NCBI GenBank assembly: GCA_018333605.1
Contig: JAGXSV010000061.1
Location: 1-63,247, forward strand
Length of the DNA stretch: 63,247 nt
Origin: Hydrogenophaga sp.
Lineage (GTDB): Bacteria > Pseudomonadota > Gammaproteobacteria > Burkholderiales > Burkholderiaceae_C
Direction: 5' to 3'
Of the stretch, positions 1-63,247 are shown piece after piece (position 1 is the stretch's first letter; the number at the start of each line of letters is the position of its first letter). The notes beneath the pieces were generated by a model that saw only the letters and a list, made by a program, of their open reading frames with translations, did no database searches and had not been told where the DNA came from. Both the position numbers and the translations under genes were made by a program.

Positions 1-136
1 AAACAGCCCCCCTCGGGGGGCAGCGAACCACACGCAGTGGGGAGCGTGGGGGCTCCAGTTTCACCGCCGGGCCGCCCCAAGGTGAAACAGCCCCCTCGGG
101 GGCGGTGAACCACAGCCCGTGGGGAGCGTGGGGGCT
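1..136. repeat. Two tandem copies of a Comamonadaceae-type palindromic intergenic repeat
   Basis: Two head-to-tail copies are visible, about 1-56 and 70-136. Each has a C-run/G-run palindrome (CCCCCTCGGGGG), then a motif close to AACCACACGC, and ends in GTGGGGAGCGTGGGGGCTC. The second copy stops directly at the stop codon of the leftward fau gene. Related copies occur at 24356-24420 and 48082-48155. RNA from either strand could fold at the C/G palindrome, but no U-tract follows, so a terminator role is not supported. Confidence 0.75.
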
Positions 137-790
137 CTACCGTTCAGGCCACATCGCCCCGGTGTCGGTCAGGATGGCATCGAGCGGCACGTCGTGAATT
201 TCGGGTCGCATCTCGGGCAGCCAGGAAAAGTCGTAGCCCAGGCCCACGGTGAAGGGCTTGGGCTGCAGGCTGGCCAGGGTGCGGTCGTAAAAGCCACCGC
301 CATAACCCAGCCGGTAGCCGCCCGGTCCGAAGCCCACGCAGGGCACAAAGATCAGTGTGGGTTCCACAATTTCGGTGTCCTTGGGCTTGGGAATGCCGTA
401 GGCGTCTTCTTCCATGGGGCAACCGGGGTACCAGGTGTAGAAGGTGAGCGTTTTGTCCACCTTGTTGACCACCGGTAGCGCAATGCGGCGGTGCAGCTGG
501 GCACCTTGCGCGTCTTCTTCCAGGCCCGCTTCTTGCCAGCGAAACAGCGCTGGCAAGGGGTCAAACTCGCCCTTGATGGGCCAGTAAGCGCCAATGATGG
601 CGTCGGGCCGCTCGATCAACCAGACCCGCATGACCCGCTGCAGCAGGTCGTTGCGCCAGGCGCGGTCGGCCAGGTTTTGGCGTTTGTCCACCAACGCTTT
701 TCGCCAGGCGGCTTTTTGCGTCACCACCGCTGATCCGCCGCCCTGCTTCACGGGCGGTTGAGGGGAACTTTGACCGTCTTTGTTGTCCAT
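137..790 (-). CDS. fau: 5-formyltetrahydrofolate cyclo-ligase
   Basis: This 217-residue protein catalyses the ATP-dependent conversion of 5-formyl-THF to 5,10-methenyl-THF in the cytoplasm and returns the formylated storage folate to the one-carbon pool. The family signature GYRLGYGGGFYDR lies near residues 158-170, and GAYWPIKGEFD near residue 65 fits the substrate-binding N-terminal half. The start chosen is ATG at 790 (MDNKDG). The open frame continues upstream through the opposite strand of slt, but that extension has no family similarity. It is divergent from the lytic transglycosylase gene, with 39 nt between the starts, and so probably shares a promoter region with it. The usual family length is about 190-200 residues, so the N-terminus may be slightly overcalled. 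Confidence 0.9.
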   Translation of the reverse strand: MDNKDGQSSPQPPVKQGGGSAVVTQKAAWRKALVDKRQNLADRAWRNDLLQRVMRVWLIERPDAIIGAYWPIKGEFDPLPALFRWQEAGLEEDAQGAQLHRRIALPVVNKVDKTLTFYTWYPGCPMEEDAYGIPKPKDTEIVEPTLIFVPCVGFGPGGYRLGYGGGFYDRTLASLQPKPFTVGLGYDFSWLPEMRPEIHDVPLDAILTDTGAMWPER

Positions 791-829
791 AATCAGCAGA
801 TGAAACTGGTAAGCCTGAAACAGGGAAAA

Positions 830-2806
830 ATGATGAAGCGTGGTCTCGCAACCATTATGGCCGCGCTGGCGCTGCAAGCAACGGCCTGGGCGCAAACCCC
901 TGCCGATACGGCACTGCTGGAGATGCGCGACGCGTTTCGGCGCAGCAACACGGGCCAGCTGGCCACCCTGCTGCCCCGCGTGCGCGGCCACACACTTGAA
1001 CCCCTGGCCGTGTACTGGGACATGAAGGCGCGTCTGGACACCGCACCCGCCACCGAGATTCGCGCCGCCATGGACCGCATGGCCGGCAGCTACTGGGAAG
1101 ACCGCCTGCGCAACGACTGGCTGTTGCAGTTGGGCAAGCGGCGCGACTGGCCCACCTTTGAAGCCGAGCTGCCCAAATTCCGCATGAACGACGACCGGCA
1201 GGTGCAGTGCTATGCGCTCATGCTGGACGCCGTGGCTGGGCGCATCTCGGGCAGCGAAGCCGCTCGCCAAGTGGCACCGCTGTGGCACGCGCAGCGCGAC
1301 GTGGACGAAGGCTGCGCCACCGCCGCCCAGGCGCTGCTGGACAGCGGCCACCTCACGCCTCTGGTGGTGTGGCAGCGCGCCCGCCTGGCCATGGACGCGA
1401 ACCGACCCCGTGTGGTGGCGCAAGCGGTGGCCATGCTCGACCCCGACTGGGTGCCGATGATCGAAGCCCTGGCCAAAGACCCGGCGAAATACCTGGACGA
1501 AAAGTTCACCGCCATCCGCCCGCGCACCAAAGAAATGGTGACCCTGGCCACCATCCGCCTGGCCGGCAGCGACCCCACGGCGGCAGCCCTTGAGCTGCAG
1601 CGCAAGCGCTGGGTGGCGCAGCTCACGCAAGAAGAGCGCGGCTGGCTGTGGGGCGTGATTGGCCGGCGGTCGGCGCAAAAGCTGGAAGACGACGCGCTGG
1701 TGCATTTCGCCAACGGGCAAGACCGCTTCATGCACGACGACCACCTGGCCTGGAAAGCCCGCGCCGGGCTGCGCGCGGGTGCCTGGGGCCATGTGCGCGA
1801 CGCGGTGGCCGCGATGAGCGAGGCCCAGCGCAGCGAGCCGGTGTGGGTTTACTGGCGCGCGCGCGCCCAGCAGGCCCTGAAAGAGCCCAACGCCGCCACC
1901 GCAGCAACACAAGCCCGCGCGCTGTTCGAATCGATCGCCTCACCGCGCGGTTTTTACGAGCAACTGGCGATGGAAGAACTGGGCCGCACCATCACTGTGC
2001 CGCCAGCCCCGCCACCGCTCACGGCGCAAGAAATGGCGGTCGCTGAAAACCACCCCGGCCTGCAACGTGCGCTGGCGGCCATCCGGCTGGGCCTGCGCAC
2101 CGAAGGTGTTCGCGAGTGGCACTACGCGGTGGCCTTGCACGCCCCCGGCGGCAAGGCCGAACGCGAGTTGCTGGCCGCTGCCGCGCTGGCCTGTCGCCAC
2201 GAGCTGTGGGACCGCTGCATCAACACCAGCAAGCGCACGACCGACGCCCTGGATCACAGCCAGCGTTTCCCCATGCCGCACCAGAGCGAGGTGATGAAGC
2301 GCGCCAACGCCATTGGTCTGGACCCGGCCTATGTGTATGGCTTGATCCGCCAGGAGAGCCGCTTTGTGATGAATGCGCGTTCGCATGTGGGCGCGTCCGG
2401 CCTGATGCAGGTGATGCCCGCCACCGCCAGCTGGACCGCCCGCAAGATCGGCCTCACCAACTTCAAGGCGGGGCAGATCAACGAACTGGACACCAACATC
2501 CTGATCGGCACCGCCTACCTCAAGTTTGCGCTGGACGACTTTGAAGGCTCGCTGCCCCTGGCGGCTGCCGCCTACAACGCCGGGCCCGGCCGCCCGCGCG
2601 CCTGGCGCAACGGCCCCACTTTGCCGGGCGAAATCTGGGCCGAGAACATTCCTTTTGACGAAACGCGCGACTATGTGAAACGCGTGCTGGCCAACACCAC
2701 CAACTACGCCGCACTCATCACCGGCCAGCCGCAGTCGCTGCGCGCCCGCCTGGGCGTGGTGGGCCCGCGCGCGGACGCGCTGGCCATCAACGGCGACCTG
2801 CCTTGA
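830..2806 (+). CDS. slt: Soluble-type lytic murein transglycosylase (Slt70-like)
   Basis: This 658-residue periplasmic enzyme cleaves the MurNAc-GlcNAc bond of peptidoglycan to give 1,6-anhydromuramyl ends. A signal peptide is visible (MMKRGLATIMAALALQ, cleavage after AWA). A long alpha-helical superhelix domain follows, then a C-terminal SLT domain with the catalytic Glu in YGLIRQESRF near residue 509, plus GLMQVMP and AAYNAGP, all classic for the GH23 family. The start at ATG 830 is chosen because the signal peptide begins there and a weak AGGGAA precedes it. An upstream in-frame ATG at 800 would bury the signal peptide. Length matches the family. Confidence 0.92.
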   Translation: MMKRGLATIMAALALQATAWAQTPADTALLEMRDAFRRSNTGQLATLLPRVRGHTLEPLAVYWDMKARLDTAPATEIRAAMDRMAGSYWEDRLRNDWLLQLGKRRDWPTFEAELPKFRMNDDRQVQCYALMLDAVAGRISGSEAARQVAPLWHAQRDVDEGCATAAQALLDSGHLTPLVVWQRARLAMDANRPRVVAQAVAMLDPDWVPMIEALAKDPAKYLDEKFTAIRPRTKEMVTLATIRLAGSDPTAAALELQRKRWVAQLTQEERGWLWGVIGRRSAQKLEDDALVHFANGQDRFMHDDHLAWKARAGLRAGAWGHVRDAVAAMSEAQRSEPVWVYWRARAQQALKEPNAATAATQARALFESIASPRGFYEQLAMEELGRTITVPPAPPPLTAQEMAVAENHPGLQRALAAIRLGLRTEGVREWHYAVALHAPGGKAERELLAAAALACRHELWDRCINTSKRTTDALDHSQRFPMPHQSEVMKRANAIGLDPAYVYGLIRQESRFVMNARSHVGASGLMQVMPATASWTARKIGLTNFKAGQINELDTNILIGTAYLKFALDDFEGSLPLAAAAYNAGPGRPRAWRNGPTLPGEIWAENIPFDETRDYVKRVLANTTNYAALITGQPQSLRARLGVVGPRADALAINGDLP

Positions 2807-2868
2807 ACGGCGGGCACGCTGCGCGATCCCCTTGTACAACCGACTCGTCTACCCAACCAGACCCCTCC

Positions 2869-3825
2869 ATGAAAAACATCCTCGTCCTCGGCGGCACCGG
2901 CTTTGTGGGCCGCCATGTGTGTGAAAAGCTCCACCGCATGGGCTGGCGCATCACGGTGCCCACGCGCCGTGCCATCAACGCGGCCGCCGTGCAGCACCTG
3001 CCGCGCGTGACCGTGCTGGAAGCCGATGTGCACGACGAGGCCCAACTCACCCGCCTGCTGCCCGGGCACGACGCTGTGGTCAACCTGGTGGCCATCCTGC
3101 ATGGCAGCGAGGCGGCTTTTGAACGCGTGCATGTGGAACTGCCGGCCAAACTGGCCCGTGCCTGCACCGCCACGGGCGTGCGGCGTGTAGTGCACGTGAG
3201 TGCGCTCGGTGTGAGCCTGGACGGCCCGTCGCGCTACCAGCGCAGCAAGGCCCGCGGGGAAGAAGTTTTGCGCCAGGCCGACCTGGACCTGACGGTGCTG
3301 CGCCCCAGCGTGATCTTTGGCGCCGGCGACCGGTTTTTGAACCTTTTTGCACGCCTGCAAGCGCTGTTTCCGGTGATGCCGCTGGCCGGTGCACGCGCCC
3401 GCTTTCAACCCGTGTGGGTAGACGACGTGGCCAGCGCGGTGCTGGCGTGCCTGCAAGACGAGGGACTCCCGATGAGCACCGTGGGGCAGACTTTTGAATG
3501 CGCCGGGCCCGATGTGTTGACCCTGGGCGAACTGGTGCGCCTGGCCGGACGCCACGGCAGCACCGAGCGCCCCGTGTTGCCGCTGCCCATGGCCATCGGC
3601 CGGCTGCAGGCGTTCATGATGGAACTGGCACCGGGTGAGCCGCTCATGAGCCGCGACAACCTGGCCGCCATGTCGGTGGACAACGTGGCCAGCGGCCAGT
3701 GCCCCGGCTTTTCGGCACTGGGCATCGTGCCGGCGCGAGCAGAAGCGGTGGCGCCCAGCTACCTGGGCCACCGCGGCGGGCGCAGCGCCCTGCTGCAAGC
3801 CCGGCAAGGGACCTGGCGGCGTTGA
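2869..3825 (+). CDS. NDUFA9-like NAD(P)-binding epimerase-family protein
   Basis: This 318-residue atypical short-chain dehydrogenase has an N-terminal Rossmann motif GGTGFVG (residues 8-14) and belongs to the family annotated as complex I NDUFA9 subunit family protein in betaproteobacteria. In bacteria the role is unproven; relatives bind NADPH and are linked to quinone or respiratory functions. The usual YxxxK pair appears as YQRSK near residue 123, so catalysis is possible. The start is ATG 2869, directly before the glycine motif. The in-frame ATG at 2803 overlaps the slt stop and adds residues with no similarity. It probably follows slt in one transcript. Confidence 0.8.
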   Translation: MKNILVLGGTGFVGRHVCEKLHRMGWRITVPTRRAINAAAVQHLPRVTVLEADVHDEAQLTRLLPGHDAVVNLVAILHGSEAAFERVHVELPAKLARACTATGVRRVVHVSALGVSLDGPSRYQRSKARGEEVLRQADLDLTVLRPSVIFGAGDRFLNLFARLQALFPVMPLAGARARFQPVWVDDVASAVLACLQDEGLPMSTVGQTFECAGPDVLTLGELVRLAGRHGSTERPVLPLPMAIGRLQAFMMELAPGEPLMSRDNLAAMSVDNVASGQCPGFSALGIVPARAEAVAPSYLGHRGGRSALLQARQGTWRR

Positions 3826-3943
3826 CGCAAGCTTCCTGTCGCCCGCTTGTTCTTCTGCCGGCGTCGAAAAAAACCACCCGATCCCTTCGAGTCGGGTCGC
3901 TGAATGAGACAGTGTCTCGGATGGCCCTCAATCCGGCTGGACG

Positions 3944-4516
3944 TCACACAGCATGCCTCGGGCAGGTGCTGGTGAGCGGGAATCGACAGTTTGGGCCTTC
4001 GTCCCTGGATGCGCGTTGCCCCCTGCCCGAGAGGGTGTCACGCACGGCTTGGGCTTCTTCTTTTTTCAGGGACAAGGGCAGTTTGCGACCCATTTTGACC
4101 ATGGCGTCCAGCTTCAGCGCATCGAGCCACAGGCTGCCATCGTCGTGCTCGACCCTGCTGACGCGGCAAGGCACACAGGCGGCCATGCGGAGGCGAAGTC
4201 CACCGTCTCGGGGCGGATGCGGGGCTGAAGAAGGCATACACGGTCAGCCGTTTTTCCTCTCCCCGAACGGGTTTCGAGTGCTTTGGACAACGCCAACGCG
4301 CCACATCGCGCATGTTGCGCTCAACGGCAAGCGCCTGGATGCCATCGTCCACGTCCCTGGCGGTCACGCCGGGCGTGACCCTGGCTTCCCGCTTGGAGGC
4401 CATGGCCATGTCGCCGCTGCCTTCGACCCAGCGCTGCCGCAACCGGTGGCAACGAGCAGGGTGGCCGTCAGGGCCAGGCCCATGGAAATGCCCTGGACAA
4501 GGCCCGTGAAAAGGGT
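3944..4516 (-). pseudogene. Decayed DUF302-family lipoprotein gene
   Basis: No single frame is intact, but pieces of one protein appear in order on the minus strand. First comes a lipoprotein signal (MGLALTATLLVATGC from 4483). Next is ARDVDDGIQALAVERNMRDVA in one frame, LALSKALETRSG in a second and EEKRLTVYAFFSP back in the first. Then come PETVDFASA in the second frame and MAACVPCRVS followed by LWLDALKLDAMVKMGRKLPL in a third. This order matches small DUF302 proteins of Comamonadaceae. About five single-base indels are needed to restore it; two look like single-base losses, one in a C-run near 4226 and one near 4182. The family is of unknown function. True decay and sequencing error are both possible. 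The remainder of 3826-4729 holds nothing I recognise. Confidence 0.65.
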
Positions 4517-4729
4517 CCGGCTTGTCCGCAGGCAGGTCGGACTGCGGTTTGATTTTTCTCAAGCGTTGCGAGCCTCGCGTGATCGAAACACTTGACAGTC
4601 GTCATGGGCGACAACCCTGGGGGGCATGGTCATTTTGCATACCTGAACCGCCCTTAGGGATTGCATGAAAGCCAGGGGACCGTTTCTTTGGCAAACTCAG
4701 ACCCAGCCTCCCCACCAACAGGACACTCC

Positions 4730-5056
4730 ATGGCAGCGACACCAGCAAAAACCACGGCCAGCACAACCACCGCTGCACCCCAGACATCGACCTACCGGTC
4801 CGAGCACCAGCGCGACGTGATCAACCGCCTCAAGCGCATTGAGGGCCAGGTGCGCGGTCTGATTGACATGGTGGAAAGCGGCCGCCCCTGTGAAGATGTG
4901 GCGCAACAGATGTCGGCCGCCCGCAAGGCCATGGACAAGGCCTTCTACCGGATGATGGCGTGCTCGGTCATGGAAGCCGTATCGGGCTCCGAATCGGAGG
5001 TGGCCACCCTCCGGGAAGTTGAGCGTTCCACGCGCATTCTGGAAAAGTACGCCTGA
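4730..5056 (+). CDS. Metal- or formaldehyde-sensing repressor, CsoR/FrmR family
   Basis: This 108-residue DUF156 family protein is an all-helical DNA-binding repressor that senses Cu(I), Ni/Co or formaldehyde through cysteines. Typical features are INRLKRIEGQVRGLIDMVE near residues 33-51, a Cys in SGRPCEDV, a conserved helix AARKAMDKAFYRMM and a second Cys in MACSVME. The N-terminal Cys/His pattern decides the ligand and is not diagnostic here. The start at ATG 4730 has AGGA (4721-4724) at good spacing; the longer frame from 4661 is not supported. No efflux pump or dehydrogenase gene is next to it, so its target is unknown. The next gene is a glutathione S-transferase 103 nt downstream. Confidence 0.85.
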   Translation: MAATPAKTTASTTTAAPQTSTYRSEHQRDVINRLKRIEGQVRGLIDMVESGRPCEDVAQQMSAARKAMDKAFYRMMACSVMEAVSGSESEVATLREVERSTRILEKYA

Positions 5057-5159
5057 TCCCCTCCGGGTTGGCGGCGTCACCCTGCATCCCTGCGCGGGCG
5101 TTTTGTCGCCATCCAGCGCCTGCAAGGCCTTAGCATGCAAGCTCTGACAAGGAACATCC

Positions 5160-5867
5160 ATGGCGCTGCAGCTCTATATCGGCAACAAGAATTACTCATC
5201 CTGGTCGATGCGCGCCTGGGTGCTACTGACGCAAGCGGATATCGCGTTTGAAGAAATCATGGTGCGCTTCGACTCGTTCGAACCGGATTCCACCTTCAAG
5301 CGGCGCCTGCGAGGCATCACCCCAGTGGGCAAGGTGCCGGTGCTGGTCGATGACGGCTTTGCGGTGTGGGACACCCTGGCCATGGCCGAATACCTGGCTG
5401 AGCGCTTTCCCGAAAAAGCCCTCTGGCCGGCTGACAGGCGGGCGCGTGCCCGCGCCCGCAGCGTCTGCGCCGAAATGCACAGTGGTTTTGGCTCGCTGCG
5501 CAAGCACTGTCCCATGAACATTGAAGCCCGCCTGCCCGAGGTGGGCCGGTTGATCTGGCGTGACCAGGCTGGCGTGCGCGCTGACATGGCCCGCCTGTGC
5601 GGTCTGTGGGGCGAGCTGCTGGCGGCGCAACCCGCGCAGATGCCCGACGGCAGCGGCCCGCTGCTGTTTGGTGGCTTCAGCATCGCTGACGCCTACTTTG
5701 CCCCGGTGTGCATGCGCATCAAAACCTACAGCCTGCCACTGCCTGCCGACTTGGCGGCCTATGTGGATCGCGTCATTTCGCTGCCCGGCGCGCAGGCCTG
5801 GATCCAAGGCGCGCTGGCCGAGCACGACTTTCTGGACTTCGAAGAACCCTACCGACTGGGGCGCTGA
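5160..5867 (+). CDS. Glutathione S-transferase family protein
   Basis: This 235-residue cytosolic enzyme conjugates or reduces substrates with glutathione. The N-terminal thioredoxin-fold domain carries YIGNKNYSSWSMRAW (catalytic Ser/Tyr region near residue 11-15) and the cis-proline stretch GKVPVLVDDG near residues 57-66, followed by the DTLAMAEYLAERFP glutathione-binding helix. The C-terminal helical domain contains the N-capping motif FSIADAYF. The start ATG at 5160 follows AAGGAA at 5150-5155. It lies 34 nt before cca and may be cotranscribed with it. The substrate cannot be read from sequence. Confidence 0.88.
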   Translation: MALQLYIGNKNYSSWSMRAWVLLTQADIAFEEIMVRFDSFEPDSTFKRRLRGITPVGKVPVLVDDGFAVWDTLAMAEYLAERFPEKALWPADRRARARARSVCAEMHSGFGSLRKHCPMNIEARLPEVGRLIWRDQAGVRADMARLCGLWGELLAAQPAQMPDGSGPLLFGGFSIADAYFAPVCMRIKTYSLPLPADLAAYVDRVISLPGAQAWIQGALAEHDFLDFEEPYRLGR

Positions 5868-5901
5868 GGCTGTGCGCCCGGCCGGGCATAAACTTCCACA
5901 C

Positions 5902-7188
5902 ATGAAGATTTATCTGGTGGGCGGCGCGGTGCGCGACGCCCTGATGCAGCACGACACCACAGCCACCCCATCTGCCCACGTGGACCGCGACTGGGTGGTG
6001 GTGGACGCCACGCCCAAGGCCATGCAAACGCAGGGTTTCCTGTCCGTGGGGCGCGATTTCCCGGTGTTCTTGCACCCGAAAACGCGCGAAGAATACGCGT
6101 TGGCGCGCACCGAACGCAAAACAGCCCCCGGCTACCACGGCTTCGCCTTTCACGCCGAACCCGGTGTGACGCTGGAAGACGACCTGGCCCGGCGCGACCT
6201 GACCATCAACGCCATGGCGGTGAGCGAGGCCGAGGCTGACGACCCCTTCAACGCCTATGTGATCGATCCGTATGGCGGGCGCCGCGACTTGCAGGCCCGG
6301 GTGTTGCGCCACGTGACGACTTCGTTTGCCGAGGATCCGGTGCGCATTTTGCGACTGGCGCGGTTTGCGGCCCGCTTCCCCGACTTTTCCGTGGCCCCCG
6401 AAACACTGGATCTGATGCGCCACATGGTGGCGCACGGTGAAGTGGACCACCTGGTGCCCGAACGGGTGTGGCAGGAGCTGTCGCGCGGGCTGATGGAGCA
6501 GCGACCCAGTCGCATGTTTGAGGTACTGCGCGCCTGTGGCGCGCTGGTGCGGCTGCTGCCCGAGGTAGACCGGCTCTGGGGCGTGCCGCAGCGCGCCGAC
6601 TACCACCCCGAGATCGATACCGGCGTGCACCTGATGATGGTGCTGGACATGAGCGCGCGGTTGTCCGCCACACTGCCGGTGCGTTTTGCCTGCCTGGGCC
6701 ACGACCTGGGCAAAGGCACCACCCCGGTCGACGTCTTGCCGCGACACATTGGACACGAGGCGCGCAGCGCACGCCTGCTCAAGGAACTGTGTGCGCGTCT
6801 GCGCGTGCCAGTGGAATGCCGGGAACTGGCCGATGTGGTGGCGCGTGAACACGGCCATGTCCATGCCAGCGCCAACCTGAGCGCCGCCGCCCTGGTGCGC
6901 CTGTTGGAGCGCTGCGATGCTTTTCGCAAACCCGCTCGCTTCCACGACATCGTGCAGGCCTGTGAATGCGATGCGCGCGGCAGGCAGGGTCATGAAGAAA
7001 GTCCGTATCCGCAGCGCGACTGGCTCGCTCGGGCTCTGGCTTGTGCGCAAACCGTGGACACGGCGAGCGTGGCGGCCCAGGCTCAGGCCGACGGCCTGAG
7101 CGGTCCGCGCGTGGGCGAACGCATCCATGCCGCGCGGGTGGCCGCGGTCGCGGCCGGGCTGGGTCCCGGCGCTGCGAATGCCGTCTGA
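5902..7188 (+). CDS. cca: Multifunctional CCA tRNA nucleotidyltransferase
   Basis: This 428-residue enzyme adds or repairs the 3' CCA end of tRNAs. The class II nucleotidyltransferase head is clear: LVGGAVRDAL at residues 5-14, DRDWVVVDATP near residue 29 holding the metal-binding carboxylates, and RRDLTINAMA near residue 97. A C-terminal HD domain (CLGHDLGKGTTP, near residue 265) is the phosphohydrolase/2',3'-phosphatase module typical of proteobacterial enzymes. The start ATG 5902 begins exactly with the conserved MKIYLVGGAVRD. The longer frame from 5560 is a shadow over the transferase gene. Confidence 0.95.
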   Translation: MKIYLVGGAVRDALMQHDTTATPSAHVDRDWVVVDATPKAMQTQGFLSVGRDFPVFLHPKTREEYALARTERKTAPGYHGFAFHAEPGVTLEDDLARRDLTINAMAVSEAEADDPFNAYVIDPYGGRRDLQARVLRHVTTSFAEDPVRILRLARFAARFPDFSVAPETLDLMRHMVAHGEVDHLVPERVWQELSRGLMEQRPSRMFEVLRACGALVRLLPEVDRLWGVPQRADYHPEIDTGVHLMMVLDMSARLSATLPVRFACLGHDLGKGTTPVDVLPRHIGHEARSARLLKELCARLRVPVECRELADVVAREHGHVHASANLSAAALVRLLERCDAFRKPARFHDIVQACECDARGRQGHEESPYPQRDWLARALACAQTVDTASVAAQAQADGLSGPRVGERIHAARVAAVAAGLGPGAANAV

Positions 7189-7299
7189 ATCGCATGGGCC
7201 GAGCCGGTGCGCAGTCTCGCACCCCACGGGTTGGACAGATGCCCACCCCTGTCTGCCTCTATCCGACTGTGGTTCAAGGTCATGCGTTGATCTGATCCT

Positions 7300-8061
7300 G
7301 GCTGCCACGGCAGAACAGGACTGGCTCATGCGCGATCGCTTCGCCCACGACCTGATCGGGTTTCAGAGCCCTACGGACGTGGCGCATGGGCGTGCCACGA
7401 GAGCCCCGAGATTCTGGTCCACGTGCTGGATGCCAACGCCTTCCGTACCGATGGCAAAACCCTGCAGATGCAGGCCTGCCCCATCGGCATCGACGTGGAC
7501 GCATTCCAAACGCTGACCCGGTGCGGAGATCCAGTGATCTGTCCGAACAGCGGCGTGCCGAGTACACGCGGTGCCATCTGCTGCGGGGGCTGGAGCACAT
7601 GAACCATTCCAGGGGCTGGTAGCCCGGCGCAGTGCCGGAAGGGGTTTGGCCCGCGGCGGCAGGATCCCCTGTAAATCTCGGAAACGTCACGCTGATCCAG
7701 ATCGCCTCACCAGGCCGGGAGTCGGTTGACGCGCACGCAGCCGTGCGTCAGGCGCTGGAGCGCCGGTGTAGCCCATGCAACGACAACTTCGGCGCACGGG
7801 ACTGGATGCCATTGCGCGTCATCCACCGCACTGTGGCGCGCAAGATCAGGCCGACCCGGAAGTGCTCGTGCTCCCGAGATTCGCGGGCGCGACCGACCCG
7901 TTGCAGGAGGCCTTGCTGGTGAATCTGTTCGACACGACACGCACAACCGAATCCATCCGGCGAGCACGGCAGATGCCGCTGTCCGAACGGCTGCGGATCC
8001 GCCAGGAAGGCTTGCACGGGTGGCGCCCGTGCTTTCTCGACGCACTGGCCGCCGTTCCGCC
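7300..8061 (+). pseudogene. otsA: Relic of trehalose-6-phosphate synthase (OtsA)
   Basis: Pieces of OtsA occur in collinear order but in different frames. They are MRDRFAHDLIGFQSPTDVAHG (7329 on), TDGKTLQMQACPIGIDVDAF (7450-7509), VTLIQIASPGRESVDAHAAV (7687 on), DWMPLRVIHRTVARKI (7801 on), and finally VLVLPRFAGATDPLQEALLV and WRPCFLDAL up to about 8050. PIGIDVDAF and the RFAGA..QEALLVN block are characteristic of GT20 trehalose phosphate synthases. The N-terminal part is missing, and several frameshifts plus lost segments (including the RLDYTKG loop) rule out function. The relic stops where a transposon-like end begins at 8062. 7189-7300 holds nothing I recognise. Confidence 0.8.
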
Positions 8062-8126
8062 CAAATCGTCCATGTTCACGGGGCCTTTTCAGCGAAAAGA
8101 GCGCGGTCAACTGCCGTTTCTAGGTT
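8062..8126 (+). repeat. Single end of a small element shared with 43755-43818
   Basis: This stretch, from about CCATGTTCACGGGG through AACTGCCGTTTCTAGGTT, matches the right end of the 238-bp element at 43581-43818 over about 60 bases with a handful of differences. The left end (CTAGAAACGGCAGT) is not found nearby, so only a partial copy remains. It sits exactly between the otsA and mscS relics, which suggests that an insertion or deletion event through this element removed the intervening DNA. Confidence 0.7.
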
Positions 8127-8140
8127 GAAGTGGTCAACAT

Positions 8141-8460
8141 GGCAGCGGCTTCATCAAGGCGGTGATCGGCATCGGTGTGGCCTGCCGCGAAAACGTGGAC
8201 GAAGTGATGAAGGTCATGCGCGCGGCGGCCCACACCGTGCGCGAGGATGCTGACCTCGACCCGCGCATCCTGGATGAACTGGCCATTGCCGGCGTGGACA
8301 GCTGGGGCGACTCAGCGGGGGTGTTCCAATACCGCTTCCACTACCGGCCTCGGGTGCAGCGGGGTATCCGGCACGCCCCCTCCGGCGTCTGAAGGCGGCA
8401 TTCGATGACGCCGGTATCGAAATTCCCGACCCGCACCGCACCGTGTGCGCAGGCCGGGAT
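8141..8460 (+). pseudogene. Truncated, frameshifted tail of an MscS-family mechanosensitive channel gene
   Basis: The frame from about 8141 reads VIGIGVACRENVDEVMKVM, then RILDELAIAGVDSWGDSAG and YRFHYRP. It then shifts after 8370 into LRRLKAAFDDAGIEIP followed by HRTV. This is the cytoplasmic C-terminal domain of small MscS channels (VAYRE.DEV, ILD...I.GV..W.DSAV, R.KKAFD..GIEIPFPH.T). All membrane helices are missing and one frameshift separates the last two blocks, so no channel can be made. The upstream boundary coincides with the repeat end at 8062-8126. Confidence 0.72.
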
Positions 8461-8534
8461 CGCAACGGCAAGGCACCGGCCTCGGCATACGCCAGATGGC
8501 CACGCCCTGAAGACCCTGCGTCCTTGATACGGCT

Positions 8535-9524
8535 TCAGCGCCCCGCATCGAGGGCACGAGCGGCCCCCAGCAGTGCCGGTGACTGCAAGGACGTGATCAC
8601 CCATACCGGCAACTCGCTCAGGTACGGCCGAAAGCGGCCCTTGGCGTCAAACCGCTCGCGAAACGGCGAGGTGTCAAACCAGGTGCCCAGTCGCGGCACA
8701 ATGCCGCCCCCCACATACACGCCGCCCCTAGCACCCAGCGTGAGCGCCAGGTTGCCCGCCACCGAGCCGAGCATGGCGCAAAACATGTTCAGCGCTTCCA
8801 GCGCCTGCGGGTGCCCGGCTTTCAGGGCGGCATCGCTCACGTCAGCAGGGCCGTTGAGGGCGCCCGCGCTCACGCCATCGGCCTCACACAGCAACAGGCA
8901 GGTGTCCAGCAGGCCCTGACCGCAGGCCACGCGCTCGGCTGAAGCGTGCCCGTAACGCCGAATCAAGCCGTCCATCACCCGCCGTTCGCGCGGCGTGGTG
9001 GCGGGCAGCGTGACATGGCCACCCTCGCCTTCCAGCGGCACCCAGCCACCCAGCCCGTCGGGCAACAGGCCTGAAACGCCCAGCCCTGTACCGGCCCCCA
9101 CCAAACCTATGGCCGCATGGGTCTGCGCGGCGCCGCCGCCCACCTGGCGCCGCTCAACGGCCGGCAGATCGGGCAAGGCCAGCGCCAGCGCTGTGAAATC
9201 GTTCAGCAAGCGCAGCCTGCAGAAACCAAACTCGGCCTTTAACGCTGCCTGCGAAAACGACCAGTGGTGGTTGACCATGCGTATCTGGTCACCGCCAACC
9301 GGACTGGCAATGGCGATGGCCGCCGCCTGGGGAGTGCCGCGCCCAAGCCCGGTGAGGTAGGTTCGCAGGGCGTCCTGCAGCGACGGGTAATCCCCCGAGG
9401 GAAACACCCGCAGATCGGTAATCGGCGCACCGGCAGCCGCCTGCCAGGCGAAGCGGGCGTTGGTGCCGCCGACGTCAGCGAGCAGGCGGGTGGCAAGGGC
9501 TGGATGACACAGGGAGGTGGGCAT
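8535..9524 (-). CDS. glk: Glucokinase
   Basis: This 329-residue cytoplasmic kinase converts glucose to glucose-6-phosphate with ATP. The phosphate-binding motif LLADVGGTNARFAW is at residues 13-26, and the family's GTGLGVSGLLP and EGGHVTLP blocks follow. The start chosen is ATG 9524 (MPTSLCHPALATRLLADVGG). The longer frame to 9659 has no family similarity before it. The gene faces the otsA relic, so the locus probably once held a glucose/trehalose cluster. The relation to glycogen breakdown is indirect, because GlgP gives glucose-1-phosphate and GlgX/MalQ release free glucose that Glk would capture. Confidence 0.92.
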   Translation of the reverse strand: MPTSLCHPALATRLLADVGGTNARFAWQAAAGAPITDLRVFPSGDYPSLQDALRTYLTGLGRGTPQAAAIAIASPVGGDQIRMVNHHWSFSQAALKAEFGFCRLRLLNDFTALALALPDLPAVERRQVGGGAAQTHAAIGLVGAGTGLGVSGLLPDGLGGWVPLEGEGGHVTLPATTPRERRVMDGLIRRYGHASAERVACGQGLLDTCLLLCEADGVSAGALNGPADVSDAALKAGHPQALEALNMFCAMLGSVAGNLALTLGARGGVYVGGGIVPRLGTWFDTSPFRERFDAKGRFRPYLSELPVWVITSLQSPALLGAARALDAGR

Positions 9525-9634
9525 GGAGCGGCTGATTGACGTGATCGCAAGACCATACCGGAAGAAGGCCCGCGCAGGGCGGCAACAAGACCCCGTCCGC
9601 CACTGGAGACACCGGCCTGCCCCGATCGGTCTGC

Positions 9635-10075
9635 TCAGAGCGGCTGTGAACGCGCCCAACGGACAATGTCGGCCGCGCCCATGGCGCCGGCCTGGCGAGC
9701 CACCTCACGGCCATCCACAAACAGGGCCAAGGTGGGAATGCTGCGGATGTTCAGCCGCGCGCCCAGGTTTTTCTCGGCTTCGGTGTCGACCTTGAGCAGC
9801 CGCATCTGGGGCTCGAGCTGCTGGGCCGCCTGCTCAAATGCGGGTGCCATCATGCGGCAGGGGCCGCACCACGGCGCCCAGAAATCCACCAGCACCGGCA
9901 CTTGCGAACGGGCAATGTGCTTGTCAAACGCGGCTTCATTGAGCGCCACCGGGTGGCCGGTGAACAGGGGCCGGTGGCATTTTCCGCAGTCGGGCGCCTG
10001 GCCCAGGCTGGCGCTGGCCACGCGGTTGGTGGTGTGGCAGTGGGGACACACAATGTGCAAATTTTCGGTCGACAT
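9635..10075 (-). CDS. trxC: Thioredoxin 2 (zinc-containing thioredoxin)
   Basis: This 146-residue cytosolic protein-disulfide reductase carries two CxxC pairs (CPHC near residue 10 and CGKC near residue 30) that form the N-terminal zinc site unique to TrxC, followed by a thioredoxin fold with the active site WAPWCGPC near residue 70. The cis-proline segment SIPTLALF is present. Start ATG 10075 (MSTENLHIVCPHC) is chosen because the zinc domain begins there; the open frame to 10132 adds unconserved residues. TrxC is usually an oxidative stress-inducible reductase, but no OxyR site was recognised. Confidence 0.93.
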   Translation of the reverse strand: MSTENLHIVCPHCHTTNRVASASLGQAPDCGKCHRPLFTGHPVALNEAAFDKHIARSQVPVLVDFWAPWCGPCRMMAPAFEQAAQQLEPQMRLLKVDTEAEKNLGARLNIRSIPTLALFVDGREVARQAGAMGAADIVRWARSQPL

Positions 10076-10156
10076 GCGGTGCTCCGTGGACGTGAACAGC
10101 AACGCAGTTGGCGGTCGGCGCTTAAAAATCAAGACACCCCGGCAGGTATGCCCGCC

Positions 10157-10351
10157 TCACACAAACTGGGCGATCAGGCTGGCACCCCAGCTCAGCAGCA
10201 GGGTGGTGGTGAACGGCAAAAACCAGTCGCGCCCCAGGAACCGGAAGTGGACATCACCGGGCAACTTGCCCAGCCCCAGCTTTTGCAGCAACGGCGTGAA
10301 CCAGCTGATGAGCAGCAGCGCCAGAAAAATGACGATCATCCAGCGGATCAT
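10157..10351 (-). CDS. DUF2905 family small membrane protein
   Basis: This 64-residue protein has two predicted membrane helices (residues 5-20 and about 46-62) around the conserved loop LGKLPGDVHF, the hallmark of DUF2905. It is an inner membrane protein of unknown function, common in proteobacteria, and it has full family length. It lies between a MidA-like methyltransferase gene upstream and trxC downstream on the same strand, so the three may be cotranscribed. Confidence 0.85.
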   Translation of the reverse strand: MIRWMIVIFLALLLISWFTPLLQKLGLGKLPGDVHFRFLGRDWFLPFTTTLLLSWGASLIAQFV

Positions 10352-10406
10352 GGGCAGCCCGTGAAAAAGCAGGTTTCAGAGGAAAGCACAACGCCGGCCC
10401 GGGCGG

Positions 10407-11531
10407 TCACAGCCGGTGCGTGCGGTCACCGTGGGCAAAGCCCAGCGGCTCCCACCCCATGGCGCTGGCAGCAGGCGCCAGCGCCAGCACCTTGAACAGC
10501 TCGCCCATTTCGTGCTCGTTCACCAGCTTTTGCATCATGGCGTTGTCGCGCACGCTGGCGCTTGCGGCCAGCTCAAGCAGACCACAGTTGAACAAAAACC
10601 GGGCCTGGCTGGTGTAGCCCAGCACCTGCATGCCGGCGTCCTGCGCGGCCAGCGCCACGCCGGTGAAGTTCACATGGGCGGTGATGTCTTTGTGGCCCAG
10701 GTCGGTCAGCGGGTGGTGATCGGTGCGGTGGCCGCGGTGGCAGATCAGCGTACCCATGTGGCGCTGGGGGTGGTAGTACTCGGCCTCGGGGAAACCGTAG
10801 TCCAGCAAAAAGGCCGCACCGCGCTGCAGCCGGTCGGCCAGTGTCTTCACAAAGGCCTCGACCTGGGGGTGGATTTCGGTCAGGTAGTCGTGCACGCCCT
10901 CCACCGCCACCGGCGGGCGCAGCGCGGTGGGGCGGTCGGCCCAAGCCAGCTCGCCAGCAGCGTCCAGCGCCACGCCACGTTCAAACCAGGTGCCGCTGAT
11001 CCGCGCCAGCAGGTGCACGGGCATGGCGTCCAGCACCTCGTTGCCCAGCACCACGCCTTCAAAGCGCTCGGGCAAGGCGTCGGCCCAGTGCAACACACCG
11101 GCATGGGCGACCAGGGTGGCCTGCTGGCGCTCGCGCAGACTGCCCGACAGATCCACGATGGTGTAGCGCCGGGGCGCCTGACCTTGGGCGGTCAGCGCGT
11201 CCAGCACCTGCAAGGCCAGCGCGCCGGTACCGGCGCCAAATTCCCACACCTCGTCGGTGCCGGTGGCGCTCAGGGCCTGGGCCGTCTGGGCCGCCAGCGT
11301 CTGGCCAAACAAGGGGGTGAGTTCGGGCGCGGTCACGAAATCGCTGCCCTGCCCGGCCACACCCGCGGGCCAGTGGCCAAATTTGGGCGTCCGGTTGGCG
11401 TAGTAGCCCAGGCCGGGTTCGTACAGCGCCATGGCCATGAAGCGGTCAAACGGCAACCAGCCGCCCGCCTCGGCCATGGCCTCGCGCACCCGCTGCAGCA
11501 GGGCGCTCGTTAAACTAGAAGGTTCTGTCAT
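10407..11531 (-). CDS. Class I SAM-dependent methyltransferase, MidA/NDUFAF7 family
   Basis: This 374-residue protein has family landmarks GGWLPFDRFMAMALYEPGLGYY near residues 21-42, GSDFVTAPELTPLFGQ near residue 60 and the SAM-binding EFGAGTGALA near residue 95. NDUFAF7/MidA is a protein arginine methyltransferase that acts on a complex I subunit in mitochondria; bacterial members are presumed to methylate proteins, with unknown targets. Start ATG 11531 (MTEPSSLTSALLQRV) matches the family N-terminus better than the frame start at 11591. It is divergent from the SDR gene with only 32 nt between the starts. Confidence 0.87.
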   Translation of the reverse strand: MTEPSSLTSALLQRVREAMAEAGGWLPFDRFMAMALYEPGLGYYANRTPKFGHWPAGVAGQGSDFVTAPELTPLFGQTLAAQTAQALSATGTDEVWEFGAGTGALALQVLDALTAQGQAPRRYTIVDLSGSLRERQQATLVAHAGVLHWADALPERFEGVVLGNEVLDAMPVHLLARISGTWFERGVALDAAGELAWADRPTALRPPVAVEGVHDYLTEIHPQVEAFVKTLADRLQRGAAFLLDYGFPEAEYYHPQRHMGTLICHRGHRTDHHPLTDLGHKDITAHVNFTGVALAAQDAGMQVLGYTSQARFLFNCGLLELAASASVRDNAMMQKLVNEHEMGELFKVLALAPAASAMGWEPLGFAHGDRTHRL

Positions 11532-11563
11532 CAAGGGGGTGCTCACCCCCAGATTGTCACCCA

Positions 11564-12370
11564 ATGTCCCTGGCCTCCCCTTCTGCCGCACCCGCAGCGC
11601 CCGCGCACCGCACCGTGCTTGTGACCGGTGCGGGCAAGCGCCTGGGCCGCGAAATCGCCCTCAAGCTGGCCCGCACCGGCTGGAACGTGGCGGTGCACCA
11701 CCGCCATTCGGTGGCCGACGCCCGGCAAACCGCCGCCGACTGCGACGCGCTGACCGGCCGTGCGGGCAGTGCCCGTCCGTTCTACGCCGACCTGGGACAG
11801 GAAGCCAGCGTGCGCGCCTTGCTGCCCGCCGTGGTGGCGCATTTTGGTGCGGTGGATGCGGTGGTCAACAGCGCTTCGACCTTTGAGCACGACAGCGCCG
11901 AGAGCTTCGGCTTTGCCGCCATGGAAACCCACCTGCGGGCCAACACCGGTGCCGCTGTGCTGCTGGCGCAGGCGCTGCACACCCACCGGGTGGCGGTAGA
12001 TGGCCAGGGCGACGCCGCCGTGGTCAACCTGCTGGACCAGAAGCTCTGGAACATGAACCCCGACTTTTTCAGCTACACGCTGTCCAAGGCGGCGCTGGAA
12101 GCCGCCAACACCATGCTGGCCCTGGCGCTGGCGCCGCGCGTGCGGGTGGTGGGCGTGGCCCCGGGCCTCACGCTGACCAGCCACATGCTCAGCGACGACA
12201 AGTTCCAGGCGCTGCACCGCCAGTCGCCACTGGGGCGCTCGTCCACACCCGAAGACGTGGCGGCCACGGTGGCGTTTGCGCTGGACAACCGATCCATCAC
12301 CGGCACCACCTTGCTGGTGGACGGTGGCCAGCACCTGATGCGCTTTGAACGCGACTTCTCGCTGATGTAA
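11564..12370 (+). CDS. SDR family oxidoreductase, pteridine-reductase-like (FolM candidate)
   Basis: This 268-residue short-chain dehydrogenase has a cofactor motif TGAGKRLGREIA near residue 21, in which the Arg after the glycines favours NADPH as in pteridine reductases. VVNSASTFEHD replaces the usual NNAG and resembles the NNAS of FolM/PTR1. The catalytic YTLSK is near residue 172, and the C-terminal GTTLLVDGGQHL block is typical. Immediately downstream (34 nt) lies a dihydroneopterin aldolase gene, so a role in dihydromonapterin or dihydrofolate reduction is plausible, but this is inferred from motif plus context. Confidence 0.78.
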   Translation: MSLASPSAAPAAPAHRTVLVTGAGKRLGREIALKLARTGWNVAVHHRHSVADARQTAADCDALTGRAGSARPFYADLGQEASVRALLPAVVAHFGAVDAVVNSASTFEHDSAESFGFAAMETHLRANTGAAVLLAQALHTHRVAVDGQGDAAVVNLLDQKLWNMNPDFFSYTLSKAALEAANTMLALALAPRVRVVGVAPGLTLTSHMLSDDKFQALHRQSPLGRSSTPEDVAATVAFALDNRSITGTTLLVDGGQHLMRFERDFSLM

Positions 12371-12404
12371 CCCGCCTCGCGGCCCACAACCTGTACCGTC
12401 CGTC

Positions 12405-12788
12405 ATGAACACACCTTTCGCGCCCCAAGCCGGCACCCAAATACTGGCCCTCACCGGCTTGTGTTTCGATGCCAACCTGGGCATTTTGGAACACGAAAAA
12501 ACCAGCCCGCAGCCGATTCAGGTGGACGCCGAGCTGAACCAGGGCACGCAACCGCTGCTGCCGCACGACGACGACATCAGCCATGTGCTGGACTACCGCA
12601 AGGTGCGCCAGATCATCATTGACGAATGCACGGCCGAACACGTGAACCTGCTGGAAAGCCTGATCGGCAAGCTGACCCGTCGGCTGATGCAGATACCGGG
12701 TGTGATTGGCGTGCGGGTGAAGATTGCAAAACTGGAAATTTTTGACGACTGCGAAGTCGCGATTCGCATGGAAAGCGGCCAATGGTGA
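12405..12788 (+). CDS. folB: Dihydroneopterin aldolase-family protein (FolB-like)
   Basis: This 127-residue protein of the FolB/FolX tunnelling fold catalyses aldol cleavage or epimerisation of dihydroneopterin in folate synthesis. It has [20 protein letters not shown] near residues 18-37, [12 protein letters not shown] near residue 79 and the catalytic Lys region [11 protein letters not shown] near residue 105. The 'LGILEHEK' Glu is the substrate-anchoring position. Its stop overlaps the start of ttcA (ATGGTGA), which suggests coupled translation. FolX-type epimerase activity cannot be excluded. Confidence 0.85.
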
Positions 12789-13807
12789 GCACGATGGAAA
12801 CCACAACGAACGCCCCCGGCTGGATCGATCCCGGCTTCGATGACGCCAGCCCCACCGCAGCACCCGCTGCCGAATACGGCGCTGCAGGCAAGCAGCAGCG
12901 CGAAAACCACAAGTTGGAGAAGCGCCTGTGCCGCGAAGTGGGCCGCGCCATCGTCGACTACAACATGATCGAAGAAGGCGACCGCGTCATGGTCTGTCTC
13001 TCGGGTGGCAAAGACAGCTACGGCATGCTCGATATCCTGCAAAAGCTGCAGGCCCGCGCGCCCATCAGCTTCGAGCTGATCGTGGTCAACCTGGACCAGA
13101 AGCAACCCGGCTTCCCCGAACACATCCTGCCGGCCTATCTGACGAAACTGGGCGTGAAGTTCCACATCGAGAACCAGGACACGTATTCGATCGTGAAGCG
13201 CGTCATACCCGAAGGCAAAACGCTGTGCAGCCTGTGCAGCCGGCTGCGCCGGGGCATTTTGTACCGCGTGGCGAGCGAACTGGGCGCCACCAAAATTGCG
13301 CTCGGCCACCACCGCGACGACATTTTGCAAACGCTGCTGCTGAACATGTTTTTTGGCGCCAAGCTGAAGGCCATGCCGCCCAAACTGGTGAGCGACGACG
13401 GCCAGCATGTGGTGATCCGCCCCATGGCCTACGTGGCCGAAAAAGACCTGAGCCGCTGGGCCGAGTTGCGCGAATTTCCCATCATTCCCTGCACGCTGTG
13501 TGGCAGCCAGGAAAACCTGCAGCGCAAGCAGGTGGGCAACATGCTCAAAGAGTGGGAAAAGAAGTTTCCGGGCCGCATTGAAAACATGTTTTCAGCCCTG
13601 CAAAACGTGGTGCCCAGCCATTTGCTGGACACCAGGCTGCACCCCTTCACCACCCTCAAGGCCACCGGTGTGGCCAGTGAAGACGGCGACAAGGCGTTTG
13701 ACGAGGAGCCCTTGCCGGCTCCAGAATTTGACACAGAGGCACCACGGACCGAAGCCGGGAACGCTTCGATGGCCAAAGCCGTCATCCCCATCGCCACGGC
13801 GCACTGA
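12782..13807 (+). CDS. ttcA: tRNA 2-thiocytidine(32) biosynthesis protein
   Basis: This 341-residue enzyme thiolates cytidine 32 of certain tRNAs using ATP and an iron-sulfur cluster. The PP-loop motif SGGKDSYG is near residue 75. The CxxC pair in [11 protein letters not shown] lies near residue 145 and a third Cys-rich site, CTLCGSQ, near residue 238, together the [4Fe-4S]-binding cysteines of TtcA. The ATG at 12782 overlaps the folB stop; an alternative in-frame ATG is 12794. The C-terminal 40 residues are low complexity and unconserved, as is common in Burkholderiales homologues. Confidence 0.94.
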
Positions 13808-13849
13808 CCCGTCTGTACGGGGTGCGCCGTCAATCCTACCGGAGCCCCC

Positions 13850-14545
13850 ATGACGACCCCAATGACCTGCCCAAGCCACCCCGTCAGCCGGCCACGCGCC
13901 CTGAAGGCTGCATCAGCTGCAGGGGTCGCCCTGTCACTGACCCTGCTGAGCGGCTGCGCCAGCGTGTACCTGGTGGACAACCAGGTGCAAAGCTTTGCGC
14001 GCTGGAGTGACGCCCCCGCCAAATCCCCGGCAGCCGTGCCCCAGGCACCGCAAAGCTACCGTTTTGAACGTCTGCCTTCGCAAGTCGTCGGGCCAGGCGC
14101 AACCGGGCAAAACGCGCTGGAAAACATGGCTCGTGTGGCCCTCGCCAAGGTGGGCTGGTCCGTGCACGACGCGCCTGCGGCAGCCCCGTGGACGGTGCAG
14201 GTGAGCGCCGACACCTTGCGGCTGCCCCGTGCGCCCTGGGAAGATCCATGGGACGGCTACTGGGGTCTGGGTTTTCCGGGAGGCAACTACGCGGTCACGG
14301 CGAGCGGGCACATCATCTGGTCCCGGATGTACATGCGCATGGACCTGCCCTACTACAAGCGCGAAGTGTCGCTCGTGGTTCGCCACGCCGCGAGTGGGCG
14401 GGTGGTGTATGAGTCGCGCGCGGCCCACGAAGGCCGCTGGAACAGCACACCCGACCTGTGGGGCGCCATGCTGGATGCCGCGCTGCGCGACTTCCCCCAG
14501 CCACCCGACGGTGTGCGGCAAGTCAACATCGAAGTGCCCCGCTGA
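13850..14545 (+). CDS. DUF4136 family lipoprotein
   Basis: This 231-residue protein has a signal peptide ending in a lipobox (LTLLSGC, Cys about residue 35), so it should be anchored in the outer or inner membrane. The rest fits DUF4136, a periplasmic domain of unknown function: YRFERLPSQ near residue 62, then WTVQVSADTLRLP, WDGYWGLGFPG and WSRMYMRMDLPYYKREVSLVVR. Start ATG 13850; a second ATG at 13862 would give a more normal signal peptide length. It follows ttcA by 42 nt on the same strand. No partner gene indicates its job. Confidence 0.82.
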   Translation: MTTPMTCPSHPVSRPRALKAASAAGVALSLTLLSGCASVYLVDNQVQSFARWSDAPAKSPAAVPQAPQSYRFERLPSQVVGPGATGQNALENMARVALAKVGWSVHDAPAAAPWTVQVSADTLRLPRAPWEDPWDGYWGLGFPGGNYAVTASGHIIWSRMYMRMDLPYYKREVSLVVRHAASGRVVYESRAAHEGRWNSTPDLWGAMLDAALRDFPQPPDGVRQVNIEVPR

Positions 14546-14585
14546 CACCCTGCAGCGACTGCCCTCAGCAGGTCGGCACCCCCAC

Positions 14586-16961
14586 TCAGCGCGCTGATCC
14601 GGCCCTGTGATCCAGCAGTTTTTGGATGGCATCGCCCAGCGCATCCATGCTGTCCTGCTTGCCCAGAACCTCGGTCACGCCGGCGGCGGCAGCGTCGGCC
14701 AGCAATGTGTCGCTCACCTCGCCCGAAACGAGGGCCACGCGCAAACCGGGGCGCTCCTGCGCGAGGGCGCGTGCCACGTCAACGCCCGAGAGGCCGGGCA
14801 TATTCTGGTCGGTCACCACCAGATCCACCGCCTCCTGCGGGTGGGCACGCAGCCAGTCCAGGGCTTCTTCGCCCGAGCCAAACGTGCTGGCGCGGTAGCC
14901 CTGCTTGCGCAAAAGGCGCCCGACCAGAAAGACCATGGCCTCGTAATCGTCGATGTAGACGATGTGTTTGCCGGGTGCCACGGCAGCCGTTGACGGAAAA
15001 CCTGGGTGCACGGTTGTGCAGACCAGGGCTTGCCCGGCGCCTGCGAGCGGGAGATACACATCAAAGCGTGAACCAGCCCCGAGACCACTCTCCAGAGCGA
15101 TGGCGCCGCGATGCCCCTTGACAATGCCATGCACCACCGCCAGCCCCAACCCCGTGCCGGCGCCTGGTGCCTTGGTGGTGAAGAAGGGCTCAAAAATGCG
15201 ACGCTGGGTGTCCAGATCCATGCCCGAGCCGTTGTCCACCACGCTCAGGCAGGCGTAAAGGCCACTGGGCAGGTCGCCCAAGAGCAAGGCCTGTGCAGCA
15301 TCCAGGTGCACCTCGCGCAGCACCACGGTGATGTTGCCCGGACGACCCTCCATGGACTGCCAGGCGTTGGTGCACAGGTTCATCAGCACCTGCTGCATTT
15401 GAGCGGCATCGGCCAGCACCGGCAAATCCACCATGGTCAGGCGAGCCTCCAGCTTGATCCCCGCCGGCAGCAGCGAGCGCAGCAGCCCCAGAGCCTCTTG
15501 CACCAGGGGCGTGAGCGGCTGACGTTGCATTTCCTGCGTCTGTCGGCGGCTGAAAGTAAGGATCTGCTGCACCAACTGGCGCGCCCGAATGGCAGCACGC
15601 CCGATCTCGGTGAGACTTTCCTGGGCTGGATGCTGTTCGCCGACGTCTTCACGGGCCAGCACCAGATTGCCCAGAATGGCCGCCAGAAGGTTGTTGAAAT
15701 CGTGCGCCACGCCGCCTGCCAGGGTGCCGATGGCTTCCATTTTTTGTGATTCGCGCAACTGGGTTTCCAGCGCGCGCTGCTGGGCTTCAGCCTGCTTGAT
15801 CTCGGTGATGTCGGTGTGGGTACCCACCATGCGCAGGGGTTTCCCGGCGTCGTCACGGGCAATCACCATGCCGCGCGAGAGCACCCATTTCCAGGAACCA
15901 TCCTTGCATTGCACACGGTGCTCATTGCGGTACACCGGCGCCAAACCGTCAAAATGCGCACGCCGGTCGGCGGTCATCTGGGGCACATCGTCCGGGTGGG
16001 TTCGGTCATCCAGCGCGGAGGCCAGGTTGCCCAGTTCGGCGTCATCAAAACCAAACATGGCCTTGATGCCGGGTGAAAAATACTCCTCACCGGTCTGCAG
16101 GTTCCAGTCCCAGACACCGTCACCGGCGCTCTGCAGCGCCAGCTTCCAGATCTTTTCGCTCTCGGACAAGGCCTTTTCGATTTGCTTGCGCGCGGTGATG
16201 TCCACCAACACACCCACGCGCAGGTAGCCCGACGCGTCGCTGGAAACCGAGCACGACCGGCGAAACACCCATTTCACCTGCCCGTCAGGCAGCACAATGC
16301 GGAATTCGCCCCCCACATCGGCGCTTCTCTGGCTGACCATCTCCAGGTCCCGTTCCAGCAACGCCGCGTCATCGGGGTGGCGGTACCGCAACAACAGCAT
16401 AGGGTCACGGATCAAGGCCTCCGGACCAAATCCATAGATGTCGCGCACGCCGGGGCTGACGAATTTGTAACTGCGCCGCCCGTCGGGCGCCACGTGCACC
16501 ACAAACACCATGCCCGGTATCTGCGAGGTGACGAGCCGCAACTGCTCCTCACTGCGCTGCAGCTCATCCCGCGCGCGCACCTGTTCGGTGACGTCTTCAA
16601 CGGTACCTTCGTAATACAGCGATTGCCCCTGCCCATCGCGCACCAGATGGGCGTTTTCATTCACCCACAGCGGCTGGTCACTGGCGTGGGGTCGAACCCT
16701 GGAGACGAACCCTCGCACAAAGCCGTCCCTGTTGAGCAACTGACGGAAAGCAGACCGTCGATCGGGATCGATGTACCAGCCATTGAACGTGCGATTCACG
16801 TCCGCCAGCAAATCGGCCTCCCGCTGATAGCCATTGAGCCGGACGAGCGCCGGGTTGGCCCGCAGCATGACCCCCCCGGGCGAGGTGCGGTATGCCCCGA
16901 TGGGTAGAAAATTGAACAGGGTTGAGAAATCACCGCTGGGCGGTGGCGATGGAGCCGTCAT
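14586..16961 (-). CDS. Hybrid sensor histidine kinase with PAS domains and C-terminal receiver
   Basis: This 791-residue cytosolic-looking kinase has no clear membrane helices. PAS-like domains are visible at about residues 15-130, 140-265 (LRLVTSQIPGMVFVVHVAPD, HPDDAALLERD) and 275-400 (GVWDWNLQTGEEYFSPG, HPDDVPQMTADRRAHFDG). The dimerisation/phosphoacceptor helix GTLAGGVAHDFNNLLAAI, with His near residue 427, belongs to the HDFNN subclass. The ATPase domain has NLCTNAW, VDNGSGMD and GTGLGLAVVHG. The receiver has an acidic pair YIDDYE, phosphoacceptor Asp in VTDQNMPG, and Lys in LGKQ. No response regulator gene is adjacent, so this is an orphan kinase of unknown signal. The start at ATG 16961 is chosen because the frame beyond lies over the opposite-strand phosphatase. 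Confidence 0.88.
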   Translation of the reverse strand: MTAPSPPPSGDFSTLFNFLPIGAYRTSPGGVMLRANPALVRLNGYQREADLLADVNRTFNGWYIDPDRRSAFRQLLNRDGFVRGFVSRVRPHASDQPLWVNENAHLVRDGQGQSLYYEGTVEDVTEQVRARDELQRSEEQLRLVTSQIPGMVFVVHVAPDGRRSYKFVSPGVRDIYGFGPEALIRDPMLLLRYRHPDDAALLERDLEMVSQRSADVGGEFRIVLPDGQVKWVFRRSCSVSSDASGYLRVGVLVDITARKQIEKALSESEKIWKLALQSAGDGVWDWNLQTGEEYFSPGIKAMFGFDDAELGNLASALDDRTHPDDVPQMTADRRAHFDGLAPVYRNEHRVQCKDGSWKWVLSRGMVIARDDAGKPLRMVGTHTDITEIKQAEAQQRALETQLRESQKMEAIGTLAGGVAHDFNNLLAAILGNLVLAREDVGEQHPAQESLTEIGRAAIRARQLVQQILTFSRRQTQEMQRQPLTPLVQEALGLLRSLLPAGIKLEARLTMVDLPVLADAAQMQQVLMNLCTNAWQSMEGRPGNITVVLREVHLDAAQALLLGDLPSGLYACLSVVDNGSGMDLDTQRRIFEPFFTTKAPGAGTGLGLAVVHGIVKGHRGAIALESGLGAGSRFDVYLPLAGAGQALVCTTVHPGFPSTAAVAPGKHIVYIDDYEAMVFLVGRLLRKQGYRASTFGSGEEALDWLRAHPQEAVDLVVTDQNMPGLSGVDVARALAQERPGLRVALVSGEVSDTLLADAAAAGVTEVLGKQDSMDALGDAIQKLLDHRAGSAR

Positions 16962-17100
16962 GCGGCGATTGTCGCAAAGCCAGCCCGTGATGCTGGAAAA
17001 TGCACCCAGTTTGCGACCCGGCGGTGCAATGAACCCTGTGTCCCAACACCACACCCCGCTACAGCGCGTCCCGATCATCTTTTGCCTGAGGAAGCCTGCC

Positions 17101-17739
17101 TTGCAAGTCACCCGCATTCTGGCCGTGCGCCACGGTGAAACCGCCTGGAACCGCGACACCCGCATCCAGGGCCACACCGACATCGAACTGAACGAACACG
17201 GCCGCTGGCAAGCCCGGCAACTGGCGCAAGCCTTGCGCGAGGAGCCCATTGCCGCGTTCTATGCCAGCGACCTGAGCCGCGCCCACGAAACGGCGCAGGC
17301 CGTGGCCCGCGTGCACGACCGGCCGGTCAGCACCCACAGGGGACTGCGCGAACGCTGCTTTGGTCGCTTTGAAGGCCACACCTGGGCCGAGCTGGAATCC
17401 CGTTGGCCCGAGGATGCACGGGCCTGGCGCAAGCGCGTGCCCGACTTCGCGCCGCCCGGCGGCGAGTCGCTGGTGCAGTTGCAGGCCCGTGTCGTGGCCG
17501 CCGTGACCGAGCTGGCCGCCCGCCACCCCGGCGAGCAGGTGCTGATGGTGGCGCACGGCGGGGTGCTGGACATTTTGTACCGCGCCGCCACCCGCCTGGA
17601 ACTGCAGGCGCCGCGCAGCTGGGAACTGACCAATACCGCCATCAACCGCCTGCTGTGGACCCCCGAGGGCCTGAGCCTGGTGGGCTGGGCCGACACCAAC
17701 CACCTGCAACGGGGTGCATTGGACGAGCGCACAGCCTGA
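17101..17739 (+). CDS. Histidine phosphatase family protein (GpmB/CobC-like)
   Basis: This 212-residue phosphoglycerate mutase-like phosphatase has the catalytic RHGETAWN motif at residues 9-16 and a second His in VAHGGVLD near residue 151. Members dephosphorylate sugar phosphates or alpha-ribazole phosphate; the substrate is not readable from sequence. The start is called as TTG 17101 (M-QVTRILAVRHGE), preceded by a strong GAGGAAG at 17088-17094. Upstream in-frame ATGs (17029, 16990) have no such site and lack conserved residues. It is divergent from the hybrid kinase gene. Confidence 0.85.
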   Translation: MQVTRILAVRHGETAWNRDTRIQGHTDIELNEHGRWQARQLAQALREEPIAAFYASDLSRAHETAQAVARVHDRPVSTHRGLRERCFGRFEGHTWAELESRWPEDARAWRKRVPDFAPPGGESLVQLQARVVAAVTELAARHPGEQVLMVAHGGVLDILYRAATRLELQAPRSWELTNTAINRLLWTPEGLSLVGWADTNHLQRGALDERTA

Positions 17740-17765
17740 CGGAGCCCCAGCGGAACAGGTCTGGC

Positions 17766-18521
17766 TCAGCCTGCGTCCACCGCTGGTGCAGACAACGGGG
17801 ATGGCGCAACCAGCTCGTCGCGCGCAATCTGACCATCGACCAACGCCACCAGGCGGTCGCAACGCGCGGCCAGCCGGAGGTCGTGGGTCACCACCACAAA
17901 CGACACGCCGCGCTCGGCGTGCATGCGGCGCAACAGCGCGAACACCTCGTCCGAAGACGCCGTGTCGAGGTTGCCTGTGGGTTCATCGGCCAGCACCAGC
18001 GGCGGTGCCATCACCAGGGCACGGGCGATCGCCACACGCTGCTGCATGCCACCCGAAAGCTCGGACGGGCGCTTGTCCATGGCCCGGGACAGGCCGACCG
18101 CGTCCAGCAACTCACGGGCATGGGCCAGTTGCTTGGGACCCACCCGCCCTTCGGCCATGAGGGCGGGCATGGTCACGTTTTCCAGCGCCGTGAAGGCCGG
18201 CAACAGGTGGTGGAACTGAAAAACGAACCCGAGCATCAAGCGACGGCGCATGGTCAGTTCGGTGTCGTCCAGGTCTTGCACCGCCTCGCCCCGCAGGCGG
18301 TAGCTCCCGGCCGTCATGCGCTCGAGCAAGCCAAGGATATGCAGCAGCGTGCTCTTGCCCGAGCCGGAGGGCCCCATCAAGGCCGTGAATTCGCCCGCGT
18401 TCACGCGCAGCGAGAGTCCATGCAGCACCTCGGCTTCCGAGGGCAGGCCGGCGTTGTAGGTCTTGCGCACGCCGTCGAGTTCGATCAAGGGCGTGGGTGA
18501 CGGGGGGGCGTGTTCTGCCAT
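17766..18521 (-). CDS. ABC transporter ATP-binding protein (LolD/MacB-type)
   Basis: This 251-residue ATPase has Walker [10 protein letters not shown] near residue 52, Q-loop FQFHHLLP, signature [15 protein letters not shown] near residue 150, Walker [13 protein letters not shown] and the switch His in VVVTHD. The EPTGNLDT sequence is typical of the MacB/LolD/FtsE branch, which works with FtsX-fold permeases. It is the last gene of a four-gene leftward unit ruvB-adaptor-permease-ATPase, with 18 nt to the permease. The three genes together should form a periplasm-spanning mechanotransmission exporter with an unknown substrate. Confidence 0.92.
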
Positions 18522-18539
18522 GCTCGGTTGGGCCTGCGG

Positions 18540-19766
18540 TCAGATGCGGATGGCCTGCGCCGGGTCCATGGCTGCAGCACGGCGCGCCGGGGCAACGGCC
18601 GCCAACACCCCACAGACGGTGGCGATCAGGGCGATCTGCACAGCCAGCGCGGGTTGCAGTGTGATGTCAAACAGCGCAAGCCCGTCAGAGCCCCGCACAA
18701 AGGTGGTGAACAGCCAAATGAGGACCACAGCCAGCACGATCCCCAGCGCCGAGCCGACCGAACCCAGCACCGCACCCTGCAACAGGAACACCCGCAACAC
18801 CTGGCCCTGCGTGGCGCCCATGGCGCGAAGAATGCCGATCTCCCGGCTCTTTTGCACCACCGACACCACCAACACACTGGCGATGCCCAGCACCACCACC
18901 ACCAGCACCACGCCACGGATCAGGCTGGTGCTGACCGACTGCGCATTCAGTGCCGAGACCAGTTGCGCATTGCTTTCCTGCCAGCTTTCCACCTGGTAGG
19001 GCAGCTGGCGGCGCAAATCGTCGGCCAGCGCCTGCGCCGCCCACACGTCGCGCACGGCGAGGTCGATGGTGGTCGCACCACCGGGCAGGTCGAGGAAGCT
19101 TTGGGCTGCACGCAGCGGCACGATCACGGTGCGCCGGTTGAGCTCCTTGACACCCAGGTCCACCAACGCAGTCACACGCACCGCGTCGCTGACCAAGGCG
19201 GTCTGCACCATGAACCGGTCGCCCACACGCACGCCCAGGTCGGCCGCCAGATCGCGCCCCACGATGGCTTCACCCGGCCCCAACCGGGCAACACCGCTGA
19301 CCACCTTGCCGCGCAACCCGACGATGCGGTCGTAGCGGTCCAGATCGACGCCCATGAGCGAAATCGACTGCGTGGCCTCGCCACGCAATGCCAGCCCCCC
19401 GCCGGCCACCATGGGCGAGACGGCGGCAACACCGGGCCGCTTTTCAAGCTCGGGCAACAGGGCCTGCCAGTTGGCCACCGAGCGCAAACGCTGGGCGCGC
19501 GGCTGGGCTTCGGTCAGCGTTTGGACCCCCAGCACCCGCTCGGCGGCGGGCATCACCACATCGTCGGGCGAACGCAGCGTGATGTGCGCCTGTGCGCCGA
19601 GGGTTTTGGACAAGGTGTTGGCCTGCAGCCCACTGATCAGCGCCGAGATGTAGGTGATCACCGCCACCCCCATGGCCACGCCGACCATGATCAGCACGGT
19701 CTGCATGCGACCTTCGCGCAGAAAACGCATGGCCACCCGAAGTTCAAAGCCGAGCAGCGCGGGCAT
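18540..19766 (-). CDS. ABC transporter permease, FtsX/MacB fold
   Basis: This 408-residue inner membrane protein has one helix near the N-terminus (residues 22-44), a large periplasmic domain of about 220 residues (45-270) and three C-terminal helices (about 280-305, 330-355, 370-395). This layout is that of LolC/LolE/MacB-type permeases. The coupling helix segment SREIGILRAMGAT is clearly present between helices 2 and 3. It forms a unit with the ATPase (18 nt) and the adaptor (5 nt). An adaptor with this fold suggests export rather than lipoprotein release. Confidence 0.9.
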   Translation of the reverse strand: MPALLGFELRVAMRFLREGRMQTVLIMVGVAMGVAVITYISALISGLQANTLSKTLGAQAHITLRSPDDVVMPAAERVLGVQTLTEAQPRAQRLRSVANWQALLPELEKRPGVAAVSPMVAGGGLALRGEATQSISLMGVDLDRYDRIVGLRGKVVSGVARLGPGEAIVGRDLAADLGVRVGDRFMVQTALVSDAVRVTALVDLGVKELNRRTVIVPLRAAQSFLDLPGGATTIDLAVRDVWAAQALADDLRRQLPYQVESWQESNAQLVSALNAQSVSTSLIRGVVLVVVVLGIASVLVVSVVQKSREIGILRAMGATQGQVLRVFLLQGAVLGSVGSALGIVLAVVLIWLFTTFVRGSDGLALFDITLQPALAVQIALIATVCGVLAAVAPARRAAAMDPAQAIRI

Positions 19767-19771
19767 GGCGT

Positions 19772-21094
19772 TCAGCGCCCCATGGCATTGGTGAGCGCCG
19801 ATCCGGCATCGCCTGCGGCCGAGGACGCAACGGCGGCACGGACCTGCTGTCCGCTCACGGGCCTGGTACGGACCCGCTGCCCTTCCTGGACACCGGCCCC
19901 GATCAACACCTCGTCGCCCGCGGACAGCCCTTCCAGCACCTCGACCGCATCCAGCGTGCGAAGCCCCAGGCGCACGTCGCGGGGCTGCGCACGGCCCTCG
20001 ACGCGCACCAGCACACGCCCGGTTGCACGGGCAGCACCGGTCACACTGGCCGCACCATCGCGCAGCGCCGCCAGCGGCAGCACCAGCGTGCTGTCGCGCC
20101 GGGCGGTTTCCACCTCGACCGACAAGGTCATGTCTTCACGCAGGTAAGCCGGCGCCGCCTCCACCAGCGAAAACCGCACCTCGATGGCGCCCCGCTGGGC
20201 ATCCACCGCAGGCGCAATGGACAACACCTTGGCCATGAAGCGCTGCGCGGGAAACGCATCGGCCACCACCGCGGCGGTCTGGTCCGGGCGCAGCTGGTCC
20301 AGAAAGCGTTCGTCCACCTGCGCGCTCAGCTGCGTCGGGCCGGCCAGCGCCAAGGCCATGAGCGCCCGACCCGGCTGCACAATCTGGCCCGGCTCCACGG
20401 CGCGCAAGAGCACCTGCGCATCGGCCGGCGCCCGCACGCTGGCCTGTGCCTGGCGCGCCTGCGCCGCTGCGCTGGCCGCTTGCGCCACCGCCAGCTGGGC
20501 CTGGGCCTGCGCAAGTTCGGTACCCGACTCGCCAACAGCCTGGTTTTGCGCCCGCGCGCTGGCCTGCTGGGCCTGGGCCACGGCCACGGCACGCCGGACG
20601 TCGTCCAGACGGGACGCACTCAGAAAGCCCTGGGCCACCAGTTGCTCGGTGCGGGTGAGTTCCGCCACGGCCGCGCGAAGGTTCGCGTCCGCCTGGGCCA
20701 CGGCGGCAGAGGCTGCACTGCGCCCCGTGCTGCGCAAGCCGGCCAGGCGCGCCTGGGCTTGCTGCTGGGTAGCCTGCGCCTGGGCCCATGCCGCGTCCAG
20801 CTCGTCAGATTCCAAGCGCAGCAACACGTCACCCTGGCGCACGGCAGCACCTTCGTTCACCAGCACCTGCGCCACCCGCCCGGTGATGGTGCTGCCCACC
20901 TCCACGCGCGAAAGGGTGGCGACTCGGGCCGAAAACTGCAGCGTGCGCACCAGCGGCGCGGCTTGAACGGTGACGGTGTCCACCAACGGTCCGCGCATGA
21001 ACAGCCAGGCGCCCCATCCGATGGCCACCACCAGCACGGCGCCTGCAACACCGAGCCAGCGGCGCCCTGCCGGTGCCGAGGCCGCCCGGGTCAC
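19772..21094 (-). CDS. HlyD/MacA-type periplasmic adaptor of the ABC exporter
   Basis: This 440-residue membrane-fusion protein has an N-terminal membrane anchor (residues 12-32), a lipoyl half-motif ([23 protein letters not shown]), a long Ala/Gln-rich coiled-coil hairpin (about residues 95-215), the second lipoyl half ([20 protein letters not shown]) and a C-terminal beta-barrel/MP domain. The start is GTG 21094, which overlaps the ruvB stop by 4 nt (GTGA), so translation is probably coupled to ruvB. An outer membrane TolC partner is not encoded nearby. Confidence 0.88.
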
Positions 21095-22146
21095 AGGCCC
21101 GCCTCAAACAAACCGTCGGTCTTGGGCGGCGCCACGCCCAGGTGCCGGTAAGCCGCCAGCGTGGCGATACGCCCGCGCGGCGTGCGCTGCAAATAACCCT
21201 GCTGAATCAGATACGGCTCAATCACATCTTCAATGGTGTCTCGTTCTTCGCCAATGCTGGCTGCAATGTTGTCCAGCCCCACCGGCCCGCCATCAAAGCG
21301 GTGAATCACGGCTTCCAGCAGCTTGCGGTCCATCAGGTCAAAGCCCTGCGGGTCCACGTCCAGCATGGCCAGCGCGCGGTTGGCGATGTCCAGTGTGATG
21401 GTGCCGCTGCCCTTCACATCGGCATAGTCGCGCACGCGGCGCAGCAGCCGGTTGGCAATGCGTGGTGTGCCCCGCGAACGCCGCGCCACCTCCATGCCAC
21501 CGGCCTCGTCCATCGGCGCATTCAACAAGCCCGCGCTGCGCTTGACGATGCGCGCCAGCTCTTCAGCGGTGTAAAACTCCAGCCGCGCCACGATGCCAAA
21601 ACGGTCGCGCAGCGGGTTGGTGAGCATGCCCGCGCGGGTGGTGGCACCCACCAGGGTGAAGGGCTGCAGGTCCAGCTTGATGCTGCGCGCCGCCGGGCCC
21701 TCGCCAATCATGATGTCGATCTGGTAGTCCTCCAGCGCGGGGTACAAGATCTCTTCCACCACCGGGCTGAGCCGGTGGATCTCGTCGATGAACAGCACAT
21801 CGTTGGGCTCCAGGTTGGTCAACAGCGCCGCCAGGTCTTTGGGCTTTTCCAGCACCGGCCCGCTGGTCTGGCGCAGGTTCACGCCCAGCTCTTGCGCAAT
21901 GATGTGGCTCAGCGTGGTCTTGCCCAGGCCGGGCGGGCCGAACAGCAGCACATGGTCCAGCGCTTCGTTGCGCATCTTGGCCGCACCAATGAAAATCTCC
22001 AGCTGTTCGCGCACCTTTTGCTGGCCCACGTAGTCGTCCAGCAACTTGGGGCGCAGCGCACGCTCAATCGCCTCTTCCTTGGGCGAAGCGGGCGCCGCCG
22101 ACACCATGCGGGGCGCGGGGGCAAAGTCGTCGGTCTGGATGGTCAC
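21091..22146 (-). CDS. ruvB: Holliday junction branch migration ATPase RuvB
   Basis: This 351-residue AAA+ motor drives branch migration of Holliday junctions with RuvA. Walker [10 protein letters not shown] is near residue 66, Walker [14 protein letters not shown] near residue 113, sensor I GATTRAG near residue 165, the arginine finger region LRDRFG near residue 178, and the winged-helix domain ([16 protein letters not shown]) is C-terminal. Length is normal. In many genomes ruvA and ruvB are adjacent, but here about 1.6 kb of accessory genes lie between them on the same strand. Downstream it overlaps an ABC exporter adaptor gene. Confidence 0.97.
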
Positions 22147-22277
22147 AGAGGGGCCCTAGCAGAGGGGGAACGGGGGGTAAGCGCTGACTATACACACCGG
22201 TATTTCGCCGGCTTGCTCGAATCAAGAAGCGGCTGGTGTGCAAATCGCAGTCAGACAGCAGAAAAGAATCACCGCTT

Positions 22278-22547
22278 TTACCGGTACGCCTCGCGCCGAT
22301 TGCCGATGCGCAGCACGCGCACCACGATGCGCTGATCCTGAATGTCGCAGACGAGGCGCCAGTCACCCACGCGGTACTTCCAGTAACTCCCCAGCCGGGC
22401 CCCAGACAACGCCTCGCCGATGCTGCGCGGGTCGTCCAAAGGTGACAGCCGGTCCCGCAGAAATCCGACCAATCTGGTTTGGATCGGGCGGTCGAGTTTC
22501 TTCAGTTCCTTCAGCGCATCCGGGTCGAACTCAATTTGCCAGGCCAA
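22278..22547 (-). CDS. RelE/ParE-superfamily toxin
   Basis: This 89-residue protein has the family fold signature: FDPDALKELKKLDRPIQTRL at the N-terminus, GSYWKYRVGDWRLVCDI in the middle, and VVRVLRIGNRREAYR with basic C-terminal residues typical of RelE mRNA interferases. Such toxins cleave mRNA on the ribosome and are neutralised by the antitoxin. It overlaps the upstream antitoxin gene by 17 nt, the usual toxin-antitoxin arrangement. Confidence 0.9.
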   Translation of the reverse strand: MAWQIEFDPDALKELKKLDRPIQTRLVGFLRDRLSPLDDPRSIGEALSGARLGSYWKYRVGDWRLVCDIQDQRIVVRVLRIGNRREAYR

Positions 22548-22743
22548 GCTCGCGCTCCGCTTCGGTCAGCGGGATGGTCTTGCGGTTCTTGCGCGCGCGA
22601 GCTTCAGCCAGGTAGAAGTCTTCAAGGTCGTCCAGGTGCTCCAGGATCGCCTCGCGTGCCAGCGCGGTTTTGGTGCGCCCGGTCTCCTGGGTCAGTCGAT
22701 CCAGACGGGCTTCGATGTCGGGGGTGAGACGGATGGCAAGCAT
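22531..22743 (-). CDS. RelB-like ribbon-helix-helix antitoxin
   Basis: This 70-residue protein begins with a ribbon-helix-helix DNA-binding segment (MLAIRLTPDIEARLDRLTQE, then GRTKTALAREAILEHL), followed by the DLEDFYLAEARARKNRK toxin-binding helix. The start ATG 22743 is preceded by GGAG at the right distance. A 20-bp palindrome directly upstream (22755-22774) is the likely operator for autoregulation. The pair lies in the accessory insertion between ruvB and ruvA and may stabilise it. Confidence 0.88.
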   Translation of the reverse strand: MLAIRLTPDIEARLDRLTQETGRTKTALAREAILEHLDDLEDFYLAEARARKNRKTIPLTEAERELGLAN

Positions 22744-22754
22744 GGGGCACTCCT

Positions 22755-22774
22755 TTGCTATACAAGTATAGCAA
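22755..22774. promoter_or_regulatory. Palindromic operator of the toxin-antitoxin operon
   Basis: The site TTGCTATACAAGTATAGCAA has two 9-bp arms and a 2-nt centre, ending 11 nt before the antitoxin start codon. On the minus strand it contains TATACT, a good -10 box, so binding of the ribbon-helix-helix antitoxin would block the promoter. No strong -35 was seen. Confidence 0.7.
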
Positions 22775-22828
22775 CCCATCTCGTTGCACGCTATTTTTTC
22801 TCCCAACGCGCATCCAAGCTCAGCCTCT

Positions 22829-22942
22829 TTAGACCGTGCAACCCGCTCGTTCACCCACTTCGCGCAGCAACTTCTCACACGCACCCACCGCCCGCATGGC
22901 CACTTCAAACTGTGATTGATTGGCCTTCAATATGTCGTCCAG
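22829..22942 (-). pseudogene. Detached 3' part of the unknown gene, after the amber codon
   Basis: Thirty-seven sense codons follow TAG 22943-22945 in the same frame and end at TAA 22829-22831. The encoded LDDILKANQSQFEVAMRAV and CEKLLREVGERA read as amphipathic helices. It has no start codon or ribosome site of its own, so it would be made only by readthrough of the amber codon. Confidence 0.55.
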
Positions 22943-23740
22943 CTACAGCGCGTCGTACCCGCCAAAGACATAAGAAACAGATTTCCGCGCACGGTCCTCC
23001 TTGAATTCCACGCCACCGTGACCTTCGACCTTGGTCTCAGAAAATCCAACCCGACGCGTGACACGCTCGACCTCTCCGAACTCGAAGTGCTGAGATATTC
23101 CGTGCGCTGCGCGATTGCGCCAATCACCGGTGGCGTCCCGGTAATCACCAGGATCCATTTGCTGGACATGGGCCATCAACGCCCCAGCCTCGTGCCACCC
23201 ACTGGACTTAGCCATGAACTGCGCCTCTGCTTCTTCCCGTCTCAGGAATACCGCGTGCGGCTTCTTATGGTTTTGTTGCAGTCGCTTGAATACCTTCGCG
23301 TCTTCTGCCAAAACATCCCGGTATCCAGCAACCACCCGCAGATTTCCGACATGAACCACTTGGGTAGCAAATCGGGTCAATCGATCTCGGGAGCCCGCTG
23401 GTTGGTGCAGGCAGAAGTACGCCAATGGCTCAACAAACTCTGACCGAACATCCCACCGATCCTTTTCGTCATTGATCGTTGCCAACACGCGGCTCCAAGC
23501 AGTCCAAGAACGCAACCGGTGATTCCACGCGTTGATCGCGTTGATCAACTCGTTGAGATTAGAGCTGAGCATTTGATCGCCGAACCTTGGTAGCGACCAC
23601 TCGCTGACTTCTTTCTCCAACCCATAGGGAAGAAACGGCTTCGCTGACGTATCTCGATCAAGCTCCAGCCAATACTGTTGGTATGCACCAGACAGCAGGG
23701 CGCGATAGCGGGCGATATGCGTTTCGCGATCGTCGTTCAT
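22943..23740 (-). CDS. Unknown protein, probably truncated by an in-frame amber stop, with an RNxxxH motif
   Basis: I do not recognise this 265-residue protein. It is mostly helical by composition, without signal peptide or membrane helix. Near residue 205 it has DWRNRAAHG, which fits the R-[N/D/H]-x3-H active-site motif of HEPN ribonucleases, but one motif is weak evidence. The frame ends at TAG 22943-22945 after GGYDAL and then stays open in the same frame for 37 more codons (LDDILKANQSQFEVAMRAV onward) to TAA at 22829. The tail has normal coding character, so the gene probably once encoded about 303 residues and carries a nonsense mutation. The start is ATG 23740, 9 nt after the ruvA stop, so it should be cotranscribed with ruvA. 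Codon use is less GC-rich than in its neighbours, which suggests transfer. Confidence 0.65.
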   Translation of the reverse strand: MNDDRETHIARYRALLSGAYQQYWLELDRDTSAKPFLPYGLEKEVSEWSLPRFGDQMLSSNLNELINAINAWNHRLRSWTAWSRVLATINDEKDRWDVRSEFVEPLAYFCLHQPAGSRDRLTRFATQVVHVGNLRVVAGYRDVLAEDAKVFKRLQQNHKKPHAVFLRREEAEAQFMAKSSGWHEAGALMAHVQQMDPGDYRDATGDWRNRAAHGISQHFEFGEVERVTRRVGFSETKVEGHGGVEFKEDRARKSVSYVFGGYDAL

Positions 23741-23749
23741 TGGGCGCAA

Positions 23750-24328
23750 TCACTTCGCCAGCGCCTTCAGCGCCAGCTTGATGCCTTCGCTCACCCCCAC
23801 ATCCGCCGGCAGGGCTTTCAGCGCGGCCGCCGCGTCCTTCTCGTTGTAGCCCAGCGCCATCAGCGCCTGCTGGATGTCGCTCTGCGCGTCGCTGCGCGCC
23901 AGGCCGGCACCGGGCAGGTTGAGGTCGGCGCCGAGCTTGCCCTTGAGTTCGAGCAGCAGGCGCTCGGCGGTCTTCTTGCCGATGCCCGGCACCTTGACGA
24001 TGCGGCCGGCTTCCTGGGCAGTCACGGCCTGCGCCAGTTCGGCCACCGAGAGACCCGAGAGCACCGAGAGCGCCGTGCGCGGGCCGATGCCGCTGATCTT
24101 GACCAGCTGGCGGAACGCCTCGCGCTCCGCAGCGCTGCCAAAGCCGTAGAGCAGTTGTGCGTCTTCGCGCACCACGAAGTGCGTGAGCAGCGCCACTTTT
24201 TCGCCCAGCGCGGGCAGGTTGTAGAAGGTGCTCATCGGCACGTCCACCTCGTAACCGACGCCGTGGCAGTCGATCAGGATCTGGGGCGGATTTTTCTCCA
24301 GCAGCGTGCCGGTCAATTTGCCTATCAT
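23750..24328 (-). CDS. ruvA: Holliday junction-binding protein RuvA
   Basis: This 192-residue protein forms tetramers that clamp four-way junctions and recruit RuvB. Domain I ([26 protein letters not shown]), the helix-hairpin-helix motifs ([15 protein letters not shown] and [19 protein letters not shown]) and the flexible C-terminal domain III ([13 protein letters not shown]) are all present. Start ATG 24328 is the conserved MIG start. The open frame continues upstream through an intergenic repeat to 24484 and is not coding there. It is transcribed divergently from phoH and followed by the unknown gene. Confidence 0.96.
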
Positions 24329-24355
24329 TGGGGTTTCTTTCACAGATGGTCGTTC

Positions 24356-24420
24356 GCCGGGCCGCCCCAAGAACGACCGCCCCCCTCGGGGGGCCTGGCG
24401 CAGCCAGGTCAGGGGGCTCA
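24356..24420. repeat. Comamonadaceae-type palindromic repeat between ruvA and phoH
   Basis: It contains GGGCCGCCCCAAG, then CCCCCCTCGGGGGG, then CTGGCGCAGCCAG. It shares its first half with the copies at 70-136 and 48082-48155 but has a different 3' half. It occupies the divergent promoter region of ruvA and phoH. Confidence 0.7.
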
Positions 24421-24440
24421 CATTATTCTGGATTATCGGT

Positions 24441-25427
24441 TTGATCCTCCGCCACACCTTCTCCCCGCCCGACAACCTGCGCATGGGTCACCTCTGCGGG
24501 CCCATGGACAGCCACATCCGCAGCATCGAGGCGGGCCTGCAGGTCAAGGTGGCGCACCGCTTCGAGCAGTTCCGCATCGAAGGCCCCAAGGCCAAGGCCA
24601 ACCAGGCGCTGGAGACCCTGCAGGCGCTGTACGAGATGGCGAAGAAGCCGATCCCGGCCGAAACCGTGCAGCTGATGCTGAGCGGCGACACCGCGCTGGC
24701 CGAGCCGGGCGACGGCGCGCTGGCGATGCAGACGCGGCGCGGCGAGGTGCGCGGGCGCACGCCGGCCCAGACGCGCTACCTGGAGAACATGGCCACGCAC
24801 GACATCACCTTCGGCATCGGCCCGGCCGGCACCGGCAAGACCTACCTGGCCGTGGCCTGCGCCGTGGACGCGCTGGAGCGCAGCGCGGTCCAGCGCATCG
24901 TGCTCACCCGCCCGGCCGTGGAAGCGGGCGAAAAGCTCGGCTTCCTGCCTGGCGACCTGGGCCAGAAGGTGGACCCGTACCTGCGCCCGCTGTACGACGC
25001 GCTGCACGACCTGATGGGCTTCGACAAGGTGCAGAAGGCGTTCGAGCGCCAGCAGATCGAGATCGCGCCGCTGGCCTTCATGCGCGGGCGCACGCTCAAC
25101 CACGCTTTCGTGATCCTGGACGAGGCGCAGAACACCACCGTCGAGCAGATGAAGATGTTCCTCACCCGCATCGGTTTCGGCAGCAAGGCCGTGGTCACCG
25201 GCGACGTGAGCCAGATCGACCTGCCGCGCACCGAGCTCAGTGGCCTGATCGACGCCGAGCGCGTGCTCAAGCGCGTGCAGGGCATCGCCATCACGCGCCT
25301 GAGCAGCGCCGACGTGGTGCGGCACCCGCTGGTGGCGCGCATCGTGGACGCCTACGACGCGCGCAGCAGCGAGGCCGACGATCGGCTGCCGCCGCTGCCC
25401 AAACGCGTGCGCCGCAAAGCCACCTGA
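24441..25427 (+). CDS. phoH: PhoH family ATPase
   Basis: This protein of about 328 residues is a cytosolic P-loop ATPase. Walker A GPAGTGKT is near residue 130, [16 protein letters not shown] near residue 158, Walker [10 protein letters not shown] near residue 223, and GDVSQIDLP near 255 is a PhoH signature. An N-terminal KH-like segment (residues 30-60) suggests RNA binding. The start is taken as TTG 24441, giving [20 protein letters not shown], which is where family similarity begins. The ATG at 24306 would translate the repeat, and the site before TTG is weak. It is directly followed by ybeY (7 nt), the typical proteobacterial pair for rRNA processing. Confidence 0.9.
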
Positions 25428-25434
25428 TCACACC

Positions 25435-25893
25435 ATGACCCTGCCCTCATTGAGTCTCTCCCTGCAGTTCGGCGCGCTGGCCGATGCCGCCCTCCACCGC
25501 GCCGCGCTGCCGCGCCACACCGTCGCCCGCTGCATCCGCCACGCGCTGGAGACCGACGCGGAAATCACCGTGCGCATCGTGGATGCCGAAGAAGGCCAGG
25601 CCCTGAACCGCGACTACCGCGGCAAGGACTACGCCACCAACGTGCTGACCTTCGACTACGCAACCGACCCCCTGGTGATGGCCGATCTGGTGCTCTGCGC
25701 ACCGGTCGTGGCACGCGAGGCCGCCGAGCTGAAGAAACCGCTGGCCGAACACTACGCCCACCTGCTGGTGCACGGCACCCTGCACGCGCAGGGCTGGGAC
25801 CACGAGACCAGCGAGGCCGACGCCGAAGCGATGGAGGCGCGCGAGACGGCGATCCTGGCCGGGCTGGGGCAGCCGAACCCTTACGCGGCCTGA
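25435..25893 (+). CDS. ybeY: Endoribonuclease YbeY (16S rRNA 3'-end maturation)
   Basis: This 152-residue zinc-dependent RNase is required for maturation and quality control of 16S rRNA. The metal site [11 protein letters not shown] (H-x3-H-x5-H) lies near residues 112-122, and the substrate groove motif NVLTFDY is near residue 63. Length is typical. Its 3' end overlaps the convergent chorismatase gene by 13 nt. Confidence 0.95.
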
Positions 25894-26861
25894 ACCACGC
25901 GCAGCCCCTGGGCCTCGATCTCCACCAGCAACTCGCTGCGGCAGACGTCGGCCTGCAGGTACAGTGTTTCAGCGCTGGCCACGCGCCCGGCCATCTCGGC
26001 CCTCACCGCGCCCAGGTCGGCCGCGTGGCGGATGTAGACCCGGTAGCTCAGATCGGCGAGCGCAAAGGCCCCCCGGGGGCTGAGGCGCTGCGCCTCGGCC
26101 AGCACGGCCTCGATGTTGTCCAGGCTCTCGCGGGTCTGTGCGGCCACGTCGCCCAGGTGCACGCTCTGGTGCCCGACGATGCTCGCCGTGCCGGAAATGA
26201 ACAGCAGTTCCTGTCCCGGCGGATAGACCAGGGCGGCGCGTGAAAAAGTCGGGCTGCGCGGCCCGTACTCGCCGGGATACAGAAAGGCGCTGACCTGGCG
26301 CGGGTTCTCCACCGGCACGGCCGGCGTGGACCCGGCCAGAAAAGCGACCGACAGCGGGCCGGAGCGCACCCCCAGTGCACAGGCCGCCGGCACCCGGCCC
26401 ACCACGCAGCGCGACGCGCCCTCGAACGCCTGGGCGCGGCCCAGGTTGAACTGCCGGTAACGCTCCAGGCCCTGTTGGTCCTGGTTGATGTCGGCCATGT
26501 AGTTCCAGAGCCGCCACAGGTGCGGCAGGCCCTGGGCATCGAGCAGGCGAAAGAGGCGGGCATACGCGGCTTCGCTGGCGGCCTGCAGCCCGACGTCCGG
26601 GCCCTCGTCGATCTCGATCACGCCAAACAGCTGATCGCCCTGGCGCCGCCAGCGGATGCCCTCGCTCTCGCCCGCCAGCGGCGGACTGTCCACCAGCCAG
26701 GCCTCGTGCCACGGTGTGCTGCCCGCGCCCAGCAGGGGCGCGCGCAGCGGCTGCAGCGGCCAGGCCGGCGTTGCACCGTTCCAGGGCTCCCCCACCAGGC
26801 TCTCGCCCAGCACGTGACCGGCAGCGACGGGGTTCGCGGAAGAATGAAAAATCAGGGCCAT
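25881..26861 (-). CDS. FkbO/Hyg5/XanB2-type chorismatase
   Basis: This 326-residue protein is related to chorismate-cleaving enzymes with a YjgF-like trimer fold. Visible blocks are [33 protein letters not shown], the conserved [24 protein letters not shown] near residue 205, and [17 protein letters not shown] near residue 240, all hallmarks of this family (often misannotated as pteridine-dependent dioxygenase). The closest role known to me is XanB2, which makes 3- and 4-hydroxybenzoate plus pyruvate from chorismate. If so, it could feed ubiquinone or aryl pigment synthesis, but the product type cannot be read here. Start ATG 26861. It is the last gene of the transporter-dtd-chorismatase unit. 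Confidence 0.75.
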
Positions 26862-26866
26862 GCCAC

Positions 26867-27307
26867 TCAGCTCATGTTCAAGGGAATGGTCACCGGGCCG
26901 TCGTTGACCAGGTGCACCTGCATGTCGGCGCCAAAGCGCCCGGTCTGCACCACCGGGTGCTGCGCCCGAGCCGCTTCGACAAAGCGGTCGTACAGCGCTT
27001 CGCCCAGACCCGGCGGCGCGGCAGCGGAGAAACCGGGCCGGTTGCCACTCTTCGTGTCGGCCGCCAGGGTGAACTGGCTCACGACCAGCAGGCCACCGCC
27101 CACGTCCTGCACGCTGCGGTTCATCTTGCCGGCTTCGTCGCTGAAGATGCGCAGCTTCAGGATCTTGGCCAGCAGCTTCTGGCCCACGGCCTCGGTGTCG
27201 TCCGGTTCGGCGCACACCAGCACCAGCAGGCCGGCGCCGATCTGGCCCACGGTTTCACCCGCAATCACCACGCGGGCTTCGCTCACGCGCTGCAACAGGG
27301 CGATCAA
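26867..27307 (-). CDS. dtd: D-aminoacyl-tRNA deacylase
   Basis: This 146-residue dimeric enzyme removes D-amino acids (and misacylated Gly) from tRNA. The catalytic SQFTLAAD near residue 78 and the Gly-cisPro motif NDGPVTIPL near residue 135 are both present, with NRPGF between them. The start is TTG 27307, reading (M)[14 protein letters not shown] as in the family. It overlaps the upstream transporter stop by 4 nt (TTGA), indicating translational coupling. The long upstream frame is a shadow. Confidence 0.92.
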
Positions 27308-28230
27308 ATCAGATCCTTGGGGTCGTCGAAGTGGGCTTCCACATCGCTGGGCAACAACTGGATCGACGCGCGCAAGCCGGGCACGGCGCTCATCAGCGCT
27401 TGTTCGACGCTGGCGCGAACGGCCGCAGACCGCCCCAGCGACCAGCTCGCGGGCATGTGCATGTGCATGTCCACAAAGCGGCGCTGGCCGGCCTTGCGGG
27501 TACTGACATGGTCGAAACGGATGATGGAAGCTTCGTCGCGCTGGCTCGCGAAACCATCGAGCGTCTGCTGAATGGTGGCCATGACCTCGGGCTCCACCGC
27601 TTCGTCCATCAGCCCCTGCGACGAACGCCACATCAGATGAAAGCCCTCCTTCAGGATGTTCAGCGCCACGCCGATGGCGACCACCGGATCGAGCCAGAGC
27701 CAGCCAGTGAAGTGAACCAGCGCGATGCCGACCACCACGCCGGCCGAGGTCCAGACGTCGGTGATCAGGTGTTTGGCATCGGCTTCCAGTGCGATGGACC
27801 GGTGCTGTTTGGCCGCGCGGAACATCACCCAGGCCAGCAGCCCGTTGAGCGCCGAACTGGCCACCGACAGCGCCAGACCCCAGCCCACCTGCTCGATGGG
27901 TTGCGGGTCGAGCAATCGGTGCACCGCCGTCCAGACGATGCCCAGCGCCGCCACAATGATCAGGATGCCCTCGAAGCCGGACGAAAAATACTCGGCCTTG
28001 TGGTGACCATAAGGGTGCTCTTCATCGGCCGGGCGGGCGGCGATGGTCACCATCACGAGGCCGAAAATGGCGCTCGCCAGGTTCACCAGCGACTCCATCG
28101 CATCCGACAGCAGCCCCACCGAATCGGTGACCACCCAGGCCAGGGTCTTGAGCGTGATGGTGACGAGTGCGACCACCACGGACGCCATGAGCAGGCGCCG
28201 GGGGGTGAGAAATCGGGAGTCCAGAATCAT
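27304..28230 (-). CDS. Cation diffusion facilitator family transporter (FieF-like)
   Basis: This 308-residue inner membrane antiporter exports divalent metals (Zn, Fe, Co, Cd) against protons. Six helices are expected. The metal site residues appear in [15 protein letters not shown] near residue 37 and [16 protein letters not shown] near residue 147 (HxxxD). The cytosolic [13 protein letters not shown] loop and the C-terminal ferredoxin-like domain with the HMHMPAS segment are present. Start ATG 28230. It is the first gene of the unit with dtd and the chorismatase and is divergent from glgB. Metal specificity is not clear. Confidence 0.9.
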
Positions 28231-28351
28231 CCGCCCATTGTCGCCGAGGCTCACGGGCGTTCCGAGCCTCCCAAGAGCAGACCCCAACGGCCTCAGGATG
28301 TAACCAGCGGGTTCCCGTTCGGTGCCAGAATGCCCCAACAGCGTGCCTCCC

Positions 28352-30265
28352 ATGAACCCACCACCCACCTCCCCCACCCCTCCCGGCGCGCCCACCAGCT
28401 TCTGGATCGGCGAGACCGACGCCTGGCTGCTGGCCGAAGGCAAACACCTGCGGCCCTGGCAGAAGCTCGGCGCCCACACCACCGAAATGGACGGCGTGGC
28501 GGGCACGGCGTTCGCGGTCTGGGCGCCCCATGCGCGCCACGTGGGCCTGACCGGTGACTTCAACGGCTGGCAGCCCCAGCCCATGCGGTTTCGCCCCGAG
28601 TGCGGCGTGTGGGAGCTGTTCGTGCCCGGTGCCGGCGTGGGCGCCTGGTACAAGTTCGATGTGCAGGGCGCCGACGGCCGGCACGTGATGAAGACCGACC
28701 CCTACGCACGCCACACCGAACTGCCCCCGGGCAACGCCGCGCGCGTGTGCGAGCCGCTGCGCAAGTTCGCCGCGCCCCCAGGCCCGCACCAGCGGCCCGC
28801 CGCGCCCATGGCCATCTACGAGGTGCACGCCGGCTCCTGGAAGCGCCCCGACGGCCCGCACACCCTCCCCACCTGGGACGACTTGGCCGCCCACCTCGTC
28901 CCCTACGCCGCCGGCCTGGGCTTCACCCACCTGGAGCTGCTGCCCGTCAGCGAACACCCGTTCTACGCCTCCTGGGGTTACCAACCCACGGGTTTGTATG
29001 CGCCCACCGCTCGCCACGGCTCTCCCGAGGCCTTTCGCCGCTTTGTGGACGCGGCGCACGCCGCCGGGCTGAAAGTGATCCTCGACTGGGTGCCGGCCCA
29101 CTTCCCCAGCGATGAACATGCACTGGCGCGCTTCGACGGCACGGCGCTGTACGAACACGCCGACCCGCGCGAAGGTTTCCACCGCGACTGGAACACCCTG
29201 ATCTACAACTTCGGCCGCCACGAGGTGCGCAACTTCCTGGTCGGCAACGCGCTGTTCTGGGTCGAGCAGTTCGGCATCGACGGCCTGCGCGTGGACGCGG
29301 TCGCGTCCATGCTCTACCGCGACTACAGCCGCCCGCCCGGCGAGTGGGTGCCCAACCGGGACGGCGGGCGTGAAAACTACGAAGCCATCGCCTTCCTGCG
29401 CGAGGTGCATGAGGTGCTGCAGCGCGAAGCCCCGCAGGCCACCACCATCGCCGAGGAGTCCACGGCCTTCCCGCGCGTGACCGGCCCGGTAGCCGAAGGG
29501 GGTCTGGGTTTCGACCACAAATGGAACATGGGCTGGATGCACGACACCCTGGCCTACTTTGCGATCGACCCGGTACACCGCCGCTGGCACCACAACAAGC
29601 TCACCTTCGCCATGATGTATGCCTACAGCGAAGACTATTGCCTGCCCTTGTCGCACGACGAGGTGGTACACGGCAAGGGCTCGTTGCTGGGCAAGATGGC
29701 CGGCGACCGCTGGCAGCAACTGGCCAACCTGCGCGCCCTCTACGCCTGGATGTACGCGCACCCGGGGAAGAAGCTGCTGTTCATGGGTGCCGAACTGGCC
29801 CAGCCTGCCGAGTGGGACCACGACAGCGAGCTGTCCTGGCACCTGCTGGACGACCCCGCGCACGCCGGCGTGCAGCGCCTGGTGTGCGATCTCAACCACC
29901 GCTACCGCGTCCAGCCGGCCCTGTACGCACGCGACACGGACCACCACAGCTTCCAGTGGCTGGTGGTGGACGACGCTGACCACTCGGTGCTGGCCTTCGC
30001 GCGCTACGGCCACCGGCTCGAAGACACGGTGGTGTTGATCGCCAACCTCACCCCCATGGTGCGACACGGCTACCGCGTGGGCCTGCCGCACGGTGCTGGC
30101 TGGCACGAAACCCTGAACACCGACTCGGCACACTACGGCGGCAGCAACGTGGGCAACCATGGCCGGGTGCTGGCCGACGATCTCCCCCTGCACGGCCAGC
30201 GCTGGTCCGCTGCGCTCACCCTGCCGCCCCTGGCGGTGTTGTGGCTGCAACCCGAAAAGTCATGA
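28352..30265 (+). CDS. glgB: 1,4-alpha-glucan branching enzyme or related GH13_9/10 family enzyme
   Basis: This 637-residue enzyme introduces alpha-1,6 branches into glycogen. The N-terminal CBM48 domain ([20 protein letters not shown]) is followed by a GH13 barrel with [20 protein letters not shown], the nucleophile Asp in [11 protein letters not shown], acid Glu in TIAEESTAF and the [13 protein letters not shown] block. The last block is a branching enzyme marker. The GYQPTG motif and 637-residue length also fit maltooligosyltrehalose trehalohydrolase relatives (TreZ), but the [10 protein letters not shown] block and operon position favour GlgB. Start ATG 28352 is preferred over 28322; neither has a strong ribosome site. 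It heads the glg operon and overlaps glgX by ATGA. Confidence 0.9.
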
Positions 30266-32508
30266 CGCCCCCCTGCACCGCTTCTCACCCGCATACCGAA
30301 GTTGAGACGCCTCCTGGGTTGCGGCAAAGCCGGTTCCGCGGGTGCACCGCAAGCGCCGCCGCGCCAGCCCTGGGCGCCTGCCTCGATCACCGGGACGGCT
30401 GCGACGGCGTGCGCTTCGCCGTCTGGGCCCCCCAGGCCGAAGGCCTGGAGGTGTGCCTGTTTGACACCGCGACCGACCCCGAAAACCGCCGCATCACGAT
30501 GGCACCCGCGGGCAACGGCGTCTGGCACACCTTCGTGCCCGGCCTGGCTGCGGGCCAGCTTTATGGCCTGCGCGCCAGCGGGCCCTGGCAGCCCGAGGCC
30601 GGCCACCGATTCAACCCGGCCAAGCTCCTGCTCGATCCTTGGGCGCAGGCTCTGGTGGGCAGCACCGAACGACTGGCGCTGCAGGCCGGCCACACGGTGG
30701 CCGACCCCTTGCACCCCACCCAGGCTTGGGCCCAGCACCAGCCCGATCCGCAGGACAACGCCACAGACATGCCCAAATGCGTGGTGCTGGACACCGCAGC
30801 CGAGCTGAAGGCCGGCAGCGCCATCGCGCCCAGCCCGATGCTGAGCGGCGAGCACCTGGTGATCTACGAAGCCCATGTGAAAGCGCTGACCCGTCTGCAC
30901 CCCGAAGTGCCCGAGGCACAGCAAGGCCGGTACGCCGCGCTCGCCCACCCCGCGGTGATCGGTCACTTGCAGCGCCTGGGCATCACCAGCGTGTGCCTGC
31001 TGCCGGTACACCAGCACATCAGCGAACGCCACCTGCTGGCACACGGCTTGGTCAACCACTGGGGCTACAACACGCTCAGCGCCTTTACGCCCGAGCCTGC
31101 TTACGCCGCCAGCACGGGGGGGCAGGACCCGGCCACGGCCGAGGCTGCTGCCGCGGTGCGCGCCGAGTTCCGCCAGATGGTGGACGCGCTGCACCGCGCC
31201 GGCATCGAGGTGGTGCTCGATGTGGTGTTCAACCACACCGCCGAGAGCAACCTCGATGGTCCCACGCTGAGCTGGCGCGGTCTGGGCCAAGCCGACTGGT
31301 ACGCCATGGGCGAGCAAGGCGTTCCGCACAACTTCAGTGGCTGCGGCAACAGCCTCAACGTCAGTGAACCGCGCGTGGTGCAGTGGGTGATGGACAGCCT
31401 GCGCTGGTGGGTGCAGGCCTATGGCGTGGACGGTTTCCGTTTCGACCTCGCGGTCTCGCTGGGTCGCGTGGCGGCACTGGGCCACAGCTTTCACCCCCAC
31501 GCCGCGCTGCTGACCGCGATGCAGCAGGATCCGGTGTTGCGCGGCGTGCGGCTGATCGCCGAGCCTTGGGACGTGGGCCCCAACGGCTACCACACCGGCG
31601 ACTTTGCGCCGGGTTGGCTGGAGTGGAACGATGCCTTTCGCGACGGTGTACGAGCCTTCTGGCTCGGCCACCCGACCTCGCTGGGTGAACTGGCCAACTG
31701 CTTGTGCGCGAGCAGCGACCTGTTTGACCGGCAGGGCAGGCTGCCCGCGACCAGCGTGAACATGCTCACCGCACACGACGGTTTTACCTTGGCCGACCTC
31801 ACGGCCTACAGCCACAAGCACAACGACGCGAACTTTGAGGAAAATCGCGACGGACACAACCACAACCTCAGCGCCAACGCCGGCGTCGAAGGCCCTACCG
31901 ACGATCCGCTGGTGCAGCACCAGCGCGGCCTGTGGCGCAGGGCCCTGCTGGCCACCCTGTTCTGCGCACAGGGCACGCCGCAGTTGCTCGCCGGTGACGA
32001 AATCGGCCACAGCCAGCAAGGCAACAACAACAGCTACTGCCAGGACAACCCCCTCACCTGGCTCGACTGGGCCCAAGCCAACCAGGATCTCACCGACTTC
32101 GTGAGCCGTCTGTCTGCGCTGCGCCGCCGGCACCCAGGCCTGCGTCCGGAACGCTGGTTAAGCGGCCAATCGCTGACACCCGGCGAACCAGACGACATCG
32201 TCTGGCTGCACGGCGACGGCCGGACCATGTCCACCGAGGACTGGCACAACAGCCGCCACTGCACCCTCGGCGCGGTCATCACGGTCGGTGAAGACGGTCA
32301 GCCCCCGACCGAGCGCCTGCTGATGCTCTGGCACGCCGGTCGCGGCCAAAGCACGCTCGTCCTGCCCGAAGGCAGTTGGTCACTGCGACTGGACAGCGCA
32401 CGCGGTTTCGTCGCCATGGGTGGGGCCGCCGGCGAGGTCGTGAGCGGTTCGCTGCACTGTGACGAAACCCGGGTCTGCATGCTGGTCCAGCGTGTCCAAG
32501 GCGCATGA
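30262..32508 (+). CDS. glgX: Glycogen debranching enzyme, isoamylase type
   Basis: This 748-residue GH13_11 enzyme hydrolyses alpha-1,6 branches left after phosphorylase action. CBM48 ([19 protein letters not shown]) begins near residue 50. The catalytic regions are VVFNHTAE near residue 325, [13 protein letters not shown] near residue 390 (nucleophile Asp), [13 protein letters not shown] near residue 432 (acid Glu) and [11 protein letters not shown] near residue 507. Start ATG 30262 overlaps the glgB stop. The first 40 or so residues (including QSRFRGCT) are not conserved and correspond to a piece of an intergenic repeat, so the original start may have been further in. Confidence 0.9.
30319..30342. 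repeat. Repeat fragment inside the 5' end of glgX
   Basis: The stretch GGCAAAGCCGGTTCCGCGG matches the core of repeats in the paaD-paaE gap (near 49570) and, in reverse orientation, near 56545. Here it is in frame and codes for RQSRFRG of GlgX. Outside this short core the similarity is not obvious. Confidence 0.5.
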
Positions 32509-32527
32509 AACTTCACCGCATCACGGC

Positions 32528-34042
32528 ATGAACCACCCCCACAGCGATCTGCTTTCGCGCCGCACCAGTGGTGTGCTGCTGCACATCACCAGCCTGCCGG
32601 GTCCCAACGGCTCGGGTGACTTCGGACCCGCCGCACGCCATTTCGTGGACTGGCTGACCTCTGCCGGACAGTCCCTGTGGCAGATCCTCCCGCTGTCACC
32701 CGCCGGCCCGGGCAACTCGCCCTACCAGAGCGTCTCGGCCTTTGCCGGCAGTCCGCTCATGGTGGATCTGGACGATCTGTGGCACCAGGGCTGGCTGCCC
32801 TGGATGGCCCGCAAGGGTTTTGAGCACAGCCGCTGTGACTTCGAACGCGTCGCGCCTTGGCGCATGGCCCGCCTGCGCAAGGCCTGGGACGGCTTCACGC
32901 AACAGGCCACCCCGGTCTGTCGCGAGGCCCTGGCCGATTTCAGCACCGAGCAGGCCCACTGGCTTGACGACTACGCCCTGTTCATGGTGCTCGATGAACG
33001 CTACGGGGGTCCCTGGTCGCTCTGGCCCGAGCCACTGGCCCGGCGCGACGCCGCTGCGCTGGACGCGGTGCGGGAACAGGCCATGCATGCGCTGGGTTTC
33101 TGGCGCTTCGTGCAGTGGCGCTTCTGGGTGCAGTGGCAGGCGCTGCGCGCCTACGCACGCGATCGGGGCGTGCAGGTGGTGGGCGACGCGCCCATTTTCG
33201 TCGCCCACCACAGCGCAGACGTCTGGGCCCACGCCGGCGAATTCCTGCTGGACGACTTCGGTCAGCCGCTGGTCGTGGCGGGCGTGCCGCCCGACTACTT
33301 CAGCACCACGGGCCAGCGCTGGGGCAACCCGCTCTACAACTGGGAGGCCATGGCACACCGCGGTTACCGCTGGTGGAAAGACCGTCTGATCCACCTGTTC
33401 CAACAGGTCGACGTGGTGCGGCTCGACCATTTCCGCGGCTTTGAAGCGCACTGGGAAATTCCGGCCAGCGAGCCCACCGCCGAAGCGGGTCGGTGGCAGC
33501 CCGGCCCGGGCCGGGCGTTTTTCAAGGCGATCGAACACGAACTGGGTCGGTTGCCCATCATTGCGGAAGACCTGGGCCTGATCACGCCCGAGGTGAGGAC
33601 CTTGCGCGAAGCCTGCGGCTTCCCGGGCATGCGCATTCTGCAGTTCGCCTTTGGCGGTGGACCGACCAACCCCTACCTGCCGCACAACATGGAACGCCAC
33701 ACCGTGGCCTACACAGGCACCCACGACAACGCAACCACTGTGGACTGGTGGGCCAATGCGACGGCGCTTGAAAAAACCTCGGCACGCGACTACCTCGGAC
33801 CGTGTGTGGACACCGAGCCGAACTGGACACTGATTCGTTCGCTGTCGCAATCGATTGCGAACACGCTGGTCGTTCCGTTCCAGGACGTGCTCGGTCTTGA
33901 CGCCGAGCACCGCATGAACACCCCGGGACGGGCCACCGACTGCTGGGAATGGCGTTTTGACTGGGCTCAGGTTGATCACCGCCCGGCCGAGCGTCTGGCC
34001 GCCATGACCCGTGCCCACGGCCGATGGCCGGTTCACCGCTGA
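32528..34042 (+). CDS. malQ: 4-alpha-glucanotransferase (amylomaltase)
   Basis: This 504-residue GH77 enzyme disproportionates maltodextrins and releases glucose. The family N-terminus [20 protein letters not shown] is at residues 14-33. Catalytic blocks are [15 protein letters not shown] near residue 219, the nucleophile region [11 protein letters not shown] near residue 297, acid Glu in IIAEDLG near residue 344, and [13 protein letters not shown] near residue 398. The start at ATG 32528 (MNHPHSDLL) is chosen because the frame start at 32459 lies within glgX. It follows glgX by 19 nt. In this operon it recycles short glucans from GlgX and GlgP. Confidence 0.94.
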
Positions 34043-35360
34043 TCAGCGACAACCCGCCAAGAGACCCTTCCACCGATTGCAAAAAACAGGAGTTACGCAT
34101 TTCCAGAAGACCACGCCCCAGTACCTCGCCAAACGCACCATCGCCCTGGTGCTCGCAGGCGGTCGCGGCTCACGCCTGCAGGCGCTGACCGACCGCCGCT
34201 CCAAGCCCGCGGTGTACTTCGGCGGCAAGTTCCGCATCATTGACTTCGCGCTCTCCAATTGCCTGAACTCGGGCGTGCGCCGCATCTCCGTGCTGACGCA
34301 GTACAAAAGCCACTCTCTGCTGCGCCACCTGCAACGCGGCTGGAGCTTTCTGCGCACCGATTTCAATGAGTTCATCGACCTGCTGCCCGCGCAGCAGCGC
34401 ATGAACGACGAGCGCTGGTACCTCGGCACGGCCGACGCGGTCTACCAGAACCTGGACATCCTGATGGCCCACAAACCCGAGTACATCCTGGTGCTGGCCG
34501 GCGACCACATCTACAAGATGGACTACGCCGAACTGATCGCAGACCATGTGGCACAGGGCAAGAAGTGCACCGTGGGCTGCATCGAGGTGCCGATTGAAGA
34601 AGCCAGCGCCTTCGGCGTGATGTCCATAGACGCCGAGCGGCGCATCGTCGACTTCCTGGAAAAGCCCGCCAACCCACCCGCCATGCCGGGCAAACCCGGC
34701 GTGGCGCTGGCCAGCATGGGCATCTACGTGTTCGACGCGCAGCACCTGTTTGAAGCGTTGGCCAAAGACGCAGCCACGCCCGGATCCAGTCGCGACTTTG
34801 GCAAGGACGTGATCCCCGCCATGGTGGCCGCAGGCGATGCGGTGGCACATCCCTTCGGCATGTCCTGCGTCAAGAGCACGCCCGAGGCGCCCGCCTACTG
34901 GCGCGACGTCGGCACGGTGGACGCCTACTGGGAAGCCAACCTGGACCTGACCAACACCATCCCCGAGCTCGACATGTACGACCGCAGCTGGCCAATCTGG
35001 ACCTACCAGGAGCAGCTCCCGCCAGCCAAATTCGTGTTCGACGACGACGACCGTCGCGGCATGGCGGTGGACTCCCTGGTTTCTGGCGGCTGCATCATTT
35101 CGGGTGGCCTGGTGCGTCGCTCGGTGTTGTTCTCCAGGGTGCAGATCCACTCCTATGCCACGGTGGAACAAGCCGTGTTGCTGCCCGAAGTGAGTGTGGG
35201 TCGTCACTGCAGGTTGCGCAAGGTCGTCGTCGACAACGGTTGCGTCATTCCCGAGGGCATGTGCATCGGTCTCGATGCTGCCGAAGATGCGCGCCGCTTC
35301 TTCCGAACCGACAGTGGCGTGGTGCTGGTCACGCGCGACATGCTCGAGGCACTGAAATAG
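34011..35360 (+). CDS. glgC: Glucose-1-phosphate adenylyltransferase (ADP-glucose pyrophosphorylase)
   Basis: This enzyme makes ADP-glucose from glucose-1-phosphate and ATP, the committed step of glycogen synthesis. [37 protein letters not shown] is in the N-terminal part and [18 protein letters not shown] and a left-handed helix C-terminal domain follow, with normal allosteric basic residues. Family similarity begins near [12 protein letters not shown] (about 34131). The only in-frame ATG, 34011, overlaps malQ by 32 nt and has no ribosome site. A strong AGGAG at 34088-34092 is followed in frame only by ACG (34095), CAT and TTC. The true start is therefore uncertain, and a mutated or non-canonical start is possible. 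Confidence 0.88.
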
Positions 35361-35481
35361 TCTCCGGCACCGCTGACGCGGGTCCTCCCTTGGCAATGGG
35401 ATTCATGCCACGGGCCCGACCGAGCCGGTTCTGCGGGATGTGCTGGATGAACGTTCTCCACCTCAATTTTTCTGCCTCTGC

Positions 35482-37001
35482 ATGAATTCACCCAAAGTCC
35501 TTTATGTCTGTTCCGAGGTTTACCCGCTGCTCAAGACCGGCGGTCTGGCCGATGTCAGCGCAGGCCTGCCACCGGCGCTGACATCGGCCGGTGCCGAGGT
35601 GCGGCTGCTGCTGCCGGCCTTTCCGGCGGTGGTGGCCGGTGTCGTGCCCGAGGGTCCGGCCCTGATGGTGCCCGCCAGTGGCCACGCAGACTTGCCGGCC
35701 GGGCTGGGCCCGCAACCCGACACTGTCCAGGGCCCCGCGCCCTGGCTGCAGCCCGGTCGGATGCGAGAAAACGGGCAACCGGTGTGGCTGCTGCACGCAC
35801 CCGGCCTTTATGGGCGCGGCGGCAACCCTTATGTGGACCGCAGCGGCCAGCCCTGGCCTGACCGTGCCGAACAGTTCGCCTGGCTGGGCTGGGCCGCGGC
35901 CCTGCTCGGCACCGGGCTGGATCCAGCCTGGCAACCTGATGTGGTGCACGGGCACGACTGGCACGCCGGCCTGACCTTCGCCTACCTGCACCAGCTTCGG
36001 TGCGCCGGTGTGCGGGCACCAGGCTCGGTCTTCACCATCCACAACCTCGCTTACCAGGGCGTCTTCCCCGCCAGCGTGCGCCCGCGCCTGGGCCTGCCCG
36101 ATGCGCTGTTCCATATACAGGGGCTGGAATTCCACGGCCAGGTCAGCTTCATGAAAGCGGGACTCCAGTACAGCGACGCCATCACCACCGTAAGCCCGAC
36201 TTACGCGCGCGAGATCACCACCCCCGAACAAGGCTGCGGGCTCGATGGCGTGCTGCGCGAGCGCCAGGCGGTGCTGCACGGCATCCTCAACGGCGTGGAC
36301 GACGCCGTCTGGAACCCGGCCGCCGATGCGCGGGTGCATCCCGGCTTCGACGCCGAACACCTGCAAGGCAAGGCACTGGCCAAGGCGCGCCTACAAGAAA
36401 CCATGGGCTTGCAGCCCGCGCCCGACGCGTTGCTCTTCTCCGTGGTCAGCCGCCTGACCGAGCAGAAAGGCTTGCACCTCTTGCCCCACGTGGTGGACGA
36501 CCTGGTGCAGCGCGGAGGCCAGCTCGTGGTGCTGGGCGCGGGGGACTCGGCGATTGAGCAGGCCCTGGCCGGGTGGCGTTGCACATCGGTTACGACGAGG
36601 CCCTGGCCCACGGGATCATTGCCGGTGCCGACGTGATCCTGCTGCCCTCACGCTTTGAACCCTGCGGTCTGACGCAGCTCTATGGCCTGCGCTACGGTAC
36701 CCTGCCGCTGGTGCGGGCCGTCGGCGGCCTGGCCGACACCGTGACCGACTGCAGTCTGGAAAACATGGACGACGGCAGCGCCAGCGGCTTCGTGTTTCAC
36801 GAGCTGAACGTGGCCGGTCTCTCGTCCGCGATGCGCCGGGCCTTTGCGCTGCAACGCCGGCCGTCCGACTGGCGCGCCGTGCAACAGCATGCCATGGCCC
36901 TGCGCTTCGACTGGGCACGGGCCGCCAGCGCCTACCTGCAGGTGTATCGGCAAGCCGCCGGAGACCCCGCCCCAACCACCCGTGGCACAGCATCGGCCTG
37001 A
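35482..37001 (+). pseudogene. glgA: Glycogen synthase gene broken by an internal deletion and frameshift
   Basis: The first frame (35482-36636) gives a normal GT5 N-terminal half: the ADP-glucose Lys in LLKTGGLADV near residue 14, VVHGHDWHAG, FTIHNLAYQG and VVSRLTEQKGL. It reads [13 protein letters not shown] and then turns into [11 protein letters not shown] and stops. The rest of the enzyme lies in another frame from 36573: [15 protein letters not shown], then [18 protein letters not shown] with the catalytic Glu. Between EQAL and VALHIGYDE relatives have about ten residues, but only 5 nt remain (36568-36572), so about 25 nt have been lost. Neither part alone can be active. The gene lies 121 nt after glgC and 21 nt before glgP. 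Confidence 0.85.
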
Positions 37002-37022
37002 GTCACCTCAACCCCTCAAACC

Positions 37023-39506
37023 ATGTTCAACACCCTGTCACCCACCGCGAGCCTTGCCACCGGCACGGTCCCGTTTGATTACGACCATGTGGACAACTCG
37101 GTCGAGGCCCTGCGCAAATCCATCGCCAACCGCCTGGTCTACGCCGTCGGCAAAGACGTTCAATCGGCCACCCGGCGCGACTGGTTGTTTGCCCTGTTCC
37201 ATGCCGTGCGGGACCGCACCATGGACCGCTGGCGCGAAACCCTGACCAGAGCGCAGGACAGCGATGCCAAGCGCGTGTACTACCTTTCGATGGAGTTCCT
37301 GACCGGCCGCGCGCTCACCAATGCCTTGCTGTCGATCGGCATCTATGACGCCGCCCGGACCGCCTGCACCCAGCTGGGCGCCGACTTCGACGCGCTGCTC
37401 GACCTGGAAACCGACGCCGGCCTGGGCAACGGTGGCCTTGGTCGCCTGGCGGCCTGCTTCCTCGACTCCATGGCCACGGTGGGCCTGCCGGGCATGGGCT
37501 ACGGCATCCGCTACGACTTTGGCATGTTTGCCCAGCGCATCGTCGATGGTCGCCAGGTCGAAGAACCCGACTACTGGCTGGTCAACGGCAACCCGTGGGA
37601 ATTCATGCGTCCCGAATTCAGCTATCCCGTCCAGTTCGGTGGCCGCTTGGTGCAGGATGGTGAGCACGTGTCCTGGGTCGATACCGATGACGTGATTGCC
37701 ACTGCCTACGACAGTGGCGTACCCGGTCACGAGCTCAGCAGTGTCTCCACCCTGCGGCTGTGGACCGCGCGTGCCACCAGCGGCATCAACCTCGATGCCT
37801 TCAACAAAGGCGACTACATGCTGGCAGTGGAGGCGAAAAACAAGTCTGAAAACGTCTCCCGCGTGCTCTATCCCGACGACAGCACCGATCACGGCAAAGA
37901 GCTGCGGCTGCGCCAGGAATACTTCTTCGTCAGCGCCTCGTTGCAGGACATCGTGCGCCGCTACCTGAAGAACCACGGTTCGTTCGACCAGTTCGCGGAC
38001 AAGGTGGCCATCCACCTGAACGATACCCACCCCGCCCTCGCCGTGCCCGAGCTCATGCGCATCCTGGTGGACACACACCACCTGGACTGGGACACGGCCT
38101 GGGACCTGTGCCGGCGCACCTTCAGTTACACCAACCACACGCTGATGCAGGAAGCCTTGGAGACCTGGCCGGTGGACCTGATGGGCCGCCTGCTACCGCG
38201 CCACCTGCGCATCATCTACGACCTGAACGCGCATTTTCTGGCCGAGGTGCACGCGCGCTTCCCCGACGACAACGAGTTGTTGCACCGCGTCTCGCTGATC
38301 GACGAGCGCGGTCAGCGCCGCGTGCGCATGGCCTCACTATCGGTCTTGGCCAGCCACAAGATCAACGGCGTTTCTGCCCTGCACAGCCAGCTGATGGTCG
38401 AAACCCTCTTTGCCGACTTTGCCCGCCTTTGGCCCGAGCGCTTCTGCAACAAGACCAACGGCATCACCCCGCGGCGCTGGCTCTCGCAGGCCAACCGCCC
38501 GCTGTCAACGCTGATCGACGCCCGCATCGGCACCACCTGGCGCCGCAACCTCGACGAGCTTTCCCGGCTGCGCGAGCTGGCCACCGACCCGGCGTTCAAC
38601 AACGCCTTCCGGCTCGCCAAGGCGCAGAACAAACGGCGCCTGGGCGAGTGCATCGCGAAAGAAACCGGCATCGTCGTCCATCCGGAGAGCCTGTTCGACG
38701 TGCAGGTCAAGCGCATGCACGAATACAAGCGCCAGTTGCTCAACGTGCTGCACGTCGTCACGCGCTACCAGCAGATCCTCGCCCGCCCCAACGCCAACTG
38801 GGTCCCCCGTACCGTGATCTTTGCCGGCAAGGCCGCGTCGGCTTACCACATGGCCAAGCTGGTGATCAAACTCATCAACGACGTGGCGCGCACCATCAAC
38901 AATGACAAGCGCGTCGGCGACAAGCTCAAGGTGGTGTTCATCCCCAACTACCGCGTTTCCCTGGCCGAGATCATCATTCCGGCGGCCGACCTGTCTCAGC
39001 AGATTTCGACCGCCGGCACCGAAGCCTCTGGCACCGGCAACATGAAGTTCGCGCTCAACGGTGCACTCACCATTGGCACCTGGGACGGCGCCAACATCGA
39101 GATTGCAGAAAATGTCGGGCTGGACCATATCTTCATCTTCGGCAACCGGACGGAACAGGTCGCCGCGTTGCGCGCCAGCGGCTACAACCCGCGCCGCTAC
39201 TACGACAACAACTACGACCTCAAGACGGCCATCGACCGCATCGCTCAAGGCGCCTTCAGCCCTGAGGAGCCGAACCGGTTCAACGACATCACCCGCACGC
39301 TGCTGGAGTCTGACCACTACCTGCTCCTGGCGGACTACGCTGAATACCTGGCCGCTCAGCAAAAGGTGGACGACCTCTATCGTCGCCCCAGCGAGTGGAC
39401 ACGCCAGGCCATCATGAACGTGGCAGGGATGGGCATGTTCTCATCCGACCGCACCATCCGCGAATACGCGAACGACATCTGGAACGTCAAACCGCTGTTT
39501 GACTGA
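37023..39506 (+). CDS. glgP: Glycogen/starch/alpha-glucan phosphorylase
   Basis: This 827-residue GT35 enzyme releases glucose-1-phosphate from glycogen ends. YYLSMEFLTGRALTNAL near residue 80, DAGLGNGGLGRLAACFLDS near residue 130, and the pyridoxal-phosphate lysine motif EASGTGNMKFALNGALTIGT near residue 665 are all intact. Length matches the family. It is the last gene of glgB-glgX-malQ-glgC-glgA-glgP. With glgA broken, this phosphorylase, MalQ and GlgX could still degrade imported or residual alpha-glucans. Confidence 0.96.
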   Translation: MFNTLSPTASLATGTVPFDYDHVDNSVEALRKSIANRLVYAVGKDVQSATRRDWLFALFHAVRDRTMDRWRETLTRAQDSDAKRVYYLSMEFLTGRALTNALLSIGIYDAARTACTQLGADFDALLDLETDAGLGNGGLGRLAACFLDSMATVGLPGMGYGIRYDFGMFAQRIVDGRQVEEPDYWLVNGNPWEFMRPEFSYPVQFGGRLVQDGEHVSWVDTDDVIATAYDSGVPGHELSSVSTLRLWTARATSGINLDAFNKGDYMLAVEAKNKSENVSRVLYPDDSTDHGKELRLRQEYFFVSASLQDIVRRYLKNHGSFDQFADKVAIHLNDTHPALAVPELMRILVDTHHLDWDTAWDLCRRTFSYTNHTLMQEALETWPVDLMGRLLPRHLRIIYDLNAHFLAEVHARFPDDNELLHRVSLIDERGQRRVRMASLSVLASHKINGVSALHSQLMVETLFADFARLWPERFCNKTNGITPRRWLSQANRPLSTLIDARIGTTWRRNLDELSRLRELATDPAFNNAFRLAKAQNKRRLGECIAKETGIVVHPESLFDVQVKRMHEYKRQLLNVLHVVTRYQQILARPNANWVPRTVIFAGKAASAYHMAKLVIKLINDVARTINNDKRVGDKLKVVFIPNYRVSLAEIIIPAADLSQQISTAGTEASGTGNMKFALNGALTIGTWDGANIEIAENVGLDHIFIFGNRTEQVAALRASGYNPRRYYDNNYDLKTAIDRIAQGAFSPEEPNRFNDITRTLLESDHYLLLADYAEYLAAQQKVDDLYRRPSEWTRQAIMNVAGMGMFSSDRTIREYANDIWNVKPLFD

Positions 39507-39786
39507 GGCCTGCCCTGGCCAACGCCGCGGCAGTTCCGCCACCGGCGACAGCCGCGCGCACACCGGTACCCGCAGGCCAAGCCCTCGCGCCACAGCACGT
39601 GGGTATCCAGCCCGACGCGCACACCCGGAGCAGCGCTGTGCCCACGGAAGTCCGCACACACCGACCTCATTTGCGGCCAGACCCTGCCAACAGCGTGCTG
39701 CGCCGCCCCAGGCTGCGACGGTGGACGACGCATCAAGGCAAGGAAAAACAGACTCCCTGGTTTTGCGACGGTGCGGAACGGAAAAA
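39507..39786. other. Gene-free interval between convergent glgP and tyrS
   Basis: These 280 nt hold no open frame with family similarity on either strand and no clear hairpin followed by a U-tract. Frames that cross it are GC-skew shadows. Confidence 0.5.
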
Positions 39787-41076
39787 TCAACTCAAAGTGA
39801 CGCGGGCAAATTTCCGCTTGCCCACCTGCACCACATACGTCCCGGCATCCAGCTTCAAGCCTTTGTCACTGATCACGACAGAGTCGATCCGCACGCCCCC
39901 ACCGTCAATGAGCCGGTTGCCTTCGCCATTGGACGCCACCATCCCTGCGGCATGGAGCAGCGCAGCCATCCCCAACGGCGCACCCGACAGCGACAGCTCG
40001 GGAATTTCATCCGGTATGCCTCCCTTGCTGCGGTTGACAAAGTCCCGTTCGGCCGCATCCGCCGCCGCTGCGCTGTGGAAGCGGGCGGTAATTTCCCTGG
40101 CCAGCGCCACCTTTGCGTCTTTGGGGTTGCGCCCGCCTTCAACATCTTTCCTGAGCGCCTCAATCTCTGCCAGCGACTTGAATGACAGCAAGGTGTACCA
40201 GCGCCACATCAGGGTGTCCGAGATCGACAGCACCTTGGCGAACATGGTGTTTGGCGCCTCGGTGATGCCGATGTAGTTGTTCTTGGACTTCGACATTTTT
40301 TCGATGCCGTCCAGACCCTCGAGCAGCGGCATGGTCAGGATGCACTGCGGTTCCTGGCCATACTCCTGCTGCAGGTGGCGCCCCATCAGCAGGTTGAACT
40401 TCTGGTCGGTGCCACCGAGTTCCAGATCACTCTTCAGCGCCACCGAGTCATAGCCCTGCATCAGCGGGTACAGGAACTCATGCACCGAGATCGGCGTGCC
40501 GGCCTTGAAACGATCGTGGAAATCATTGCGCTCCATCATGCGTGCCACGGTGTACTTGGCCGCGAGCTGGATCATGCCCATCGAACCCAATGGAAGCGAC
40601 CACTCACTGTTGTAGCGGATCTCGGTTTTTGCCGGGTCCAGCACCAGGCTGGCCTGCTTGTAGTAGGTTTCGGCATTGGCCTTGATCTGCTCGCTGGTGA
40701 GCGGCGGGCGCGTGTTATTTCGACCGGAAGGATCCCCGATCAGGCTGGTGAAGTCGCCGATCAGGAAGATCACCTGGTGGCCCAGGTCCTGCAACTGGCG
40801 CATTTTGTTCAGCACCACCGTGTGGCCAATGTGAATGTCGGGTGCGGTCGGATCCAATCCGAGCTTGATGCGCAACGGCACACCGCTGGCTTCCGATTTC
40901 ATCAGTTTCTTCGCCCAGTCGGCCTGTGGAATCAGTTCCTCGCAGCCGCGCAGCGTCACCGCCATCGCTTCGCGCACGCCGTCCGTCAGGTCACCCCCTG
41001 GAGAAGCGACGATATTAGAACTAAAGGATTCTTTTTTACTGGGGTTCATACGGGGTTTTTCGGATGCAATCGCCAT
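39787..41076 (-). CDS. tyrS: Tyrosyl-tRNA synthetase
   Basis: This 429-residue class Ic synthetase charges tRNA-Tyr. The HIGH-type motif HIGHTVVL is near residue 82, the KMSKS loop KMSKSKNN near residue 264, and a C-terminal S4 RNA-binding domain (about residues 365-429) ends in VQVGKRKFARV. This is the longer TyrRS subfamily (TyrZ-like) common in betaproteobacteria. The start may be ATG 41076, with AGAAGG too close, or ATG 41049 (MNPSKKESF); conserved sequence begins later. It is divergent from the M23 peptidase gene. Confidence 0.95.
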   Translation of the reverse strand: MAIASEKPRMNPSKKESFSSNIVASPGGDLTDGVREAMAVTLRGCEELIPQADWAKKLMKSEASGVPLRIKLGLDPTAPDIHIGHTVVLNKMRQLQDLGHQVIFLIGDFTSLIGDPSGRNNTRPPLTSEQIKANAETYYKQASLVLDPAKTEIRYNSEWSLPLGSMGMIQLAAKYTVARMMERNDFHDRFKAGTPISVHEFLYPLMQGYDSVALKSDLELGGTDQKFNLLMGRHLQQEYGQEPQCILTMPLLEGLDGIEKMSKSKNNYIGITEAPNTMFAKVLSISDTLMWRWYTLLSFKSLAEIEALRKDVEGGRNPKDAKVALAREITARFHSAAAADAAERDFVNRSKGGIPDEIPELSLSGAPLGMAALLHAAGMVASNGEGNRLIDGGGVRIDSVVISDKGLKLDAGTYVVQVGKRKFARVTLS

Positions 41077-41245
41077 CCTTCTGGCTATACTTTTAAAGTC
41101 TGACCGCGGATTTTAATGGGGCGGCCTTCTAAGGCTGCAAGCTGTTACCTTGACCTGTCCTGGTCACCGGGAACCATCGCCCCTCGCGCTGTCTCCCACA
41201 TTCTTTCAAAAACCACTGCTGCGGTCTGCCTGCCGGAGCCCTATT

Positions 41246-42592
41246 TTGATCAATCCGCTACTCGATTCATTGATCGGCCTTGTTCACACCACAAGCACAA
41301 GCCTCGCAAGACACCCTCGGCGGGTCATGGGCGCTATCGGCTTGCTGCTGCTCGGCACCGGTGTGACCGCCTTTGGCATCGCCCCCCTCGCACCCGACGC
41401 CGCCAAACTGCCGGTCAGTCAGGTCATCGAAGCGCTGGCCGTGGAACCGTTGGCTGTTGACAGCCTCGCCGTCACCGCGTCATTCACGCTGTTTCGCAGT
41501 GACACCGTGCGCCGCGACGACACCGCGCAGAGCCTGATGCAACGTCTGGGCGTCAACGACGCAACCGCCTTGGATTTTCTGCGCGCGGACCCGACTGCGC
41601 GGCAGCTCTTCAGCGGCATCAACAAGATAGTCAGCGTCGAAGCCAGCGACCGCGGCGAACTGCTTCGACTGACCGCACGCTGGCTACCGGATGAAAGCCG
41701 GCAATTCAACCGCCTGGTGATCGAGCGACAGGCGCTCGAACTCCGTTCGCGCCTCGAAACGGGTGAGATGACGGCGTCGTCCCGCCTGGCCAGTGGCACC
41801 ATCCGCAGCTCACTGTTTGCAGCCACCGATGACGCGAATCTGCCCGACGGCGTTGCCGTCCAACTGGCCGAAATCTTCGCGTCCGAAATCGATTTCCGTC
41901 GCGACCTGCGCCAGGGTGACCGCTTCAGTGTGGTTTACGAAACACTCGAAGCCGATGGCGAACCTATGCGCGCCGGCCGGGTGCTCAGCGCCGAGTTCAT
42001 CAACAACGGCCGCGAGCACGAAGCGTTCTGGTTTGATGGCGAAGGAACAAATGGCGCGTACTACGGTTTTGATGGTCAAAGCTCACGCAAGTCCTACCTC
42101 AGCTCCCCACTCGAGTTCTCCCGGGTCAGCAGCGGTTACGGCATGCGCTTTCACCCCGTTTCGGGCGAGCGAAAGGCCCATCTGGGCGTCGACTATGCAG
42201 CGCCCACCGGCACACCGGTGCGTGCTGTTGGTGACGGTGTGGTGACATTCGCCGGCTGGCAGCGTGGGTATGGCAACGTCATCGAGATCCAGCACAAAGA
42301 CCGCGAAAGCACCCTGTACGCACACCTGAGCCGCATTGACGTGAGCCGCGGGCAGCGTGTTGACCAAGGGGTTCGCATCGGTGCCGTCGGCTCCACCGGC
42401 GTCTCGACCGGCCCGCACCTGCATTTCGAGTTCAAGGTGAACAATCAACACCAGGATCCGCTGGCCATCGCCCGTCAAGCCGAAAACATCCCCTTGAACC
42501 CAGCCCTGCGTGCCCGCTTTGACGAGATGGCCCAACTACAGCGCCAACAGCTTGATGCCGCAGCGACCTTGCAGCAGGCCAGCGCGGAATAA
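41246..42592 (+). CDS. M23 family metallopeptidase (LytM-type), membrane anchored
   Basis: This 448-residue murein endopeptidase-like protein has a membrane helix near residues 28-45 (RVMGAIGLLLLGTGV) and a periplasmic linker/OapA-like region. The C-terminal LytM domain has all zinc ligands: HLGVDYAAPTGTPV (H and D), LYAHLSR and GPHLHFEF (HxH). It should cleave peptide crosslinks of peptidoglycan. The start is called as TTG 41246 because CGGAG (41234-41238) precedes it at normal spacing; the ATG at 41150 has no site. A bactofilin gene lies close by (43152), and bactofilins often recruit M23 peptidases. Confidence 0.87.
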   Translation: MINPLLDSLIGLVHTTSTSLARHPRRVMGAIGLLLLGTGVTAFGIAPLAPDAAKLPVSQVIEALAVEPLAVDSLAVTASFTLFRSDTVRRDDTAQSLMQRLGVNDATALDFLRADPTARQLFSGINKIVSVEASDRGELLRLTARWLPDESRQFNRLVIERQALELRSRLETGEMTASSRLASGTIRSSLFAATDDANLPDGVAVQLAEIFASEIDFRRDLRQGDRFSVVYETLEADGEPMRAGRVLSAEFINNGREHEAFWFDGEGTNGAYYGFDGQSSRKSYLSSPLEFSRVSSGYGMRFHPVSGERKAHLGVDYAAPTGTPVRAVGDGVVTFAGWQRGYGNVIEIQHKDRESTLYAHLSRIDVSRGQRVDQGVRIGAVGSTGVSTGPHLHFEFKVNNQHQDPLAIARQAENIPLNPALRARFDEMAQLQRQQLDAAATLQQASAE

Positions 42593-42619
42593 GGCGCCAT
42601 CAAGGCGTCGCACAGACAC

Positions 42620-42662
42620 CAAGAACAAAAAAAGGAGCCAGCGGCTCCTTTTTTTGTTCTTG
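42620..42662. terminator. Bidirectional intrinsic terminator between the M23 gene and erpA
   Basis: The hairpin is a perfect 20-bp stem with an AGC loop. The left arm is CAAGAACAAAAAAAGGAGCC and the right arm is its complement. The stem gives a GC core flanked by A/T tracts on both strands, so it can terminate the rightward peptidase transcript and the leftward erpA transcript (erpA stop at 42670). Confidence 0.9.
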
Positions 42663-42669
42663 AACATCT

Positions 42670-43035
42670 TCAAACGCTGAAGCTTGAACCGCAACCACAG
42701 GTGGAGTTGGCGTTCGGATTTTTGATCACAAACTGAGCGCCTTCCAAGTCTTCCTTGTAGTCGATCTCGGCACCCACCAGATACTGGTAGCTCATGGCGT
42801 CAATCAGGAGAGACACCCCGTTTTTGGACATGATGGTGTCGTCTTCGTTGATCACCTCGTCGAAGGTGAAACCGTACTGAAAACCTGAGCAACCGCCACC
42901 TTGCACGAAAACACGCAGCTTCAGGTCAGGGTTGCCTTCTTCGGCCACCAGATCGGCCACCTTGGCTGCAGCGCTGTCGGTAAAGACCAGCGGGGCAGGC
43001 ATTTCAGTCTGGATGTTCTCGGCCATTGCGCTCAT
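42670..43035 (-). CDS. erpA: Iron-sulfur cluster insertion protein ErpA
   Basis: This 121-residue A-type Fe-S carrier delivers clusters to apo-enzymes. The three ligand cysteines are in [12 protein letters not shown] near residue 49 and CGCGSSFSV at the C-terminus. Length and the [15 protein letters not shown] segment ([19 protein letters not shown]) fit ErpA rather than IscA. It ends 8 nt from the bidirectional terminator, and 116 nt separate its start from the bactofilin gene upstream. Confidence 0.93.
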
Positions 43036-43151
43036 GGATCACCTCGTGTCATGGTGGTGACGGGACGGCCCGTCACAGGGAAAAAGGGCATTGCGGGTGA
43101 CCATCACCCGCAACCAACCTGAATGCTATAGCAAAACGGTCGGAATTGTGC

Positions 43152-43550
43152 TCAGCCGTTATTTGCCGCCAGTTTCAGTGTGGGTTTGTCTTCGACACCC
43201 CCGGTCATGGGCTTGAGCTGCCCGGAGATGGTGGCACCCTGGTGCATTTCCAGCGCTCGGTAGGACACATCGCCTTCAATGCGCGCCTTGGGCTGTAGCT
43301 CCAGCAGGTCAAAAGCAAGCACTGGACCCTTCACCATCCCATTGATGATGACGTGATCGGCGTGAATCTGCCCAGTCACACAGGCGGACTCACTGACGAC
43401 CAGAATGCTCGGCCGCTCATCACTGGCCCGAATGTCGCCCACCACCTCACCATCCACGCGCAAGCCATCATGGAACAACACATTACCTTCAATACGGGTG
43501 CCCTGGGCGATCAGACTTTTGATGGGTGGTTGTTTTTTCTTGCCAAACAT
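43152..43550 (-). CDS. Bactofilin family cytoskeletal protein
   Basis: This 132-residue polymer-forming protein (DUF583) has an N-terminal tail of basic residues (MFGKKKQPPIKS) followed by a right-handed beta-helix with repeating hydrophobic turns (TRIEGNVLFHDGLRVDGEVVGDI, VTGQIHADHVIINGMVKG, ARIEGDVSYRALEMHQGATISGQL). Such proteins build membrane-associated filaments that localise peptidoglycan enzymes. The neighbouring M23 peptidase is the natural candidate partner. The upstream DUF6776 gene is on the same strand, separated by the 238-bp element. Confidence 0.9.
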   Translation of the reverse strand: MFGKKKQPPIKSLIAQGTRIEGNVLFHDGLRVDGEVVGDIRASDERPSILVVSESACVTGQIHADHVIINGMVKGPVLAFDLLELQPKARIEGDVSYRALEMHQGATISGQLKPMTGGVEDKPTLKLAANNG

Positions 43551-43580
43551 GGGCTTTCTCCAGACGGCGGATAAGGATTT

Positions 43581-43818
43581 AACCTAGAAACGGCAGTTGG
43601 ACAGGCCCGAGTGGGCTGTCAGGGGGTGTGCTGGCAAGGCGCGACGACGCCGCTGGCTACGGCCAGCAAGAAGGAGCAACGCGGCCAGCGCACTGCCTGG
43701 CGGCTCAAACGGGTCTGTAGCGCCGTCACCCGGAAGGTGAGCGCCGCCGTGGTCAAAACCATCCATGTTCATGGGCCTTTTCAGCGGAAAGAGCGCGGTC
43801 GACTGCCGTTTCTAGGTT
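43581..43818. mobile_element. 238-bp non-autonomous element with 17-bp perfect terminal inverted repeats
   Basis: The ends are AACCTAGAAACGGCAGT at 43581-43597 and its exact complement at 43802-43818. No transposase frame fits inside, so it is MITE-like or an internally deleted insertion sequence. The right 60 bases are also found at 8062-8126. The element lies between the bactofilin start and the stop codon of the DUF6776 gene, whose TAA (43818-43820) overlaps its right edge. AT-rich TTTAA/TTTAAA flanks both ends, possibly a target duplication. I cannot assign it to an IS family. Confidence 0.7.
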
Positions 43819-44525
43819 TAAAGCTTGATGGTGTGCACCGACTTGACGATGCCGCCTTGAAGAATTTTGGCGGTGACGGCTTTCACCACAGCCAGCCGCG
43901 GCACCAACACAATACCCTCTTGCCGCAGGTAGCTCTTGACCAGCACCGATTGCGGTCCTGCGGCATGGACCATGGACCACGGTTTGCCTTCGAGCGTGCC
44001 GCTGAACGTGATCTCCAGGGAACCCTTGAATTCTGGCGCATTTTTCAACGCCTGGATCATCAGCGCCTGCCACTTGAGCTCCCCTTCGGACAGGCGCTCA
44101 ACCTGAAGGCCGCGAATGCTCAGCGCATCGCTGCCCGACCCCGGGATCAGTCGCTCAAAAAACCCAAGGTCCGTACGCAAAGTCTGGTTATCCATTTCCA
44201 GCTGACGGATCTGCTGCGCCAGTTGCTCTTGCGCGGTCCTTTCCGCCGTGAGCAAGCTCTCGGATGTGTTGGCAACCGACTGGGCTTTGACCAGGTCGGC
44301 GCGCAACTGCTGCACTTCGTCGCGCAATTGCGCCAACTCCTGCTTCGCATGGCGGTCCAGGCCGGCAATGTCCTTGCCAACCTCAAACGCCCACAACGCC
44401 AGCGCCCCGGAAAACCCGAGCACCACGGCGCCCAGCAACCAGCGAAACGGCCATGGCAAGGTGCTGCGCACCGCCATGCGGGGCGCACTCACGGTCAGTC
44501 GTCGTCGCAACAAGCGCAAACGCAT
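43818..44525 (-). CDS. DUF6776 family membrane-anchored coiled-coil protein
   Basis: This 235-residue protein has a basic N-terminus, one membrane helix (about residues 27-48, FRWLLGAVVLGFSGALALWAF) and a coiled coil (about residues 55-120, heptads such as LAQLRDEVQQLRADLVKAQS). A C-terminal beta-rich domain (LKWQALMIQALKNAPEFKGSLEITFSG) follows. The family is of unknown function and is found beside bactofilin and erpA genes in Burkholderiales, which suggests an envelope role. Its stop codon touches the right end of the 238-bp element, so its last residues could have been altered by that insertion. Confidence 0.8.
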   Translation of the reverse strand: MRLRLLRRRLTVSAPRMAVRSTLPWPFRWLLGAVVLGFSGALALWAFEVGKDIAGLDRHAKQELAQLRDEVQQLRADLVKAQSVANTSESLLTAERTAQEQLAQQIRQLEMDNQTLRTDLGFFERLIPGSGSDALSIRGLQVERLSEGELKWQALMIQALKNAPEFKGSLEITFSGTLEGKPWSMVHAAGPQSVLVKSYLRQEGIVLVPRLAVVKAVTAKILQGGIVKSVHTIKL

Positions 44526-44572
44526 TCAGTCCACCTTTCAAAGTGCAAGCAAACGCAACAGGACCCCAGAAT

Positions 44573-44613
44573 GCAAAAACCGCCCTCAAGCCAAGCTTGA
44601 CGGCGGTTTTTGC
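44573..44613 (-). terminator. Intrinsic terminator after rpsI
   Basis: A 12-bp perfect stem, GCAAAAACCGCC paired with GGCGGTTTTTGC, encloses an inner inverted pair (TCAAG/CTTGA). It starts 15 nt after the rpsI stop on the minus strand. A-runs on one side and T-runs on the other make it able to end transcription in both directions. Confidence 0.85.
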
Positions 44614-44627
44614 GGCAGCCCGGCGAA

Positions 44628-45020
44628 TTAACGCTTGCTGAACTGCTTGGCGCGGCGCGCAGAGCGCAGACCGACCTTTTTACGTTCGACTTCGCGGGCA
44701 TCGCGCGTCACGAAACCGGCTTGCGACAGGCTCGGCTTGAGCGTGGCGTCGTAGTCGATCAGGGCGCGGGTGATGCCGTGGCGCACGGCGCCGGCCTGGC
44801 CGGACTCGCCGCCACCGTGCACGTTCACCATCACGTCGAAGGTATCGGCGTGGTTGGTTAGCAGCAGGGGTTGCTTGGCGATCATGATCGAGGTTTCACG
44901 GCCGAAGTAGGACTGGATGTCCTTGCCGTTCACAACGATCTGGCCGGAGCCTTTTTTCAGAAACACGCGGGCGACGCTGGATTTGCGACGGCCGGTGCCA
45001 TTGTTCCATTCACCAATCAT
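44628..45020 (-). CDS. rpsI: 30S ribosomal protein S9
   Basis: This 130-residue protein of the small subunit head ends in the conserved basic tail [16 protein letters not shown], which reaches the P-site tRNA. The N-terminal [26 protein letters not shown] is diagnostic. It is paired with rplM 12 nt upstream, as in nearly all bacteria, and followed by a terminator. Confidence 0.98.
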
Positions 45021-45032
45021 CTCAAGGCTCCT

Positions 45033-45464
45033 TTACAGTTCCAGCACTTGCGGCTGTTGGGCGGTGTGCGGATGCTCTGCACCACCGTACACCTTGAGCT
45101 TCTTGATCATGGCGTAACCGAGTGGGCCTTTGGGCAGCATGCCCTTGACAGCCTTCTCGATCGCGCGGCCAGGGTGTTTGGCTTGCATGTCGCGAAAATT
45201 GGTGCCGTAGATACCGCCGGGGTAACCCGAGTGGCGGTAGTACACCTTGTCGAGGGCTTTGTTGCCTGTGACGCGGATCTTGGCTGCGTTGATGATGACG
45301 ATGTAGTCACCGGTATCGACGTGAGGCGTATAAATGGCCTTGTGTTTGCCGCGCAAACGGAGAGCAACTTCACTGGCTACTCGTCCGAGGACCTTGTCGG
45401 TCGCGTCAATCACAAACCACTCGTGCGTCACGTCAGCGGGTTTGGCGCTGAACGTTTTGGTCAT
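45033..45464 (-). CDS. rplM: 50S ribosomal protein L13
   Basis: This 143-residue large-subunit protein has [19 protein letters not shown] near residue 16, then the [18 protein letters not shown] and [21 protein letters not shown] blocks, which are family hallmarks. It is the first gene of rplM-rpsI. The 230 nt between it and rlmJ must contain its promoter. I see no clear L13 leader hairpin there. Confidence 0.98.
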
Positions 45465-45694
45465 GAGTTTCTCTATTCAAGAAGTGGTTTGGCGGCTCTT
45501 TTCCACGGTCGGTTTTTCTCTGATGGAAAACTCTTAGGTGGGTTTGCCGGCTGCTGGTTGCCCAGACGCCGGTCTTCGCCGCGGAGCCATGCGTATCGCT
45601 GCGAAGCTTTCCATTGTACGAATAAAAGTACCTGCTCCGCAAGTTTTGTGCAATGCGGTTGTGGGCAACGTGGCCAAAGCGATACCATCAGGGC

Positions 45695-46612
45695 ATGTTC
45701 AGTTACCGACACGCCTTCCACGCAGGCAACCATGCCGATGTGCTCAAGCACACCATTTTGATCGCCACCCTGCGCCATTTGATGCAGAAAGAGGCGGGCA
45801 TCACCCTGATCGACACCCACGCGGGTGCCGGGTTGTACCGGCTGGACGGTGACTACACCGAAACCGGCGGGGAAGCCAAAGACGGCGTGGTGAAGCTGTT
45901 CGCTGCACTGCGCCCGGCGGGCAAACCACCGGCCGCCGCAGTGGCGCCCGCGCTGACCGAGTACATGGACCTGATCGCCAGCTTCAACCCGTCTGGCGCC
46001 TTGCGGGTGTACCCGGGTTCGCCCTTTGTCATGCACCACCTGCTGCGTGCCGAGTCGCGCGACCGGCTCAAGCTGTTTGAACTGCACCCCACCGACAGCA
46101 AGGTGCTGGCGGCCAACATTGCCCAGCTTGAGGCGGGCCGGCAAATTGCCGTGGCGCGCGAAGACGGTTTTGAAGGTATCAAGGCGTATTTGCCGCCACC
46201 GCCTTCGGCCAGCGGCTCCAAGCGCGCCGCGCTGCTGATGGACCCGAGCTACGAGGTGAAGACCGACTATGGCCGCGTCAGCGCTTGCATACAGGAACAG
46301 CTCAAACGCTTCCCCACAGGCACCTACATGATCTGGTACCCGATCATTCCACGGCCCGAAGCACACGACCTGCCACGCCGACTGAAAACCTTGTCCAACC
46401 AATCGAAACGGCCGTGGCTGAACGCCACGCTGGCGATTGGTCAGGACCCGACGCACGGCCCCGAAGACCGCCCCGGCCTGACCGCCAGCGGCATGTTTGT
46501 GATCAACCCGCCGCACACGCTCAAGGCGGTGCTGCAAGCGGCACTGCCGCAAATGCTCGCAGTGCTGGGCCGTGGCCGCGGCCAGGGCCAGACGGTGGAT
46601 TCGGGCGGCTGA
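45695..46612 (+). CDS. rlmJ: 23S rRNA (adenine(2030)-N(6))-methyltransferase
   Basis: This 305-residue SAM-dependent enzyme modifies A2030 in 23S rRNA. The N-terminus MFSYRHAFHAGNHADVLKH is diagnostic, IDTHAGAGLY is the SAM motif near residue 40, and the catalytic DPSYE near residue 188 replaces the more usual DPPYE, as is common in this group. Start ATG 45695; the frame start at 45653 is upstream of the conserved N-terminus. It is divergent from rplM. Confidence 0.93.
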   Translation: MFSYRHAFHAGNHADVLKHTILIATLRHLMQKEAGITLIDTHAGAGLYRLDGDYTETGGEAKDGVVKLFAALRPAGKPPAAAVAPALTEYMDLIASFNPSGALRVYPGSPFVMHHLLRAESRDRLKLFELHPTDSKVLAANIAQLEAGRQIAVAREDGFEGIKAYLPPPPSASGSKRAALLMDPSYEVKTDYGRVSACIQEQLKRFPTGTYMIWYPIIPRPEAHDLPRRLKTLSNQSKRPWLNATLAIGQDPTHGPEDRPGLTASGMFVINPPHTLKAVLQAALPQMLAVLGRGRGQGQTVDSGG

Positions 46613-46650
46613 GCCCCCGCCCCCGGTAAAACCCTAGTACAGCACCCCAC

Positions 46651-46678
46651 AATTAACCGACCGATCGGTCGGTTAATT
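46651..46678. promoter_or_regulatory. 28-bp perfect palindrome, probable TetR-type (PaaR-like) operator of the paa operon
   Basis: The half site is AATTAACCGACCGA followed by its exact complement. ACCGACCGATCGGTCGGT-like cores are typical operators of TetR-family repressors controlling phenylacetate and fatty-acid genes. A -10 box TATACT lies at 46682-46687, so a -35 region would fall inside the palindrome and be blocked by the repressor. No TetR gene is in the window. Confidence 0.8.
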
Positions 46679-46681
46679 GAC

Positions 46682-46687
46682 TATACT
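46682..46687 (+). promoter_or_regulatory. Probable -10 box of the paaA promoter
   Basis: TATACT stands 38 nt before the paaA start codon and 3 nt after the palindrome. The -35 region at the 17-nt spacing is GACCGA, poor and within the operator, so an activator or a weak promoter is possible. Confidence 0.5.
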
Positions 46688-46724
46688 GCGGCACACGCGC
46701 CCCGTCACGGCGCAGGAGTTGCTC

Positions 46725-47756
46725 ATGTACACGCAATCTTTCAACGTGCCGGACGATGCCGGCGAAGCCAAATCTGCAGGCCTGAAGGCCGTGCCGGCCC
46801 CGCTGGGCGAAGCCGAACTGGCTTTGCAGGCGCACTTTGACGCAGTGGTGGACGCCGACGGCAAGATCGAGCCGCGCGACTGGATGCCTGAGGGCTACCG
46901 CAAGACGCTGGTGCGCCAGATCAGCCAGCACGCCCACAGCGAAATCGTGGGCATGCTGCCCGAAGGCAACTGGATCAGCCGCGCACCGAGCCTGAAACGC
47001 AAGGCCATCCTGATCGCCAAGGTGCAGGACGAAGGCGGCCACGGGCTGTACCTCTACTCTGCCGCGGAAACGCTGGGCACCAGCCGCGACCAGATGCTGG
47101 AAGGCCTGCACAGCGGCAAGGCCAAGTACAGCTCCATCTTCAACTACCCGACGCTGAACTGGGCCGACGTGGGTGTGATCGGCTGGTTGGTGGACGGTGC
47201 GGCGATCATGAACCAGATACCGCTGTGCCGCTGCAGCTACGGGCCCTACGCCCGCGCCATGATCCGCGTCTGCAAGGAGGAAAGCTTTCACCAGCGCCAG
47301 GGCTACGAGGCCCTGCTGGTGATGATGCAGGGCACGGCCGAGCAAAAAGCCATGGTGCAGGACGCGGTGAACCGCTACTGGTGGAAGTGCCTGGCCATGT
47401 TCGGGCCACCCGACGCCGACAGCCCCAACAGCACCCAAGGCATGCGCTGGGGCATCAAACGCATCAGCAACGACGACCTGCGCCAGAAGTTTGTGGACGC
47501 CACCGTGCCCCAGGCCGAGGTGCTGGGCGTAACGCTGCCGGACCCGGACCTGAAGTGGAACGAAGCCCGCGGCCACCACGACTACGGCCAGATCGACTGG
47601 GACGAATTCTGGGCCGTGGTGAACGGCAACGGCCCCTGCAACAAAGAACGCCTGGCCACCCGCGTGAAAGCCCACGAGCAAGGCGCCTGGGTGCGCGAAG
47701 CCGCCATGGCCCACGCCGCCAAACAGCAAGCCCGCAACCTGAAGGAGGCCGCATGA
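46725..47756 (+). CDS. paaA: 1,2-phenylacetyl-CoA epoxidase, catalytic subunit PaaA
   Basis: This 343-residue diiron subunit inserts one oxygen atom into the ring of phenylacetyl-CoA. The carboxylate and histidine ligands are in [18 protein letters not shown] near residue 100 (ExxH) and [16 protein letters not shown] near residue 183 (ExxH). AGGAG at 46714-46718 precedes the ATG 46725. It is the first gene of paaABCDE, and its stop overlaps the paaB start (ATGA). Confidence 0.96.
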
Positions 47757-48055
47757 GCACCCCCGCATCCGCTTTGAAAGAATGGCCCCTCTGGGAAGTG
47801 TTTGTGCGCAGCAAGCAAGGCCTGGAGCACAAGCACTGTGGCAGCCTGCACGCCAGCGACGCACAGCACGCACTGCAGATGGCGCGTGATGTGTACACCC
47901 GCCGCCAGGAAGGCGTGAGCATCTGGGTGCTGCCGTCCAACGCCATCACCGCCAGCGAGCCCGACAGCAAGGACAGCTTCTTCGACCCGGCGGCCGACAA
48001 GATTTACCGCCACCCGACCTTCTACGAAATCCCGGAAAAAGTGGGGCACATGTGA
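47753..48055 (+). CDS. paaB: 1,2-phenylacetyl-CoA epoxidase subunit PaaB
   Basis: This 100-residue structural subunit of the PaaABCE complex has the conserved [24 protein letters not shown] at residues 11-34, [16 protein letters not shown] near residue 47 and [19 protein letters not shown] at the C-terminus. The start ATG 47753 has GGAGG just upstream and overlaps the paaA stop. Confidence 0.95.
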
Positions 48056-48987
48056 TGAAGGCTGACGAACCGAGCGCCGCGCCAGGCCACCCCAAGCAAG
48101 CGAGTCCCCTCCCGGGGGGCAGCGCACCACACGCCGTGGGGGGCGCGGGGGCTCCAGTTGACTATCTGCTGCACCTGGCCGACAACGCCCTGGTGCTGGG
48201 CCAGCGCAACGCCGAGTGGTGCGGCCATGGTCCCATCCTGGAAGAAGACCTGGCCCTGGCCAACAACAGCCTGGACCTGATCGGTCAGGCGCGTCTGCTG
48301 TACCAGCACGCGGCCAGCCTCATCAACGCTGACCCGGCTGAAGCCCAGCGCTTCGTGCACCTGCAGGGTGCGCGCCAGAACGGTTGGGTCACGGAAGACA
48401 CCCTCGCCTATTTCCGGGACACCGCCGAGTTTCGCAACCACACGCTGATGGAGCTTCCGCACCACGGCCCGCTGGTGGGCTACGCGGTGAGCGAACGCGA
48501 CTACGCGGTGACCATTGCACGCAACTTCCTCGTCAGCGCCCTCATGGTGCTGGTGTGGGACGCGCTGCGGGCATCCAAAGACACGCATCTGGCCGCCATC
48601 GCCACCAAGTCGCTCAAGGAAGTGCGCTACCACCTGCGCCACAGCAGCGACTGGCTCGTGCGCCTGGGCGACGGCACCGACGAATCCCGGCACCGCGCAC
48701 AAGCCGCGGTGGACCACCTGCTGCCCTACTGCGAAGCGTTTTGGCAGCCATCCCCCGCCGAGCAGGCGGCTGCGGCACAGGGCAGCGGCGTGGATCTGCG
48801 CACGCTGCGCGAGCCCTGGAATGCACTGGTCAACGAGACGCTGCTGGATGCCACGTTGAGCCGGCACGACCAGCCGCACGCAGGCTACGTGACGCAAGGC
48901 CATGTGGGCGTGCATTCGGAGCACCTGGGCTTCCTGCTCGCCGAGATGCAGAGCCTGGCGCGCGCACATCCGAGCGCGGTCTGGTGA
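48055..48987 (+). CDS. paaC: 1,2-phenylacetyl-CoA epoxidase subunit PaaC
   Basis: This is the structural partner of PaaA with a ferritin-like helical fold but a degenerate metal site. Conserved similarity begins at VDYLLHLADNALVLGQRNAEWCGHGPILEED (about residue 36), and VRYHLRHSSDWLVRLGDGT lies near residue 186. The ATG 48055 overlaps the paaB stop (TGATG). Between this start and residue 35 the sequence comes from an intergenic palindromic repeat read in frame (GHPKQASPLPGGSAPHAVGG), so the N-terminus is longer than in relatives. An in-frame GTG at 48136 would remove most of it but has no ribosome site. Confidence 0.92.
   Translation: MKADEPSAAPGHPKQASPLPGGSAPHAVGGAGAPVDYLLHLADNALVLGQRNAEWCGHGPILEEDLALANNSLDLIGQARLLYQHAASLINADPAEAQRFVHLQGARQNGWVTEDTLAYFRDTAEFRNHTLMELPHHGPLVGYAVSERDYAVTIARNFLVSALMVLVWDALRASKDTHLAAIATKSLKEVRYHLRHSSDWLVRLGDGTDESRHRAQAAVDHLLPYCEAFWQPSPAEQAAAAQGSGVDLRTLREPWNALVNETLLDATLSRHDQPHAGYVTQGHVGVHSEHLGFLLAEMQSLARAHPSAVW
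48082..48155. repeat. Palindromic intergenic repeat lying inside the 5' coding part of paaC
   Basis: It reads CAGGCCACCCCAAG, then TCCCCTCCCGGGGGGCAGCG, ACCACACGCCGTGGGG and GCGCGGGGGCTCC. This is the same order as the copies at 1-136. It contains no stop in the paaC frame. Confidence 0.75.
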
Positions 48988-49511
48988 GCACCATGGGCGT
49001 GGCCACCGACGCTTCGCTGCAAGCCATCGCCCAGGCGCTGGCCCACTTGGCCGACCCCGAAATTCCCGTCATCTCGCTGACGGAACTGGGCATCCTGCGT
49101 GAAGTGCGGGCGGGCGCAGACGGCACGCCAGAAGTGGTGATCACCCCCACCTACAGTGGCTGCCCGGCCATGGGCCAGATCGAGGACGACATCGTGGCAG
49201 CCTTGCGCGAGGCCGGCCTGCCCGGCCGCGTGGTCACGCAACTCTCCCCCGCCTGGACCACCGACTGGATGACCGATGCGGCACGCGAGAAGCTGCGGGC
49301 TTATGGCATCGCGCCGCCGCGCTGCACGCAAGCCGCACCCGCCGGTGTGATGCGCTTCAGCCGTCAGGCCGTGACCGCCGAAGCCATTGCATGCCCGCAG
49401 TGCGGATCGCTCAACACCACCGAAACATCGCCCTTCGGATCCACCGCCTGTAAAGCCTTGTACCGCTGCCTCGACTGCCTCGAACCCTTCGACTACTTCA
49501 AACCGATATAG
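48984..49511 (+). CDS. paaD: Phenylacetyl-CoA epoxidase maturation factor PaaD
   Basis: This 175-residue MIP18/DUF59-domain protein is thought to deliver Fe-S clusters to PaaE. HLADPEIPVISLTELGILREV near residues 22-42 and TPTYSGCPAMGQIEDDI near residue 56 are family motifs. The C-terminal zinc-ribbon-like cysteines are CPQCGS near residue 140 and CKALYRCLDCLEP. The start is called as GTG 48984, overlapping the paaC stop (GTGA); ATG 48993 is the alternative. Confidence 0.92.
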   Translation: MSTMGVATDASLQAIAQALAHLADPEIPVISLTELGILREVRAGADGTPEVVITPTYSGCPAMGQIEDDIVAALREAGLPGRVVTQLSPAWTTDWMTDAAREKLRAYGIAPPRCTQAAPAGVMRFSRQAVTAEAIACPQCGSLNTTETSPFGSTACKALYRCLDCLEPFDYFKPI

Positions 49512-49610
49512 GCTCACCCCCGCGCCGGGCTTCGCCCGTCACCCCCTCACGGGGGCAACACCTGCGGCCCGGCAGAGCCGGTTCCGCGGTGTTCTGGAAG
49601 AAGCACGATC
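49512..49610. repeat. Palindromic repeat cluster in the paaD-paaE gap
   Basis: GCCGGGCTTCGCCCG, CCCCCTCACGGGGGCAAC and GGCAGAGCCGGTTCCGCGG follow each other. The same core occurs in reverse orientation near 56545-56612. It is the only real gap (130 nt) in the otherwise overlapping paa operon and could fold in the mRNA ahead of paaE. Confidence 0.65.
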
Positions 49611-49641
49611 TCGCAACCGACTTGCCCTACGGAGTTAACCC

Positions 49642-50745
49642 ATGACCGCACCCCGCTTCCACGAACTTCCCGTTGCCCGTGTCAGCCCCGAAGCGGCTGG
49701 AGCGGTGGCGATCACGCTGGCCGTGCCGCCGGAGCAGATTGATGCCTTCAGTTTCCAGCCGGGCCAGTTCCTCACCGTGCGCGCCACCATTGACGGGCAA
49801 GACGTGCGGCGCAGCTACTCCATCAGCAGCCCGCGCAGCCTGCTCACGCAGCAAGGCGAGCTGACGCTGGGCATCCGCCCGGTCGAGGGCGGCGTGTTTT
49901 CCAACTGGGCTGCGACCGAACTCAAGGCCGGCGACACACTGCGCGTGATGCCGCCCGAAGGCCGCTTCACCGTTCACAAACCGCGCGCCTTGCACCGCGT
50001 GGGCTTTGCGGCGGGTTCGGGCATCACACCGATTTTGTCGATCATGGCCAGCACGCTGGAGGAATCGTCCGACGCGAAGTTCACCCTGGTCTACGGCAAC
50101 CGCCGTATGGCCAGCGTGATGTTCAACGAAGCCTTGCAGGACCTGAAAGACCGCTACCCCGGGCGCCTCACGCTGATCCATGTGCTCTCGCGCCAGGCGC
50201 AAGAAGTGCCGCTGCTGGAAGGCCGCATCGACGGCGACAAAGTGCGCCAGATCATCGACGCGCTGCTGCCGGTGGGCAGCATGGACGAGGTGTTCATCTG
50301 TGGCCCCGAGGCCATGATTGAAGCAACGGAAAAGGCCCTGCTCGACACCGGCGTGCGCCCCGACCGCGTGCATACCGAGCGGTTCACCTCGCCCACCCTC
50401 GAAGCACTGCCCGCGAGTCAACGACAAGCTGCTGTGTTGGGACACCCGGCGGTGCGCACCGACGGTGAAGTGGCGCTGACCGTGGTGCTCGACGGCAAAC
50501 CGCACCAACTGCGTATGGACAAGAACGAACGGGTGCTGGACGTGGCACTCAACGCCGGGCTGGACCTGCCGTGGTCGTGCCGGGGCGGTGTGTGCTGCAC
50601 CTGCCGCGCCAAGGTGATGGAAGGCGCCGTGACCATGGACAAAAACTTCACCCTCGAGCCTTGGGAAACTGAAAAAGGCTTTGTGCTGAGCTGCCAGGCT
50701 CGACCCACCACCGACCGGCTGGTGGTGAGCTACGACGAGCGGTGA
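49642..50745 (+). CDS. paaE: Phenylacetyl-CoA epoxidase reductase subunit PaaE
   Basis: This 367-residue flavoprotein feeds electrons from NADPH to PaaA. The FAD-binding RSYSISSP near residue 54, NADP-binding AAGSGITPILS near residue 124 and CGPEAM near residue 220 form the reductase. A plant-type [2Fe-2S] ferredoxin domain follows with SCRGGVCCTCRAKV near residue 313 and a final Cys in LSCQAR. ATG 49642 is preceded by GGAG at 49631-49634. Confidence 0.95.
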   Translation: MTAPRFHELPVARVSPEAAGAVAITLAVPPEQIDAFSFQPGQFLTVRATIDGQDVRRSYSISSPRSLLTQQGELTLGIRPVEGGVFSNWAATELKAGDTLRVMPPEGRFTVHKPRALHRVGFAAGSGITPILSIMASTLEESSDAKFTLVYGNRRMASVMFNEALQDLKDRYPGRLTLIHVLSRQAQEVPLLEGRIDGDKVRQIIDALLPVGSMDEVFICGPEAMIEATEKALLDTGVRPDRVHTERFTSPTLEALPASQRQAAVLGHPAVRTDGEVALTVVLDGKPHQLRMDKNERVLDVALNAGLDLPWSCRGGVCCTCRAKVMEGAVTMDKNFTLEPWETEKGFVLSCQARPTTDRLVVSYDER

Positions 50746-50754
50746 CCCCCTGGG

Positions 50755-50913
50755 AGCCTGTCGGACTTGAAAATCGCCGGCCACACACGACCCCAGCGGT
50801 CCATTTTCCAGCCGCTGCTTGACCCATGGCGCGGCTAAGGACCTGCGAATCGGGAAAAAACTGTCCTCGCAGGGGTCGATTTTCGCTTCTCGGCGCTCCA
50901 AGTCCGACGGGCT
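50755..50913. repeat. Element of about 160 bp bounded by a 15-bp inverted repeat
   Basis: The left end AGCCTGTCGGACTTG (50755-50769) and right end CAAGTCCGACGGGCT (50899-50913) are complementary with one mismatch. Inner copies of AAAATCG also face each other. It sits between the convergent paaE and acyl-CoA ligase genes and carries no coding frame, so it is a folded intergenic element or a MITE-like sequence rather than a simple terminator. Confidence 0.6.
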
Positions 50914-50953
50914 ACGGGCTATGGGCATCACGCCATGCCGTGTGCGCGTTGCG

Positions 50954-52666
50954 TTATCCCGCCGACATGGGAGGCTGTGACGAAGCCCCCTGCACCGTCC
51001 CGGCAGCGCCATCGCGCAACTCGCGCCGCAGGATCTTGCCAATGTTGGTCTTTGGCAGCGGCTCGCTGCGAAACTCGACCACGCGCGGCATCTTGTAGGC
51101 GGTCAGATGCTGCTTGCAGTGCGCCAGCACCGCGTCTTCACTCAGGCCAGGGTCGTTGCGCACGATCACCACCTTGACCGCCTCGCCTGAGCGCTCGTCG
51201 CGCACACCAATCGCAGCGGCTTCCAGCACGCCGGGGTGCATGGTCAGCACATCTTCAATCTCGTTGGGAAACACCTTGAACCCCGAGACCACGATCATGT
51301 CCTTCTTGCGGTCGGTGATGCGGATGCTGCCGCGCTCATCCATCACACCCATGTCACCGGTTCGCAGCCAGCCGTCGGGGGTGAACACCTGGGCGGTCTC
51401 CTCAGGGAGTTTCCAATAGCCCTGCATCACCTGCGGGCCACGCAGACAGATTTCCCCCACCTCACCGAATGCGACGGGCCCGCCACCGTCGTCCAGGATC
51501 GCGGCCTCCGTGCTCGGAAGCGGCACACCGATCTGACCGCTCCATTCCGGGATGGTGACGGGGTTGGCAATCGCCACCGGAGCGCTCTCGGTCAGACCGT
51601 AACCCTCCACCAGCGGAACGCCCGCCCGCTCCCTCCAGCGGTGAGCCACCACGTGCTGCACGGCCATGCCGCCGGCCACCGCCAGCTTGAGTGAGCCCAG
51701 GTTCACCGCGGCAAAGCCCGGCGCGTCGAGCAGGGCGCGAAACAGGGTGTTGACGCCGATGATTGCGGTGAAGCGGGTCTGCCTCAGCACCTGGAGGAAA
51801 GCCGGCAGGTCGCGCGGGTTCGGAATCAGCACCGCCTGTGCACCCTTGCTGAAGAAGGACAGCGCACCCGTGAGCGCGAACACGTGGTACAGCGGCAGCG
51901 GCAGGATGAGCGTCTCCTCACCATCTTTCAGGTTGGGCGACATCCACGCACGCACCTGAAGCACGTTGGCAACCATGTTGCCGTGGCTGAGCATCGCTCC
52001 CTTGGCCACCCCCGTGGTGCCACCGGTGTACTGCAGGAAGGCGAGATCGCGATGACCGAGCCGGACGTCGTCTGGCGCCTGCGAGCGGCCCGCTGCCAGC
52101 GCCTGTCGGAAGTCCACCGCACCGGCCAGCCGCCACGAGGGCACCAGCTTCTTCACATGCTTGACCACAGCGTTCGTCAGCAGCCGCTGCAACGGCGGCA
52201 GCAAATCCCCAACCTGCGTCGTCACGACCGTGCGCACCGGTGTGGCGCCAATCACTTCCTCCAGGGTGTGGGCAAAGTTCTCCAGCACCACGATGGCCCG
52301 GGCGCCGGCGTCGTTCAACTGGTGTCCCAGCTCGCGCGGGGTGTAGAGCGGATTGATGTTCACCACCACCATGCCCGCGCGCAAAACCCCAAACAGCGCC
52401 ACGGGGTACTGCAGCAGGTTGGGCATCATCAAGGCAACACGGTCCCCACGCTGGAGGCCAGCCACTTTCTGCAACCACGCGGCAAAAGCGCGACTGGCTT
52501 CGTCGAGTTGGCGAAAACTCATCACCGAGCCCATTGACCGGTAGGCTGGCCGGTCGGCAAACCGCAGGCAGCTGGCCTCAAGCATGTCCTTCAGCGAAGC
52601 GAACTGGTGAATGTCGATCTCTGCCGGCACACCGGCCGGGTATTGGCTGAGCCAGGGCTTGTCCAT
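50954..52666 (-). CDS. AMP-dependent acyl-CoA ligase (long-chain fatty acid type)
   Basis: This 570-residue adenylate-forming enzyme activates a carboxylic acid to its CoA thioester. The P-loop YTGGTTGVAKGAMLSHGN is near residue 190, GYGLTESAP near residue 340, the hinge motif DGWLRTGDMGVMDERGSIRITDRKKDMI near residue 430 and the catalytic Lys in KTNIGKILRREL near residue 545. It resembles FadD more than PaaK. The start is ATG 52666 (MDKPWLSQYPAGVP). It is convergent with paaE; a metabolic link to aromatic or fatty acid catabolism is only suggestive. Confidence 0.88.
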   Translation of the reverse strand: MDKPWLSQYPAGVPAEIDIHQFASLKDMLEASCLRFADRPAYRSMGSVMSFRQLDEASRAFAAWLQKVAGLQRGDRVALMMPNLLQYPVALFGVLRAGMVVVNINPLYTPRELGHQLNDAGARAIVVLENFAHTLEEVIGATPVRTVVTTQVGDLLPPLQRLLTNAVVKHVKKLVPSWRLAGAVDFRQALAAGRSQAPDDVRLGHRDLAFLQYTGGTTGVAKGAMLSHGNMVANVLQVRAWMSPNLKDGEETLILPLPLYHVFALTGALSFFSKGAQAVLIPNPRDLPAFLQVLRQTRFTAIIGVNTLFRALLDAPGFAAVNLGSLKLAVAGGMAVQHVVAHRWRERAGVPLVEGYGLTESAPVAIANPVTIPEWSGQIGVPLPSTEAAILDDGGGPVAFGEVGEICLRGPQVMQGYWKLPEETAQVFTPDGWLRTGDMGVMDERGSIRITDRKKDMIVVSGFKVFPNEIEDVLTMHPGVLEAAAIGVRDERSGEAVKVVIVRNDPGLSEDAVLAHCKQHLTAYKMPRVVEFRSEPLPKTNIGKILRRELRDGAAGTVQGASSQPPMSAG

Positions 52667-52782
52667 GTGTTCCCTTCCTTCTGCAGATGGCAACTGTGTC
52701 TGCACGGCCACCGCCCAATATGCCACGGGGCGTGGCGGTCAGGCTTGCGCGCGATCAAGACCAGGCAGGCCAGCAACGACAA

Positions 52783-52807
52783 AACAAGCCCGCCGAAGCG
52801 GGTTTCT
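52783..52807 (-). terminator. Intrinsic terminator after metY
   Basis: The stem CCCGC-CGAA-GCGGG (52789-52802) has A-rich sequence on its left, which becomes a U-tract for leftward transcription, and TTT on its right. It lies 26-50 nt beyond the metY stop. Confidence 0.65.
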
Positions 52808-52832
52808 GTTTGGGGTCAGCGGAGAAACCGGA

Positions 52833-54110
52833 TCACACCTTCGCCAGCGCCTGCTCCAGATCGGCCATCAGGTCGTCGATGTGCTCGATGCCGATCGACA
52901 GACGGACCATGTCGGCGCTCACCCCAGCTTTCTTCATCTCGTCGGCGTTGAGCTGGCGGTGCGTGGTGGTGGCCGGGTGGCAGGCCAGCGACTTGGCGTC
53001 GCCGATGTTCACCAGGCGTGTGAAGAGCTGCAGCGCGTCCTGGAAACGCGTGCCGGCGGCGATGGCGTCGCCCGACTTCAGACCGAAGCTGATGATGCCG
53101 GAAGCTCGGCCGCCCATGTACTGCTTCACCAGCGCGTGGTCCTGGTGGGCGGGCAGGCCGGCGTAGTTGACCCAGGCCACCTTGGGGTGATTCTGCAGGT
53201 GCGTGGCCACCTTCACCGCGTTCTCGCAGATGCGGTCCATGCGCAGCGCCAGCGTTTCAATGCCTTGCAAAATCTGGAACGCATTCATGGGCGAGAGCGC
53301 CGCGCCCATGTTGCGCAGCGGCACCACACGAGCGCGGCCAATGTAGGCGGCGGCACCCAGCGCTTCGGTGTAAACCACGCCGTGGTAGCTCACGTCGGGT
53401 TCGTTCAGACGCTTGAAGCGCGCTTTGTGATCCGCCCACGGGAACTTGCCGCTGTCCACGATGGCACCCCCGATGGTGGTGCCGTGGCCGCCGAGGTATT
53501 TGGTGAGCGAGTGCACCACGATGTCGGCACCGTGTTCGAACGGGCGGCACAGGTAGGGGCTGGTCACCGTGTTATCCACAATCAGCGGCACGCCGGCGGC
53601 GTGGGCCACCTTCGCGAGCGCGCCGATGTCGGTCACGTTGCCCAGCGGGTTGCCGATGGATTCGCAGTAAATGGCCTTGGTGCGCTCGTCGATCAGCGCG
53701 GCGAAGGCGGCGGGGTCTCGCGGGTCGGCAAACCGCACCGTGATGCCCTGCTGCGGGAAGGTGTGGGCGAACAGGTTGTAGGTGCCACCGTACAGCGTGG
53801 CGGCCGAGACGATGTTGTCGCCGCTCTCGGCAATGGTCTGGATCGCCGCCGTGATCGCCGCCATGCCCGAGGCCATGGCCAGCGCACCGATGCCGCCTTC
53901 GAGCGCGGCCAGGCGCGCTTCGAGCACGCCGTTGGTGGGGTTCATGATGCGGCTGTAGATGTTGCCCGCGACCTTGAGGTCAAACAAATCGGCGCCGTGC
54001 TGCGTGTCGTCGAACGCGTAGGCCACGGTCTGGTAGATCGGCACCGCCACCGCCTTGGTGGTGGGGTCGGGGGTGTAGCCGCCGTGCACGGCGATGGTTT
54101 CGATTTTCAT
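52833..54110 (-). CDS. metY: O-acetylhomoserine sulfhydrylase / aminocarboxypropyltransferase
   Basis: This 425-residue PLP enzyme of the Cys/Met metabolism family makes homocysteine from O-acetylhomoserine and sulfide. [18 protein letters not shown] near residue 26, [10 protein letters not shown] near residue 50, and the PLP lysine in [14 protein letters not shown] near residue 207 are conserved. Length of about 425 is typical of MetY rather than the shorter MetB/MetZ. It is the last gene of the leftward ahcY-tlyA-metF-rlpA-metY series, 38 nt after rlpA. Confidence 0.94.
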
Positions 54111-54148
54111 GGGTATCTCCTGCGAGGGTGGATGTCAACGGGGCGCCC

Positions 54149-54745
54149 TCATTCTCGCAGCAAGACCACCTCGGTCACACCACGGTGGTGCAGCCCGAGC
54201 GCGCTGATCGCACCCAGGCTCAGATCGATGATGCGACTGTGTTTGTAAGGGCCGCGGTCGTTGATGCGCACCACCACTTCCTTGCCGTTGTGCACGCTGC
54301 GCACCCGCACCTTGGCACCAAAGGGCAGCGTCTTGTGCGCGGCCGTCAAGGCGTGCATGTCGAAACGTTCGCCACTGGCGGTGCGACGGCCATGAAACCC
54401 CGGCCCGTACCACGAGGCCAGGCCCTGCGCAAGCGGCTGGCCTGTCCTGGACGCTTGCGCTGCCCCGACAGCGTCCATCGGTGCATGCAGAACCACCGGC
54501 TCGCCCAGCGGCGCCTTGGGTGCGGGCCGCTCGGTCGCCAACGGCGCAGCCGTGCTGGCAGCGGCCTGGGTCGGCTCCGGCATGGTCGCGAACGCAGGTT
54601 GAGGGTTGGCGGGCGCTGTCGCCGCCTTGTACGGCGCAGGCGCCTTGTGAGGCACGGCACACCCGGCCAGGGCGATGGAGAGCAAGGCAGCCGCGGTGCG
54701 CGGGCGCGGACGGATGCGGATCAACCGTCGAGACGAATGGGGCAT
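54149..54745 (-). CDS. rlpA: Septal ring lytic transglycosylase RlpA family lipoprotein
   Basis: This 198-residue outer membrane lipoprotein has a lipobox at LSIALAGC (Cys near residue 29), an Ala/Pro-rich linker (about 30-105), then a double-psi beta-barrel with GLASWYGPGFHGRRTASGERFD near residue 110 and VRINDRGPY near residue 160 (catalytic Asp). It lacks a C-terminal SPOR domain. AGGAGG precedes ATG 54745. It sits between metF and metY with short gaps, an unexpected cell-wall gene in a methionine cluster. Confidence 0.9.
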   Translation of the reverse strand: MPHSSRRLIRIRPRPRTAAALLSIALAGCAVPHKAPAPYKAATAPANPQPAFATMPEPTQAAASTAAPLATERPAPKAPLGEPVVLHAPMDAVGAAQASRTGQPLAQGLASWYGPGFHGRRTASGERFDMHALTAAHKTLPFGAKVRVRSVHNGKEVVVRINDRGPYKHSRIIDLSLGAISALGLHHRGVTEVVLLRE

Positions 54746-54782
54746 GGCGTTTCCTCCTGGCCGGTGAGGCCTGCTTCGCACC

Positions 54783-55613
54783 TTACCCTAGTTGCAGCCG
54801 CTTGACGATCTCCAGCGTGGCAGCGCTCTGGTTCATGGTGTAGAAGTGCAACGCGGGCACCCCGCCGTTGCGCAGCTGGTCACACAGGTCGGTCACCACG
54901 TCCAGGCCAAATGCCTTGATGGACGCGGTGTCGTCACCAAAGGCTTGCAGGCGCAAACGGATCCAGCGCGGAATCTCGGCCCCGCTGGCGTCCGAGAAAC
55001 GCATGAGCTGGGTGGAGCTGGTGATGGGCATGATGCCCGGCACCACCGGCACGCCAGCGCCGAGCTTGTAAGCGTCGTCCACGAAGCGGAAGTAGGCGTC
55101 GCTGTTGTAAAAATACTGGGTAATGGCCGAGTCGGCGCCGGCGCGTACCTTGGTGACATAGGCCTGCAGGTCGGCGTCGGGCGACTTGGCCTGCGGGTGC
55201 ACCTCGGGGTAGGCGGCCACTTCAATGTGAAAGTCGCTGCCGGTCTCACTTCGGATGAACGCCACCAGATCGCTGGCATAGTGAAACTCGCCGCCCAGAC
55301 CGTAGCCGCTGGGCAGGTCGCCACGCAGCGCCACCAAGCGCTTGACGCCCATCGATTTGAGCGTGGCGAGCTGTTCCAACACACTGGCTTTGGTGGCACC
55401 GATGCACGAAAAATGCGAGGCCGCCGCCACACCTTCGGCCTGAATGGCGCTCACGGTGTCAAACGTACCCTGCTGGGTAGAGCCGCCAGCGCCGTAGGTG
55501 ACCGAGCAGAACTCGGGCTTCACGGTGTAAAGCTGCTCGCGCACCAGGCGCAGTTTTTCGGCGCCTTCGGGCGTCTTGGGTGGAAAGAATTCAAAACTCA
55601 GGGGCAGGCCCAT
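54783..55613 (-). CDS. metF: Methylenetetrahydrofolate reductase [NAD(P)H]
   Basis: This 276-residue FAD enzyme makes 5-methyl-THF for methionine synthesis. FEFFPPKTPEGAEKL at residues 8-22 (catalytic Glu), SVTYGAGGST near residue 37, LVALRGDLP near residue 92 and VPGIMPITS near residue 190 are diagnostic. It follows tlyA by 45 nt, downstream of ahcY and its riboswitch, so it may belong to a SAH-regulated transcript. Confidence 0.95.
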   Translation of the reverse strand: MGLPLSFEFFPPKTPEGAEKLRLVREQLYTVKPEFCSVTYGAGGSTQQGTFDTVSAIQAEGVAAASHFSCIGATKASVLEQLATLKSMGVKRLVALRGDLPSGYGLGGEFHYASDLVAFIRSETGSDFHIEVAAYPEVHPQAKSPDADLQAYVTKVRAGADSAITQYFYNSDAYFRFVDDAYKLGAGVPVVPGIMPITSSTQLMRFSDASGAEIPRWIRLRLQAFGDDTASIKAFGLDVVTDLCDQLRNGGVPALHFYTMNQSAATLEIVKRLQLG

Positions 55614-55658
55614 GTCGGGTCCTCCTTGAAAAAACGGGGTTGTGCGTCGTCGCAGGCC

Positions 55659-56420
55659 TTAATCCGCTGCGCGGGCGAACACAAAAAACTCGCGGTTGCC
55701 GTCACCACCGGTGATCGGGCTTTCAAAATAGTCCAGCAGCTCCAGCGCGTGGTCGCGGCAGGCTTGTTCCATGCGTTCACGCACCACGGCGTAGCTGGCA
55801 GGGTCTTTCACCAAGCCGCCTTTGCCAATCTGGGCGGGTTGCAGTTCAAACTGCGGTTTCACCAGCATCAACATGTGGCCACCGGGCTTGAGCAGCGGCA
55901 CGATGGCCGGCCACACCAGCGTCTGGGAAATGAACGACAAGTCGCACACGATCAGGTCAAACGGCGCATCGCCACCGCCGGCGGCTGCCAGCGACTCGGC
56001 GTCGAGCTCGCGCGCATTGCATTTTTCAATGCACACCACGCGGGCGTCGGCGCGCAACCTGGGATGCAGCTGACCCTGGCCCACGTCCACACCCACCACC
56101 TGCGCTGCGCCGCGGTGCAGCAGGCCGTCGGTAAAGCCGCCGCTGCTCTGCCCCACGTCCAGGCAGCGCATGCCCGACACCATCAGACCCAACCGGCTCA
56201 GTGCGCCGTCCAGCTTCAGCCCGCCACGCGACACAAAGCGCGATTCGGCTCCGTCCAGCAGCTCCAGTTCCACCGTCTCGCGCAGCTCGTCGCCGTTTTT
56301 GGCAACGACTTTCCAGTCGCCCCCCGACACGCGCCAACGCACGCCCGAAGCAATCAGCCGTTGAGATTGAGAACGTGAAGCGGCCAGGCCGCGCTCAACG
56401 AGCAGCTGGTCAGCGCGCAT
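55659..56420 (-). CDS. tlyA: TlyA family rRNA (cytidine-2'-O)-methyltransferase
   Basis: This 253-residue protein has an N-terminal S4 RNA-binding domain (MRADQLLVERGLAASRSQSQRLI) and a class I methyltransferase/FtsJ domain with LDVGQSSGGFTDGLL near residue 88, DLSFIS near residue 160 and LVKPQFE near residue 188. TlyA proteins 2'-O-methylate 16S and 23S rRNA; the old name hemolysin is historical. Downstream of ahcY, it is a SAM consumer in a SAM-recycling cluster. Confidence 0.9.
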   Translation of the reverse strand: MRADQLLVERGLAASRSQSQRLIASGVRWRVSGGDWKVVAKNGDELRETVELELLDGAESRFVSRGGLKLDGALSRLGLMVSGMRCLDVGQSSGGFTDGLLHRGAAQVVGVDVGQGQLHPRLRADARVVCIEKCNARELDAESLAAAGGGDAPFDLIVCDLSFISQTLVWPAIVPLLKPGGHMLMLVKPQFELQPAQIGKGGLVKDPASYAVVRERMEQACRDHALELLDYFESPITGGDGNREFFVFARAAD

Positions 56421-56477
56421 GGTGGAGAGGACGGAAGATGAACATGGAAATGAGGGTTAAGTGATGGACGTTGAAGG

Positions 56478-56612
56478 CTTCGACAGGCTCAAGCCGAACG
56501 GACAGACAGACGGCGCGACAGCCGTGCCCCACCAGGGCGCCGCGGAACCGGCTTCGCCGGGTTGCCAGCGCCGCCCCCTGGGGGGTGACGCCGAAGGCGG
56601 CGCGGGGGCTAC
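56478..56612. repeat. Intergenic repeats between ahcY and tlyA
   Basis: Two families lie side by side. CTTCGACAGGCTCAAGCCG at 56478 on is the common TTCGACAGGCTCAGCCCGAA-type repeat. About 56540-56612 carries CGCGGAACCGGCTTCGCCG, GCCGCCCCCTGGGGGG and a GGCGGCGCGGGGGCT end. Together they fill most of the 195-nt gap and may affect readthrough from ahcY into tlyA-metF. Confidence 0.65.
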
Positions 56613-56615
56613 CTT

Positions 56616-58049
56616 TCAATACCGGTACGTATTGGCTTTGTAAGGACCCTGCTTGGGCACGCCAATGTAAGCGGCCTGCTCGTCGGTCAACTCGGTCAAC
56701 TGGACACCCACCTTCTTCAGGTGCAGACGCGCCACTTTTTCGTCCAGATGCTTCGGCAGCGTGTAGACCTTGCCCACGTCGTAGCCGTCGGCATGGCAGA
56801 ACAGCTCGATCTGCGCGATGGTCTGGTTGGCAAAGCTCGACGACATGACGAAGCTGGGGTGGCCGGTGGCGCAACCCAGGTTCACCAGGCGGCCCTTGGC
56901 CAGCAAGATGATTTTCTTGCCGTCCGGGAACACCACGTGGTCCACCTGGGGCTTGATCTCGTCCCAGGTCAGCTTTTCCAGCGAAGCCACGTCGATCTCG
57001 TTGTCAAAGTGGCCAATGTTGCAGACGATGGCCTGGTCTTTCATGGCGGCCATGTGCTCGTAGCGAATCACATTTTTGTTGCCGGTGGCGGACACGAAGA
57101 TGTCGGCCTTGTCGGCGGCGTATTCCATGGTCACGACCTTGTAGCCTTCCATCGCGGCCTGCAGGGCGTTGATGGGGTCGATCTCGGTCACCCACACCTG
57201 GGCGCTCAGGGCACGCAGGGCCTGGGCCGAGCCTTTGCCCACGTCGCCGTAGCCGGCCACCACGGCCACCTTGCCGGCAATCATCACGTCGGTGGCGCGC
57301 TTGATGGAGTCCACCAACGATTCGCGGCAGCCGTACAGGTTGTCAAACTTGCTCTTGGTCACCGAGTCATTCACGTTGATGGCGCGGAACATGAGCGAGC
57401 CTTTGACGCTCATCTCGTTCAGGCGCAGCACGCCGGTGGTGGTTTCTTCGGTCACGCCGATGATCTGGGCGCTCTTGCGGCTGTACCAGGTGGCGTCTTC
57501 GGCCAGCTTCGCCTTGATGGCGGCATACAGGCAGGTCTCTTCTTCGCTGGTGGGGTTCTCCAGCAGCGAGGCGTCTTTTTCAGCGCGCTTGCCCAGGTGC
57601 ATGAGCAAGGTCGCGTCGCCGCCGTCGTCCAGGATCATGTTGGGGCCTTCGCCTTCGGTGCCTGCGGCGCCAAAGTCAAAGATGCGGTGGGTGTAGTCCC
57701 AGTAGTCGGCCAGGGTTTCGCCCTTGATGGCAAACACCGGTGTGCCGGCGGCAGCAATAGCGGCAGCGGCGTGGTCTTGCGTCGAGAAAATGTTGCAGGA
57801 AGCCCAGCGCACTTGGGCACCCAGAGCCTGCAGGGTCTCGATCAGCACGGCCGTTTGAATGGTCATGTGCAGGGAACCGGTGATGCGTGCGCCCTTCAGG
57901 GGCTGCCTGGCCGCGAACTCTTCGCGGATGGCCATCAGGCCCGGCATTTCGGTTTCGGCGATCTTGATTTCTTTGCGGCCCCAGTCGGCCAGGCCGATGT
58001 CGGCAATGACGCAGTCGGCGTTGACGGTGGAAGGAATGCGTGCGTTCAT
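56616..58049 (-). CDS. ahcY: S-adenosylhomocysteine hydrolase
   Basis: This 477-residue enzyme splits SAH to adenosine and homocysteine with bound NAD+. [16 protein letters not shown] near residue 59, the catalytic [13 protein letters not shown] near residue 230, the NAD-binding [15 protein letters not shown] near residue 265 and the C-terminal [25 protein letters not shown] with KANTYRY are present. Start ATG 58049 has a GGAG upstream. Expression should be controlled by the SAH riboswitch in its leader. Confidence 0.97.
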
Positions 58050-58100
58050 GGTTCGCTCCAGTGAAGGTTGAATGAACCACCTTGGGCGCGAAATGCAGGC

Positions 58101-58134
58101 AAAAAAAAGCCCATCGCACCACAGGTGGATGAGC
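58101..58134 (-). terminator. Riboswitch-associated intrinsic terminator in the ahcY leader
   Basis: On the minus strand GCTCATC pairs with GATGGGC around an inner CACC/GGTG pair and is followed by eight T residues. Its first bases (GCTC, 58131-58134) are also the 3' strand of the SAH aptamer, so ligand binding would sequester them and prevent termination. This gives an ON switch for SAH. Confidence 0.85.
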
Positions 58135-58208
58135 GTCGTTGCATGGATTTCCGAGCCTCACGCCCCGCGCTGGCCGTGGGCCAGGGGTGCGCTGCAACGC
58201 TCCTCGGA
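58131..58208 (-). ncRNA. SAH riboswitch aptamer upstream of ahcY
   Basis: The minus strand reads CCGAGGAGCGTTGCAGCG, then a hairpin (CTGGCC-CAC-GGCCAG), GAGGCTCGG, and CAACGACGCTC. This is the conserved SAH riboswitch core, with CCGAG pairing to CTCGG and GAGCG pairing to CGCTC as the pseudoknot stem. A -10-like TAGAAT (58216-58221) just upstream would start the RNA at the aptamer. The aptamer senses SAH and activates the hydrolase that removes it. Confidence 0.93.
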
Positions 58209-58266
58209 TTCGGAGATTCTAGCGCAGTCCGTCATTTTCGCGTGTGTGGGAAACTGGCGCGCTTTC

Positions 58267-59076
58267 ATGCCCCAGTTTGCCCATTCTCCCCTTTCCAGCT
58301 GGCCCGAAGCGGCCCGCGCGCGCATTCGCGGCGTGCTGACCGACATTGACGACACGTTGACCACCGAAGGGGTCATCACGCCTGACGCGCTGGACGCCCT
58401 GCACCGGCTGCGGGCCGCAGGCCTGCCGGTGTTTGCCATCACCGGGCGCCCGGCGGGCTGGAGCGAGGCGTTTGCCCTGACCTGGCCGGTGAACGCCATC
58501 GTGGCGGAAAACGGCGCGGTGGCACTGTGGCGCAGCCCCACCGGGCAACTGCAGCGCGGTTACCTGCAAGACGCCAGCACACGCCTCGCCAACTTCCACC
58601 GGCTGCAAGCCGTGGCCGCATACATTCAGAACGCGCTGCCCCACGCGCGCCTGGCCCAAGACAGCGCGGGACGGGAAACCGACATCGCCATCGACCACAG
58701 CGAACACCACCACCTGTCCGCTGCCGACATTCAGCGGGTGGTCCAACTCATGCAAAGCCAGGGTCTCAACGCCACGGTCAGTTCCATCCACATCAACGGC
58801 TGGATAGGCGGGCACGACAAACTGGAAGGCGCCCGCTGGATCGTGCGCCAACAGCTCGGACGCGACCTCGACGCGGAACTGGACCAGTGGGTGTACGTGG
58901 GCGACTCCACCAACGACACCCGCATGTTTGGCCACCTTCCCCACAGCGTGGGTGTGGCCAATGTGGCGCGGTTCTGGAATGCGCTGTCGCACCGGCCCCG
59001 CTATGTGACAGCGGGCGAGCGCGGCGCCGGCTTTACCGAGGTGGTGAACGCTGTGCTGGTCACCCAGGCGCGCTGA
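58267..59076 (+). CDS. HAD family hydrolase (Cof/MPGP-type phosphatase)
   Basis: This 269-residue HAD phosphatase has motif I VLTDIDDTLTTEG near residue 23 (nucleophile Asp and acid Asp), motif II FAITGRPAGWSEA near residue 58, and motif IV YVGDSTNDTRMF near residue 218. The cap domain between them is of the C2B type seen in sugar phosphatases such as mannosyl-3-phosphoglycerate or sucrose phosphatase. The substrate is unknown. ATG 58267 is chosen; the frame start at 58072 lies over the ahcY leader. It is divergent from ahcY. Confidence 0.85.
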   Translation: MPQFAHSPLSSWPEAARARIRGVLTDIDDTLTTEGVITPDALDALHRLRAAGLPVFAITGRPAGWSEAFALTWPVNAIVAENGAVALWRSPTGQLQRGYLQDASTRLANFHRLQAVAAYIQNALPHARLAQDSAGRETDIAIDHSEHHHLSAADIQRVVQLMQSQGLNATVSSIHINGWIGGHDKLEGARWIVRQQLGRDLDAELDQWVYVGDSTNDTRMFGHLPHSVGVANVARFWNALSHRPRYVTAGERGAGFTEVVNAVLVTQAR

Positions 59077-59118
59077 ACCGCGCCGCGAACCGGCCAGCGG
59101 GCTCGAAACGCGCCGGCA

Positions 59119-60216
59119 TCAAGGCGCCTGCTGCGCCACCGCCGCGCCGCTGGGCACCTTGGCCCTTTGGTGTGGGCGGTCCAGTACCCGGTCGGCCAGG
59201 CCGCCACCCATCCACATGCCCAGCAGGGTCAGCCACGCCGTCACGGCAAAAATGGCGCCACCGGTCATGCCGGCGCCCACGGCGCAGCCCCCGGCCAGCA
59301 TGGAGCCAAAGCCCATCAGCACGGCGCCGATGATGTAGCGCGGCATGGTGTAACCGCCGCCAAAGCCTTCCAGCTTCCAGTCGCCGCCCACCAGAGCACC
59401 CACCAGCGAGCCCAAAAACACGCCAGGCATCAGCCCCAGACCAAAGGTCCATGGCTCGCCGGGCTCGCTCAGCACCCGCATCAGCCATTCGGCAGAAGGC
59501 CCGCTGAAGGTGAGACCCTGAATCTGCACCGGCTCGAAGGAGTTCGCCATCACCTGGTAGGTGCCGGCCCAGGCCAGCGCCACCATCAGCCCGGTGCCAA
59601 TGCCGCCCGCCCATTTCCAGAAACCCCAGCCGCTGTGGTGCGCAAAAAACAGCGCGGTGATCAACCACACCGCAGCAAACACCAGCCCGTCCCACGGGCC
59701 TGCGCCCACCAGTGCCAACACGCTGCGCGCCGGGCCACCGTCCACCACCCACCAGCTGGCCATGGCCTCGCGCAGCGGCGCCAGCACACCGCCCAGCGAA
59801 GCCTGGGCCACCACCGCAAAGATCAGCCCCGACAGCAAGGCCCGCAAGTTGCCGTTGGCCGACAGCACCAGCAAGCGGCTGGCGCAACCCCGCGTCATGA
59901 CCATGCCGACACCAAAAATAAGCCCGCCCAGCAACGCACCCGACAAGCTGCCCTGCGCCGACAGCTGGCGCGCCGTGCTCACGTCCAGCCCGCCCGACAC
60001 CACCAGCAGCTGCACGCCCACCACCGCCGTGGCAAAGGCCAGCAGCCACACCGCCAGCTTGTCACCGAACTTGCCGTGCCAAAACTCAATGACCGCCGCA
60101 CGCAGGCAAAACCGCGAGCGCTGGGCAAAAAAGCCGAAGCCCAGCCCCACCAGCAAGCCGCAAAACGCGAGCACCGCAGGTTCGCCCCGGCTCTCAATCC
60201 AGCCTGTCCAGTCCAT
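59119..60216 (-). CDS. YeeE/YedE family (TsuA-like) sulfur compound transporter
   Basis: This 365-residue polytopic inner membrane protein has about nine or more helices and the three cysteine-bearing motifs of thiosulfate channels: QRSRFCLRAA near residue 36, MTRGCASRLLV near residue 106 and LAGGCAVGAGMTGG near residue 315. These cysteines pass thiosulfate through the pore in TsuA. Start ATG 60216 (MDWTGWIESRGEP). No rhodanese or TusA gene is adjacent, so thiosulfate or another reduced sulfur species is the inferred substrate. Confidence 0.88.
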   Translation of the reverse strand: MDWTGWIESRGEPAVLAFCGLLVGLGFGFFAQRSRFCLRAAVIEFWHGKFGDKLAVWLLAFATAVVGVQLLVVSGGLDVSTARQLSAQGSLSGALLGGLIFGVGMVMTRGCASRLLVLSANGNLRALLSGLIFAVVAQASLGGVLAPLREAMASWWVVDGGPARSVLALVGAGPWDGLVFAAVWLITALFFAHHSGWGFWKWAGGIGTGLMVALAWAGTYQVMANSFEPVQIQGLTFSGPSAEWLMRVLSEPGEPWTFGLGLMPGVFLGSLVGALVGGDWKLEGFGGGYTMPRYIIGAVLMGFGSMLAGGCAVGAGMTGGAIFAVTAWLTLLGMWMGGGLADRVLDRPHQRAKVPSGAAVAQQAP

Positions 60217-60362
60217 TGTGGTTCCAATTATTTGTATCTGCTTATTTTTGAATGCTGCGCCTGCGAACACCTGTCAGCTTGATCTTCAACAAACTCTGTG
60301 CAACGTTTTCAACGGGTTAAGCTCAAACCATCGCATGTTCTGAAACCCGAAAGGACTCCTCC

Positions 60363-60749
60363 ATGGCAATCCCCTGGCTGCTGGCCCTCAAGGTCATCCC
60401 GTGGGGCGACGTGATTGAGCACGCGCCCAAAGTGCTCAACGCCGCACGCAAGCTGATGGACCGTCAGCGCACCGAACCCGCGCCCGCTGTGACCACAACC
60501 GCCACCGCCGACTGGGTGGGCGACGCCCAGCCAAGCCTGGGCGAACTCAAAAACAGGCTGATTGCGGCCCAGGTGCAGCTGGACCGGCAGGCCGAGATCC
60601 AAGAACAACTCACCCAGACGCTGGCCGAACTGGCCGAACAAAATGCGCGCCTGGTGAGCGCCGTGGACGTGCTGCGGCGGCGCACCCGCATGCTGCTGTG
60701 GGCCGCGGCGGCACTGGTGCTGGCTGTGGTGTGGCTGGCGTTGCGCTGA
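60363..60749 (+). CDS. Small coiled-coil protein with a C-terminal membrane helix
   Basis: This 128-residue protein is of unknown function. The N-terminal IPWGDVIEHAPKVLNAARKLMD is conserved-looking. A coiled coil runs about residues 60-104 (LKNRLIAAQVQLDRQAEIQEQL) and one membrane helix sits at residues 108-126 (MLLWAAAALVLAVVWLAL). The ATG 60363 is preceded by AAAGGA (60350-60355). It is a tail-anchored cytoplasmic protein by topology. The neighbours give no clue. Confidence 0.8.
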   Translation: MAIPWLLALKVIPWGDVIEHAPKVLNAARKLMDRQRTEPAPAVTTTATADWVGDAQPSLGELKNRLIAAQVQLDRQAEIQEQLTQTLAELAEQNARLVSAVDVLRRRTRMLLWAAAALVLAVVWLALR

Positions 60750-60773
60750 GCACCGCCGCCCGCCCATGTGTGT

Positions 60774-61103
60774 TCAGCACGCCCCTTCGTCGGGGCGCTG
60801 TGCGCGCAGCGAAGCGTCGCAACCCACACCGGCCGCGATCCAGCGCCGCGCCAGCCGGCGCAGCAGCGGCGCCGCCCAGCGCCAGCGCGGCCCCAGCACA
60901 CCCTCGGCATCGCTGATGGCGCCACAGCGATAAAGGCCTTCGGCATCCGCCCAACGCAGCGCATCGCAAGCGCCCGTTCGCTTGCGCGAAACCACCTGCC
61001 CCAGCGGGCAAGGTTCAGCCAGGCAACACACCCCGCAGCCGTTGCAGGGCGCGCCCAGCGCTGGCTGGGGCGGTGCGTCGGGGTGGATGTGGATGACCCG
61101 CAT
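60774..61103 (-). CDS. YkgJ family cysteine cluster protein
   Basis: This 109-residue protein has the metal-binding pattern CNGCGVCC at residues 20-27, then EPCPLGQ, a Cys near residue 46 (GACDAL) and YRCG near residue 59, matching the YkgJ/UPF0153 zinc or Fe-S cysteine cluster family of unknown function. The ATG 61103 lies at the breakpoint of a truncated gene on the other strand, so its native promoter region may have been replaced. Confidence 0.85.
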   Translation of the reverse strand: MRVIHIHPDAPPQPALGAPCNGCGVCCLAEPCPLGQVVSRKRTGACDALRWADAEGLYRCGAISDAEGVLGPRWRWAAPLLRRLARRWIAAGVGCDASLRAQRPDEGAC

Positions 61104-62026
61104 ATGAGCATCAAGGCTACCAGGACCACAGCCCGGTGCAGATCGTGCGCTACAGCAACCGCATTGAAATTTTGAACCCCGGCTTTTCGCTCAAGGACAT
61201 GGGCAGCCTGGGCACGCCCGGTTCGCGCCTGCGCAACCCGGCCATTGCAGCGGTGCTGCACGAGATCAACTGGGCGGAAACCAATGGCTCAGGCATTCGC
61301 ACCATGCGGCGCTTGGCGGCCGATGCGGGCCTGCCGTTGCCCGAGTTCGCTTCTGACCGGCAAAAGAACGAGTTCAAGACCACGCTGTTTTTGCACCATC
61401 TGCTGCCGGAAGAAGACCATGCGTGGCTCAAGTCATTGACCAGCGAGGCATTGACCGCGGACGAGGCCAAGGCCTTGATTTATGCGCGCGAGACCGGCGC
61501 GGTGGACAACACGGCGTGTCGGGATTTTTCGGGCCTGGACACACTGCAAGCCAGCAATGTGCTGCGCCGTTTGCGCGACCGGGGAGTGTTGGAGAAACAA
61601 GGGGCTGGGAACCGGACGCACTACACGCTGAGCCATGCCGGTGAGCGGCCAGACCCGCACCCTGAACAGGGCAAGCTGCCCCTGGAAGATGGCAAGCAGC
61701 CGCCCGAAGGTGGTAAGCAGGCCCTTGAAGGTGGTAAGCGCAACTTGCCACCTTTGCCCGAATCGCTGGCTCGTCGCCTGCCCAAACAGGGGAAACGCGT
61801 GCCCACCGCAGCACTGCGGGCGCTCATTTGCGACCTGTGCGGGTGGCACCCCCTGCGGGGTGAAGAGTTGGCGAATCTCTTGGGCAAAGACCTGAAATAC
61901 CTGCGCAATCAGCACTTGTCCGCCCTGATCCAGACGGGTGCCTTGGTGTTTTTGTACCCGGAGTCGCCGAACCACAATTTGCAGGCTTACCAGTTGCCGG
62001 AGAACAAGCAGCACGCCGCCGACTGA
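61104..62026 (+). pseudogene. N-terminally deleted AlbA_2/Schlafen-type ATP-binding transcriptional regulator
   Basis: Similarity starts abruptly at about 61106 with HQGYQDHSPVQIVRYSNRIEI and continues with FSLKDMGSLGTPGSRLRNP, ETNGSGIRTMRR and LFLHHLLPEEDHAWLKSL. This is the C-terminal half of AlbA_2-type regulators, whose first 200 or so residues (the DNA/nucleotide-binding part) are missing. The longest frame starts at GTG 61136. A winged-helix region (ASNVLRRLRDRGVLEKQGAG) follows, then four 7-residue repeats and a second HTH-like tail. The gene is probably dead, but a C-terminal protein could still be made. Confidence 0.7.
61670..61753 (+). repeat. Four tandem 21-bp repeats (7-residue units) in the truncated regulator gene
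   Basis: The units encode GKLPLED, GKQPPEG, GKQALEG and GKRNLPP. The DNA shows a GGTAAGCAG-type core repeated at 21-nt spacing with drift, longest-diverged at the ends. Such in-frame repeats vary in number by slippage. Confidence 0.75.
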
Positions 62027-62089
62027 CCTCCGGTCACAGTCACGCCGCTACGTTGCCTTGGCTTGGACGCAATGGCGTTCTCGCTGGGG

Positions 62090-62137
62090 CTTCGACAGGG
62101 CCTGTCCTGAGCTTGTCGAAGGGCTCAGCCCGAACGG
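62090..62137. repeat. TTCGACAGG-type palindromic repeat between the regulator relic and uvrA
   Basis: CTTCGACA (62090-62097) and TGTCGAAG (62114-62121) form a perfect inverted pair, followed by GGGCTCAGCCCGAACGG. It is the same family as the copy at 56478-56501. It follows the uvrA stop on the minus strand and may act as a weak terminator or stabiliser; no U-tract is seen. Confidence 0.65.
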
Positions 62138-62142
62138 ATGTT

Positions 62143-63247
62143 TCACACCCGTGCCAGCACCGGCCCGAGTACTCGCCCGGTGTGCGTGTCCAGCCGCACC
62201 ACCTCTTCCGGCGTGGTCGCCGCCACCACACGGCCACCGCCACCGCCGCCTTCCGGCCCCAGGTCGATGATCCAGTCGGCTTCGGCCATCAGGTCCAGGT
62301 CGTGCTCGATCACGATCACGCTGTGGCCGCCGTCCACCAGCCGGTGCAGCACGCGAATGAGTTTCTCCACGTCGGCCATGTGCAGGCCCACGGTGGGTTC
62401 ATCCAGCACATAAAGCGTGTGCGGGGCCTTCTGGCCGCGGCGGGTAACGTCGTCGCGCACCTTGCTGAGCTCGGTCACGAGCTTGATGCGCTGCGCCTCG
62501 CCGCCGCTCAGCGTGGGGCTGGGCTGACCCAGCGTGAGGTAGCCCAGCCCCACGTCTTTCAGCAGCTGCAGCGGGTGGCTGATGGCGGGCATGGCGGCGA
62601 AGAATTCGACCGCTTCGTCCACCTCCATCTGCAACACGTCGCCGATGCTCTTGCCCTTCCAGGTGACAGCCAGGGTTTCGGGGTTGAAGCGCGCGCCATG
62701 GCACACCTCACAGGGCACTTTCACGTCGGGCAAAAAGCTCATCTCGATGGTGCGCATGCCCTGCCCTTCGCAGCCCGGGCACCGGCCTTCGCCGGTGTTG
62801 AAGCTGAAGCGGCCCGGGCCGTAGCCACGCGCTTTGGCTTCAAGCGTGTCGGCAAACAGCTTGCGCACCGTGTCCCAGAAACCGATGTAGGTGGCGGGGC
62901 AGCTGCGCGGCGTTTTGCCGATAGGGGTTTGGTCCACTTCCAGCACGCGGTCCACCAACTCGGAGCCAATGAGTTTGTCGCAGCCGGTCCAGGTGGGACG
63001 CTCGCCCGCGTCCCACGCGGTGCGGCCGGCGAAGGTGCTGCGCTGCGACACGGCCACGGCCGCGTTGGTGAGCAACACGTCGCGCGCGAAGGTGGATTTC
63101 CCCGAACCGCTGACGCCGGTGACCACCACCAGGCGCTGCAGGGGGACCGCGACGGTGAGGTTTTGCAGGTTGTGCAGGCGGGCGCCGCGAACTTCGAGCC
63201 AGGGTATAGCCCCCTCCCCCGCTGGGGGAGGGCTGGGGTGGGGGCTC
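62143..63247 (-). CDS. uvrA: Excinuclease ABC subunit A, C-terminal part (runs off the window)
   Basis: This partial gene, with its 5' end beyond 63247, gives about 367 residues. UvrA recognises DNA damage for nucleotide excision repair. The second ABC ATPase is visible: Walker [18 protein letters not shown], the zinc finger [20 protein letters not shown] with CEVCHG, signature [11 protein letters not shown], Walker [13 protein letters not shown] and the switch His in VIEHDLDLM. Near the window edge, before [12 protein letters not shown], the frame passes through a GC-rich palindromic repeat encoding Pro/Ser/Gly residues not expected in UvrA. The Gly-rich [12 protein letters not shown] near the C-terminus is normal. 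Confidence 0.94.
63209..63247. repeat. C/G-run palindromic repeat inside uvrA at the window edge
   Basis: GCCCCCTCCCCC-GCT-GGGGGAGGGC is a near-perfect inverted pair, followed by TGGGGTGGGGGCTC. It stays open in the uvrA frame (reading [10 protein letters not shown]). The other end lies outside the window. Confidence 0.65.

Follow-up and report, generated by a model that had tools for sequence, protein, structure and literature searches.

Can a bacterium whose glycogen operon is otherwise intact still build glycogen from ADP-glucose when its synthase gene, glgA, is divided between two reading frames? The question arises in Hydrogenophaga sp. from a contiguous stretch of 63,247 nucleotides, the whole of which was analyzed and is called the window here. 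It has three parts: whether the break is a genuine lesion, how and when it arose, and what it would mean for the cell. We consider it probable that the window carries a real and very recent loss-of-function allele of glgA, produced by a 25-nt deletion between short repeats in an operon that is otherwise intact.

The glycogen operon is intact except for glgA

The window belongs to a 2.74-Mb draft assembly of 83 contigs that is 62.22% complete and 0.69% contaminated, probably a metagenome bin. Its glycogen genes lie in the order glgB, glgX, malQ, glgC, glgA, glgP, and the same order is found in two related loci, L033 and L046. Each operon gene except glgA passed the curated family cut-off of at least one model, which bears out the original prediction that glgB, glgX, malQ, glgC, and glgP are complete. 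The malQ coordinates given below are the limits of the open reading frame (ORF), and the true start probably lies further in. The features are:

28343..30262, + strand: glgB, branching enzyme, intact (NF003811, 924.8 bits; cut-off 741)
30241..32508, + strand: glgX, debranching enzyme, intact (TIGR02100, 792.5 bits; cut-off 640.9)
32459..34042, + strand: malQ, 4-alpha-glucanotransferase, intact (TIGR00217, 342.6 bits, scanned from 32501; cut-off 205.65)
34092..35360, + strand: glgC, glucose-1-phosphate adenylyltransferase, intact (TIGR02091, 509.6 bits; cut-off 424.9)
35482..36636, + strand, frame 1: glgA N-terminal piece, GT5 domain with a short out-of-frame tail (PF08323, 237.9 bits; TIGR02095 positions 2–341)
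36564..36575, + strand: deletion junction, 25 nt missing (GGCCGG at 36567–36572; comparison with P0001 and the L033 repeat)
36573..37001, + strand, −1 frame: glgA C-terminal piece (TIGR02095 positions 352–476; protein P0121)
37023..39506, + strand: glgP, glycogen phosphorylase, intact (TIGR02093, 1172 bits; cut-off 552.9)

The two halves of GlgA are encoded in different frames

The glgA frame runs from the ATG at 35482 to the residues EQALAG, continues with 20 foreign residues, and ends at a stop codon at 36634–36636. The C-terminal part of GlgA is found in the −1 frame, which is open from after the TGA at 36555–36557 to the stop at 36999–37001 and matches TIGR02095. Both the frame change after EQALAG and the continuation of the C-terminal half in another frame from 36573 had been predicted. 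The TIGR02095 profile is thus split: of its 477 positions, 2–341 align at 35494–36570 and 348–476 at 36564–36953. The second ORF is not a chance frame, because 127 of its 142 residues match the GlgA model with an E value of 7.3e-57.

The N-terminal piece has the PF08323 catalytic domain and contains near its N-terminus, within LLKTGGLADV, the KTGGL motif that is diagnostic for GT5 glycogen synthases; on its own it still scores above the TIGR02095 cut-off (338.6 versus 328.45 bits). No single frame gives a full-length profile match, and the ten-residue C-terminal motif expected of a functional GlgA is confined to the −1 frame ORF. Relative to intact orthologues the frame is clearly broken: glgA is one open frame at the same operon place in L033, L046, and L055, and so is the gene for P0001, which is known as a protein. 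This comparison with relatives is one that the original prediction had proposed as a check. P0001 also aligns to the structurally characterized family member 2qzs_A over residues 5–499, whereas the window departs from the family in its broken frame, its 25 missing nucleotides, and its out-of-frame SRFEPCG motif. The Glu of SRFEPCG is Ala in chain 3cop_A.

Exactly 25 nucleotides are missing

P0001 (514 aa) is the closest intact relative and is 97% identical to the GlgA of the window, from which it differs at 10 of 363 residues in the N-terminal piece and at 3 of 145 in the C-terminal piece (13/508 in all). It has six residues between the regions that match the two pieces, and the pieces themselves overlap by 7 nt, giving 25 missing nucleotides. 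The same figure comes from the motif blocks: EQALA and VALHIGYDE are separated by nine residues (27 nt) in P0001 and by 2 nt (36571–36572) in the window, so that exactly 25 nt are missing where the original prediction had put the deletion at about 25. That prediction was also right that the blocks have moved closer together, but its figures of about ten residues normally and 5 nt remaining become nine residues and 2 nt, values that depend on where the blocks are cut.

The spacing that has been shortened is nearly constant among relatives. When we scanned 142 loci (not all of them with glgA, and with some genomes present twice), the blocks were 27 residues apart in 83 of the 85 pattern matches and 36 apart in the other two. 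At the protein level the pattern matched 109 of 120 relatives, all with a spacing of 27 residues.

The deletion may have arisen by slippage between short repeats

The junction in the window reads GGCCGG (36567–36572). As a proxy for the parent sequence we used L033, the nearest intact relative for which DNA was available (~83% nucleotide identity), in which two copies of GGCCG, spaced by 25 nt, stand at the place of the junction. Among the 40 rows compared, only L033 and L131, which are identical in sequence, have a repeat of at least 5 bases at 25-nt spacing there. The majority have no such repeat at the junction; L060 has one elsewhere, and in L014 CCCTG is repeated at 25-nt spacing four bases upstream of the junction place. 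If 25 nt are removed from L033 glgA at every possible place, 1097 distinct products result, of which 7 show at least 5 bases of microhomology. The L033 repeat together with this low count makes a slippage-type deletion the likeliest origin.

We infer that replication slippage between the two short direct repeats would have removed 25 nt of glgA. The resulting shift would put the second half of the enzyme out of frame and end the product after 21 further codons, leaving a shortened GlgA that is predicted to lack the C-terminal motif and the remainder of the C-terminal part. Bacterial pseudogenes formed by short-repeat deletions are a known kind. The glgA of the window resembles them in its single small deletion, in the short direct repeat at the ends of the deleted stretch in the parent proxy, and in being intact otherwise, and we noticed no notable difference from them.

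The loss appears to be recent

Neither glgA piece contains a further stop or frameshift. The dN/dS values of the window against L033, L055, and L046 were 0.163, 0.180, and 0.144 for the C-terminal piece and 0.180, 0.213, and 0.237 for the N-terminal piece, compared with 0.408, 0.322, and 0.380 (C-terminal part) and 0.255, 0.258, and 0.282 (N-terminal part) for the three pairs of intact genes. The relaxed selection expected of a pseudogene after its lesion was therefore not seen in the C-terminal piece (0.144–0.180 against the three relatives), and dN/dS gave no sign of relaxed constraint in the broken gene, a test with little power if the lesion is recent. Because there is no second lesion, no relaxed constraint, and near identity to the intact P0001, the loss is, as far as sequence comparison can date it, recent. 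A close relative retains the gene, as the intact P0001 shows at 97% identity.

Population variant, assembly artefact, or working gene

Intact and deleted alleles may both be present in the species, with the assembly showing one of them. This possibility, which overlaps with our preferred reading, is a tentative one: it gains from the recent date of the lesion and from an intact P0001 that differs at so few residues, but those 13 differences suggest a sister strain and not the same clone.

It is rather improbable that glgA is intact in the organism and that the deletion was introduced by amplification, strain merging, or gap closing. The draft state and the 62.22% completeness of the assembly leave room for such an error, and the same gene region is broken by a clear assembly artefact in another genome of the genus (G056). 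In addition, the contig of the window contains a 5-kb tract ~99.4% identical to another species, so that a mosaic assembly is possible. Against this, the sequence of the window shows neither an N nor a duplication at the junction. Over the region in common with L033 (about 26.9–45.5 kb) 15 genes were compared; glgA alone has its match divided between two frames, and none of its 14 neighbors is split. These genes were picked by hand, and antisense shadow ORFs, which in some cases give two-frame matches as well, were excluded. Short-read assembly graphs, moreover, are not normally joined at so few shared bases.

The C-terminal ORF of the broken gene is also listed more than once. P0121 (140 aa) is identical to the second ORF of the window read from the TTG at 36579, and its entry comprises 2 member sequences on 3 contigs, the longest of which (107,251 bases) exceeds the contig of the window. 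This speaks against an error of one assembly, although the assemblies are possibly not independent. The identical neighboring GlgC, P0241, is likewise listed on 3 contigs, but its longest (60,705 bases) is shorter than the contig of the window, and the set differs from that of P0121.

That glgA still functions, by −1 ribosomal frameshifting or as two separately translated pieces that assemble, is scarcely credible. In its favor, the two frames overlap and the second is offset by exactly −1, GTG (36573) and TTG (36579) codons stand where the second piece begins, and that piece shows no relaxed constraint. Against it, inspection by eye against the consensus sequences revealed neither an X XXY YYZ slippery heptamer at the junction nor a clear Shine–Dalgarno-like site, folding of the junction was no better than that of shuffled sequences (z 0.78; 158 of 200 shuffles folded at least as well, in a run with DNA parameters on the already shortened sequence that says nothing on the parent), the shifted product would be short of residues where the spacing in relatives is nearly constant, and recency explains the missing decay. 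The evidence as a whole describes a loss of glgA that is ordinary and recent and consists of a single lesion, either fixed or a population variant, with a residual chance of artefact.

ADP-glucose would probably not be polymerized

No glycogen could be detected in a glgA knock-out of E. coli from the Keio collection in M9 medium with glucose (PMC7546213). The window resembles this knock-out in being an operon in which the synthase step alone is lost, and differs from it in carrying a natural allele, known from its sequence, with malQ inside the operon. Because its first product lacks SRFEPCG, and by analogy with the E. coli knock-out, the glgA allele of the window is probably inactive; we infer this from the reading frame and the analogy together.

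Searches of the organism's own assembly, in its 62.22% complete state, gave no substitute. The second glgA or GlgM proposed in the original prediction was not found there: TIGR02095 returned nothing beyond the broken gene except weak matches, and the best TIGR02149 (GlgM) match reached 63.7 bits, where the cut-off is 302.4. PF11896 (GlgE) had no match in the same assembly. ADP-glucose is therefore probably not polymerized in cells that carry the allele, unless the 38% of the genome that is missing encodes a second synthase. Such cells would be unable to extend glycogen from ADP-glucose and would keep the enzymes of branching, breakdown, and maltodextrin turnover. A breakdown-only pathway of this kind, with ADP-glucose made but not polymerized, would fit the E. 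coli knock-out.

MalQ and GlgB could still make branched glucan from maltodextrins, as work in E. coli has indicated. It is highly doubtful that the deletion has been favored or kept in the population, with the cells living on imported maltodextrin instead of making glycogen from the sugar nucleotide. If it were so, the cells would have dropped the synthase while retaining ADP-glucose synthesis, MalQ, branching, and breakdown.

The importance of the broken allele is small beyond the organism of the window. It carries the caution that glg genes in a draft genome do not prove a complete glycogen pathway; the opposite caution comes from G056, where a similar glgA break is an assembly artefact.

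Loss of the synthase alone is unusual in the genus

We surveyed 67 Hydrogenophaga genomes, some of them incomplete, with thresholds of E 1e-60 or better for glgC and 1e-25 or better for glgA. glgC was present in 33 genomes, including that of the window, and glgA in the same 33; at these thresholds neither gene was found in the other 34. The two genes thus seem to have been acquired or lost as a pair, and their occurrence in the same genomes makes loss of the synthase alone unusual in the genus.

glgA is in one piece in 29 of the 33 genomes, split in the window and in G056, and cut by contig ends in G019 and G070. The partial matches in G019 and G070 were rejected as breaks, since they stop where the contigs do. 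We also rejected a convergent loss in G056, whose gene is interrupted by one N, after which the flank is repeated in inverted orientation, the mark of an assembly artefact. The affected contig (C45 of G056, our locus L034; QBMB01000140.1, 11,399 bases) is artefactual from position 7547 of L034 onwards, and this public sequence could be reported as a frameshift.

A sample of 250 genomes from the family gave 104 with a match at E 1e-30 or better. Among the matches listed at this threshold, which leaves weaker short pieces unlisted, only the glgA of the window is split between frames. G220 was considered as a further broken gene and rejected, its divergent copy lying inside a 537-aa open frame. 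A second, partial glgA copy (positions 1–407) occurs in G175.

Tracts of high identity next to the operon

Upstream of the glgA lesion, positions 23750–28707 of the window form a tract of ~5 kb that is ~99.4% identical (28 mismatches in 4958 bases) to Hydrogenophaga aromaticivorans D2P1, in L046 and neighboring stretches. Its flanks show about 67–92% identity per 250 bases or have no counterpart, and on the right the tract stops abruptly at 28707, some 365 bases into glgB. The tract represents either a recent recombination between species or an assembly chimera.

Positions 22500–25114 are listed as 100% identical to a stretch of another genome of the genus (G023, contig C33, positions 563–3177). 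G023 also holds an 86% copy of part of this region on contig C98, and because it has both, we suspect that a piece of the organism of the window has perhaps been binned into G023.
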